This document shows, piece after piece, positions 1 through 44,954 of a stretch of 44,954 nucleotides of DNA. The number at the start of each line of letters is the position of its first letter. Positions within the stretch are counted from its first letter, which is position 1. The DNA is from a virus: positions 1 to 44,954 of the IMG/VR virus record IMGVR_UViG_3300030382_004385; one strand, written 5' to 3'. The translations under genes were made by a program, and so were the position numbers. The notes under the pieces were generated by a model. That model made no database searches. It was not told the DNA's origin and worked only from the letters and a program-made list of their open reading frames with translations.

Positions 1-13
1 GTATACCACACAG

Positions 14-107
14 TGTCATATTGTCATATTAATTATTTTTATATGTCAGTTTGTCATTATGTCATATTGTCATATAAATATGTCAGTATGTCATTGACAG
101 ATTGTCA
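14..107. repeat. Iteron-like array of TGTCA repeats
   Basis: Nine direct copies of TGTCA begin at 14, 22, 44, 52, 60, 68, 81, 89 and 103. Several are exactly 8 bp apart (14/22, 44/52/60/68, 81/89), giving a TGTCATAT-like unit. One inverted copy, TGACA, lies at 95-99. The array is almost entirely A/T apart from these G and C positions. It could be a binding array for a replication initiator or repressor, or part of a packaging or origin region. The function is inferred. The array reaches the left edge and may continue beyond it. Confidence 0.7.
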
Positions 108-108
108 T

Positions 109-321
109 TTAAATTAGAATATAATCTAAGTCGAATGAATCAGTTTTAATAGTGTAATTTATATTATTAGATTTTAGGGCTGAAATGGTTTCGGGCCAGT
201 CAGTTGTATATTCGAATAAGATAAATTTATAATTTTCGTTTTGATATTCTGAGTCAGTATCAGATAGATAATGGAGTTCAGTATATTCTGGTAATTTAGA
301 TATTAATTGATTATAAGTCAT
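109..321 (-). CDS. Small acidic hypothetical protein, leftward
   Basis: This open frame encodes 70 residues on the minus strand, rich in Asp, Glu, Asn and Tyr. It has no transmembrane segment or recognised motif. Its start at 321 lies just downstream (reading leftward) of a cluster of palindromes and direct repeats at 405-470, which could be its control region, and its stop abuts the TGTCA array. The balanced composition makes it look more like a protein than most AT-rich chance frames. Its opposite orientation to every structural gene would fit an early or regulatory gene. I do not recognise the family, and it could be spurious. Confidence 0.4.
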   Translation of the reverse strand: MTYNQLISKLPEYTELHYLSDTDSEYQNENYKFILFEYTTDWPETISALKSNNINYTIKTDSFDLDYILI

Positions 322-404
322 ATAGTTATTATTTAATTATTAATTTGTTTATATATATATTATCTAGTGAATATCTTTTTTACTATGTGATTATATAAAC
401 TCTA

Positions 405-470
405 TATGAAATCATAGTTAAGTCAGACTTAATTATGAAATCATAATGAGTTTATAAATCATAATGAGTT
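405..470. promoter_or_regulatory. Nested palindromes and direct repeats, operator-like
   Basis: TATGAAATCATA, itself an inverted repeat (TATGA-AA-TCATA), occurs at 405-416 and 434-445. Between the copies, at 418-432, lies the palindrome TTAAGTC-A-GACTTAA. A perfect 15-bp direct repeat, AAATCATAATGAGTT, occupies 438-452 and 456-470 at an 18-bp period. The cluster sits immediately upstream of the leftward 70-aa ORF. Dyad symmetry with repeated half-sites is typical of repressor or initiator binding, but the function is inferred. Confidence 0.55.
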
Positions 471-477
471 GGAGGGA

Positions 478-684
478 TTATTTAGTAGGGTTAGGGAGTT
501 TGAATAGACGGTGTGTGAGGTTGGAGTAGTTAGTATTGTTAAGGGTATAATATAGGGAATATAGGGATGTATTGGATATTTTATAATAAGATATATTATT
601 TAATTTGATTTGATTAGGTGATATGATTGAGATTGAGGACATAGTGAGATGTTTAGTTATTGGTAAAATTACCTTGTTATACAT
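478..684 (-). CDS. Doubtful small leftward ORF
   Basis: This minus-strand frame of 68 residues is rich in Ser, Asn, Tyr, Leu and Ile, the composition expected of a chance frame in AT-rich DNA. No motif, membrane segment or signal peptide is evident. It shares orientation with the 70-aa ORF at 109-321, so the two could form a short leftward transcription unit. That is the main reason for listing it. It could equally be non-coding sequence within the control region. Confidence 0.2.
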   Translation of the reverse strand: MYNKVILPITKHLTMSSISIISPNQIKLNNISYYKISNTSLYSLYYTLNNTNYSNLTHRLFKLPNPTK

Positions 685-864
685 ATATTATCCGAGACAT
701 ATCGTGGTGAATATGTGAAAAGTCTAGACGAAAATGGTTATATATGGACATCAAGTCAAACTAGTTACGATCGGAAGACCAAGGGGAATCGGGCGGAAAC
801 GAGGGGAATCATGGGGCCCATGGAAAAAAAATCAGTTTTGTAGGAATCACAGCGTGGTGAGGAG

Positions 865-884
865 GGGGTATAGAACAGTACCCC
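865..884. repeat. GGGGTA/TACCCC inverted repeat
   Basis: GGGGTA at 865-870 and TACCCC at 879-884 are perfect inverted arms around an 8-nt spacer, inside the G-rich part of the control region. It could be an operator or an RNA hairpin. No poly-T tract follows directly, so it is not a classical terminator. Confidence 0.45.
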
Positions 885-967
885 TATATTTACGATAACT
901 TTTTTTTAGTGACAAAAGGTAGTAAAGATACCTATAGTAAGGAGCTAGTGTCACCTTCCCCCTTTAT

Positions 968-991
968 AGTATTATACTAGGGTATAATACT
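968..991. promoter_or_regulatory. Perfect 10-bp inverted repeat before the structural operon
   Basis: AGTATTATAC at 968-977 and GTATAATACT at 982-991 are exact reverse complements around TAGG. The arms contain TATAAT-like text. The element lies about 70 bp upstream of the first rightward gene and between the two GCTAGTGTCA copies at 944-953 and 1016-1025. It could be an operator, a dyad-containing promoter, or a hairpin in the leader RNA. Confidence 0.5.
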
Positions 992-1063
992 TAGGATAGG
1001 GATAATAAGTAATAGGCTAGTGTCATCATTTAAATTATTATTTATACATGTAATTATATTTCT

Positions 1064-1318
1064 ATGAGAACACCATTTAAGCTACGATCACATCCTTCAC
1101 CTTTCAAGCAGGACCTCTCACCAGAGGCTGCTGCCGCAAAGAAGAAGCGTGATATAATAGCTGCATCCACACCAGAACGTATTAAAAAACGTTCAGAAAA
1201 CCAAAGTAAAGGACAGTCGGATAAATTCGATTGGCACCATAACTCAGATGGCAGTATAGTTAAAATGAGTATCTCCAATAACCGCAACGTTTGGCAACAT
1301 AACGAACGTAACGCGTAA
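1064..1318 (+). CDS. Small basic phage protein with PFK/SPFKQ motifs
   Basis: This 84-residue protein is basic and probably largely disordered. TPFK occurs at residues 3-6 and SPFKQ at 12-16, then an Ala/Lys-rich segment, then a His/Trp/Asn-rich tail. The SPFKQ-type motif recurs in six further proteins of the next 7 kb, which suggests a common interaction or targeting role. The ATG at 1064 is the first in frame and is preceded by an A/T leader without a Shine-Dalgarno sequence. It is the first gene of the rightward block. A long opposing frame covers the same bases, but its leader and order do not fit. The function is unknown. Confidence 0.65.
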   Translation: MRTPFKLRSHPSPFKQDLSPEAAAAKKKRDIIAASTPERIKKRSENQSKGQSDKFDWHHNSDGSIVKMSISNNRNVWQHNERNA

Positions 1319-1341
1319 GTTTAACCTTAAATACCAAAATT

Positions 1342-1653
1342 ATGACGTATTTTTATTCGACTAGATCGTGGAGTAGTCAACCACAAATTACCGAGGAAAC
1401 CATAAAAGCTTGGAAGCATTTAGCTGAAAAGAAGAACTGGAGAATAGTTCAGTTACCAAATGGATTTTTTCAAACCGAATACCGAGACATCGAGTGTAAT
1501 TGCGAAAAAAAGAAATGCATTTGCGACAGATGGAACGATGTTACAAGAAGAGAAACAATAGAAGGTGCAGAAGCTGCTATAGATGGTAGCATAGAACATT
1601 ACTCTAAAAAGTTAGAGTTTATGAAAGGACCTAAAGTTGTTAAAACTTTTTAA
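1342..1653 (+). CDS. Hypothetical protein with a cysteine cluster
   Basis: The protein has 103 residues. A mid-protein cluster of four Cys (C-x-C, four residues, C-x-C) could bind a metal or form disulphides. The N-terminal half is Trp- and Lys-rich and the C-terminal half looks helical. It follows the 84-aa gene by 23 nt and precedes groEL by 25 nt, so it is probably cotranscribed with both. No family is recognised. It might be a small domain binding nucleic acid or protein through a zinc ribbon-like knuckle, but the spacing matches no classical zinc finger I can name. Confidence 0.65.
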   Translation: MTYFYSTRSWSSQPQITEETIKAWKHLAEKKNWRIVQLPNGFFQTEYRDIECNCEKKKCICDRWNDVTRRETIEGAEAAIDGSIEHYSKKLEFMKGPKVVKTF

Positions 1654-1678
1654 TAATAGTAAATTAAAATTTAATTAA

Positions 1679-3253
1679 ATGGAATTTAATCATCCTAGTG
1701 AGATCGTTAAAGATCTTAGTTTTGGCGAGGAAGCCAAAGATAAAGTTATTGAAGGCGTAGATAAACTAGCAAAAGCAGTAAAATCTACCCTTGGAGCTTC
1801 AGGTAAGTGTGTAATATATGAAGACGGTAGGGGTAACCCAGTGATCACAAAAGACGGTGTAACGGTAGCACAATCCGTTGTCTTGCTTGATCCCGTAGAG
1901 AACATAGGCGCTACACTTATTAAAGAAGCCGCAAATAATACAGTGAAAGAAGCAGGTGATGGTACCACAACGGCTATCGTCCTTGCTGAATCACTATTAA
2001 AGATAGTGAATGAACCCGAGTATAAGGGTGAATCAATAAGAGATATTAAAAATGGAATTCAATCAGGAAGTGAAAAGGTTATGGAGTACCTTTCTAAACA
2101 CTCCAAAGCAGTGTCTGGCACTATGCTTGCTGACGTATCAACGATTAGTTGCAATAATGACACTGAACTTGGTAGCATCATTTCGTCAGCTTACGAAAAA
2201 GTAGGTAAAGATGGTGTAGTATTGATGGAAGAATCAGATACTGAAGAAACTTTTGCTGAGGTTGTTGATGGTGTGCAATTTGATAGTGGATTAATATCCT
2301 CACATTTTGCAACAAATAAAGATAAACAAACAGCGGAATTAGAAAATCCTTTGATTTTAATTGTTTCTTCAACAATATCTAGTATTAGAAAGATACAAAG
2401 CATACTAGAACATGTAATAAAGAATAAGAGATCCTTATTAATTATAGCAGATGTTGATCCACAAGTCAAATCTGCATTATTAATGAATAGAGTTAAAGGT
2501 AATATTAAAGTAAATATTATAGACCCACCCGGGTTTGGTGCTAATAAATCAGATACTATAGATGATTTAGCATTTTTAACCGGAGCGCAAGTTATGAATG
2601 AAGAGCTTGGAGATGATTTAGATCTAATCCAGCCAGTTTGTTTGGGTGAAGTAGTAAAATCTGTCACTAACAACAGAACTACAGTCCTTACAACTGGTGT
2701 AAATAAGAGCGATTTACAAGAAAGGATCGATTTAGTTAAAAAACAACTAAAAAAAGAAAAAGAACCGTTTTTCAAAAAGAAATTACAAGAAAGACTGGCT
2801 ATGCTAACAGGTTATGTTGGCGTAATTAAGGTAGGTGCTAATTCAAAGGTGGAATTAAAGGAGAAAAAAGACAGGGTTGAAGATTCTATCTATGCAGTTA
2901 AAGCTGCTTTACAAGAAGGAATCGTCCCAGGCGGCGGAATTGCACTGTTAAATGCTGCACAAAGCATAAAAACCAAAAATATAGGGGAGAAAATACTTGC
3001 AAAAGCTATAAAATCTCCATTTACCACAATAATGGCAAACGCAGGTATTGAAAACTACGAAACACCGACCAAAAAAGGTGTTGGATATGACGTAATTACC
3101 GGTAAAAGCGTCGATATGGTAAAATCCGGAATCGTAGACCCCGCCTTAGTAACAAAAACAGCGCTAAAAAACGCAATTAGTGTTGTTAAAACTATAATTT
3201 CTGCAAATTGTGTAATATCTAATATAAGGATAAGCCATGAAAGCAATAAATAG
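1679..3253 (+). CDS. groEL: Phage chaperonin GroEL (Hsp60)
   Basis: This full-length group I chaperonin (524 aa; cellular GroEL is about 548) should form ring cavities that fold proteins with ATP. The ATP site is intact: GNPVITKDGVTVA near residues 52-64, GDGTTT at 93-98, an Asp at 402 in the place of E. coli Asp398, and GGG at 418-420. The apical segment around residues 190-375 is the most divergent part, as expected if it binds phage substrates. The C-terminus lacks the Gly-Gly-Met tail of cellular GroEL. The gene overlaps groES by 17 nt. A likely client is the capsid protein or another large virion protein. The divergence and phage setting argue for a long-resident phage gene, not recent capture. 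Confidence 0.95.
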   Translation: MEFNHPSEIVKDLSFGEEAKDKVIEGVDKLAKAVKSTLGASGKCVIYEDGRGNPVITKDGVTVAQSVVLLDPVENIGATLIKEAANNTVKEAGDGTTTAIVLAESLLKIVNEPEYKGESIRDIKNGIQSGSEKVMEYLSKHSKAVSGTMLADVSTISCNNDTELGSIISSAYEKVGKDGVVLMEESDTEETFAEVVDGVQFDSGLISSHFATNKDKQTAELENPLILIVSSTISSIRKIQSILEHVIKNKRSLLIIADVDPQVKSALLMNRVKGNIKVNIIDPPGFGANKSDTIDDLAFLTGAQVMNEELGDDLDLIQPVCLGEVVKSVTNNRTTVLTTGVNKSDLQERIDLVKKQLKKEKEPFFKKKLQERLAMLTGYVGVIKVGANSKVELKEKKDRVEDSIYAVKAALQEGIVPGGGIALLNAAQSIKTKNIGEKILAKAIKSPFTTIMANAGIENYETPTKKGVGYDVITGKSVDMVKSGIVDPALVTKTALKNAISVVKTIISANCVISNIRISHESNK

Positions 3254-3494
3254 TTATATTATAGTAGAAAAAATTAAAGAAAAACCTAAAACCATCGCTG
3301 GGTTAGAAATTACAGAAAAATTAGACAGCGATAATAGGTATTTAAAAGCTAAAATAATATCAATAGGTAACCTTGTAGAAGGTGTTAGCATAAATGACAT
3401 CGTTCATTATGATAAACATGCTGGACATGGTATACAATGGAAAGATAAACTATACTATGTTATAAGAATACAAGACATAGTTATAGTAGAATGA
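3237..3494 (+). CDS. groES: Phage co-chaperonin GroES-like protein
   Basis: This 85-residue protein matches the GroES fold, which caps the GroEL ring. It opens with a beta strand (INSYIIVEKI), followed by a mobile-loop-like segment at about 16-30 with the hydrophobic triplet IAG/LEI that would dock on GroEL. The end, KDKLYYVIRIQDIVIVE, fits the C-terminal strands of GroES. It is shorter than typical GroES (about 95 aa), and the roof region looks shortened or replaced by a His/Gly stretch. Its start lies inside the groEL end and its stop overlaps the next gene by 4 nt, indicating translational coupling. The pairing with its own GroEL is clear, whereas specificity is inferred. Confidence 0.85.
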   Translation: MKAINSYIIVEKIKEKPKTIAGLEITEKLDSDNRYLKAKIISIGNLVEGVSINDIVHYDKHAGHGIQWKDKLYYVIRIQDIVIVE

Positions 3495-3931
3495 AATTAA
3501 GCGCATCAGACCTTAGGGAGTTAAATTTATTTAAATATTACAGACTTGTGCGAAAATGGGCCTGTAAAACCTATGATCTAAAAGATGCTGACTTAGAACT
3601 TTTAATCTATTTAGATTGCAAATCGCGATTTACACGTAATGATTTTATAGATGGTGTTTACACTTACTCATGGGATAAGAACCGGTGGGAGCGTTTAAGA
3701 AGAAACGGGTGGATAGATACGTGGCGCCATCGCAACAGAACAACAATCAAATATAGTATATTCAAAACCTCATTTAAATGTAGTCAACTTATATCCCGAA
3801 TATACAGAATCTTATTGGGTGAAGAGGATTTACCAACATCAGAACGAAATATTTTTTATAATAACGAATCATATACTGATAAAGTATATAATAAAGCTAT
3901 TGATGATATGATTAAAGATAAAGACAGATAA
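3491..3931 (+). CDS. Winged-helix-like basic protein
   Basis: The 146-residue protein is rich in Arg, Lys, Trp and Tyr. Residues about 15-100 read like a MarR-type winged helix: helices containing LVRKWACKTYDL and LELLIYLDC, a second helical segment, then RWERLRRNGWIDTW followed by RNRTTIKYSI, which could be the recognition helix and wing. The C-terminal third is helical and charged. A transcriptional or DNA-binding role is inferred from this pattern. It overlaps groES by 4 nt (ATGA), so the three genes are probably translationally coupled. Alternatively it is a virion assembly factor, because it sits among structural genes. Confidence 0.6.
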   Translation: MKLSASDLRELNLFKYYRLVRKWACKTYDLKDADLELLIYLDCKSRFTRNDFIDGVYTYSWDKNRWERLRRNGWIDTWRHRNRTTIKYSIFKTSFKCSQLISRIYRILLGEEDLPTSERNIFYNNESYTDKVYNKAIDDMIKDKDR

Positions 3932-3933
3932 TA

Positions 3934-4386
3934 ATGAAAAGAACAAAAGGAGTAGGACCACAAGGTCTAGGCGTATCACCATTTAAAGAGGTTGATTCTA
4001 CGCTAGAATCAACAGAAAATGTAGAATTAGGTTCATCACTAGATGATTTTGGAAACCCATTTGACCCGAATGCAAGGGGCGCACAATACTATGTTGTCGG
4101 TGGAGGTCAAGGAACAGGTGGCCAAAGTATCACTCAAGGAATGAGTCAAGACGAGGTTGTTGTAAACGCTGGTCCTAGAAAGAAAACTAGAGCGGAACAC
4201 AGATTAGATAAAACACAATCTAAAGGTGAAGCCGCTGCTGAAGCAGGAAACTATAATAAAGCAAATAGATTACAAGCTAGAAAGCAGAGATTACTTGACA
4301 AGATAGATCGTCAAAAAGATAAAGATAAAAAGAGATACGTTAGAAAAGATAAAAAATACTGGCGTGATCAAGAAGAAAATAACTAA
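3934..4386 (+). CDS. Disordered protein with SPFKE motif and basic tail
   Basis: The 150-residue protein carries SPFKE at 15-19, a Gly/Gln-rich middle (GGGQGTGGQ) and a strongly charged Lys/Arg/Asp C-terminal region (about 90-150) that is probably a long helix or coiled coil. It has no signal peptide or membrane segment. It begins 2 nt after the winged-helix gene ends, and the next gene starts 9 nt later. The motif and low complexity link it to the family of small linear-motif proteins in this block. It could be a minor virion protein or a packaged DNA-binding protein. I recognise no enzyme motif. Confidence 0.65.
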   Translation: MKRTKGVGPQGLGVSPFKEVDSTLESTENVELGSSLDDFGNPFDPNARGAQYYVVGGGQGTGGQSITQGMSQDEVVVNAGPRKKTRAEHRLDKTQSKGEAAAEAGNYNKANRLQARKQRLLDKIDRQKDKDKKRYVRKDKKYWRDQEENN

Positions 4387-4395
4387 ATAATAATC

Positions 4396-4689
4396 ATGGG
4401 AAAACCAGGAAACAAAAATCAAAGTAGCATGAGTAACATCTTTAAAAGAGTACCTAATGCTAATTACGAATCAACAGAAGCTATAGTACCAGGAATTGGT
4501 GGTATGGGTGAGCAAAGCTCAGAAGATGTATATATGAGTGATACAGAAAAATCACCGCTTCAACAAAGAGGGAAGTCAGGTGAACCAACACCTAAAGCAG
4601 GTGAGGGAGCGGCGGCACCGGCTGGACAGGGAGGAAAAGATCCTGCTAAACCAAAAGTATCGCCAGCACCACCAACTAAGAAAGAGTAA
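4396..4689 (+). CDS. Disordered protein with SPLQQ motif and Ala/Pro-rich tail
   Basis: This 97-residue protein is rich in Gly, Ser, Pro, Lys and Ala. It has SPLQQ at 53-57 and a low-complexity tail of Ala, Pro, Gly and Lys. It is almost certainly disordered and has no recognised fold. The next gene begins 4 nt downstream at 4694. A longer frame opening at 4538 overlaps the end of this gene. I read this gene as real because its N-terminus and motif match its neighbours, and the overlapping extension encodes only Arg/Gln/His-rich sequence. Confidence 0.6.
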   Translation: MGKPGNKNQSSMSNIFKRVPNANYESTEAIVPGIGGMGEQSSEDVYMSDTEKSPLQQRGKSGEPTPKAGEGAAAPAGQGGKDPAKPKVSPAPPTKKE

Positions 4690-4693
4690 TACA

Positions 4694-5629
4694 ATGAACA
4701 TCGTACAAAAAGTAAAGAGTAGGGATATTACACCTGGTCATAGTAATTATCGAGAGGTAACTATTGATGCTGCTGGGAATGGACCTATAATTAACTTTAA
4801 TGGTGTACATGCTAGAAATAGTGGTTTACCGGGATTTTCACCTATTAAGCAAACTAGTTCAGAATACGAAAAAAATCAAGAAAATAAAGACGCACCTAAA
4901 AGAAGTTGGTGGGATAAAGCTAAAGATTGGGGACATACAACTTTAGATGTAGCTGGTATGATACCCGTTGTTGGTGTTGCTGCTGATCTTGTTAACGCGG
5001 GTTGGTATGGTTTAGAGGGTGATTATCTTAATGCTGGATTATCTGGACTTGCAGCTCTTCCAGGTATTGGTCAAGCAGCTACGGCTACTAAATTAGCTAA
5101 AAAAGGAGTTGGTCTTGGTAAATCAATAAAAAAAGCCGCAAAAGCAAACCCACTTATGACTGGTGTTGATATAACTATGGGTGCTGATTTACTACAAGAT
5201 ACATTAGCTGGGGAAGAAGGGTTAGTTAAAAAAGATTTAGGATTTACATTACCACATTCTGGTGTATCACCTTGGTTTGGGAGGAATGAAGAGGGTATGT
5301 CTGGTATACATAATCCACTTACTGGTGGAGAAATGTCAGCTGTATTTCCTAAAATTGGAGAATGGTACGGAAAAGGAAAGAATGCGCTAGATAAATGGGA
5401 TAAGAAAGATAACATAGAAGGAAACAAGTGGGAACAATTTAAAGGTGGTATTTCTAATTTATTTGATAGCGATGATGATGATAAGGAACTAGGAGGAGAT
5501 ACACCACCACCAGTTGTAGAAGTAGAAAATGATGATAAAGAAAAGAAAACAAAAAAACCTAATTACTTAAAGTATAGAGATAAAATGAAAAAAATACAAA
5601 AAGATCAAGGATTTAATCTAAAGTATTAA
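4694..5629 (+). CDS. SPIKQ-motif protein with pretoxin-like hydrophobic segment
   Basis: I chose the start at 4694, not an upstream in-frame ATG at 4538, because the extra 52 residues overlap the previous gene and look out of frame. The 311-aa protein has SPIKQ at 49-53. A Gly/Ala-rich hydrophobic region at about 85-135 follows, with paired phrases MIPVVGVAADLVNAGWYG and LSGLAALPGIGQAATA. This pattern strongly resembles the hydrophobic segment that precedes toxin domains in polymorphic toxins. No toxin domain that I recognise follows: the rest is an amphipathic region and an acidic/Lys-rich tail. It may be an ejected protein that inserts in membranes. The function is inferred. Confidence 0.7.
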   Translation: MNIVQKVKSRDITPGHSNYREVTIDAAGNGPIINFNGVHARNSGLPGFSPIKQTSSEYEKNQENKDAPKRSWWDKAKDWGHTTLDVAGMIPVVGVAADLVNAGWYGLEGDYLNAGLSGLAALPGIGQAATATKLAKKGVGLGKSIKKAAKANPLMTGVDITMGADLLQDTLAGEEGLVKKDLGFTLPHSGVSPWFGRNEEGMSGIHNPLTGGEMSAVFPKIGEWYGKGKNALDKWDKKDNIEGNKWEQFKGGISNLFDSDDDDKELGGDTPPPVVEVENDDKEKKTKKPNYLKYRDKMKKIQKDQGFNLKY

Positions 5630-5667
5630 ATAAGTAAAAATAACAATAATAGTGTAACTTATATATC

Positions 5668-6009
5668 ATGGCTATACCTATAACACAAAGAGCAAAAAAC
5701 ACACCTGTTATTGAAAAAGATAATCTAGGTAGTGATATTGTTGCTGAAGCAAATAATGATGGTACTATATATGTAAATAAAAAAGCATCAAAAGAAAAGA
5801 AAGCAGAAGCAATAGAACATGAAAAAGTACATATGGATCAAATGGATCGTGGAGATTTAGATTATGATGATAACTATGTATATTGGAAAGGTAAAAAGTA
5901 TCCACGCGATGAAATGAAAGAAGGGGATAAGAAATTACCATGGGAGCAAGAAGCTTGGGAAGCTAATAAAAAATTTAAACAAGAACATAAAAGTATACAT
6001 AATGCATAA
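5668..6009 (+). CDS. Small HExxH zinc-metallopeptidase-like protein
   Basis: This 113-residue protein contains AIEHEKVHMDQMD with HEKVH at 51-55, an HExxH motif that binds zinc through two His and uses Glu for catalysis. A Glu-rich helix, LPWEQEAWEAN (90-100), offers a possible third ligand at E93, E95 or E98, as in gluzincins. The N-terminus carries PITQ (4-7), the short motif shared with neighbours. It has no signal peptide. It overlaps the next gene by 8 nt. It could be a minimal peptidase acting on virion proteins or on the host envelope after ejection. Activity is not proven by a motif alone. Confidence 0.7.
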   Translation: MAIPITQRAKNTPVIEKDNLGSDIVAEANNDGTIYVNKKASKEKKAEAIEHEKVHMDQMDRGDLDYDDNYVYWKGKKYPRDEMKEGDKKLPWEQEAWEANKKFKQEHKSIHNA

Positions 6010-6430
6010 AGCAACACCAATAACACAAAAAGCAAGTGCTTTAAAAATGGAGTATAATCCAGAAGTAGTACGATTAGCTGGAGAGTCAGCTGATAAGTTC
6101 AAATCTTATAGAGCTGATAAAACTGAAAAACCAGCGGATAACGAAAACGATCAAACTAACCCAGATGTTGAAATAATAGAAACAGATGATAATGGAGATA
6201 ATGGAAACGGTGATAATGGAGATAATGGGGATAATGGAGATAATGGCGATAATGGGGATAATGGCGATAACGGTGCTAACTCCAGTGATGGTACTGCTAG
6301 CGGACAAGGAGGCGGAGAAGGCGAAGAAACAGAGGACGCAGCAGCAGCAGCAATAAATACAAAAGCAGTTAATGATTTAGATAAAGCACTAAGCAGTCAA
6401 TTTGCTAATATTACAAATATAAAATTATAA
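6002..6430 (+). CDS. Acidic protein with Asp-Asn-Gly tandem repeats
   Basis: The 142-residue protein begins with TPITQ (5-9) and KASALKM, then a region similar to the start of the 380-aa protein at 36248 (AxxSADKFKSYR versus AAADKFQSYR). A tandem Asp-Asn-Gly repeat occupies about 63-91, and a Gly/Glu/Ala-rich stretch follows. Repeated DNG could bind calcium loosely or act as a flexible linker. Its start overlaps the upstream peptidase-like gene by 8 nt. It is probably a virion-associated disordered protein. No catalytic motif is visible. Confidence 0.65.
   Translation: MHKATPITQKASALKMEYNPEVVRLAGESADKFKSYRADKTEKPADNENDQTNPDVEIIETDDNGDNGNGDNGDNGDNGDNGDNGDNGDNGANSSDGTASGQGGGEGEETEDAAAAAINTKAVNDLDKALSSQFANITNIKL
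6188..6273 (+). repeat. 9-bp tandem repeat GATAATGGN
   Basis: About ten near-perfect 9-bp units (GATAATGGA/G/C, two with variants) encode the Asp-Asn-Gly repeat of the 142-aa protein. Unlike the Thr-rich genes downstream, the units are nearly identical in DNA, so copy number could change by slippage. Confidence 0.8.
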
Positions 6431-6448
6431 CAATAAAACAACAATATT

Positions 6449-8230
6449 ATGAGTAAAAGTTCACCAATTACAAACAGAATACAAAAAGCCTTGTATATGA
6501 GATCTGCTTTAAAACAAGATGATAAGGTAGAAAAAGATGTAACAAATACAGGTCCTGAAACATTTGTAGATAGTTCTAGAGGCGATGAAATATTAAAAGG
6601 TAGAGTAGTAGAAACTCCTGCTGAATATGGTACAAAACAAATTCAAGATGTAGGAAAGCAAACATACACTTATGATATGATGCGTGCTGACGCTATACAA
6701 GCGGGTATGTCAGAAGCAGATGCAGATGCTCAAGTAGCAGACGCTAAAGCATACAATATTTCAAAATATGGTACTCATAGTCCTACAGCAGCAGGTAAAA
6801 CTGATAATACTAGAGATGTAGGTAAGGTTGATGCGGATGGTAATCCAATTATGATTGATGATCCATCTGGAGAACAAGTAATAACAAAACCAGCTAGTAA
6901 AGAATTTAAAGCAGAACAAGTACCGCAAGATTTTGATGTTCTTAGTCAATATGGAGCTGGTCAAGCCCATAGAGGTAATAGAAAGAAAATCAATACCACA
7001 ATGAGGACTGAGGGTAAACTTGGTGCTTTTAAAGGTACAAGTCCAAGCGGTAATAAAAAATGGACAAAACAAGAGAAAAAGCTTTATGCTGCTCAGTTAT
7101 TGTCTGGTGGTGATCCAGGAGGTTATGGAACAGGTATTGGTATAGGTGGACAAAGTTATGAAAGTAATAAAATGGTATTTCAAAAAGGTGTTGGTGGTAC
7201 TGAAAACCAAAAATATACAAATATAAATGATCCAAAATATAAAACTTCTAAAAAAGTAGTAAAAGGTGGTGGTGTTGAAGAAAAAGATGATGAAGCATTA
7301 GTTATGAGATCACCATTAAAAGCAAGGGGAACTAAAGCATTAAAAAGTATAAAAAAAGGAATTGAAAGAGTTAGTAAGGTTGATCCTAAAGTACCATCTA
7401 TAGTTAAGAAAAAACGTATAGTTAAGAAAAAACCTGTAGTTAAGAAAAAAGTTGATCCTAAAAAAGTTGAATTAGAAATAGTAAAACCTAAAGTTGAAAA
7501 GCCTAAATTAAAAGGTGATGGTCCAACGTCTGCTAATAGGCGTCAAAAAATAGAAACAGATGCTGAGTATAACGCAAGGATGAAAAAAGATTATCCAAAT
7601 AAAGGTAAAAATTTAGATGGAGGAGGAGGAGATAAAAAAACTTTGTGGCAAAGATACAAATCTAAATGGTATACACCTGGGAGAACGGCAGCGGGAGTTG
7701 TTGCTGGTGCAGTAGGAATGGGTTTATTAACGCCAGGTAGTGGTGGTGATGAGGAAACAACACCAATACCAATTGTTCCTCCAAAAACAGATGATGATCC
7801 AACTCCAGTTACTCCTCCAAAAGTAGATCCAATTACTCCTCCTGTAACAACAGGTGGTGGTGGTGATGATATAAAAGTAACAGGTGCTGATTCAGGTATA
7901 TTAGTAGATAAAGATAAAACACCTAATGTTAAAGGTCCTGGTGATCGTCTTTCAAGTTCAATGAGAAGATTTAACGAAAGACAAGCTAAGAAAAAAGCTA
8001 GAGCTGAAGGTAGACAAGAACGTAAAGATCTAAGACAAGCTGGTAGATTGAAAAGAAAAGCAAATAGACTTGCTGCAAAAACAATAGCTGGTAAAACAAA
8101 ATCATTTGGTGGTAAAAAACATGATACAAACATTGACAATATGGGAGTAATCACAGTACCTGGATATAAGCAGAAAGACAAGAAGAAAAAAGGTAATGCT
8201 GCTAATTGGGGTTCAACATATAGTGCATAA
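6449..8230 (+). CDS. Large Lys-rich protein with SPITN and SPLKA motifs
   Basis: This 593-residue protein has SPITN at 5-9 and a second motif, MRSPLKAR, at 286-293. The middle is rich in Gly, Lys and Ser. A short Lys repeat, (I/V)VKKK(P/R), occurs three times at about 316-336. An Ala/Gly hydrophobic stretch near 415-430 (AAGVVAGAVGMGLL) could span a membrane. A Pro/Thr-rich linker follows, then an Arg/Lys/Ala helical region and a short C-terminal tail. The architecture suggests an elongated, possibly ejected or DNA-bound virion protein. It ends 14 nt before the holin gene. The family is not recognised. Confidence 0.65.
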   Translation: MSKSSPITNRIQKALYMRSALKQDDKVEKDVTNTGPETFVDSSRGDEILKGRVVETPAEYGTKQIQDVGKQTYTYDMMRADAIQAGMSEADADAQVADAKAYNISKYGTHSPTAAGKTDNTRDVGKVDADGNPIMIDDPSGEQVITKPASKEFKAEQVPQDFDVLSQYGAGQAHRGNRKKINTTMRTEGKLGAFKGTSPSGNKKWTKQEKKLYAAQLLSGGDPGGYGTGIGIGGQSYESNKMVFQKGVGGTENQKYTNINDPKYKTSKKVVKGGGVEEKDDEALVMRSPLKARGTKALKSIKKGIERVSKVDPKVPSIVKKKRIVKKKPVVKKKVDPKKVELEIVKPKVEKPKLKGDGPTSANRRQKIETDAEYNARMKKDYPNKGKNLDGGGGDKKTLWQRYKSKWYTPGRTAAGVVAGAVGMGLLTPGSGGDEETTPIPIVPPKTDDDPTPVTPPKVDPITPPVTTGGGGDDIKVTGADSGILVDKDKTPNVKGPGDRLSSSMRRFNERQAKKKARAEGRQERKDLRQAGRLKRKANRLAAKTIAGKTKSFGGKKHDTNIDNMGVITVPGYKQKDKKKKGNAANWGSTYSA

Positions 8231-8244
8231 AATAAAATTAAATT

Positions 8245-8652
8245 ATGAGTAAATTATTAGCTAAATTATTCGGTAATGCCGGTGGTGGTATTGTCGATAA
8301 GCTTAGTGGCGTAGTAGATAAGTTCGTAAGAACTAAAGATGAGAAAGCTGAATTTGAAAAACAAATGACAGAGATCTTAATTGATGCAGAAGCCGCTATG
8401 CAAAAAAACGTAACAGAACGTTGGAAAGCAGATTTAGAACATGGTAACTGGTTAACAAGATCAGTTAGACCATTGGTTCTTGTATTTTTAATTGTATCTA
8501 CCGTAATCATGGTATTTATTGATAGTGGTTCAATTGCTTTTGAGGTAGAACAAAAATGGACTGATCTTCTTCAACTCGTTCTTATGACAACAATCGGTGC
8601 TTATTTCGGCGGACGAAGTGTTGAAAAGTTCAATCAGATAAAGAAAAAGTAA
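8245..8652 (+). CDS. Holin of the GTA three-TM type
   Basis: This 135-residue membrane protein matches the GTA_holin_3TM pattern. An amphipathic N-terminal helix and a Glu/Lys-rich helix lead into ERWKADLEHGNWLTRSVRP, a first membrane segment at about 76-92 and a second at about 107-123, ending AYFGGRSVEK. Such holins form lesions that let the lytic enzyme reach the cell wall. No endolysin is recognised next to it. Its stop is immediately followed by the next ATG at 8653. The position before the tail-fibre genes is unusual but consistent with late expression. Confidence 0.85.
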   Translation: MSKLLAKLFGNAGGGIVDKLSGVVDKFVRTKDEKAEFEKQMTEILIDAEAAMQKNVTERWKADLEHGNWLTRSVRPLVLVFLIVSTVIMVFIDSGSIAFEVEQKWTDLLQLVLMTTIGAYFGGRSVEKFNQIKKK

Positions 8653-8994
8653 ATGGCAAGAATTAGTAAATATAACCAGGATACAGAGGTAACCGCAAGT
8701 GACAAATTATTAGGATCGGATTCTTCGGGATCTACTAAAAACTTTTCTATTGCATCTCTTAATACTTATTTTACAGGTGTTAAAAAACATCATCAAAATA
8801 GTGCTTCTAATGAGTGGGAAATTGAACATAATTTAGATTTAGTAGATTATTTACCATCTGTAACTGTAAAAATGTCAGGTGGTGCAATATATCCTAACAT
8901 TCAAGGCATGGGTCTAGTAACTTATGTTGACAAAGATAACTTAAAAATAAACTTTATAACAAATCATAGCGGATACGCTTATATAAAAAAATAA
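8653..8994 (+). CDS. Small tail-fibre-like structural protein
   Basis: The 113-residue protein starts MARISKYNQDTEVTASDKLLG followed by SDSSGSTKNFS. In phage fibre proteins this pattern often marks an N-terminal virion-binding module. The C-terminal half is predicted beta-rich (EIEHNLDLVDYLPSVTVKM, YAYIKK) and shares EHNLD with the EHDFG segment of the 646-aa fibre downstream. It has no transmembrane part. The gene abuts the holin and precedes the large fibre gene by 28 nt. It is probably a short fibre or fibre-anchor protein. The exact role is inferred. Confidence 0.65.
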   Translation: MARISKYNQDTEVTASDKLLGSDSSGSTKNFSIASLNTYFTGVKKHHQNSASNEWEIEHNLDLVDYLPSVTVKMSGGAIYPNIQGMGLVTYVDKDNLKINFITNHSGYAYIKK

Positions 8995-9022
8995 CAAAAC
9001 TTAAACTTAAAACAACAAAATC

Positions 9023-10963
9023 ATGGCAATACCAATTTTAAATCATTTGGATTTTCAAAAAACAGCAGAAATCCAAAATGTTCTGTTACACACTGAAACT
9101 ACGGGTAACATAACATCACCGGGAACGGGACAAGTAACATTTGATACCGCGACTGCGTATGTCTATAATGGTTCAGCTTGGATTAAATTAAATCCTAGAA
9201 CAATAACAGCTGGTGGTAATACACTAGCCGAAACTGAAACACTAGCTTTTACCGCAGGTACTGGTATAACAATAGCAGAATCAGCTGGAGCAGTTACCAT
9301 AACAAGTTCAGTTACTGACACTAACACGTGGAGAACAGTTACTGCTGGTGGTAATACATTAAGTACATCTGAAACATTAGCATTTACTGCTGGATCTGGT
9401 ATAACAATCCAAGAATCCGCCGGTGCTGTTACTATTACAAATAGTGCTGCAGCAGGTAGTTCATTTGGTACAATAGCAGTTTCAGGTCAATCAGATGTAG
9501 TTGCCGATCAAGCAAACGATACTTTAACATTAGTAGCAGCTGGTGGTATGACAATTACACAAGTAGCTGGTACAGACACAATAACATTAACCTCTGCAGA
9601 TACAAACACAACTTATTCAGTTGGTGATGGTGGATTAACAGAGAATGATTTTACAGATGCAGATCATTCAAAACTAAACGCTATTGAAGCCTTAGCCGAT
9701 GTAACCGATACTACAAACGTAACGGCAGCTGGTGCACTTATGGATTCAGAAGTAACAAACCTAGCATTAGTAAAAGGTTTAGCAATAGGTATTTCAGATG
9801 GAAACTTTTTAACAGCGAATGACGCAGTTGCAGATAACGATTTCCTTAGAATTGATGGAACAGAAGTTGAAGGTTTAACTGTAGCCGAAGTACTAACTGC
9901 ATTAAATGTAGAAGCAGGTGCTGATGTAACTGATACAACTAATGTAACAGCAGCAGGTGCTTTGATGGACAGTGAATTAGCTGGTTTAGCCGCAGTGAAA
10001 GCGACAACTGGAACTTTCTTATCAGCTGATGAATCGAAATTAGACGGTATAGAAGCAAGTGCTGATGTAACAGACACAGCAAATGTTAAATCAGCATTAA
10101 ACGCAAGTTTTGGTGGTTCTGCAACAATTGGTGATAGTTCAGATACATTTACAATACCAGGTGCTTTAATAGTAACTGGTCAAACTACTACAAATAACGT
10201 AGCAACCGTATCAACATCAAATGGTGTAGTTTTTGAAGGTCCAACATTAGATGGACACGATGGAACTCTTATATCCGTAGCTGCTAGTTCAGGTAAAACA
10301 TATACATTACCAAATGTAACTGGTTATGTGGCTTTATTTGCTACAGATCCAGGCACAACTGCAATAGCTCCAACAGTTACTGAAATTAATTATGTAGACG
10401 GTGTAACATCTGCTATTCAAACTCAATTAGACGCTAAACAAGCTTCAGATGCTGATTTAACAGCTTTATCTAGTTGTCAATCTGGTGCAGCTACTGCTTT
10501 AGCTTTACTAACATCAACTGAAGTTGCAATACTAGATGGATTAACATCCACAACTGCAGAATTAAATACTTTAGATGGATTTGATGGTGATGTAGAGGAT
10601 TTAAAATACGCAAAAGATCTTTACGATACTGGTGTAACAGCAACTGAATTTGATTATTTAGATGGAGTAACATCTAACATACAAACACAGTTAGATGCTA
10701 CAGAAGATGCATCAAATAAAATTACTAAATTATTATCAGGTGGAGCAGCAACAACGTATAACATTGAACATGATTTTGGTACACCAATAGTTATGGTTCA
10801 AGTATTAGATTATGGTAATGCTGGATCTGGAGCTACTTATGATGTCGTTCAGGTTGAGATACAAAGAAATGACGACGATTCCGTTGATCTTATCTTTGCA
10901 GCGGCACCTGGAACAAGTCAAGATTATCTTGTCTTAATTACTAAGTTCCCTGCAGCATCATAA
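9023..10963 (+). CDS. Tail fibre protein with internal repeats
   Basis: The 646-aa protein opens MAIPIL, shared with the 223-aa protein at 11035. Two copies of TAGGNTL...TLAFTAG(T/S)GITI...ESAGAVTIT start at residues 62 and 107, a 45-residue repeat. Two copies of ADVTDTTNVTAAGALMDSE follow, then two copies of (N/D)Y(V/L)DGVTSxIQTQLDA. Such beta-rich, Thr/Ala/Gly-rich repeats are characteristic of trimeric phage fibres. The C-terminal 70 residues, starting IEHDFGTPIVMVQVL, look like a compact beta tip. A strong terminator follows at 10983-11020. Host-receptor binding is likely from the family pattern. Confidence 0.8.
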   Translation: MAIPILNHLDFQKTAEIQNVLLHTETTGNITSPGTGQVTFDTATAYVYNGSAWIKLNPRTITAGGNTLAETETLAFTAGTGITIAESAGAVTITSSVTDTNTWRTVTAGGNTLSTSETLAFTAGSGITIQESAGAVTITNSAAAGSSFGTIAVSGQSDVVADQANDTLTLVAAGGMTITQVAGTDTITLTSADTNTTYSVGDGGLTENDFTDADHSKLNAIEALADVTDTTNVTAAGALMDSEVTNLALVKGLAIGISDGNFLTANDAVADNDFLRIDGTEVEGLTVAEVLTALNVEAGADVTDTTNVTAAGALMDSELAGLAAVKATTGTFLSADESKLDGIEASADVTDTANVKSALNASFGGSATIGDSSDTFTIPGALIVTGQTTTNNVATVSTSNGVVFEGPTLDGHDGTLISVAASSGKTYTLPNVTGYVALFATDPGTTAIAPTVTEINYVDGVTSAIQTQLDAKQASDADLTALSSCQSGAATALALLTSTEVAILDGLTSTTAELNTLDGFDGDVEDLKYAKDLYDTGVTATEFDYLDGVTSNIQTQLDATEDASNKITKLLSGGAATTYNIEHDFGTPIVMVQVLDYGNAGSGATYDVVQVEIQRNDDDSVDLIFAAAPGTSQDYLVLITKFPAAS

Positions 10964-10982
10964 TAACAGATAACAAACAATA

Positions 10983-11020
10983 AATATAAACGGTACGTGA
11001 GTACCGTTTATATTATTTTA
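10983..11020 (+). terminator. Rho-independent terminator after the fibre gene
   Basis: A perfect 14-bp stem (10983-10996 with 11001-11014) carries a GTGA loop and is followed by ATTTTA. Only the six bases next to the loop are G/C-containing, and the rest of the stem is A/T. It lies between the fibre gene and the next ATG at 11035. It may end or attenuate transcription of the upstream block, while some readthrough would feed the next genes. Confidence 0.85.
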
Positions 11021-11034
11021 ATTAAGAATATAAC

Positions 11035-11706
11035 ATGGCAATACCAATTTTAGGAAATTTAACTTTACCGGACAATACATATTTAAAACTTGGTACAGGA
11101 AATGATGCGGCAATAGTTCATGACGGTACTAATACAACTATATTTGGTACAACATTAAAAATCGGTAGACAAGAAACTGATACTAGTAATAGAGAAATAA
11201 TTGATTTTTCAGTTGATGGTAAGGTGGTAATATGTGTTGATGGTACTGAATATAGATTTCGTGCAGCCGCACTTAATCCAGGAACTGATAACGCTAGAGA
11301 TTTAGGTTCTTCTGTAAAACAATGGCAAGATCTTTATCTTGGTGGTGATCTACATGTGGCTGGAAGTATATTACAAGGAGCAGCAGGTAGTGCTAATATT
11401 GGTGGAGGTAACGCATACGATTTTCCTTTAGCTGAAAATGATAATTTTGCAGCAACTCTTCCTAATGATTCTTGTAGCATAGCTTTAACAGTGACATCTT
11501 CAGATGTTGGTAAATCTGGTATGATAGTATTAACAAATCCTGCAAGTACAGGATCACTTAGTATTGCTGCATTACCAAGTTATATGTTAACACCAGGTGG
11601 AGCAACACTAAATTTTGTAACAACTGCGAATGCAATATCTATTATATCATATTACGTACATGCAACAGATAAAGTACTTGTGAATTATGTTGGTAACTTT
11701 GCGTAA
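11035..11706 (+). CDS. Tail-fibre-like protein, 223 aa
   Basis: This 223-residue protein starts MAIPILGNLTLPDNTYLKLGT, close to the fibre at 9023 in its first six residues. GTGNDAAIVHDGTNTTIFGT and LNPGTDNARDLGSSVKQWQDLYLGG are recognisable fibre/spike phrases often found in phage tail proteins (NARDLGS...W.DLYLGGDL). The C-terminal half is beta-rich. It has no signal peptide. It lies between the terminator and the first Thr-rich gene, which starts 12 nt after its stop. It is probably a fibre or baseplate decoration protein, perhaps anchoring the Thr-rich protein to the virion. That partnership is inferred from adjacency. Confidence 0.7.
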   Translation: MAIPILGNLTLPDNTYLKLGTGNDAAIVHDGTNTTIFGTTLKIGRQETDTSNREIIDFSVDGKVVICVDGTEYRFRAAALNPGTDNARDLGSSVKQWQDLYLGGDLHVAGSILQGAAGSANIGGGNAYDFPLAENDNFAATLPNDSCSIALTVTSSDVGKSGMIVLTNPASTGSLSIAALPSYMLTPGGATLNFVTTANAISIISYYVHATDKVLVNYVGNFA

Positions 11707-11718
11707 AAATGAAACAAT

Positions 11719-13449
11719 ATGAAAAACCTCGGATTTACAAAAAAAGATTTTTGGCTAACATCAACCTCAAAGAGTACATCAAAGAGTACATCTCACTCAA
11801 CTAGTAAAACTACAACCTGGTCGACTAGTAAGTCTACCACTACTATATATAATACATCTACAAATAGTTTTACATTTTATGCAACAAGTTATAACACTAG
11901 TACAGATACAACTACTACTTATAACACATCTAAAGCTACTACCACAACTTATACAACAACGTGGTCTACAAGCAAATCTACAACAACTACATACGAAACC
12001 AGTAAGTCTACAACGACTACATATGAGACATCTTCTATAACTAGCAAGAGTACTACAACTACATACGAAACCAGTAAGAGTACAACCACTACTTATAATA
12101 CTACTAAAAGTACTTCAACTGCATATGAGACTAGTAAAAGTACAACCACTACTTGGGAAACTAGTCATAGTACAACCACAACTTATAATACTAGTACTGA
12201 TACTACAACTACATATACAACCACTTGGACGACAACGTTTGATACAACTACAACGTACAATACTAGTAAAAGTACTACAACAGCATATACAACAGCTTAT
12301 AATACTAGCACATCTACTAAAGAAGGTTGTCATTATGAAACTAGTAAGAGTACCACTACTACGTACGACACTAGTCAAAGTACTACAACATCATATAACA
12401 CAACTTGGTCTACTAGTAAATCTACTACGACTACGTGGTCAACTAGTAAGAGCACTACAACAACATATACAACTACTTGGACAACGACATTTGGTACGAC
12501 TACTGTATATAATACTAGTACCACTGTTAAAAGACAAACAGATTTCGGTCAGTCAACTTCTAAAAATACGACAACTACGTATAACACGAGTATAACGACA
12601 ACCTATACCACAACATGGAATACTAGTAAAAATACGACAGAGAGTAGATCAACTACTACCACGTATACCACAAGTACAGCGTATAATACTAGTACTATAA
12701 CACAGCATAGTACAACCACAACTTGGACCACCACATATACAACTTCAACGGTATATAATACAAGTCACGCTACATCTACGTCAAGGAGTACTAGTCAAAG
12801 TACCACGACCACATATACTACAACATGGGCGACTAGTAAAAGTACCACTGAAAGCAGAAGCACAACCACAACATATACAACAAGTACAACATACAATACT
12901 AGTACTATAACACAACACAGTACGACTACGACTTGGACTACTACGTATACAACATCAACAACTTATGAGACTAGTCATGCTACTTCTACATCTAGGAGTA
13001 CTAGTCAACATACATTTACAGGTTTTATTACAAGTTATAATACAAGTACTAATACAACAGAAAGTAGATCAACTACCACTACGTATACAACAACAACAAC
13101 ATATAATACAAGTACGACAACGACTACGATATATAATAGAGAAACATCAAAGAGTACCACAACTACGTGGTCAACGAGTAGATCTACAACAACAACATGG
13201 GCAACTAGTAGGTCAACTACGACTTATTGGAATACTAGTAAATCAACAACTACTACATGGAACACAAGTAGAAATACAACTGAAAGTAGGAGTACATCAA
13301 CCACTAGATCAACAACAACAACATACTCTACTAGTAAAAGTACAGATACTCAATATAGTACATCAACAACTACAACAACCACTTATTATACAAATGTAGA
13401 AACAAGTAGAACCACTGAAACAGGTGGTTGTATGAGAGGATGTATATAA
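11719..13449 (+). CDS. Thr/Ser-rich 10-residue-repeat protein A
   Basis: Almost all 576 residues are Thr, Ser, Tyr, Trp, Asn, Lys or Glu, arranged in decapeptides such as STTTTYNTSK with an aromatic residue near the middle. Only a short N-terminus (MKNLGFTKKDFWLTS) and the Cys-containing end (GGCMRGCI) differ. Long blocks recur, including NTTESRSTTTTYTTS and NTSTITQHSTTTTWTT. Many NTS/NTT sequences are N-glycosylation-type sequons, and the density of Thr/Ser resembles mucin-like O-glycan acceptors. It has no signal peptide, so a virion surface role is more likely than secretion. It is a paralogue of the gene at 14504. Adhesion, capsid decoration or ice-like binding are possible, but the function is unknown. 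Confidence 0.8.
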   Translation: MKNLGFTKKDFWLTSTSKSTSKSTSHSTSKTTTWSTSKSTTTIYNTSTNSFTFYATSYNTSTDTTTTYNTSKATTTTYTTTWSTSKSTTTTYETSKSTTTTYETSSITSKSTTTTYETSKSTTTTYNTTKSTSTAYETSKSTTTTWETSHSTTTTYNTSTDTTTTYTTTWTTTFDTTTTYNTSKSTTTAYTTAYNTSTSTKEGCHYETSKSTTTTYDTSQSTTTSYNTTWSTSKSTTTTWSTSKSTTTTYTTTWTTTFGTTTVYNTSTTVKRQTDFGQSTSKNTTTTYNTSITTTYTTTWNTSKNTTESRSTTTTYTTSTAYNTSTITQHSTTTTWTTTYTTSTVYNTSHATSTSRSTSQSTTTTYTTTWATSKSTTESRSTTTTYTTSTTYNTSTITQHSTTTTWTTTYTTSTTYETSHATSTSRSTSQHTFTGFITSYNTSTNTTESRSTTTTYTTTTTYNTSTTTTTIYNRETSKSTTTTWSTSRSTTTTWATSRSTTTYWNTSKSTTTTWNTSRNTTESRSTSTTRSTTTTYSTSKSTDTQYSTSTTTTTTYYTNVETSRTTETGGCMRGCI

Positions 13450-13461
13450 AATTAAAATAAT

Positions 13462-14511
13462 ATGGCAACACAAATACAAAACGCATATAAAGACGCAACA
13501 TTAACGTTCACAGATGATCAAATTACTTGGCATTGTCCTCATCCAACGAACCATGGTGCAGCTGGAACATATGAAGTAATGATGGGTTGGGAACAACCTA
13601 TTATGGAAAAAATGGCGGAACTTGCCGTATCCGAAGGGGACCATGTTCTTGAGTGTGGTTTTGGTATGGGTATATTATCTAATGCTATTCAAGCTAGAAA
13701 TCCTGCGTCACATACGATATGTGAATTTCACCCACAGGTAATAGAAAAAGCTAAAGCGTGGGCAGTTGGAAAATCTAATGTTACAATACATGAAGATAAA
13801 TGGTGGTCACTATATGGTACGACTGGTAGATATGACGCTATATTAATGGATACATATGCAGATGATGATTTGCATGCTAAATTTAGAATGTTTTGCACAG
13901 CAAAAATAGTAAAAACTGGTGGTAAGGTTACTTGGTGGAATTTTAGTGGTGGAGATTCTGATGAATATATGAAGTTTTATTGGACAGATGGTGTAACATT
14001 TACTGATGTTGCTGTAGATCCACCTATGAATTCATATTATAATAAAGATATTTATAAAGTGCCTCTTAAAATATTAACACCACCTGCAACAGGAAGAGGT
14101 ATAGTTAGTGATGTAACTGTTAATATGCCTGATTCTGCTACAAAAGAAATTGAAGCAATACATAATCATAGTATTGTAACATGCGCTGATGTTAGCAGTC
14201 CTGACTTAATTAATCAAACTTCTGGTAGAACACTTGTTATGGTATGTAAAGGAGTTTATAATATAAATAATGGATTACTAAAAGTAACTGGTAATCATCC
14301 AATGATAGTAAAAAGAGATGGATCTTGGGTGGAAAAAAATATGAATGAAGTAGTTGTTGGTGATAAACTTTATAAAATAGATAATACTGAAGTAGAAATA
14401 ACAAGTATTGATTTTGATAGTTCAGATACACGACATACTATAGCTAGAGTATTAATTGATCATAATTATTTTGTTAACAATATTTTAATGAAAGGAGGAT
14501 CTGATGGCTAA
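13462..14511 (+). CDS. SAM-dependent methyltransferase fused to a Hint domain
   Basis: Residues about 1-205 form a class I methyltransferase: VLECGFGMG (62-70) is the SAM-binding Gly loop, CEFHP (87-91) the acidic end of the second strand, and YDAILMDTY (124-132) the fourth strand. From about 235 a Hint (hedgehog/intein) remnant follows: TGNHPMIV (276-283, block B TxxH), VVVGDKLYK (297-305) and DHNYFVNNILM (333-343, block F-like). The usual block G His-Asn end is replaced by KGGSDG, and the N-terminal half is short, so splicing is doubtful. It lies between two Thr-rich genes and overlaps the second by 8 nt. Methylation of those proteins is plausible but unproven. Confidence 0.75.
   Translation: MATQIQNAYKDATLTFTDDQITWHCPHPTNHGAAGTYEVMMGWEQPIMEKMAELAVSEGDHVLECGFGMGILSNAIQARNPASHTICEFHPQVIEKAKAWAVGKSNVTIHEDKWWSLYGTTGRYDAILMDTYADDDLHAKFRMFCTAKIVKTGGKVTWWNFSGGDSDEYMKFYWTDGVTFTDVAVDPPMNSYYNKDIYKVPLKILTPPATGRGIVSDVTVNMPDSATKEIEAIHNHSIVTCADVSSPDLINQTSGRTLVMVCKGVYNINNGLLKVTGNHPMIVKRDGSWVEKNMNEVVVGDKLYKIDNTEVEITSIDFDSSDTRHTIARVLIDHNYFVNNILMKGGSDG
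14491..14498 (+). promoter_or_regulatory. Canonical Shine-Dalgarno before Thr-rich protein B
   Basis: AAAGGAGG lies 5 nt before the ATG at 14504, inside the end of the methyltransferase-Hint gene. Other starts inspected in the window have A/T-rich leaders without such a site. It decides the start and suggests special translation of this gene. It also encodes part of the Lys-Gly-Gly end of the Hint protein, so coincidence is possible. Confidence 0.6.
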
Positions 14512-16237
14512 TACTACTACAACTTATATGACTCAGGCGAATACGTCTAGATCAACTTCTACATCTTGGGAAACAACTAGATCAACCACAACTTCTTGGA
14601 ATACTAGTAGAAGTACAACAGAAACATTTAATACAACAACTACGTACACAACATCAACTACGTTTTCAACTAGTGCAAGTACAACAACCACGTATAGTAC
14701 CAGTCAAAGTACAACAACTACGTACAATACGAGTCAAAGTACTACGACTACGTTTAATACGAGTCAAAGTACAACAACAACATATATGACAGCAATTAGT
14801 CATAGTACAACAACTACTTGGTCTACTAGTAAAAGTACCACAGAAAGTAGGAGTACAACAACGACTTACACCACATCAACTGCATATAATACTAGTACAG
14901 AAACTAAGAGATCCACAACAACTACTTGGACTACCACATATGATACAACCACTACGTATAATACATCAAAAAATACAACTGAAAGTAGAAGTACAAGTCA
15001 AGCAACTACTACTACTTACACTACTACGTGGGCTACAAGTAAGAATACAACAGAAAGTAGATCAACAACTACTACATACTCAACTACAACTACATATAAT
15101 ACGTCGACTATAACGCAGCACAGTACTACTACAACTTGGACAACAACGTTCAATACAACAACTACTTATGAAACTAGTCACAATACAACAGAAAGTAGAT
15201 CAACTAGTCAGAGTACAACTACTACATATACAACTACGTGGGGTACTAGTCGAAACACTACAGAAAGTAGAAGTACTACAACTACTTATACAACATCAAC
15301 GGTGTATGAAACTAGTTCTATAACTAGTAGAACTACTACTTGGGAAACAACTAAATCCACGACAACTACTTTTAATACAAGTACGATGGATTTTACATTT
15401 TATTTAACAGCTTATAATACTAGTACAAGTACACAAACAAGTAGATCAACATCTTCTATAACATCGAAGAGTACTACTACCACATATAATACTAGTCAAA
15501 GTACTACTACTACATATAATACTACTACTTTAACGAGTAAAAGTACTACAACAACTTGGAGTACTAGCAAGAGTACAACCACTACGTATAACACTCAAAC
15601 GTTTTGGAACACAACTACTCTTTATAATACATCTACAGTAACAAGTAAAAGTACAACTACAACATATGAGACTAGTCATGATGTTTCTACATCTAGATCA
15701 ACGTCATCAATAACTTCTAAAAGTACCTCTACAACTTGGTCAACTAGTAAAAGTACAACTACTACGTATAATACGTCTACAACTACTACTACAACGTATA
15801 ATACAAGTACTACAACTACAACAACATATGAAACCAGTAAAAGTACTACCACAACATACAACACAAGTACCTCTACTACAACAGCGTATACTACTACGTG
15901 GAATACTTCAAAGTCTACTACCACAACGTATGAGACAAGTAAAAGTACCACAACAACATATAACACGAGTACTATAACGCAGCATAGTACAACTACGACG
16001 TATGAAACAAGTAAGACTACCACAACCGTATACAATACTAGCACTATTGTTAAAAGACAAACAACATATACTAATTCAACTAGTAAATCTACTACTACCA
16101 CTTTCAATACTAGTACAACTACTACTTACAATACGAGTACAACCACAACTTACAATACGAGTACAAATACTACTAAATCATGGTATAGTACATATACAAA
16201 AGATTACTCTACTGAGCGAGAGGATTTAGATAGGTAG
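14504..16237 (+). CDS. Thr/Ser-rich 10-residue-repeat protein B
   Basis: This 577-aa paralogue of the protein at 11719 differs from it by one residue in length. Decapeptides such as STTTTYNTSQ repeat through the whole protein. It shares the blocks NTTESRSTTTTYTTS, NTSTITQHSTTTTWTT and an interrupting FTFY(L/A)T(A/S)YNTST. The short charged end (YTKDYSTEREDLDR) replaces the Cys-rich end of protein A. There is no signal peptide or membrane segment. A good Shine-Dalgarno and an 8-nt overlap couple it to the methyltransferase-Hint gene. A glycosyltransferase-like gene follows 55 nt downstream. Glycosylated surface decoration is inferred from composition and neighbours. Confidence 0.8.
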   Translation: MANTTTTYMTQANTSRSTSTSWETTRSTTTSWNTSRSTTETFNTTTTYTTSTTFSTSASTTTTYSTSQSTTTTYNTSQSTTTTFNTSQSTTTTYMTAISHSTTTTWSTSKSTTESRSTTTTYTTSTAYNTSTETKRSTTTTWTTTYDTTTTYNTSKNTTESRSTSQATTTTYTTTWATSKNTTESRSTTTTYSTTTTYNTSTITQHSTTTTWTTTFNTTTTYETSHNTTESRSTSQSTTTTYTTTWGTSRNTTESRSTTTTYTTSTVYETSSITSRTTTWETTKSTTTTFNTSTMDFTFYLTAYNTSTSTQTSRSTSSITSKSTTTTYNTSQSTTTTYNTTTLTSKSTTTTWSTSKSTTTTYNTQTFWNTTTLYNTSTVTSKSTTTTYETSHDVSTSRSTSSITSKSTSTTWSTSKSTTTTYNTSTTTTTTYNTSTTTTTTYETSKSTTTTYNTSTSTTTAYTTTWNTSKSTTTTYETSKSTTTTYNTSTITQHSTTTTYETSKTTTTVYNTSTIVKRQTTYTNSTSKSTTTTFNTSTTTTYNTSTTTTYNTSTNTTKSWYSTYTKDYSTEREDLDR

Positions 16238-16292
16238 AAAGTGGTAAAAATGTGTAATTATATATATACTAATATAAATTAAATTTAATAAT

Positions 16293-17201
16293 ATGGAAAT
16301 GTTTAATAAGAAGGAACTAGATAAAAGAATAGGTCCCCTTAAAAAGAATAAAAAACTATATGAACTAGAAACAATCGAGGGATATGTTATTAGAAAATGT
16401 AGTGAACTTAACTTAGAATCAAGTTATGATGTTTTGGCAGAAGAAATGCCTTATTTTAAAACAATGGGTTATACAGAGTTTGCAACAAACTTTTACATGC
16501 AACCATTGAATCTTAAACAAAGGAATGAACAGCTAGCTGATGCATGGAATTCAAAACCAGAATCTGTAGAAGATTACGCTAGCTATTTGATAAATAATAT
16601 TCAAAAAAACACTGCTAATAAGTATACAGATAGATCTGAAGAATTTGATAAGTATCCACCAAAAGATTATTTGGTTGTACTACCTGGATCTAATAAAATA
16701 AAATCTAATATCTGTTTAAACAGATTAAGAAAGATTAAAAAGAAACATGGAGATAATATATATTTTAAACCACACCCGATAACAACTCATCAAATAATTG
16801 GTGAATTAAAGGATTTTTTTGGTGAACAATGTATATTACCTAGAACAATAGACATGTACTATTACATGCAAAAAGCTAAAAGTGTTTATACAACACATAT
16901 AAGTGAAAGTGCTATTTATGCTGCTCTTTTAGGTAAAAGAATAGAACCAATAGATGTTTGGAATAATGTTATGCATGGATCATTTTCGTGTATAAATAGT
17001 TATCTTTTTACACATCAAGATAATATAAAAGAATTTATAAATCATACTTTCTCAAGTCATAAATCAGGGATTATTAATCCCCATGTAGATAAAGATTGGA
17101 GAGATAAAGTTGATAAATATTTTGATTATATCATGGAAAAAAGAGAAGTATATAAAGATTGGTTTATTGTAAATGAGAAAAAGAAAGTTGTTAAGAAGTA
17201 A
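16293..17201 (+). CDS. GT-B-like glycosyltransferase
   Basis: The 302-residue protein has a helical N-terminal half and a C-terminal Rossmann-like half. LVVLPGSNK (127-135) starts the nucleotide-sugar domain. FKPHP (158-162), the typical KPHP of capsule-type and CDP-glycerol-type transferases, follows, and then SVYTTHISESAIYAALLG (197-214), a Ser/Glu/Ala loop that would hold the donor phosphates. These features fit the capsule-synthesis/sialyltransferase-like GT-B group, though the exact family is unclear. The length is short for a two-domain GT-B enzyme. Its position directly after the Thr/Ser-rich pair suggests that it glycosylates them. Alternatively it modifies host polysaccharide. Confidence 0.6.
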   Translation: MEMFNKKELDKRIGPLKKNKKLYELETIEGYVIRKCSELNLESSYDVLAEEMPYFKTMGYTEFATNFYMQPLNLKQRNEQLADAWNSKPESVEDYASYLINNIQKNTANKYTDRSEEFDKYPPKDYLVVLPGSNKIKSNICLNRLRKIKKKHGDNIYFKPHPITTHQIIGELKDFFGEQCILPRTIDMYYYMQKAKSVYTTHISESAIYAALLGKRIEPIDVWNNVMHGSFSCINSYLFTHQDNIKEFINHTFSSHKSGIINPHVDKDWRDKVDKYFDYIMEKREVYKDWFIVNEKKKVVKK

Positions 17202-17263
17202 AAAGCGTGAAAATAGCGTGATAATATAAAAGTAAAATAAAGTTAAATTAAATAAAATAAATT

Positions 17264-17530
17264 ATGGCAAAGAAAAAAGCAGCTGCTACTAAGGTAACAG
17301 CAGATGAATTAAAAAACATACAAGAAAAGGTTACTGTTATAAACCGTCAACAAATGGATATTGGTGGTTTAGAAATGCAAAAACAAATCTCTATTGAACG
17401 ATTAAAAGAAGCACAAGGTGCTTTAACTGTTGTCCAACAAGATTTAGAAAAAAAGTATGGAAAAGTATCAGTAAATCTTAATGATGGATCTTTAAAAAAT
17501 GTAAAAGATGCAGCTGATTCGAAAAATTAG
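17264..17530 (+). CDS. Small coiled-coil protein
   Basis: The 88-residue protein has a Lys/Ala-rich start and a heptad-like helix at about 15-70, typical of a coiled coil. The end is Asn/Asp/Lys-rich. It has no membrane segment. It overlaps the next gene by 23 nt, the first of a chain of overlapping starts leading to the terminase. It may be a small virion or assembly protein. Chaperone, scaffold or packaging-cofactor roles are all possible. The family is not recognised. Confidence 0.65.
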   Translation: MAKKKAAATKVTADELKNIQEKVTVINRQQMDIGGLEMQKQISIERLKEAQGALTVVQQDLEKKYGKVSVNLNDGSLKNVKDAADSKN

Positions 17531-17726
17531 TATCGGTAAAGATTATAAAAATGAAGCTATGCACTATGCCGTAGGCCAAGAGGTTTACGGTGGGCATACA
17601 ATCACTAATATCATTGAAGAGGATCAAAAGTTTAGCATTTATATTGCAAAAAATGATGAAGAAATTCCTTGGAAAGATTTTAATAAAAATATGGCTATAG
17701 CAATAGAATATAATTTAGAATATTAA
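17508..17726 (+). CDS. Small conserved-looking protein before the co-chaperonin
   Basis: This 72-residue protein has a central VGQEVYGGHTITNIIEED segment followed by a probable beta strand (FSIYIAKND) and a Trp-containing end (EEIPWKDFNKNMAIAIEYN). It looks like a compact beta domain. The first ATG at 17508 lies inside the previous gene, and an internal ATG at 17551 is possible. The stop and the next ATG overlap as TAATG, indicating translational coupling with the double-GroES gene. From memory, similar proteins neighbour terminase genes in marine phages. The function is unknown. Confidence 0.6.
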   Translation: MQLIRKISIGKDYKNEAMHYAVGQEVYGGHTITNIIEEDQKFSIYIAKNDEEIPWKDFNKNMAIAIEYNLEY

Positions 17727-18310
17727 TGCGTGGTTTATATAATTTTATAATAAAACCAAAAGAATCTAGATACAATAATATTAAAAAAATAGGTGATAGA
17801 GAATTAATAGTAAATACAGATAATTTTCAGCATCAATATGTTAGTCGAGAAGCTATTGTAATATCTGTCCCTAAAAGTATTAAAACTAATATAAAACCAG
17901 GTGATGGTGTTATTGTGCACCACAATGTTTTTAGAAGGTATAATGATATTAGAGGTGTTGAGAGAGATAGTAAAAGTTATTATAAAGATAACATGTATTT
18001 TGCTTTTATCGATCAAATATTTGCATATAAAGTAGATAATAATTGGACACCTTTGGATCAATATTGTTTTATTAAACCAATTAAATCATATAGTAAATTT
18101 GATATTAATAAAGAAGAACCTCTAATAGGTATAATAAAATATACTAACAAAAACTTACCAGAGGTTGGTAGTTTAATTGGCTTCACACCAAGTAGTGAAT
18201 ATGAATTTATTATTAATGGTGAAAGATTATATAGAGTAAGAACACAAGACATTACAATTAAATATGAATATCAAGGAAAAGAAGAGGAATATAATCCAAG
18301 CTGGGTATAA
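17726..18310 (+). CDS. Probable tandem double GroES-like protein
   Basis: The 194 residues read as two GroES-like domains. Domain 1 (about 1-103) has FIIKPKE at the first strand, KPGDGVIVHH (57-66) matching the GroES phrase KxGDxVxF, and DQIFAYK (96-102). Domain 2 (about 109-182) has YCFIKPI, VGSLIGFTP (147-155) and NGERLYRVRTQDI (164-176), matching the last strands of GroES. A long loop in each half could be the mobile loop. It would be a second co-chaperonin besides the 85-aa GroES at 3237, possibly capping the phage or host chaperonin for a special client such as the capsid protein or terminase. Fold assignment is by eye. Confidence 0.6.
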   Translation: MRGLYNFIIKPKESRYNNIKKIGDRELIVNTDNFQHQYVSREAIVISVPKSIKTNIKPGDGVIVHHNVFRRYNDIRGVERDSKSYYKDNMYFAFIDQIFAYKVDNNWTPLDQYCFIKPIKSYSKFDINKEEPLIGIIKYTNKNLPEVGSLIGFTPSSEYEFIINGERLYRVRTQDITIKYEYQGKEEEYNPSWV

Positions 18311-18539
18311 AGCAGTTGAAGAGTTAGTTAAGGTTGCTAAAGAACCAATTGTAGATAGTGGAGATGATATAACAGCGGATAGATTAAAAAATGCTGCTGC
18401 TACAAAAAAATTAGCAATATTTGATGCTTTTGAAATATTAACTAGAATTCAAGATGAAGAAAATTTATTAGATAATAAACCAAAAGAAGAAAAGAAAACT
18501 AAAATTTTTAGTGGTTTTGCAGAAAGAAGATCTAAATAA
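18264..18539 (+). CDS. Small helical protein before terminase (TerS candidate)
   Basis: This 91-residue protein overlaps the double-GroES gene by 47 nt and the terminase start by one base (TAATG). It is almost entirely helical. The segment DDITADRLKNAAATKKLAIFDAFEILTRI is the best preserved and resembles, from memory, a protein that sits before terL in marine phages. The C-terminal end (KIFSGFAERRSK) is basic. Its place directly before the large subunit makes a small-terminase role plausible. It lacks an obvious helix-turn-helix, so that role is unconfirmed. It could also be a terminase assembly factor. Confidence 0.6.
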   Translation: MNIKEKKRNIIQAGYKAVEELVKVAKEPIVDSGDDITADRLKNAAATKKLAIFDAFEILTRIQDEENLLDNKPKEEKKTKIFSGFAERRSK

Positions 18540-20767
18540 TGTACAAACAAACACTATATAAAGTAGTTGAGCCAATTCGTATTAATACTTTTAAGAGATT
18601 AAATAAAGGTAAAAAGTGGAAATATGGTTATAATAAAGAACATGATATTGTTGTTATTAGTAAAACTGGTCAGATAGGTGAAATATATGAAATACAAAAT
18701 CTTCAAATAGCTTTACCTCCAGCACCTAAAAAAATATTTAGTAAATCAAAAGATACTAAAAAACAACATTGGGAGCAATTTAATCTACCTAAAGAATTTA
18801 AAAACATAAAAAGTATATTTGATTGGAAATCATATCCAGAAGAATTCAAAGAAGATTGGTTTAACTATATAGATGAAGAATTTAAAAGAAGAGATGAAGG
18901 ATTTTGGTTTACTAATAAAGGTATACCAACTTACTTAACAGGCACACACTACATGTATCTACAATGGTCAAAAATAGACGTAGGTGCACCAGAGTTCAGA
19001 GAACCAAATAGATTATTTTACATTTTTTGGGAAGCTTGTAAAGCTGATAAAAGATGTTATGGAATGTGTTATTTAAAAAATAGACGTTCTGGATTTTCTT
19101 TTATGTCTAGTGCTGAAGCTGTTAATTTAGCTACAATATCTAGTGATGCTAGATATGGTATATTATCTAAAACTGGTTGGGATGCTAAAAAGATGTTTAC
19201 CGATAAGGTCGTACCAATCTCAATTAATTATCCATTCTTTTTTAAACCGATTCAAGATGGTATGGATCGACCTAAAAGTGAATTAGCATATAGAGTACCA
19301 GCTCAAAAGTTCACAAGAAAAAAAATAACTACTAATGAAAAAGTAGAAGAAATAGCGGGTTTAGATACTACTATTGATTGGAAAAACACCGGTGATAATA
19401 GTTATGATGGAGAAAAACTTAACTTGCTAGTACATGATGAAAGTGGAAAATGGGAGAGACCTGATAATATATTAAATAACTGGAGAGTTACTAAAACTTG
19501 TTTGCGATTAGGTAGTAGAATTATTGGTAAATGTATGATGGGTAGTACCTCAAACGCATTAGATAAAGGTGGAGATAACTTTAAAAAACTATATAACAGT
19601 TCAGATGTTACAAAAAGAAACCGCAACGGACAGACTAGCTCAGGATTATATAGTTTGTTCATACCTATGGAATGGAACTACGAAGGATTCATTGATATGT
19701 ATGGATTACCTGTATTCAATACACCCGAAGAAGAAACTTATGGGCCTTATGGAGATTTAATAGATATAGGTGTTGTAGAACATTGGACTAATGAGGCAGA
19801 TGGATTAAAATCTGATCAAGATGCTTTAAACGAATTTTATCGTCAATTTCCAAGAACTATTGAACACGCTTTTAGAGATGAGGCCCAAAATAGTATATTT
19901 AATTTAGTAAAAATCTATGAACAAATAGATTATAATGAAGAAATGACTAGATCTATTGGTGTTAGTACTGGTAATTTTCAATGGGTTAATGGTATAAAAG
20001 ATACAAATGTTATATTTTATCCAGATCCCAAAGGAAGATTTAAAGTTAGTTGGATGCCAAAAGTTGAATTACAAAATAATGTAATTGAAAAAAATGGTAG
20101 AAAATATCCAGGTAATGAACACATGGGAGCGTTTGGATGTGACTCTTATGATATATCTGGAACAGTGGATGGTAAAGGATCAAAAGGTGCTTTACATGGT
20201 TTAAGTAAATTTTCCATGGAAGATTGTCCACCTAGTCAATTTTTTTTAGAATATATAGCTAGACCACAAACTGCAGAGATCTTTTTTGAAGATATGTTAA
20301 TGGCTATTGTTTTTTATGGTATGCCAATATTATGTGAAAATAATAAACCTAGATTATTATATTATTTAAAAAGAAGAGGTTATAGAGGTTATTCAATGAA
20401 TAGACCTGATAAAGTTTGGAATAAACTTTCTGTAGCTGAAAAAGAAATAGGTGGTATACCTAATACAAGTGAAGATATTAAACAAGCACATGCTGCCGCT
20501 ATTGAGATGTATATACAAAGCAATGTTGGTATCAGGCAAGATGGATCACATGGAAACATGTATTTTAATAGAACATTAAATGATTGGGGTCGATTTGATA
20601 TAACAAAAAGAACCAAATTTGATGCTACTATTAGTTCTGGACTTGCAATTATGGCGTGTAATAAACATTTATACCATCCATATGCTAAAGTTAGTAAACA
20701 AAAATTAAACATAAACATTGCGAAATATAAAAATAAAGGCATGCAATCAAAATTAATAAAACAATAA
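18539..20767 (+). CDS. terL: Terminase large subunit
   Basis: This 742-residue motor and nuclease packages DNA into the procapsid. The ATPase has a divergent Walker A (KNRRSGFS, 180-187) and a clear Walker B (LLVHDE with D300 and E301). GSTSNALDKGGD, further on, fits the coupling motif region. The nuclease half shows FGCDSYDIS (D535) and KFDATISSGLAIM (D695), acidic residues expected to hold the two metals. The length is large for a terminase and similar to crAss-like enzymes. It overlaps the upstream gene by one base and precedes the portal start by one base. Identity is supported by motifs and gene order. Confidence 0.9.
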   Translation: MYKQTLYKVVEPIRINTFKRLNKGKKWKYGYNKEHDIVVISKTGQIGEIYEIQNLQIALPPAPKKIFSKSKDTKKQHWEQFNLPKEFKNIKSIFDWKSYPEEFKEDWFNYIDEEFKRRDEGFWFTNKGIPTYLTGTHYMYLQWSKIDVGAPEFREPNRLFYIFWEACKADKRCYGMCYLKNRRSGFSFMSSAEAVNLATISSDARYGILSKTGWDAKKMFTDKVVPISINYPFFFKPIQDGMDRPKSELAYRVPAQKFTRKKITTNEKVEEIAGLDTTIDWKNTGDNSYDGEKLNLLVHDESGKWERPDNILNNWRVTKTCLRLGSRIIGKCMMGSTSNALDKGGDNFKKLYNSSDVTKRNRNGQTSSGLYSLFIPMEWNYEGFIDMYGLPVFNTPEEETYGPYGDLIDIGVVEHWTNEADGLKSDQDALNEFYRQFPRTIEHAFRDEAQNSIFNLVKIYEQIDYNEEMTRSIGVSTGNFQWVNGIKDTNVIFYPDPKGRFKVSWMPKVELQNNVIEKNGRKYPGNEHMGAFGCDSYDISGTVDGKGSKGALHGLSKFSMEDCPPSQFFLEYIARPQTAEIFFEDMLMAIVFYGMPILCENNKPRLLYYLKRRGYRGYSMNRPDKVWNKLSVAEKEIGGIPNTSEDIKQAHAAAIEMYIQSNVGIRQDGSHGNMYFNRTLNDWGRFDITKRTKFDATISSGLAIMACNKHLYHPYAKVSKQKLNINIAKYKNKGMQSKLIKQ

Positions 20768-20768
20768 T

Positions 20769-23189
20769 ATGGCTGAATCAGTTTTAAAAGGATTTTTTCC
20801 TAGTCAAGTAGTTAGTGATAAAGAGAAGATGGGCCAAGAATATGGTCTTAAGGTTGCTAAAGCTATAGAAAGCGAATGGTTTAGTAAAGATTCTGGTACA
20901 AATAGATATTATAGTAACCAAAATGAATTTCACAAACTACGTTTATATGCGCGTGGGGAACAATCTATTCAAAAATATAAAGACGAATTATCGATTAATG
21001 GTGATTTGTCATATCTTAATTTAGATTGGAAGCCAGTACCTATTATACCTAAATTTGTAGATATTGTTGTTAATGGAATAGCAGAAAGAAGTTATGATGT
21101 AAAATGTTATTCACAAGACCCATATGGTGTTGCTAAAAGAACACAATATATGGAATCAATATTAAGAGATTTAGAAACAAGAGAGTTAACTAAATTTGCT
21201 AATGAAGCGTTTGGAATTAGTTTAGCTGAAAATGATCCAGAAACATTACCTAATAGCGAAGAAGAATTACAACTTCACATGCAGCTTAGTTATAAACAAG
21301 AAGTGGAGTTAGCAGAAGAACAAGCTATTAATACTATATTAGAAGGTAATCGTTATGAAAATACAAGAAAAAGATTTTATTACGATTTAACTGTTTTAGG
21401 TATTGGTGCTGTTAAAAATACATTTACTGAAACTGAAGGAATAAAAGTAGATTATGTAGATCCTGCGAATTTAATATGGTCTTATACAGAAGATCCATTT
21501 TTTGATGATTTATACTATATTGGTGAAGTAAAAAATATTCCAATAAATGAACTTAAAAAACAATTTCCTAATTTAGATAATAGTGATTTAGAGAATGTAT
21601 CCAAATCTGGTTTTCAAAATAGTGGAATGTATAAAACACAGTCATCAAGTAGTGACTTAGATAAAAACACAATTCAAGTTTTATATTTTAATTATAAAAC
21701 ATATATGAATGAAGTATATAAAGTTAAAGAAACATCAACAGGTGCTACTAAAATTATATTAAGAGATGATCAATATGATCCACCAATAGAAGCATATGAG
21801 GCTCAATTTGGTAAAATGAATAGATCATTGGAAGTTTTATATGAAGGTGCTTTAATTTTAGGTTCTAAAAAATTACTTAAATGGCAGTTAGCTAAAAACA
21901 TGATGCGTCCAAAAAGTGATTATACTAAAGTTAAATTAAATTATAGTTTAGTTGCTCCTAGAATGTATCAAGGTAAAATTGAATCATTAGTTGGTAGAAT
22001 AACAGGTTTTGCTGACATGATCCAATTAACACATTTGAAACTTCAACAAGTGATGGCAAGAATGGTACCAGATGGTGTTTATTTAGATGCCGATGGACTT
22101 GCTGAAATTGATTTAGGTAATGGAACTAATTATAATCCACAAGAAGCATTAAACATGTTTTTCCAAACAGGTAGTGTAATTGGTAGATCACTTACTCAAG
22201 AAGGAGATCAAAATCCAGGTAAAATACCTATTCAAGAAATACAAAGTGGAGCTGGTGGTCAAAAACTACAATCATTAACAGCAACGTATAATTATTATTT
22301 ACAAATGATAAGGGACGTAACTGGATTAAATGAATCAAGAGATGCTAGTACACCAGATAAATATTCATTAGTTGGTATACAAAAACTTGCAGCTGCAAAT
22401 TCTAATACAGCAACAAGACATATATTACAATCAGGTTTATTTTTAACATCTGAAGTTTGTGATGGTGTATCGCTTAGAATATCTGATGTATTAGAATATT
22501 CACCTACTAGAGAAGCTTTTATTCAAAGAATAGGTAATCATAATGTAGCTACACTAGATGAGTTAACCGATTTACATTTATATGATTTTGGTATATTTAT
22601 TGAACTAGCGCCAGATGAAGAAGAAAAACAAATGCTTGAAAATAATATTCAAGTTGCTTTGTCTAAAGGTTTAATTGAACTTGAGGATGCTATTGATGTT
22701 AGGAATATAAAAAATATCAAACTAGCAAATGAATTATTAAAAGTAAGACGTAAAAAGAAAAAAGAGGAAGATCAAGAATTACAAGAAAGAAATATTAAAG
22801 CGCAAGCAGATGCTAACGCAGAAGCTCAAAAGGTTGCTGCAGAAGCTGAAGTTCAAAAACAACAAGCATTAGTTCAATCTAGTTTACAATTAGAACAAGG
22901 TAAAGCTGGATTTGAGGAAGCAAAATTATTAAAAGAATCTCAAATTAAAAAAGAACTAATGAACCATGAATTTTTAATTAACATGAAGTTAAAAGAAATG
23001 GAATTAAAAGTTGTAAAACAAAAAGAAACAAGTAAAGAAGATCGTAAAGACGAGAGAACTAGAATTCAAGCGTCTCAACAATCTGAATTAATAGATCAAA
23101 GGAATAATAGTAAACCACCTAAAAACTTTGAATCTATGGGTAATGATACATTAGGTGGTATTGATTTAGGATCATTTGATCCTAGATAA
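20769..23189 (+). CDS. Portal protein
   Basis: The portal forms the 12-fold ring at the tail vertex through which DNA enters and leaves. The 806-residue protein contains the expected central fold, including DLTVLGIGAVKN and VDYVDPANLIWSYTEDPFFDD, and the helical core RDVTGLNESRDASTPDKYS. The region from about 640 to 790 is a long Lys/Glu/Ala/Gln coiled coil, which in related portals can extend into the head as a barrel. The length matches portals of crAss-like phages better than those of P22 or T7. It is placed directly after the terminase and before the scaffold. No catalytic residues are expected. Confidence 0.85.
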   Translation: MAESVLKGFFPSQVVSDKEKMGQEYGLKVAKAIESEWFSKDSGTNRYYSNQNEFHKLRLYARGEQSIQKYKDELSINGDLSYLNLDWKPVPIIPKFVDIVVNGIAERSYDVKCYSQDPYGVAKRTQYMESILRDLETRELTKFANEAFGISLAENDPETLPNSEEELQLHMQLSYKQEVELAEEQAINTILEGNRYENTRKRFYYDLTVLGIGAVKNTFTETEGIKVDYVDPANLIWSYTEDPFFDDLYYIGEVKNIPINELKKQFPNLDNSDLENVSKSGFQNSGMYKTQSSSSDLDKNTIQVLYFNYKTYMNEVYKVKETSTGATKIILRDDQYDPPIEAYEAQFGKMNRSLEVLYEGALILGSKKLLKWQLAKNMMRPKSDYTKVKLNYSLVAPRMYQGKIESLVGRITGFADMIQLTHLKLQQVMARMVPDGVYLDADGLAEIDLGNGTNYNPQEALNMFFQTGSVIGRSLTQEGDQNPGKIPIQEIQSGAGGQKLQSLTATYNYYLQMIRDVTGLNESRDASTPDKYSLVGIQKLAAANSNTATRHILQSGLFLTSEVCDGVSLRISDVLEYSPTREAFIQRIGNHNVATLDELTDLHLYDFGIFIELAPDEEEKQMLENNIQVALSKGLIELEDAIDVRNIKNIKLANELLKVRRKKKKEEDQELQERNIKAQADANAEAQKVAAEAEVQKQQALVQSSLQLEQGKAGFEEAKLLKESQIKKELMNHEFLINMKLKEMELKVVKQKETSKEDRKDERTRIQASQQSELIDQRNNSKPPKNFESMGNDTLGGIDLGSFDPR

Positions 23190-23214
23190 TTGTTTAATTT
23201 TATAATATTATATT

Positions 23215-24462
23215 ATGGCTAAAAAAGAAGAAAAGGTAGTTGAAGAAATTCAACCTACCGAACAAGTAACAAATAAAGTTCCTGAACCTGAAGTTAAAGA
23301 AGAGGGTGGGGATATGAAAGTTAAAACTCCTAAAAGACCTAGACAGTTCGTTAATAAAGATGAAAACGAACCAGCTAAGGTAGATTTAAGGAAGAAAAAA
23401 GAAGAAGTTACTCCTGTAGAAGAAACAGAAGTAAAAGATACACCTGTTGTTGAACAAGAGGTTAAAGAAAAAGAAGAAGAAGAAGAAGTTCCTATACTAG
23501 AAGAAATCATTGAAGAACAACCTAAGGTTAAAACTGAACAAGAAGTTAAAGAAACGGTTGATAAACAAGTGGAGAAGTTAGAAGAAAAAGTAACTAAAGC
23601 ACTTGATGCTAATGAGGATTCTAAAAAAGAATTACCAGAAAATATTCAAAAAGTTGTAAACTTTATGAATGAAACTGGTGGAAGTCTTGATGATTACGTT
23701 AAGTTAAATCAAGATTACAGTAATCAAGATGATCAAACATTGTTAAGAGAGTATTACAAACAAACAAAAAGTCATCTTACTGACGACGAAATAAGTTTTA
23801 TGATGGATGATTCATTTGCATTCGATACAGAAGCAGATGATGAGAGAGACATAAAACGTAAGAAATTAGCGTTAAAAGAGCAAGTTGCAAGCGCTAAAAG
23901 CCATTTGGAAGGCTTAAAATCCAAGTACTATGAGGAGATCAAGGCCGGTGTTAAGTTAACGCCTGATCAACAAAAAGCCATCGATTTTTTTAATAGATAC
24001 AACGAAGAGAGCAGTGAAAATCGTAAATTAGCAGAGGAACAAAGAAACGTGTTTACTTCTAAAACAGAAGATCTTTTCAGCAACGAATTCAAAGGTTTTG
24101 AATATAATGTTGGAGAGAAAAAATATCGTTACAATGTTAAGGACGCTGGTAAAGTTAAAGATACCCAAAGCGATATTAATAATTTCGTGGGGAAGTTTTT
24201 AGATAAGAAAAATCAATTAACTGATCCTAATGGTTATCATAAAGCTTTATTTACAGCCAACAATCCCGATGCTGTTGCTAATCACTTTTATCAACAAGGA
24301 AAAGCTGATGCTATCAAAGATAGTATTGCTAAAGCTAAAAATGTTGATATGACACCTAACCAAACACATTCTAACACAATGGCGAGTGGTGGGACTACAT
24401 ATAAAGTTATTAGTGGCGATGATTCTAGCAAACTTCGAGTAAAAATTAACAAAATTAATTAA
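23215..24462 (+). CDS. Probable capsid scaffold protein
   Basis: This 415-residue protein lies between portal and capsid genes, the usual place for a scaffold. Residues about 1-140 are extremely rich in Glu, Lys, Val and Pro and probably disordered. The middle (150-300) is helical with coiled-coil character, and the final 100 residues contain VANHFYQQGKADAIKDSIAKAKNVDMTPNQ, which could bind the capsid protein. No protease signature is visible. It would guide head assembly and leave before DNA filling. The role is inferred from location, charge and helical content. Confidence 0.75.
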   Translation: MAKKEEKVVEEIQPTEQVTNKVPEPEVKEEGGDMKVKTPKRPRQFVNKDENEPAKVDLRKKKEEVTPVEETEVKDTPVVEQEVKEKEEEEEVPILEEIIEEQPKVKTEQEVKETVDKQVEKLEEKVTKALDANEDSKKELPENIQKVVNFMNETGGSLDDYVKLNQDYSNQDDQTLLREYYKQTKSHLTDDEISFMMDDSFAFDTEADDERDIKRKKLALKEQVASAKSHLEGLKSKYYEEIKAGVKLTPDQQKAIDFFNRYNEESSENRKLAEEQRNVFTSKTEDLFSNEFKGFEYNVGEKKYRYNVKDAGKVKDTQSDINNFVGKFLDKKNQLTDPNGYHKALFTANNPDAVANHFYQQGKADAIKDSIAKAKNVDMTPNQTHSNTMASGGTTYKVISGDDSSKLRVKINKIN

Positions 24463-24482
24463 CAATTTAAAATTTAAAAATT

Positions 24483-25964
24483 ATGGCATTAGCTGGAACC
24501 GGTGCGGAACTATCGCACCTTACTCCGAGACCTGAAAAGGATCTATGGGGTAGCAACTATTTAAACATCGCGGATAACGATTTTAATTTCGCGAAACAGT
24601 TCCTCCCAGAAGTTTATGAGAAAGAAGTAGAGAGATACGGTAATCGTACTATTTCTGGTTTCTTAAAGATGGTTGGAGCAGAGATGCCTATGGCTTCTGA
24701 TGAAGTCGTATGGTCTGAACAAGGAAGAATTCACGTAGCTTTTAATGACATGGCAATTACATCTGGTAATCATACTAGCAGTGTTGTAACCTTTATGGGT
24801 ACAAACGCTGTTGCAGTTGCAAACTGTGCATTAGTAAAAATTGGTGATACTGTTGTATTATCAAAAACGGGAGTTTCTTTCAAAGCATACATAACAGAAA
24901 AACCAAGTACAACTACTATTACATGTAAACCATATGCTGCTGCTAATATCAGCGACATTGGAGCACCTTTCCTAGCGGCAGGATCATCAGTAATGGATAT
25001 TAAATTATTCGTTTATGGTTCTGAATATGGAAAAGGTACATCAAATGTAGGTAATTCAATTGATGCAAGCTTTACTAAATTTACTAACAAACCTATTATC
25101 TTAAGAGATAAATATAGTGTTAGTGGATCTGATACAGCTCAAATCGGTTGGGTTGAAGTTACTTCTGAACTAGGAACTTCTGGATATTTATGGTATCTAA
25201 AATCTGAACACGAAGCAAGATTACGTTTTGAAGATCAGTTAGAAATGGCAATGATTGAAGCTGAAAAAGCAGCTCAAACTATAACTCCTACTGAGTTATA
25301 CGGAGCTACAGGATTCGTTCCTGCAGGTTCTGAAGGTCTTTTCGCAGCTGTTGCATCAAGAGGTATTGTTTACAACGATGCAGATTTTGGTGATACTGAT
25401 ACTGGTGAGGGAATTGTAGAATTTGATAACATCCTTAAAGAGCTTGATAAGCAAGGTGCTATTGAAGAAAACATGATCTTCGCTAATAGAGATATTGCTT
25501 TAGCTATCGATAAGATGCTAGCAAATCAAAACTCTTACGGATCTGGTGGAACATCTTATGGTGTATTCAACAACGAAGAGGATATGGCGCTTAATTTAGG
25601 TTTTTCTGGTTTTAGAAGAGGTTCTTATGACTTCTATAAAACTGATTGGAAATATCTAAATGATAGCACAACTAGAGGCAACGCTGAAGATGTAGAGGGT
25701 ATTTTGGTACCTGCTGGGACTTCTACTGTTTATGATCAAAATCTTGGTCAAAACGTAAAAAGACCTTTCCTACATGTTAGGTATAGAGCTTCTGAAGCAG
25801 ATGACAGAAAATTAAAATCATGGATCACTGGATCTGTTGGTGGAAATTACACAAGTGACGAAGATGCAATGAACGTTCATTTCTTATCTGAGAGATGTTT
25901 ATGTGTTCAAGCAGCAAATAACTTTGTGTTATTGAAGAAAACTGACTCAGTACATGGTAATTAA
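24483..25964 (+). CDS. Major capsid protein (HK97-like)
   Basis: The 493-residue protein starts ALAGTGAELSHLTPRPEKDLWGS and continues through DNDFNFAKQFLPEVYEKEVERYG, a sequence style I associate with crAss-like capsid proteins. Its length also fits. The expected HK97 elements are seen as a helical spine around LRFEDQLEMAMIEAEKAAQ and a beta-rich insertion (about 90-200), possibly a surface domain. No long N-terminal scaffold region is present, consistent with the separate scaffold gene. It is followed by a strong terminator at 25983-26020. The assignment rests on order, size and remembered similarity, not on a search. Confidence 0.85.
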   Translation: MALAGTGAELSHLTPRPEKDLWGSNYLNIADNDFNFAKQFLPEVYEKEVERYGNRTISGFLKMVGAEMPMASDEVVWSEQGRIHVAFNDMAITSGNHTSSVVTFMGTNAVAVANCALVKIGDTVVLSKTGVSFKAYITEKPSTTTITCKPYAAANISDIGAPFLAAGSSVMDIKLFVYGSEYGKGTSNVGNSIDASFTKFTNKPIILRDKYSVSGSDTAQIGWVEVTSELGTSGYLWYLKSEHEARLRFEDQLEMAMIEAEKAAQTITPTELYGATGFVPAGSEGLFAAVASRGIVYNDADFGDTDTGEGIVEFDNILKELDKQGAIEENMIFANRDIALAIDKMLANQNSYGSGGTSYGVFNNEEDMALNLGFSGFRRGSYDFYKTDWKYLNDSTTRGNAEDVEGILVPAGTSTVYDQNLGQNVKRPFLHVRYRASEADDRKLKSWITGSVGGNYTSDEDAMNVHFLSERCLCVQAANNFVLLKKTDSVHGN

Positions 25965-25982
25965 TTTATCATCTAAATAATT

Positions 25983-26020
25983 AAAGGTAAAGGGTGCTTC
26001 GGCACCCTCCACCTTTATTT
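25983..26020 (+). terminator. Rho-independent terminator after the capsid gene
   Basis: A bipartite stem pairs AAAGGT (25983-25988) with ACCTTT (26011-26016) and AGGGTGC (25991-25997) with GCACCCT (26002-26008), with a 2x2 internal loop and a stable TTCG tetraloop. The tail is ATTTTTA. It is the most GC-rich hairpin noticed in the window, well suited to ending capsid mRNA. Confidence 0.9.
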
Positions 26021-26047
26021 TTAATAACTATTTAATTATATCATATT

Positions 26048-26821
26048 ATGGAAAAAGTAAAAAAAACAGATAATCCTTTGGAAAAAGATTGGGTTGTCAA
26101 AGATAGGGTTTATTACCTAACAACAAGGGAAAAACCTTTAGTATACACAGTAGCAGGAAGACATTCCACTAAAAGACCTTTGGTTTGGTTTGATGAAAAA
26201 ACCGGAGTACAAAGGGAACTTAGATATGCTACAAATCAAAATTCATGCTTTGTTGATGAACAAAAAGGTCAAGCAACTCTTGGAAGAATTGTTTTTAGAA
26301 ATGGAGCATTAGCTGTTTCAGCAAGAAAACAAAACTTACAAAAATTGTTATCATTGTATCACCCGTTAAAAGGTTTGTTCTTTGAAGAACATGATGCAGT
26401 GCAAGAAGCTACAGATGACGTAAGTTATTTAAATGCTGAAGTAGATGCTTTAATTGCAGCAAGAGATTTAGCTGTAGATGAAGCTGAAGCAATATTAAGA
26501 GTTGAATTAGGTACTAAAGTTTCTGAAATGGATTCTAAAGAAATAAAAAGGGATATATTATTGTTCGCAAGAAGAAATCCAGGTTTATTTTTAGAATTAA
26601 TGCAAGATGATAACGTTCACTTAAGGAATTTTGGTATTAAAGCTATGGAAGCAGGAATAATTAAACTTTCACCAGATAATAGAACATTTACATGGGCTAG
26701 TAATGGTAGAAAACTAATGAATGTTCCTTTTGAAGAACATCCTTATTCAGCACTAGCCTCTTGGTTTAAAACAGATGAAGGACTAGATGTTGTAAAAAGC
26801 ATAGAAAAAAGATTAAAATAA
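26048..26821 (+). CDS. Conserved-looking structural or assembly protein, 257 aa
   Basis: The first half is a beta-rich domain (VVKDRVYYLTTREKPLVYTVAGRHS, PLVWFDEKTGVQRELRYATNQNS, DEQKGQATLGRIVFRNGAL). The second half is helical with VSEMDSKEIKRDILLFARRNPGLFLELMQDDN and a C-terminal phrase FTWASNGRKLMNVPFEEHPYSALASWFKT. I recall similar proteins in marine phage genomes at this position, after the capsid gene, but know no function. It has no catalytic or membrane motif. The position between capsid and connector genes suggests a head-completion or decoration role. Terminator and hairpin lie on its two sides. Confidence 0.7.
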   Translation: MEKVKKTDNPLEKDWVVKDRVYYLTTREKPLVYTVAGRHSTKRPLVWFDEKTGVQRELRYATNQNSCFVDEQKGQATLGRIVFRNGALAVSARKQNLQKLLSLYHPLKGLFFEEHDAVQEATDDVSYLNAEVDALIAARDLAVDEAEAILRVELGTKVSEMDSKEIKRDILLFARRNPGLFLELMQDDNVHLRNFGIKAMEAGIIKLSPDNRTFTWASNGRKLMNVPFEEHPYSALASWFKTDEGLDVVKSIEKRLK

Positions 26822-26837
26822 TAATCACTTTATAGAG

Positions 26838-26863
26838 AGTAGTCATCTTTATAGGTGACTACT
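26838..26863 (+). terminator. Weak intergenic hairpin
   Basis: AGTAGTCATC (26838-26847) pairs with GGTGACTACT (26854-26863), including one T-G wobble, around the loop TTTATA. No poly-T run follows. It may be a weak terminator, an mRNA stabiliser, or a processing site between the 257-aa and 235-aa genes. Confidence 0.5.
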
Positions 26864-26882
26864 TACTATAAATAAAAGAAAT

Positions 26883-27590
26883 ATGGCAGTAAATATAGAT
26901 ACAGTTTATCAAAGAGTATTAGCTATTGCTAATAAAGAACAAAGAGGTTATATAACACCTCAAGAATTTAACTTATTAGCTAATCAAGCTCAAATGGAAA
27001 TATTTGAACAATATTTTTATGATAAAAATCAATTTGGTAGACAACCAGGTAATGACACAACATATTCTGATATGATGGATTTGTTAGAAGAAAAGATTGA
27101 TATATTTGAAAGGTTTAGACAAACTGTTGCTGTCACTGGAGCGGGAGTTGGGACACTACCTGCTTATTATAGAATGGGGGAATTATCTTATTATACAGGT
27201 TCAAGATTTGTAGAAGTAGAGAAAATTTCTCAAAATGATTTAAATCATTATACAAACTCACCCTTAACAGAGCCAAAATTAGAACGTCCTTTCTATATAC
27301 AAACTGGCGAAAACACAATACAAATTTATCCAACAACAATAACTGATGGTAGTCAAGTATCATGTAATCTTATTGTAGCACCTGCTACAGTAGAATGGGC
27401 TTATACAACAGTTTTGGATGAAGCATTATACAATGTAACTAATAGTACTAATTTTGAATTACATAGATCAGAAGAACCAAATTTAGTTATTAAAATATTA
27501 CAATTATCTGGAGTAATTATAAAACAACAAGATCTTTATAGTATAGCTGATGCAGAAGAAAAACAAGATAAACAACAAGAAAAAGTATAA
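26883..27590 (+). CDS. Connector/ring-like protein, 235 aa
   Basis: The 235-residue protein begins AVNIDTVYQRVLAIANKEQRGYITPQEFNLLANQAQMEIFEQYF, a mostly helical region. A beta-rich middle (EKPFYIQTG-like RPFYIQTGENTIQIYPTTI) and a helical C-terminal end with Gln/Lys/Glu follow. The helix-beta-helix pattern and the position after the capsid suit a head-tail connector or ring protein of a short-tailed phage. The next gene begins 4 nt downstream, suggesting a paired unit. No enzyme motif is visible. Assignment to a specific ring is not possible from sequence alone. Confidence 0.65.
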   Translation: MAVNIDTVYQRVLAIANKEQRGYITPQEFNLLANQAQMEIFEQYFYDKNQFGRQPGNDTTYSDMMDLLEEKIDIFERFRQTVAVTGAGVGTLPAYYRMGELSYYTGSRFVEVEKISQNDLNHYTNSPLTEPKLERPFYIQTGENTIQIYPTTITDGSQVSCNLIVAPATVEWAYTTVLDEALYNVTNSTNFELHRSEEPNLVIKILQLSGVIIKQQDLYSIADAEEKQDKQQEKV

Positions 27591-27594
27591 ATAA

Positions 27595-28746
27595 ATGGGA
27601 TTACTAGGAACAAGAACACAAGAAGCATATTACCATCAAAGTCAAAGTAGATGGAGCGTTAATCCTAATGGGACAGTAGCAGCGTTTACTTTAACAGATA
27701 CATATTTTCCTACATTAACTGATTTAATAAAATCTGATATAAGGGTTTTTGTTAATGGTATAGAAATTGATACTGTAAATTACACTTTTTCTACACCAAC
27801 ATTAACATTTACCGGTAGACTAGGTAATGAAACAGTTTTAGCCGCTAGTACATTTGCACCAATTGACGGTGCTACATTAACAGTTAGAGAAAGAGCTGCT
27901 TCAGAAAATTACGGAAATTATCAATATATTGGTATTGAAGATATTATAAATAATTTTACAATAAGTTATGTAGGTGAAAATAAAATAATAAATAAAGTTA
28001 AAAGAACTGATATTGCTTTTCATGCTCAAAGAGCATTAGCTGAAATGAGTTATGATACTTTAAGATCTAACAAATCACAAGAAATTGAAGTACCACCTTC
28101 ATTAACCATGATATTACCTCATGATTATGTAAATTATATAAAACTATCTTGGTTAGATAGTGGTGGTGTAGAAAGATTATTATTACCTGCTAGAAAAACT
28201 AGCAATCCAAAAGCATTATTACAAGATAGTAATTATGATTATTTATTTGATGACACAACGAGCGCATTGTTAGAAGCAAAAGATTCAGATACTTGGGAAT
28301 CATTTCAAAACTCAAGTGCTACAAACACAGCAGAGGATGAAACTAGTAATGGTGCAGATATAGATAAAACATTTTTCTTAGGACAAAGATTTGGTATGAA
28401 TCCAGAGTATGCGTCTAGTAATGGTTTATTTTATATAGATAACGCAAGAGGTAATATACATTTTAGTTCTAATATAAACGGAAAAACAATAACATTAAAA
28501 TACCTAAGCGATACATTAGGAACTGATGGAGAAATGCAGATACATAAATTTGCTGAAGAAGCAATGTATAAATGGATTGCACATGCTATTTTAGCAACAA
28601 AAACAAATGTTCCAGAATATATTATCGCAAGATTTAAAAAAGAAAGGTTTGCTGAAATAAGAAAAGCTAAGTTGAGATTATCTAATCTTAAATTAGAGGA
28701 ATTAACACAAATTATGAGAGGCAAATCTAAACAAATAAAACATTAG
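27595..28746 (+). CDS. Tail tubular/ring-like protein, 383 aa
   Basis: Residues 1-115 are a beta-rich domain of fibre-anchor type, including AFTLTDTYFPTLTDLIKSDIRVFVNG followed by IEIDTVNYTF. The rest reads like a tail tubular or ring protein: IAFHAQRALAEMSYDTLRS, then IILPHDYVNYIKLSW-like ILPHDYVNYIKLSWLDSG, and a final helical segment AEEAMYKWIAHAILATKT followed by NVPEYIIARFKKER. This C-terminal half is probably the part that stacks beneath the portal. It precedes the 2153-aa protein by 3 nt. A connector role is inferred from sequence style and order. Confidence 0.65.
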   Translation: MGLLGTRTQEAYYHQSQSRWSVNPNGTVAAFTLTDTYFPTLTDLIKSDIRVFVNGIEIDTVNYTFSTPTLTFTGRLGNETVLAASTFAPIDGATLTVRERAASENYGNYQYIGIEDIINNFTISYVGENKIINKVKRTDIAFHAQRALAEMSYDTLRSNKSQEIEVPPSLTMILPHDYVNYIKLSWLDSGGVERLLLPARKTSNPKALLQDSNYDYLFDDTTSALLEAKDSDTWESFQNSSATNTAEDETSNGADIDKTFFLGQRFGMNPEYASSNGLFYIDNARGNIHFSSNINGKTITLKYLSDTLGTDGEMQIHKFAEEAMYKWIAHAILATKTNVPEYIIARFKKERFAEIRKAKLRLSNLKLEELTQIMRGKSKQIKH

Positions 28747-28749
28747 ACC

Positions 28750-31700
28750 ATGCCAGAGTTAAAACATCACTTTCGTGCAGGTAAAATGAACAAAGACCTG
28801 GACGAGAGATTAGTACCAAATGGAGAATATAGAGATGCACAGAACATAGAAATTTCTACTTCTGAAGGAGATGATGTAGGTACTATTCAAAACGTTGTAG
28901 GTACTACACAGATTCTTGGTAAAACATACGACTCAAATACAGAAACTATAACTGCTAGCTGGTCCAATGCTAGTTTTGGTTTAACAAATGCTGTTTGTAT
29001 AGGATCAAAATTAAATAACGAAAATGATAAAATATACTGGTTTATCACATCAGATGAATCAGATTGCATTGCTGAATATGATGATATTAAAGGTATTATA
29101 TCACCAGTTTTAGTTGATGCTAATGATATATTAAATTGGAAAACAACAGATTATATTACTGGTATAAATGTTGTAGAAGGTATGTTATTATGGACAGATA
29201 ACAAAACTGAACCTAAAAAAATAGACATTGATGTTTTCAAATCAGGATGTGATGGTAATTTTACAACACATTCAAAATATTCAGGCAAAAAAATACATAG
29301 TGCTGATTTATCATCAGCTGCTGTTTTTACAGAAGAACACATAACAGTTGCTAAAAAAGCACCTATAACAGCACCAACGTTAACCATGGCAACATCTACT
29401 AGAGGTGGTAACGGTACTGGAATAAACCCTGTTTTAGTTTCAAACTCTACAGCTGGTTTATTTGCAGATTCAGATGGAAATGGTAAAGCAGCTGGAACTG
29501 TAGTTAGTTTAAATTTTGCACCACAATCAGTTTTTGAAGTAGGTGATATAATAATTTTAACATCCACTTATGAAGAACTTAACTCAGCAATTGATTATGA
29601 GATAAAAGTTAGATTAACCGCCGTAACAAATAGTGGTTCAAACGCCACGGCTGTTATACAAAGTATTCCAGTATTTGTGGAATATCAAGCTTTAGTATGG
29701 GAGGCGTTATTAAGTGAAGAAGGTGTTTTGTTTGAAAAGAAGTTTGTTAGATTTGGATATAGATGGAAATATACAAGTGGAGAATACTCTACATTTTCAC
29801 CATTCGGTGAATTAGCATTTAAACCAACAACATTTGAATACCTATCATCAGATGGCTACAACGTTGGTATGATTAATAATTTAAGAGATTTAACTATTAA
29901 TATTACAGATACAACACCTATTGATGTAGATGAAGTTGATATATTATATAAAGAATCTAACAATAATTTAATATATGTTGTAGATACTTTAAAAGAAGAT
30001 GAAGATGGTAATATCGCAACTTCATATAAATTAGAATCAGAAATTATAGGTAAAGTTGTAGAATCAAATCAAATGCTAAGACCATGGGATAATGTGCCAA
30101 GAAAAGCACTAGCCCAAGAGGTAACGGCTAATAGATTAATATACGCTAATTATCTACAAAACTATAATGTACCTAGTTTTAATGCCCCAGATATTTCAAT
30201 GACAATAAGTCAAGCTCCTATAACTACAGTTAAAGAACCAGAACTATCTGTTAAATCACTTAGAACATACCAAGCTGGTGTAGTGTATATAGACGCTTAT
30301 AATAGACAAACACCCGTATTTACTAGTAATGGAGCATCGAAACAAACTAGTAAAACATATGCTGAATCAGTTAACAATATACAATTAACATTAAATAATA
30401 CTCCACCCGATTGGGCAACACACTTTAAATATTATATTAAAGAAACCTCTAATGAATATTATAACTTAGCTATGGATAGATACTATCTATCTGAAGATGG
30501 TAATGTTTGGTTAAGTTTTCCTTCATCAGAAAGAAATAAAGTTAAAGAAGATGGTTATTTAATACTTAAAAAACAACATGATTCAGACGTTTTCGTAGGT
30601 GTTGAAGCAAGATATAAAGTTTTAGATATACAAAACGAAGCACCTGATTTTATAAAGTTAGTTAAAAAATCTATTGGATCAGTTGATGGTACAACAGCAC
30701 AAGATAACGTACCTCAAATAGGTAGTACAACATTTAAATTTAGAGGACCAAATCCTTTAGATAGTCCAAGTTTTGCACAAGGATTTACAGCTGATGGATT
30801 AATACAATTAGTTGTTGGTGGAGCAAAAACAGCTAAATACGATATAATTAGTGGTGGTTATAGTGGTGAAGAAGATCATGAAGATCTTACTCATAAACAT
30901 ATTTATTCTGTATCTATAAGTGAACCACTGAAAGAAGGGGAGACAATGCTTGCTAGTTTAAGTGCTGCTGCAAGTGATTCAGCCGCTGGTAGTTCATTAA
31001 GTGTTATTTTATATGAAGAACAATTTAAAAGAAAACCAGAATTTTATGGTAGGTTCTTTGTTAAAATAAATAGAGATGGTGATTTTGATACTAATATTAT
31101 AGAAACATACCCTGATGTTCAAGCAGAATACGGTATTGTAAATAGTCGAACTGTTTATGCTGATTCTCAAAATAGTGGTCCTGGGGACGGTGATCAAGAA
31201 GCATCATGGTACGATACAGGACAAAGTAGTAGACATTCTAGTTATTATATAACATCAGCTAATAACGGCCATCCTAAAATGGGTAGCAAATTTATGAGAA
31301 TATATTGGACTGGAGCTCCATCTGGAGAACCTAGGAAAAAACATGATAAAGCTGATACTATAAATTCTTGGTTAAAATCATTATCTAACGCTGGAACATT
31401 GTTTAGAATGAAAGGTAGTAGTACTAATAATACCAGTGAAGTTTATGTGGTTGTTGGATCTACTATTAAGTATCAATATAGAAGACAAGGAAGAAGAAGA
31501 TTAGGTAGTACTAAAAGAAGAGAGTATAAAATAGAATTTGAACATGCTGTAAATTTAACTCCTTATGAAGATTCATTTACTTTTGGTAGTGATAAAATAG
31601 ATGAAATACAAATCGTTGAAAAAATTATAGATAGTAATAATGAAACTATAACATCTGATAATCCCGCTGTTTGGGAAACAGAACCAAGAGAAGCTATAGA

Positions 31701-34700
31701 TATGGATTTATACTATGAAACTGGTAATACATATGCAATAGCACAACATGGTACAACTCACACAATACCATTTAAAAATTGTTATTCATTTGGAAATGGT
31801 GTAGAATCAGATAGATTAAGAGATGATTTTAATGCTGTTAAAATTGATAAAGGTGTTAAAGTATCAACTGTATTAGCAGAACAATATAAAGAAGAAAGAA
31901 GAAAGAATGGTTTAATATACTCTGGTTTATTTAATTCGACAAGTGGTGTAAATAGATTAAATCAATTTATTGCTGGTGAAGCTATAACAAAAGATATTAA
32001 TCCTCATTATGGTAGTATACAAAAAATACATGCTAGAAATACAGATCTAGTTACGTTTTGTGAAGACAAAGTATTAAAAATATTAGCAAATAAAGACGCT
32101 TTATATGAAGCTAGTGGTAATCCACAATTAACAGCAACAAATAGAGTATTAGGTCAAGCAATACCTTTTGTAGGTGAATATGGTATATCTACAAATCCAG
32201 AGTCATTTGCATCATATGCTTTTAGAGTTTATTTTGCAGATAAAAATAGAGGTGCAATACTTAGATTATCAAGAGATGGTTTAACAGCTATATCTGAAAA
32301 TGGTATGAGGGATTATTTTAAAGATGGTTTACCAACTTCAACATTAGTATTAGGTAGTTATGATGATAGTAAAGGATTATATAATTTAACATTAAATAAT
32401 GAAACAGTATCTTTTGATGAAAAAATAAATGGTTTCCCTAGTTTTAAATCATTTATACCAGAAGGAGCTGTATCTTTAAATAATAAATATTATTCTTTTA
32501 AAAATGCTAATTTGTGGGTTCATAATAATGAAAAGAGAAATAGATTTTATGATACTTCAGGTGGTGAAGATGATGCAACAAAATATTATGAATCTTCTGT
32601 AACGGTATTAATTAATGATATACCAGAAACAATAAAAGGATTTAAAACAGTAAACTATAGTGGGTCAAGATCAAAAATATACACAAATGATTATGATGCT
32701 GGGAATGATTATGACAATCCAACATACACAGATTCAGATGGTTGGTATTGTAATTCCATAACTACAGATGTTCAAACTGGATTTATAAAAGAATTTACAA
32801 AGAAAGAAAATAGATATTATAATTATATAAAAGGTGACACAACAACTTTAGCTAATTTAGATAGTCAAGAATTTAATGTTCAAGGTATTGGACAATACAC
32901 GGGTAGTTTATCTGGAGATGTTGCTTTAGCAGACAAAACAGTTACAGTTAGTTTGACTGGAGTAAATGGCGCTACTGTAGATAATTATACTTTTGATGTA
33001 GAAGTTGGTACTGAAATACATACTGCTAACTCTAGTATCACAATGACACTAACACCTAGTAATGGATATACATTAACAGCTGGTGATCTTAGTGTTGTAG
33101 AAGGTAATAACACTAGTATGATAACTGAATATGTTACAAGTGTTACATTTGCGCAAACTGGAACTAATGTTACTGCTACAGTAAACTTTACAGATGGTGT
33201 TAATATGCCTGTTGGTGACTTAAGTATTCCTTTAGCTGTAACAGGTGATGGTGCTCTTAATGTGTATTTATTACACGATGTGGCTTTAAATTATAATACA
33301 GATAGTAATATTACAGTAACAAAAGCATGGTCAGGAACAAGCAATGCTACAGCTGAAAATCATGTTGCTAGAACAGGTCTTCCTGGTAATTATGGTGTAG
33401 CTAGTCAAGTTGCAACAATAGAATTTAACTTAGATACTAACTATGATTTTAAAGTAGCACCTAGTTATAAATTAGATAGAGATATTGCAAATGATCCGGA
33501 AAGTGAATATACTGTAACATATCAAGATTATGATGTATCCGCTGCAGCTATAACTATAGGAGCTGGAGGTAAAGTATTAGCTGATGTAGATAAAAGAATA
33601 TATACAATAACATATAAATTTCCTGCAAGACCAACTAGTGATGATATTTTTACATTTGACGCTATATCAACCCCAGCAGAAGTTACTGAAGATAATAAAA
33701 TAACTGGTTACAACGTTTCTGGTTTAGTAAATGCAAGTAGATTTGAAAATACTAAAAACATATCCGTATATGGAGCGGTAGGTTCTACTTTTACATTTAA
33801 CAGAGTTATAGATAGTGGCGTTGCTAACGCTTGGGATGGAGATAGTTTTGAAAATTCTGTAGCATATAAAGGTAAAATAAGAATCGCAAGGGTTGCTGAT
33901 ACTAGTAAATATAAAGAGTATGAGGTAACTAATGTTGTTGATGGGACTGGATATTGGAAACTAACAGTACAAAATGATACAGGTAGTGTATCACCACTTA
34001 GTACTTTTCCACATGGGGATCCTGTTGTTATTACTCTTTATGATCAAAGTGGATCTGCTTATAGTGGTTTTACAAATAAAACATATGATTGGGATCAAAA
34101 TTTAACTGATTCAGATCCTGGAGCTGGAGAAGTAAAGGGAAACCAAACTGCTTTACAAAATATTACAACAATATATATAGATGAGGTAGATCAAACAGCT
34201 GCTAATTTAGATGCTCAATTTACAATATTAAGTGGTACATCTGCTGGTAGTACTACTACTTTAACAATAGGTGAAAATGGAGTTTATATAATACCAATAA
34301 CTTTCTTTGAAATATCAACTTCTTCAGTATATGTATTCACGATAGCAGCTGTTTCACCAACAACATTATTAAGTCCTTTAATGGGTAACATATATGATAA
34401 TAGTGGTAACGTAACTAATCCATTTACTGTTAATCAATATGCTGATCCAACATTAACCCTAACAGCAGCAGGTACTGGTGTTACCGTAACGTCTAGTAAC
34501 GTAACATCAACATATACAGCGTTAGGTTTTCCTGTAGAATCATCTGGATTTTTCAAAATTCCATTAACAATAACAGGTACAGCCACTAGTAATATAACAG
34601 CTAACAGAGAACCAGAGACAGAAGATTTTACTAATTATAATAGTAATGGTTTTGATTGGGATTATGAGTTTACAAGTACAACTATAGATAATTCTGGTGG

Positions 34701-35211
34701 AACTAAAACAATATCAATTGTTGGGGATGTTTATGTAGATCAATATGGAACGGCTAGTACAACGTCTTCTTTACAATTAGACAATTTTATAAGTCTTGCT
34801 TCAGGTGGTAGTAGTAGTGGACAAATAATGTGGACACCTGCTGTTTCAGGATCTGGTGGATATATTATCACTGCGCTTGGTACTTACGATGATGGTACAT
34901 ATGATAGAACACTTAGTAAGCTTATTGATATTGGTACAGCTAGTGGAACAAATATAGCTGGAACTGGTGTTATAACAGGTAGTTTCTCTGGAAATACTGC
35001 ATCGCAAATAACACTAACAATAAGTGCTGTTGCCGGTGGTACATGTTGTTTAAATCCAACTACAAATCTATCTGTAACTAAAGGTGCTTTAACAGGTAGT
35101 GGTGCTAGTCAAACTTTAGCATATACATGGTCAGCCCAATTTGATGAAGCGATAGATAATGCATCGAATGCAACATTTACTGTGGCTGTTGCTTTAGATA
35201 ATGAACCTTAA
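28750..35211 (+). CDS. Giant tail stabilisation/muzzle-like protein with Ig-like C-terminus
   Basis: The 2153-residue protein starts KHHFRAGKMNKDLDERLVPN and continues GEYRDAQNIEISTSEG. This opening is widespread, as I recall, in tail stabilisation proteins of marine and crAss-like podoviruses. The first ~1370 residues are beta-rich with RLIYANYLQNYNVP, YYIKETSNEYYNLAMDRYYL and RDYFKDGLPTSTLVLG-type phrases, consistent with the muzzle at the end of the tail. From about 1380 the composition changes to Thr/Gly/Asn/Val-rich Ig-like repeats reaching the C-terminus. The extension is unusually long and could bind host glycans or form a fibre. It lacks a signal peptide and membrane segments. Confidence 0.75.
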   Translation: MPELKHHFRAGKMNKDLDERLVPNGEYRDAQNIEISTSEGDDVGTIQNVVGTTQILGKTYDSNTETITASWSNASFGLTNAVCIGSKLNNENDKIYWFITSDESDCIAEYDDIKGIISPVLVDANDILNWKTTDYITGINVVEGMLLWTDNKTEPKKIDIDVFKSGCDGNFTTHSKYSGKKIHSADLSSAAVFTEEHITVAKKAPITAPTLTMATSTRGGNGTGINPVLVSNSTAGLFADSDGNGKAAGTVVSLNFAPQSVFEVGDIIILTSTYEELNSAIDYEIKVRLTAVTNSGSNATAVIQSIPVFVEYQALVWEALLSEEGVLFEKKFVRFGYRWKYTSGEYSTFSPFGELAFKPTTFEYLSSDGYNVGMINNLRDLTINITDTTPIDVDEVDILYKESNNNLIYVVDTLKEDEDGNIATSYKLESEIIGKVVESNQMLRPWDNVPRKALAQEVTANRLIYANYLQNYNVPSFNAPDISMTISQAPITTVKEPELSVKSLRTYQAGVVYIDAYNRQTPVFTSNGASKQTSKTYAESVNNIQLTLNNTPPDWATHFKYYIKETSNEYYNLAMDRYYLSEDGNVWLSFPSSERNKVKEDGYLILKKQHDSDVFVGVEARYKVLDIQNEAPDFIKLVKKSIGSVDGTTAQDNVPQIGSTTFKFRGPNPLDSPSFAQGFTADGLIQLVVGGAKTAKYDIISGGYSGEEDHEDLTHKHIYSVSISEPLKEGETMLASLSAAASDSAAGSSLSVILYEEQFKRKPEFYGRFFVKINRDGDFDTNIIETYPDVQAEYGIVNSRTVYADSQNSGPGDGDQEASWYDTGQSSRHSSYYITSANNGHPKMGSKFMRIYWTGAPSGEPRKKHDKADTINSWLKSLSNAGTLFRMKGSSTNNTSEVYVVVGSTIKYQYRRQGRRRLGSTKRREYKIEFEHAVNLTPYEDSFTFGSDKIDEIQIVEKIIDSNNETITSDNPAVWETEPREAIDMDLYYETGNTYAIAQHGTTHTIPFKNCYSFGNGVESDRLRDDFNAVKIDKGVKVSTVLAEQYKEERRKNGLIYSGLFNSTSGVNRLNQFIAGEAITKDINPHYGSIQKIHARNTDLVTFCEDKVLKILANKDALYEASGNPQLTATNRVLGQAIPFVGEYGISTNPESFASYAFRVYFADKNRGAILRLSRDGLTAISENGMRDYFKDGLPTSTLVLGSYDDSKGLYNLTLNNETVSFDEKINGFPSFKSFIPEGAVSLNNKYYSFKNANLWVHNNEKRNRFYDTSGGEDDATKYYESSVTVLINDIPETIKGFKTVNYSGSRSKIYTNDYDAGNDYDNPTYTDSDGWYCNSITTDVQTGFIKEFTKKENRYYNYIKGDTTTLANLDSQEFNVQGIGQYTGSLSGDVALADKTVTVSLTGVNGATVDNYTFDVEVGTEIHTANSSITMTLTPSNGYTLTAGDLSVVEGNNTSMITEYVTSVTFAQTGTNVTATVNFTDGVNMPVGDLSIPLAVTGDGALNVYLLHDVALNYNTDSNITVTKAWSGTSNATAENHVARTGLPGNYGVASQVATIEFNLDTNYDFKVAPSYKLDRDIANDPESEYTVTYQDYDVSAAAITIGAGGKVLADVDKRIYTITYKFPARPTSDDIFTFDAISTPAEVTEDNKITGYNVSGLVNASRFENTKNISVYGAVGSTFTFNRVIDSGVANAWDGDSFENSVAYKGKIRIARVADTSKYKEYEVTNVVDGTGYWKLTVQNDTGSVSPLSTFPHGDPVVITLYDQSGSAYSGFTNKTYDWDQNLTDSDPGAGEVKGNQTALQNITTIYIDEVDQTAANLDAQFTILSGTSAGSTTTLTIGENGVYIIPITFFEISTSSVYVFTIAAVSPTTLLSPLMGNIYDNSGNVTNPFTVNQYADPTLTLTAAGTGVTVTSSNVTSTYTALGFPVESSGFFKIPLTITGTATSNITANREPETEDFTNYNSNGFDWDYEFTSTTIDNSGGTKTISIVGDVYVDQYGTASTTSSLQLDNFISLASGGSSSGQIMWTPAVSGSGGYIITALGTYDDGTYDRTLSKLIDIGTASGTNIAGTGVITGSFSGNTASQITLTISAVAGGTCCLNPTTNLSVTKGALTGSGASQTLAYTWSAQFDEAIDNASNATFTVAVALDNEP

Positions 35212-35221
35212 TAGATAGAAT

Positions 35222-35542
35222 ATGCCAAATATAACAATGACATTTACACATATAAACGATTCTTGCCAAATAGGTGACACTGTTTATTATCAAGCAAATA
35301 ATACTACAACTATTACTGAGATGGGTGCTTGCACGGCTATTACAGCCACAACACTTAGTTGTGATATAGGTGGTACAGTAACTAGACCAACGTCTAATGA
35401 TTTTATATTATTTAGTAAAGATAGTAGAGGTAATACATCTGCATTAAGAGGTTACTATGCAGAAGTAAAACTATCTAATGATGAATCAATACAATGCGAA
35501 CTATATGATGTTGGTAGTGAGATATTTGAAAGTAGCAAATAA
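35222..35542 (+). CDS. Small beta-rich structural protein with cysteines
   Basis: This 106-residue protein is Thr/Ser/Asn-rich with alternating hydrophobic residues (FTHINDSCQIGDTVYYQANN, YYAEVKLSNDESIQCELYDVG), suggesting a compact beta sandwich. Four Cys are present. It begins 10 nt after the giant tail protein, whose C-terminal repeats have a similar composition. It may be a tail-tip or fibre accessory subunit. No enzyme motif, signal peptide or membrane segment is visible. Confidence 0.65.
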   Translation: MPNITMTFTHINDSCQIGDTVYYQANNTTTITEMGACTAITATTLSCDIGGTVTRPTSNDFILFSKDSRGNTSALRGYYAEVKLSNDESIQCELYDVGSEIFESSK

Positions 35543-35582
35543 TGTGTAATAATAATAGTAACTTAATAAAAATTTAGAAATT

Positions 35583-36230
35583 ATGATTGAAGCTATAAGC
35601 GGAATGGTTGGTGGGTTAACTGGCATTGCTAGTGGAATAATTGGTGGAGGTAAACGAAGAAGGGAACAAGCAGCCGCAGAAAAAGAATTATCCATTAACA
35701 AAGCTAGATATGAAAACTTAGATACATCCAATTTAGCTGCTAATATGGAAAACACATACGAAGACTTAACGGTGAATACACAACAAGCTGACTTTGCTGC
35801 TCAACAACAACAACAAGCATTATCTAATACTATGGGTAGTATGAGTGCTGCTGCTGGTGGATCTGGTATTGCCGCTTTAGCACAAGCTATGGCTGGCCAA
35901 CAATCACAAAACTTACAAGGTGCATCTGCATCTATAGGACAGCAAGAAGCTGCTAATCAAATGAAAGCAGCACAAGGAGCTATGGGTGTTCAAACAGCTC
36001 AAATACAAGGTGCTGAAGCATCAAGAGAAGCTGAAGCTGCTAAAACTGAAACACTATTAGGTATGTCACAACAAAGAAAAGGAGCTGCAGACGCAGCACG
36101 AGCTGCAGCAACAGAATCAATAACTTCAGGAATTGGGGATACAATTGGTGGTGCAGCATCATTAATGGCTGGTGGAGCAATAGATGTTGGTGGAGGTGTA
36201 GGTAAGTTTATGAGTAAATTGGGGGGTTAA
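35583..36230 (+). CDS. Probable internal/ejection protein, 215 aa
   Basis: The protein has 215 residues. A Gly/Ile-rich N-terminus (SGMVGGLTGIASGIIGGGKRRR) looks membrane-active, and a long Ala/Gln-rich helical body runs to about 175. The end is again Gly/Ala-rich. The overall style, a short hydrophobic start plus an Ala/Gln coiled region before a larger internal protein gene, is like T7 gp14-type ejection proteins. It is followed by the 380-aa and 2394-aa genes, probably forming one ejected complex. The role is inferred from composition and order. Confidence 0.7.
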   Translation: MIEAISGMVGGLTGIASGIIGGGKRRREQAAAEKELSINKARYENLDTSNLAANMENTYEDLTVNTQQADFAAQQQQQALSNTMGSMSAAAGGSGIAALAQAMAGQQSQNLQGASASIGQQEAANQMKAAQGAMGVQTAQIQGAEASREAEAAKTETLLGMSQQRKGAADAARAAATESITSGIGDTIGGAASLMAGGAIDVGGGVGKFMSKLGG

Positions 36231-36247
36231 AGAAATAAATAAGTAAA

Positions 36248-37390
36248 ATGAAAGTAAATAAAGCAATAATAACAGGAGCAGGAATTGCAGCAGATAAATT
36301 CCAAAGTTATCGTATAGGTAAAAGAAATGACGATTTGTCTAGACAAATGCAAATGAAGCGTATGTATGAAGATAGGGAAGTAAGAAAATACATTGATAAC
36401 TTAGGTCCTGGTGCTGAGGTAGATAAACTACCTGGAAGCATGCAGGAACCTGTTACAAACTTTTTAAATGATAGCCGTTTACGATATGGTAGATTGGCTA
36501 GACAAGCTGCTAAAGCACCAGCTGGTAGTCCATTTTATATGAAATCTAAAGCTGAAATGAATAAAATACAAGGTCAATTTAAAAATTTAAGTTCTCAATT
36601 AGATAATTTTAAAAATCTAAAACAAGAGTATTTAGCTGATTTTGATGAAGGTGTTATTTCAAAAGGATCTGATTCATCTATGTTAAAAAGATTATTTTCA
36701 ACAGATGACTATCAAATTGATTTATCGAAGGGTAGTTTAGAATTTATGCTAGAAGATGGTACTAGAGTTGCTGGTTCAAACTTACCTAAATATTTTAATA
36801 GAAATGCTAAAGCTGTAGATGGTTTATTAAAATTAAATCAACAAGCTTATAAAAATGCTTTACCTATAGATAAAACATCAGATTACTTATATAGAAGACA
36901 AGTTAGACAATTAGTAACACAAGGTGGTAGAGATGGATTACTATCTTTAGCTACAGATGAATTTTTAGATGCTCCATTAATTGATATTGATAATCTAAAT
37001 GATCCTAATCATCATTTATTATCTGAAGAAAACCACGAACAGTTAAGAGATTTTGTTATAGATTCTTGGATGCATGGTATATCAACTGCTTCTGAAGAAG
37101 CATATAGATTTAAACAAAGAAGTTCACGACCACAAGGTACAGGTATAGATTATAAAACAGTTATGCAAATATGGCAGAGTGGTGATTTAGATCAATTAAC
37201 AAACTTGTTACCATTAAATAGTAAATTAAGTCTTGATGGATATGACGATGGAAGTTATGATATTAAATTAGGTAATAGAGTAGTAAGAAGAGGTATTCAT
37301 CCAGGTAAACCAGAAACTTTAAATTTATTATTAGAAGTATTGGGAATATCTGGAGGATCTAGTTCTGGTGTTGATATAAATAAAATATAG
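36248..37390 (+). CDS. Probable internal virion protein, 380 aa
   Basis: This 380-residue, mostly helical protein starts MKVNKAIITGAGIAADKFQS, similar to a segment of the 142-aa protein at 6002 (SADKFKSYRADK). It has basic N-terminal helices, a coiled-coil-like region near residues 95-135, and an acidic C-terminal part. No enzyme motif is visible. It lies between the 215-aa ejection-like protein and the 2394-aa polyvalent protein, 17 nt and 5 nt away respectively. A second internal/ejection protein is the likeliest role, analogous to T7 gp15, though sequence similarity was not seen. Confidence 0.65.
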   Translation: MKVNKAIITGAGIAADKFQSYRIGKRNDDLSRQMQMKRMYEDREVRKYIDNLGPGAEVDKLPGSMQEPVTNFLNDSRLRYGRLARQAAKAPAGSPFYMKSKAEMNKIQGQFKNLSSQLDNFKNLKQEYLADFDEGVISKGSDSSMLKRLFSTDDYQIDLSKGSLEFMLEDGTRVAGSNLPKYFNRNAKAVDGLLKLNQQAYKNALPIDKTSDYLYRRQVRQLVTQGGRDGLLSLATDEFLDAPLIDIDNLNDPNHHLLSEENHEQLRDFVIDSWMHGISTASEEAYRFKQRSSRPQGTGIDYKTVMQIWQSGDLDQLTNLLPLNSKLSLDGYDDGSYDIKLGNRVVRRGIHPGKPETLNLLLEVLGISGGSSSGVDINKI

Positions 37391-37395
37391 TACAC

Positions 37396-40300
37396 ATGGA
37401 AGAGTTGTATAGAAAAATGTATCTTAAATACGCTCCGCATTTAAGTGAGGGCGAAATTAACGAAAAAGTAAGTTATGCTACTACTCAAGATAGCACTAGC
37501 TTTGCCAACTCATTTTATCAAAAGTACACCGGTTCCGGTCCCTCAAAACAACAATCAAAATACATATCGAATTACACACAAGAATCACAGACTAAATCTG
37601 AAGATATAGAACAACCTAAAAGTTTTTTAAGCAAAATGAGAGACTCTGCTGTTAATGCTGTAGATTATAACGTTGCTGGACTTTTAAATACATTTGAACA
37701 AGGTCAAGGTGCTCTTAATGATATATATCAACAAATAGAAGAATCTGGATCATATGATCCAAGAAAATGGAAAGAACTTACAGGTGAACAAAAGGAATTA
37801 AATAGACAAACAGTTAGACAAGAAGGTTTTGATATAGGTTTGTGGAATCTTAGGACGAGTAAGGAGATGGAAGATAGGGTTGCAAAATTTGAAGCAAACC
37901 AAACTAGATATAATAATGATATATCTGCAGAAGTATTAAAAGGAGTAAATGCTGATTGGGGACAAGTAGCTGAAAGAACAATATTAGCTGGTATAGGATC
38001 GTGGACAAGTTATTTAGCTATGTTAAGTCCTAGAGCACTATTAGTTTTAGGTAGTAGTACAATGGGTAATAAGTGGGATGAAGAATTTGATAAAGACCCA
38101 GATAGAGCAAATTGGTTACTACTTGCTAACGCTGCGGGTACTGGTGCTATTGAATTTGGTGAAGGCATGATTACAAGAAAATTAATAGGTATACCATTTA
38201 TAAAAGCAATAAGAAATGGTACGGCTAGTGGTTCAGCTGTTACAGCAGCTAAAAACATGGTGATGAATGGGTCGGTATTAGCGTTAAAAAGATTAGGTAT
38301 TGCCATGGGTCAAGAAGGTGGTATGGAAATGGCACAAGCGTTAGCCACTACATTATGGGATAAAGCCACTTTAGGTTACCTTGGTGATAATGTACTTGGT
38401 TATTCTCCAGGTGATGATAGATATGACACTAGATTAGGTACAATGAAGAAATGGTATGAGATATTCGATGAAGGTATTGTAGGTGCTTTCATGGGTGGTA
38501 ACGTAAACATTGCTACTCAAGGTATTGAAGCATTACAAGGTAATACAGCGCAAAGAAGAGCTGAGGTTTTATTAAGACCTAAATCTGATCAAGATTTTAT
38601 AAATAAAAAATATAAAGAATTAAGTGAATTACATAAAGAATCTCAAAGTCCTGACATTACACCTGATGTTTTAGAAAGAACAAGGAATAAAATAAATGAA
38701 TTAAGTAACGAAATATTAGTTAAACAAAGTCAATCACAAAAAATAGTAAAAACATTAAGAGGTGATGCTTTAATGGAATATGCTGCAAATGTAGATAAAA
38801 TTAATAAAGCTAATAAAGCAATAGATAAGAGTAATAAGATTGGTGGTGAGATAACTCAAAATAATATTAGTAAGTTAAATCAAGATGATAAAGATGAAGC
38901 TATTAAAAGAAATGAAGAAATATGGAAAGATCATATCCATAAATCATTAAATAAGAATTTAAATATTACTGATGCTTATGCTAAAGCAGCTAGTATGGAA
39001 CAAGTGGTAGTTGAAAATGAAGATGAATATCAAGAAATATATGAAAATACAGAACAAGGTAAAAAACAAAAAGCTGTAGATGGTTATGCTGAAAATGTAA
39101 GAGGTTCAGATGGATTTTTTGATGGTTCTGGTAAATGGTATATAAATAAAAATCAAGCTTTAAAAACAGAAGCGGTATCAGTTGGATCTCACGAATTATT
39201 ACATGGTATAATGAAATCTACATTAAGAGATTCTGAAGGTGTAATGACTAAAGAAGGTAAAGCTTTAATACAATCATTTAGAAATACTTTATCTGCAAAA
39301 GAATCAAGGATTATAAATAGAAGAGTAGATACAAATTATAAATATAAAAGAGATAATAAAGGTAATTTATTAAAAGATGCTGAAGGTAAAATTATTGAAA
39401 ATGATTTTGAAGAATATGGTGAAGAATATTTAAACGCGTTTTCCGATGCTGTTCAAAAAAATCAAATACGTTATAATGAAGGTGTATTCACTAAATTAAT
39501 AGATGTATTTCAATCTTTATTTAGAAGTAAAGGATTAAATAAGAATTTTAAAGACGGTATTGATGTTTATAATTTCTTAAAAACATATGATAAAAGTATA
39601 CAAACTGGTCAAGTAGATGAAGATATAGTTGGTATGTTAAAAGAAGGTGCTAAAGGAAGAGCAACTGTTATACAAAAATCACAAACAGGTGATTTGATGA
39701 CAGATATAAACGCTTTAGTAGAACCAAATCTTACTAAAGAGGGATTTATGAATAGTGGTTATTTAGATGCTTATTCTGCAATAACAGAGACAGATTTATT
39801 AAATGGTTTAATAGGTAAAGGTATAGGTGATCCAATACATGGCAGAACTAAGAATGAATTTATAGAAGAGGTTAAGAGTAGATTAGGATTAAAAATGTAT
39901 AGGGAGTTTGATCCTACGAAAAATAATCTATTTGGATGGTTAGCTGGTAAGAAAAATATGATAGAATTTGTTAAAGGTGATGTTAACAACGCTTGGAAAC
40001 CTAAAACAGAAAAACCAATTAAATCTTTAGATACAACCATAGAGGGTAAAGAAGGTTCTAAAATGGCTCAACAAACCCCAGACACAGCTCCCAATCCTGA
40101 AGAAGCATTAATTGCTAAAGAAGAAGCTGCTGCAGCATTAGTAATACAAGAAGACAATTTAAGAAAAGAACTAGGTATTAAAGAAGATAGTGATTTATAT
40201 AATGAAATATTAGATGCTAATGAAGCTGCATTATCTGGTGTAATAGATATTGATAAAATTAGGAGTTCTATTGAATCAACATTTGTAAACAAACTTACTG

Positions 40301-43300
40301 ATAAACTTGTTACCTTAATGGGTAAGGGTAAAAAATATGAAAAGTTTATAGATGAACATGGTCAAGCTATAATAAGAAAAATTCCATTAAGATCTCTTGT
40401 CGAAATAGAAAGATTAATACCTAGGAATGAAAGAATATTTACTAAAGTTGTTAAAGAAAATATGATTCCTAGTGAAATAAGAGCTCATGAAAAAAAATAT
40501 GGACATTCTGAAAATTTATATTACGAAAGTGAAACACAAGGTCCTACATTATATAAGAAATTAGATCCAACACCAGAACAAATTAAAGGATTTTTATTAG
40601 TACCTTTAAAAATAAAAAGTAAAAAAACTGGTAAAGAAGTACGTAGTGGATTAAGAGGTAATAGAAAAACTAAATTTGCTTCATTAGGAGCTATTGAATT
40701 AGGATTTGATGGTACTATGCAAGTTGTAGAAGCTTTAGAAAGTGGTAGATCATCTGAGACACTTAAAGCAAACAAAAAATTATTACAAAGAGAACAAGCA
40801 GAATTAACAAAACAAATACAAAGGGATCCTGGTGTTCAATTATCAGTGTCAACATATCAACAGTTATCAGACATAACAATGGATATGGAAAATCCATATG
40901 ATATGTTTTTGGATGATTTTAAAACAATTAAAAAATCAATATTAGATACAATAAAAAACTTACATAAACCTACTGTTGATAGATGGTTAGACGACTTTAT
41001 AGATTTATTAGATAAATCTCAAGGTTCGGTTGCTTATTTAGGTGCTGAAGTTGTATCTTATTTAGAATCAAAAGGAATTACAACCGCTGCGGCTTTTGAA
41101 AAAGAAAGTGAACAATTAGTTATTGATATTTTAAAGAAATTTGGTATAACCGTATTACATGATAAACCTACAAATGTAGATGGACATCCAGATATTAAAA
41201 TAGAAATACGTGGTAATACAATTAATATAGAAATTAAAAAGGGTCCATATGATTCTCAAGGTGCTAGTATTAATGGTAGTATAGATTGGAATACGGGTGA
41301 ATTAATATTTGGTAAAGAAAATAATACTCAATATTTAAAAGATGCGAATGTTAAGAAATTAATAAAAGCTGCTAACAAAAATATTACAAAAGCTAAAACT
41401 AAAATAGTAAAGTTAATGAGAATAAGTTATCCTCATTTACCAAAACCAGGTGACAAAAACTTCACAAACAATTTAATACCTGAAGATATTTATAATGAAG
41501 TATTTAAAGGTAAAAATGGTCAAGGCGTAACACTTGCTCAATTTAAGGGTAATGAAAAATTTATGACTAAGGTTAATAATAATAAAAAACAACCTGTTTA
41601 TATTATAGAATATTTTGGATATGGTATGTTTGGTATGAACGCAAAACATATTGGTGGTAAAATAGGGAATCAAACATTACCAGAATTAAAAGCTGATGTA
41701 TTATATAAACTAAGAATGAATGGTAATACAGATTCTAGAAAAGTTAAGGGAAAGAAAATATATTCATACGTTACAAATAAACGAACTGGTAAGCAAGAAA
41801 AACAAAAAAACATAGGTTTTAGAATTATGGGTACTATTGTCAAAATGAAAGAAACTTCTAATGTATCTTTATTAAATAAATCTCAAGTTTTAAGTTTTTC
41901 TAAATCAGCAAATAGTGCTTTACCAGCTATAGCTAGCAATAACAATATAACATTATCTAAGTCTACAACTATAGAAGAATCTATAAGAAAGCTTAAGAAT
42001 ATGGATAAGGCCTTAAAAATGGCTAGAAGAAAAAACCCTCCTAAAAAAGGTGCAAGTTTTATAGATTTTGATGATACACTAGCAACAACAGATTCGAGGG
42101 TTATAGTAAATGCCCCACATTACGGACCAGGTAAAACAACAGAAACATCAATGAAATTAACTCCAGCGGAATTCGCTGAAGATTATGAGAGATTAGAAAG
42201 ACAAGGCGCAGCATTTGATTTTTCAGAATTTAGTGAGGTAAAAAATGGTAAAATAGGTCCTTTCTTTGATAAAGCAAAAGCATTAAAAGATAAGTTTGGT
42301 AATAGTGATATTTATATAATAACAGCAAGACCAGCTAGCGCTGCTCCAGCAATACAAAACTTTTTAAAAGGAGTAGGTTTAGATATTAAATTAGAAAATA
42401 TAATTGGTTTAGAAAATGGTACATCAATAGCTAAAGCGGAAGTTATAATAGAAAAAGCCGCAGAAGGATATAATGATTTCTTGTTTGCAGATGATCAAAT
42501 ACAAAACGTTAAAGCTGTTAAAAAAGTATTAGATATATTAGATGTTAAAGGTAAAACATATCAAGCTAAAGTACAATTCAGTAATACATTAAATGAAAAC
42601 TTTAATTATATATTAGAAGAAGCACAAGGAATAGATCCTAATGAATCAATATCAGCAGCCGCTGCTAAAGTACAAGGTGCTATTAAAAATAAATTTCAAT
42701 TCTTTATACCACCATCTGCAGAAGATTTTGTGGGGTTATTATATAATTTTATTGGTGAAGGTAAACAAGGTGAAACACATCTTAAGTTTTTAGAAAACGC
42801 TTTAGTTAAACCTTTTGCCTCAGCTTATAGAATGTTAAATGCTACAAAACAAGCTATTTCCGTTGATTTTAAAGGTTTAAAAAATAAACACAAAGGTGTT
42901 TGGGGATATATGAATAAAGATAGTGGTTATAAAAACTTTACATATGGTGATGCTGTTAGGGTATTTTTATGGAATAGAGCTGGTCATAATATACCAGGAA
43001 TGGATCAAGGAGATATTGATGCTTTAGTTAATATTGTAGAAGAATTTGGAGATTTAACAAGTTTTAGTAATGATTTAGAATTAATCACAAGATTAGATTC
43101 TTATCCAGCACCAACTGAGTATTGGACAACTGGAAATATTACTGCAGATTTATATTATGCAGCTCAAAATGTACATAGAAAACAATACTTACAAGATTGG
43201 GTTGCTAATAAAAATGAAATATTCAATCCAGATAACATGAATAAAATTGAAGCTTTATATGGTTCAAACTTTAGAGAAGCTTTAGAAGACATGTTATGGA

Positions 43301-44580
43301 GAATGGAGACTGGTACAAATAGAAAATTTGGTAAAAACAGACAAGTTAATAGATGGTTAAACTGGGTTAATAACTCTGTTGGTACTATTATGTTTATAAA
43401 CATTAGATCAGCTATGTTACAAACTATATCTATGGTAAACTTTGTTAACTGGACAGATAATAATCCAGCAAAAGCAGCTGCTGCCTTCGCTAATCAACCA
43501 CAGTTTTGGAAAGATTTTACTATGATATTTAATTCTGATACTTTAAAACAAAGAAGAGCTGGATTACAAACAGACGTTAACCAAGCTGAAATGGCTAATG
43601 CGGTAGCAAGAGGTCAAGGTGGTTTTAATGCAGCGGTTTCTTATTTATTAAAAATAGGTTTTACACCAACACAAATGGCGGATAGTTTTGCTATAGCAAC
43701 GGGTGGTGCTACTTTTTATAGAAATAGAATGGATACATATTTAAAACAAGGTATGTCTCAAGAAGAAGCTCATAAAATAGCTTTTGCTGAATTCTTAGAA
43801 ATATCTGAAAAAACACAGCAATCTGCTAGACCTGATTTAATATCACAACAACAAGCTGGACCACTAGGTAGGTTGATATTAGCGTTTCAAAATACACCAA
43901 TGCAGTATATGCGTTTAACAAAAAAAGCTGTGTTAGATCTTAAAAATGGGCGAGGAGATGTAAAGACTAATATATCCAAGATAGTTTACTACACAACAGT
44001 TCAGAATATCATTTTCGCTGGCTTACAAAGCGCATTATTTTTGGCAATGGGATTCAGCGATGATGAAGAAGTTATTGAAGAGAAAAAAATAAGAGCTTTA
44101 AATACTGGTTTAGATTCGGTATTAAGAGGTATGGGTATAGCAGGAGCAGTCGTTGCTACAGTTAAAAATATATTATTACAATTTAAGAAACAAGAGGCGA
44201 AGGGATGGAGTGGTGATCACGGTAGGACAATACTTGAAGCTGCTAATATTTCTCCACCCATTGGTAGTAAGCTTAGAAAAATGTATAATTCAATGATATC
44301 TTATAAATTTAATAAAGATGAAATACATCAAATGGGGTTTGATCTGGATAATCCAGGAATTCTAGGTGTTGGTAATTTAATATCAGCTGCTTTTAATATA
44401 CCATTAGATAGAGCTGTTATGTTAATAAATAATGCTAGAGCGACTGCTGATAGTAGAAATGCTACATGGCAACGTATAGCTACTGCTTTAGGTTTCAACA
44501 CTTGGGATGTAGGTATTAAGAAAAACCTACCTAAAGTAAAAAAGAGTAGAAAAAAATCACGAAAAAAGAAAAAAAGATAA
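37396..44580 (+). CDS. Giant polyvalent ejection protein: HExxH, PD-(D/E)XK, HAD, LPD38-like
   Basis: This is a 2394-aa virion-associated polyvalent protein. A hydrophobic stretch near 195-222 could cross a membrane. HELLH (599-603) with E676/E677 downstream is an HExxH metallopeptidase-like site. PD (1265-1266) and ExK (1279-1281) fit a PD-(D/E)XK nuclease. DFDDT (1557-1561), TARP (1643-1646) and ADD (1698-1700) are HAD phosphatase motifs. The region from about 1995 to 2225, with FINIRSAMLQTISMVNF, ARPDLISQQQ and GPLGRLILAFQNTPMQY, matches my memory of the LPD38 domain of large polyvalent proteins. The C-terminal end is strongly basic. Such proteins are ejected with the DNA and act on the host. 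Targets and enzyme activity are unknown. Confidence 0.8.
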   Translation: MEELYRKMYLKYAPHLSEGEINEKVSYATTQDSTSFANSFYQKYTGSGPSKQQSKYISNYTQESQTKSEDIEQPKSFLSKMRDSAVNAVDYNVAGLLNTFEQGQGALNDIYQQIEESGSYDPRKWKELTGEQKELNRQTVRQEGFDIGLWNLRTSKEMEDRVAKFEANQTRYNNDISAEVLKGVNADWGQVAERTILAGIGSWTSYLAMLSPRALLVLGSSTMGNKWDEEFDKDPDRANWLLLANAAGTGAIEFGEGMITRKLIGIPFIKAIRNGTASGSAVTAAKNMVMNGSVLALKRLGIAMGQEGGMEMAQALATTLWDKATLGYLGDNVLGYSPGDDRYDTRLGTMKKWYEIFDEGIVGAFMGGNVNIATQGIEALQGNTAQRRAEVLLRPKSDQDFINKKYKELSELHKESQSPDITPDVLERTRNKINELSNEILVKQSQSQKIVKTLRGDALMEYAANVDKINKANKAIDKSNKIGGEITQNNISKLNQDDKDEAIKRNEEIWKDHIHKSLNKNLNITDAYAKAASMEQVVVENEDEYQEIYENTEQGKKQKAVDGYAENVRGSDGFFDGSGKWYINKNQALKTEAVSVGSHELLHGIMKSTLRDSEGVMTKEGKALIQSFRNTLSAKESRIINRRVDTNYKYKRDNKGNLLKDAEGKIIENDFEEYGEEYLNAFSDAVQKNQIRYNEGVFTKLIDVFQSLFRSKGLNKNFKDGIDVYNFLKTYDKSIQTGQVDEDIVGMLKEGAKGRATVIQKSQTGDLMTDINALVEPNLTKEGFMNSGYLDAYSAITETDLLNGLIGKGIGDPIHGRTKNEFIEEVKSRLGLKMYREFDPTKNNLFGWLAGKKNMIEFVKGDVNNAWKPKTEKPIKSLDTTIEGKEGSKMAQQTPDTAPNPEEALIAKEEAAAALVIQEDNLRKELGIKEDSDLYNEILDANEAALSGVIDIDKIRSSIESTFVNKLTDKLVTLMGKGKKYEKFIDEHGQAIIRKIPLRSLVEIERLIPRNERIFTKVVKENMIPSEIRAHEKKYGHSENLYYESETQGPTLYKKLDPTPEQIKGFLLVPLKIKSKKTGKEVRSGLRGNRKTKFASLGAIELGFDGTMQVVEALESGRSSETLKANKKLLQREQAELTKQIQRDPGVQLSVSTYQQLSDITMDMENPYDMFLDDFKTIKKSILDTIKNLHKPTVDRWLDDFIDLLDKSQGSVAYLGAEVVSYLESKGITTAAAFEKESEQLVIDILKKFGITVLHDKPTNVDGHPDIKIEIRGNTINIEIKKGPYDSQGASINGSIDWNTGELIFGKENNTQYLKDANVKKLIKAANKNITKAKTKIVKLMRISYPHLPKPGDKNFTNNLIPEDIYNEVFKGKNGQGVTLAQFKGNEKFMTKVNNNKKQPVYIIEYFGYGMFGMNAKHIGGKIGNQTLPELKADVLYKLRMNGNTDSRKVKGKKIYSYVTNKRTGKQEKQKNIGFRIMGTIVKMKETSNVSLLNKSQVLSFSKSANSALPAIASNNNITLSKSTTIEESIRKLKNMDKALKMARRKNPPKKGASFIDFDDTLATTDSRVIVNAPHYGPGKTTETSMKLTPAEFAEDYERLERQGAAFDFSEFSEVKNGKIGPFFDKAKALKDKFGNSDIYIITARPASAAPAIQNFLKGVGLDIKLENIIGLENGTSIAKAEVIIEKAAEGYNDFLFADDQIQNVKAVKKVLDILDVKGKTYQAKVQFSNTLNENFNYILEEAQGIDPNESISAAAAKVQGAIKNKFQFFIPPSAEDFVGLLYNFIGEGKQGETHLKFLENALVKPFASAYRMLNATKQAISVDFKGLKNKHKGVWGYMNKDSGYKNFTYGDAVRVFLWNRAGHNIPGMDQGDIDALVNIVEEFGDLTSFSNDLELITRLDSYPAPTEYWTTGNITADLYYAAQNVHRKQYLQDWVANKNEIFNPDNMNKIEALYGSNFREALEDMLWRMETGTNRKFGKNRQVNRWLNWVNNSVGTIMFINIRSAMLQTISMVNFVNWTDNNPAKAAAAFANQPQFWKDFTMIFNSDTLKQRRAGLQTDVNQAEMANAVARGQGGFNAAVSYLLKIGFTPTQMADSFAIATGGATFYRNRMDTYLKQGMSQEEAHKIAFAEFLEISEKTQQSARPDLISQQQAGPLGRLILAFQNTPMQYMRLTKKAVLDLKNGRGDVKTNISKIVYYTTVQNIIFAGLQSALFLAMGFSDDEEVIEEKKIRALNTGLDSVLRGMGIAGAVVATVKNILLQFKKQEAKGWSGDHGRTILEAANISPPIGSKLRKMYNSMISYKFNKDEIHQMGFDLDNPGILGVGNLISAAFNIPLDRAVMLINNARATADSRNATWQRIATALGFNTWDVGIKKNLPKVKKSRKKSRKKKKR

Positions 44581-44583
44581 ACT

Positions 44584-44954
44584 ATGAAAAAATTATTACT
44601 ACTATTAATGTTACTACTATCTAGTAGCGCGAACGCACAATTCTTTAAGGATGTGTATAAAGATTTCCTTAAATACGGAACATTCTACGCGGCTGGGAAC
44701 ATAGGTAATGCCTATGATACACAAACACCTAGTTACTTTATTAGAACTGATCCAGATAACTTATATGGAATACCAACTGTTTTAGATAATACAGTTCACC
44801 ATCCTTTTGATTATAGATATGGTATAGGTATTAGAAAGTTAGCTAGATTTGATTATGAGGTTAAACCTGGTAATTTTTGGACTGGTGATAGTAAAATAGA
44901 AAAACAAACAGCTTTATCAGCACCATCATCCGCTGTAAAAGGTTTCGAATATCT
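44584..44954 (+). CDS. Secreted protein with signal peptide, truncated by window edge
   Basis: This gene begins 3 nt after the giant protein and runs off the right edge after 123 codons. The start, MKKLLLLLMLLLSSSANAQF, is a clear signal peptide with predicted cleavage ANA-Q, a style common in Bacteroidetes. The mature part has KDFLKYGTFYAAGNIGNAY and FDYRYGIGIRKLARFDYEV, and its first part is aromatic-rich and could be beta-barrel-like. I recall related secreted proteins in uncultured marine phages. It could act at the host envelope, for example in superinfection exclusion or lysis. Function and full length cannot be seen. Confidence 0.8.
   Translation, partial: MKKLLLLLMLLLSSSANAQFFKDVYKDFLKYGTFYAAGNIGNAYDTQTPSYFIRTDPDNLYGIPTVLDNTVHHPFDYRYGIGIRKLARFDYEVKPGNFWTGDSKIEKQTALSAPSSAVKGFEY

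Follow-up and report, generated by a model that had tools for sequence, protein, structure and literature searches.

What do two threonine-rich proteins of almost equal length build, when a virus encodes them around a methyltransferase gene and directly ahead of a putative glycosyltransferase (GT)? The question arises from IMG/VR record IMGVR_UViG_3300030382_004385, of which we analysed the entire 44,954-nucleotide stretch (the window). The four open reading frames lie exactly where an earlier inspection of the letters (the sequence-only reading) had placed them, and the genes are real; two near-equal repeat proteins around a methyltransferase-Hint gene, with a GT-B-like gene last, are confirmed in length (576, 349, 577 and 302 aa) and order. 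The phage carrying the locus is marine. The locus comprises the following features.

11719..13449, + strand: REP1 (P1), 576 aa, putative Thr-rich decapeptide-repeat fibre strand, shaft from about residue 8 (based on composition, S74-bearing orthologues and the antiparallel match to REP2)
13423..13446, + strand: REP1 C-terminal tail GGCMRGCI, predicted tip of the fibre, with a predicted site of arginine methylation (based on the tail-methyltransferase association)
13462..14511, + strand: P2, methyltransferase-Hint open reading frame, 349 aa
13462..14076, + strand: P2 methyltransferase domain, guanidinoacetate N-methyltransferase (GAMT) family (profile match, human GAMT 3orh)
14089..14508, + strand: degenerate Hint (intein/hedgehog-like) domain of P2, Cys1 and terminal His-Asn missing (based on comparison with intact REP1-fused Hints)
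14504..16237, + strand: REP2 (P3), 577 aa, putative second Thr-rich fibre strand, predicted antiparallel to REP1
16293..17201, + strand: P4, putative glycosyltransferase, 302 aa, GT-B-like predicted fold, PHROG 26179/30602 family
16680..16694, + strand: LPGSN motif of P4, kept as lpGxN over 44 representatives
16767..16784, + strand: KPHPIT motif of P4, similar to the 'HP' motif by which CMP-sugar transferases bind their donor; KxHPxT is conserved in the family
16902..16907, + strand: SE motif of P4, S/T-E conserved in the family

No RNA families or tRNAs were found in the window.

REP1 consists of 46% Thr, 18% Ser and 11% Tyr/Trp/Phe, and REP2 of 48% Thr, 18% Ser and 10% aromatics; Thr and Ser together make up 64-66%, Pro is missing and Gly almost so. 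Ten residues is the commonest spacing between aromatics, even spacings predominate (55/64 in REP1 and 53/59 in REP2, against a shuffle mean of 0.47, with 0 of 2000 shuffles as high), and Ser (201 of 210) and Asn (55 of 58) occupy the opposite parity to the aromatics in the two proteins. Residue counts, spacing and shuffles thus bear out the Thr/Ser/aromatic make-up and decapeptide repeats noted earlier. The NTS/NTT sequons, also noted earlier (22 N-x-S/T in REP1, 31 in REP2), provide no evidence of glycosylation here, because Asn merely fills the Ser-side position after each aromatic. Neither protein had a match in Pfam or PHROG, and structure prediction, which had been recommended for the repeat units, yielded no structure when AlphaFold was run on REP2 alone (pLDDT 29).

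The sequence-only reading had proposed mucin-like, glycan-coated virion fibres. Taken as mostly disordered proteins that form densely glycosylated brushes on the virion, this view agrees with the Thr and Ser content, the dedicated GT and the very low AlphaFold confidence for REP2. However, strict two-residue alternation with no Pro and almost no Gly is hard to explain for a disordered brush, as are the matched lengths and reverse-order aromatic matching described below. Such alternation, like the pairing in reverse order, implies a beta fibre that is ordered, and we therefore consider the mucin-like reading quite unlikely. That the repeat proteins are fibre-like was correctly anticipated, since REP1 orthologues in relatives end in an S74 tail-fibre chaperone domain (Pfam, 22.4 bits against a cut-off of 22). 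They thereby resemble tail fibres and spikes with an S74 intramolecular chaperone (PF13884), whereas REP1 of the window lacks the Peptidase_S74 domain (SD(R)xxKxxI start) and ends in GGCMRGCI.

Searches with the repeat protein, both by tblastn against phages and for related loci, returned no matches, probably owing to low-complexity filtering; REP-type proteins belong to a class of very low complexity that standard masked searches skip. Loci were sampled by an independent scan with a degenerate DNA pattern for the repeats, together with the neighbouring genes. Across 39 related loci, the shafts of paired Thr-rich proteins range from 139 to 1142 aa and are correlated in length at r 0.98, the median within-locus difference being 6 aa as compared to 186 when partners are permuted. 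The 576/577-aa equality is, then, a conserved constraint rather than a coincidence. Recent gene duplication as the source of equal lengths is ruled out by the median of 0 shared 24-mers between REP1 and REP2 DNA.

The partners match in more than length. The first arrangement examined, with the two chains in parallel register, was discarded. When REP2 of the window is reversed, 33 aromatics (Tyr/Trp/Phe) come face to face with those of REP1 where 6.4 are expected (z 9.7), and the computed match score is 0.55 against 0.24 for shuffles (z 9.7), with the aromatic positions in register nearly from end to end. Among 35 loci, the reversed comparison gives a median z of 7.3 and exceeds 3 in 31, whereas the parallel one has a median z of 2.3; 4 of the 35 pairs (L051, L053, L249 and L268) show little reverse matching. 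In a gapped test, the true partner outscores all of the foreign partners sampled in 25 of 27 cases, and aromatic doublets face the 14- and 18-residue aromatic-free intervals of the partner in 57% of cases, compared to 12% overall. Versions encoded by a single gene can be palindromic about their middle, as in L217 (centre 0.50, z 17.7), L284 (z 8.7) and L275 (z 9.6), and L170, a REP1-REP2 fusion, is palindromic as well (z 7.9); no significant palindrome was seen in the Thr-rich proteins that Caulobacter phages, 6E35.1a and L293 encode as single genes. Matched lengths combined with reverse-order matching constitute a signature from which antiparallel pairing of two gene products can be predicted without structural information.

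Alternatively, each Thr-rich protein could form its own beta-solenoid, its aromatics arranged as a ladder, and the only feature common to REP1 and REP2 would be a length set by virion geometry. The decapeptide periodicity is in line with such a solenoid, as is the fact that many fibres of unrelated phages consist of a single Thr-rich gene. Length alone, however, predicts neither reversed aromatic matching nearly end to end nor palindromic single-gene versions, and indels of even length, 4 and 6 residues, disrupt a fixed 10-residue coil, so that we regard this possibility as rather unlikely.

We consider it fairly probable that, instead, REP1 and REP2 are the two antiparallel strands of one long beta fibre, with an exchangeable tip, glycosylated by P4 and methylated by the GAMT-like enzyme. 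REP1 would run outward and REP2 back as an extended beta ribbon, which we infer from the two sequences, with aromatics opposite each other on one side and Ser and Asn on the other. Given that S74 domains are trimeric, three such ribbons probably assemble into the fibre, which would be part of the virion. The fibre tip would be the hairpin turn where REP1 ends and REP2 begins. A known design close to this may be the needle at the tip of the T4 long tail fibre (gp37), in which antiparallel beta strands run out and back, six in the trimer, with the assistance of a chaperone. The likeness lies in an elongated out-and-back antiparallel beta fibre, represented here by antiparallel matching at the level of sequence; in T4, one chain provides both directions and has no Thr-rich repeats, whereas the present locus has two genes, reverse-matched repeats and a GT. 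The odds are about even that we are dealing with an undescribed kind of phage fibre, in which separately encoded Thr-rich chains, or the halves of one, are zipped antiparallel over hundreds of residues through a code of aromatics matched in reverse order, the exchangeable tip bears a methyl mark, a dedicated enzyme O-glycosylates the entire shaft, and the module of fibre and enzyme recurs in unrelated phage groups.

The tip of REP1 would be exchanged among a chaperone domain of the S74 type, a Hint domain that processes itself and a Gly/Cys tail with an Arg. A catalytically intact Hint, with nucleophile Cys1 and terminal His-Asn, is fused to REP1 in L143, L180, L195, L212, L242 and L248, whereas every methyltransferase-fused Hint, that of P2 included, lacks the nucleophile at position 1 and the terminal His-Asn. 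The methyltransferase-Hint fusion proposed for P2 holds on both sides: the methyltransferase matches the profile of human GAMT (3orh, E 7e-22), and the Hint part, although its direct matches are below threshold (Pfam Intein_splicing, E 0.01; PDB 9hth, E 0.001), is clearly homologous to the intact Hints fused to fibres of relatives, albeit catalytically degenerate. A split intein formed by the REP1 CxRGC tail and the methyltransferase-fused Hint is unsupported, the latter being devoid of Cys1 and His-Asn.

The WE and DTY (xDTY) motif positions of P2 align with GAMT; in the phage methyltransferase set, Glu44 is invariant and Asp130 nearly so, and the P2 alignment agrees with the guanidino-binding Glu45 and Asp134 of rat GAMT. 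Unlike GAMT and Rmt2-type arginine methyltransferases, with which it shares the profile and these motif positions, P2 is phage-encoded, adjoins an Arg-Gly-tailed fibre and is fused to a degenerate Hint. A Gly/Cys-flanked Arg-Gly/Asn (R[GN]) tail is present in 19 of 21 fibres preceding a GAMT-like methyltransferase and in 1 of 162 others, counts that are not phylogenetically independent. This association suggests that the GAMT-type enzyme, encoded at the tip junction, methylates the tip arginine of the preceding fibre. Many related loci have no methyltransferase and others carry an unrelated one; it is an accessory rather than an essential part of the set.

The reverse is true of the GT. At each of the 87 testable loci sampled by pattern, its gene lies directly downstream of the Thr-rich open reading frames. 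It also adjoins Thr-rich genes in the cultured Caulobacter phages BL199, Lullwater and Cr30 and the Vibrio phages KVP40, 6E35.1a and F86, unrelated groups in which the other neighbours differ; the Thr-rich products are gp042 in BL199, gp41 in Lullwater and KVP40.0254 in KVP40, and the GT gene of BL199 is gp043. Hence, of the conserved set envisaged by the sequence-only reading, the GT stands and the methyltransferase, absent or replaced in many loci, does not; repeat proteins regularly occurring without the GT, which would have spoken against the set, were not encountered at any testable locus. The enzyme might still act elsewhere, with a surface glycan of the host, DNA or a different virion protein as its target, and simply reside in the fibre operon: modification of DNA or of the host serotype by phage GTs is documented (PMC12619734), and in phage DLP_6 a GT homologue adjoins a protein that is not Thr-rich. 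Considering its position behind Thr-rich genes at all 87 testable loci, and also in unrelated phage groups where the other neighbours differ, we find this quite improbable.

The family of P4 itself, PHROG 26179/30602, is uncharacterised. The AlphaFold model of P4 (pLDDT 82) alternates alpha and beta elements and resembles GT-B enzymes in the PDB, which have two Rossmann-like domains, as had been surmised, yet weakly (TM 0.3-0.43), the best full-length match being the distant KpsC (TM 0.43, E 2.6e-3). GT sequence profiles gave no significant match against PDB chains, and matches to Pfam PF05159 and PF07922 in P4 relatives were weak and below cut-off. The HP motif defined for CMP-sugar transferases (PMC2169525, PMC10148158) is present as KPHPIT, as in CMP-sialic-acid transferases of GT38/GT52/GT80, and KPHPxT resembles the motif of CMP-Kdo/sialic-acid transferases. 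P4 resembles KpsC (GT107) and bacterial sialyltransferases in the HP motif and, weakly, in a predicted GT-B-like fold. It differs from them in that the D/E-D/E-G motif is not conserved across the family (the window protein reads YDVLAEEMPYF), nor is QxxxD, the nucleophile motif of retaining beta-Kdo transferases (PMC10148158), in the 44-sequence consensus. P4 is probably a dedicated sugar-transferring enzyme. Aromatic ladders can bind sugars, and the Thr-rich proteins could accordingly be unglycosylated aromatic/Thr ladders for host glycans, next to a degenerate enzyme; the strong conservation of the predicted enzyme motifs over 44 representatives argues against a dead enzyme and renders this very improbable.

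P4 probably adds its sugar, at best guess an acidic one donated by CMP-Kdo or another CMP-sugar, to shaft Thr/Ser in the host cytoplasm before assembly, and the phage itself probably gives the fibre its sugar coat, because the GT is encoded right behind the Thr-rich genes in every testable relative. In cytoplasmic flagellin O-glycosylation (Maf, FlmG), a soluble dedicated GT likewise decorates Ser/Thr of a filament before assembly (PMC7591256); the systems differ in that flagella are cellular and the proteins are not the same, the likeness being a dedicated GT for a long extracellular filament, as proposed here. In the account of Freeman et al. 2023 given in PMC12363180, GTs encoded by mycobacteriophages Che8, Corndog and Myrna modify virion proteins, namely, capsid and tail-tube proteins; in our case, the GT is of another family and its presumed targets are Thr-rich fibres. 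Neither glycosylated tail fibres nor Thr-rich repeats in phages were described in the literature we searched. If correct, our model assigns a function to the PHROG 26179/30602 enzymes and to the low-complexity Thr-rich class, and implies that phages build O-glycosylated fibres with their own GT in Gram-negative hosts; given that the Thr-rich/GT pair occurs in cultured Caulobacter and Vibrio phages, glycosylation is directly testable. Outside phage genomes, the scan of bacterial contigs (one genome per species) produced 1 match, to a phage-like contig of a Flavobacteriales MAG.

The most surprising feature of this locus, missed at first reading, is that its two Thr-rich repeat proteins of equal length, REP1 (576 aa) and REP2 (577 aa), match each other in reverse order; a literature search, with most subscription journals outside its reach, found no description of such matching. 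Across 39 distinct loci that hold complete copies of both REP genes, the Thr-rich shafts span 139-1142 aa, with a median REP1/REP2 difference of 6 aa (186 when permuted; r = 0.98; two outliers, L031 and L282), and their lengths shift jointly between related contigs (906/901 in L056, 437/431 in L057). In the window, the Tyr/Trp/Phe positions of REP1 match those of reversed REP2 at 0.55 at a near end-to-end offset, compared with 0.36 in parallel and 0.34 for other partners, and 33 aromatics come face to face versus 6.4 expected. Against shuffles preserving the blocks between aromatics, reverse matching attains a z of 9.7 in the window and a median of 7.3 over 35 loci (above 3 in 31), the parallel median being 2.3; a parallel register was considered and set aside for its weak matching. 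In a gapped test of 27 pairs, the true partner outscored each of the five foreign partners sampled in 25, and the parallel arrangement in 24. Aromatic doublets spaced by 4 (YTTTW) tend to oppose a 14- or 18-residue aromatic-free interval of the partner (57% versus 12% overall). Because neither DNA similarity nor a known mutational process yields reversed protein order, selection for antiparallel contact is the simplest cause.

The four open reading frames described in the sequence-only reading are all present where it placed them; its view of the repeat proteins as mucin-like is disfavoured, given their beta-strand-type alternation and the absence of Pro and near-absence of Gly. In both proteins, Thr makes up 46-48%, Ser 18% and aromatic residues 10-11%. 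Spacings between aromatics are even in 86-90% of cases (47% in shuffles); one parity holds 96% of Ser and 95% of Asn, and the aromatic parity 91% of Lys/Arg. In the 31 marine pairs analysed, 6058 out of 6281 Ser residues occupy the off-parity. Judged by sequence, this strict alternation is a beta-strand signature with two unlike faces.

If the pair represents a hairpin split into two genes, unsplit versions should be palindromic about their centre. This is the case for the 1704-aa single-gene protein of L217 (centre 0.50, score 0.72 versus 0.29, z 17.7), for those of L284 (0.51, z 8.7), L275 (0.51, z 9.6) and L260 (0.53, z 6.6), and for the REP1-REP2 fusion of L170 (0.50, z 7.9), all of which have a non-repetitive stretch in the middle; L289, its 5' end cut off, gives z 14.4. 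The other single-gene proteins, including those of the Caulobacter phages, Vibrio phage 6E35.1a and L293, were not significant in this test, and the KVP40 protein is too short for a verdict. Hence, on these data, the hairpin is indicated for part of the single-gene versions and may not be universal.

The proposed linkage of fibre and enzyme holds for the putative glycosyltransferase (GT; PHROG 26179/30602) more strongly than first suggested. In GT-anchored IMG/VR contigs, the gene order is fibre-like gene(s), REP1, methyltransferase, REP2, GT, small genes, GroES-like gene, terminase and portal. Searching IMG/VR for the repeat by a degenerate DNA pattern, so that sampling did not run through the GT, yielded 117 loci, some on the same contig and thus not fully independent. 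The GT lies directly downstream on the same strand in 87 (52 clusters at 90% identity, 10 at 50%), with a median gap of 46 b between open frames; in 29 the contig ends within 1 kb, and in the last, L265, it ends after the methyltransferase, ahead of any REP2. Conversely, a Caulobacter-led profile retrieved GT homologues of which nearly all those with enough sequence are preceded, within about 0.9 kb, by a Thr-rich ORF, often with unrelated repeat wording, e.g., QTNTTTPWQTNT. The same pairing occurs in cultured phages:

Caulobacter phage BL199: tail fibre gp041, Thr-rich gp042, GT homologue gp043
Caulobacter phages Lullwater and Cr30: GT homologue adjoining a Thr-rich gene
Vibrio phage KVP40: Thr-rich 0254, GT homologue 0256
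Vibrio phage 6E35.1a: GT homologue adjoining a Thr-rich protein annotated 'putative cell wall mannoprotein'
Vibrio phage F86: GT homologue adjoining an unannotated Thr-rich ORF

No methyltransferase gene was seen beside the pair in these Caulobacter and Vibrio phages. The sole isolate GT seen with a non-Thr-rich neighbour is that of Stenotrophomonas phage DLP_6, behind an unannotated Ig-like protein whose C-terminus is Hint-like (L099, 3-1652). In F86 (L100, OZ196285), the intact 185-aa Thr-rich ORF at 3846-4400 is omitted from the public annotation, which has spurious small ORFs there. In Caulobacter phage Quill_5.2 (L102, 3349-3992), the annotated Thr-rich gene ends early, and from there a different frame carries Thr-rich sequence as far as the GT; the break is a frameshift, either genomic or introduced during assembly.

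The AlphaFold model of the GT (pLDDT 82) matches mainly GT-B enzymes and related UDP-GlcNAc 2-epimerases in the PDB, the best full-length match being the Kdo transferase KpsC (E 2.6e-3, TM 0.43), and its relatives show sub-threshold Pfam matches to Capsule_synth and Glyco_transf_52. The consensus of 44 representatives includes yD, KY, lpGxN, KPHPxT, SE and sG. CMP-sialic-acid transferases and beta-Kdo transferases likewise carry the HP motif (PMC2169525, PMC10148158). Since conservation in this family does not extend to their remaining motifs, we limit the claim to a probable glycosyltransferase, for which a CMP-acidic sugar is our best guess at the donor. Precedents are mycobacteriophage virion glycosylation, as described in PMC12363180, and flagellin O-glycosylation in the cytoplasm (PMC7591256).

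By contrast with the GT, the methyltransferase, initially taken as integral to the set, proved accessory: loci carry a GAMT-family enzyme, an unrelated spermidine-synthase-like one (PHROG 15480, E 5.5e-6; weak PDB match to methyltransferase BpumL), both or none. In an antiparallel fibre, the REP1 end and the REP2 start would meet at the tip, and the middle gene lies between them. Depending on lineage, REP1 finishes in an S74 chaperone, in a Hint domain that keeps Cys1 and His-Asn, in a tail rich in Gly or, as in the window, in an Arg-bearing Gly/Cys tail. Among the Thr-rich tails ahead of a GAMT-type enzyme, 21 are distinct, and 19 of these carry Gly/Cys-flanked R[GN], against 1 among 162 other tails; these counts are not phylogenetically independent. 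Of the two exceptions, L006 is an out-of-frame ORF end and L290 reads PPRGGGG, missed by the pattern. Since GAMT-type enzymes act on a guanidino group, the tip arginine is the natural candidate for the predicted methylation target. This tail is absent from the fibre preceding a GAMT-like methyltransferase in the 635-kb phage LR745206 and in L007-L010, where a GAMT-like methyltransferase lacking Hint comes after long S74-ended fibres that have no Thr repeats; there the fibre terminates in KCNKCKNCNCN, and the protein after it has a Gly-rich RG tail. The methyltransferase-fused Hint is homologous to the REP1-fused Hints and has lost the catalytic residues. Thr-rich REP1 proteins with a complete Hint (Cys1 and HN; L143 902-2608, L180, L195, L212, L242, L248), some with a Cys-rich tail after it, are candidate self-cleaving fibre tips.

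The window is a linear IMG/VR virus contig of 44,954 bases whose terminase shares 63% identity with that of a Manatee Spring podovirus and about 45% with those of Flavobacterium 'elemo' phages. The sole bacterial-genome match to the GT, a close relative, is on an 11.7-kb contig binned into a Flavobacteriales MAG (L296, NHFY01000092.1), likely a phage contig and a hint at the host. Just upstream of the terminase, a GroES-like co-chaperonin homologue (17726-18310; PHROG 13932, E 1.1e-17) is kept across contigs, and two giant ORFs of 2153 and 2394 aa (28750-35211 and 37396-44580) lie downstream of the structural genes.
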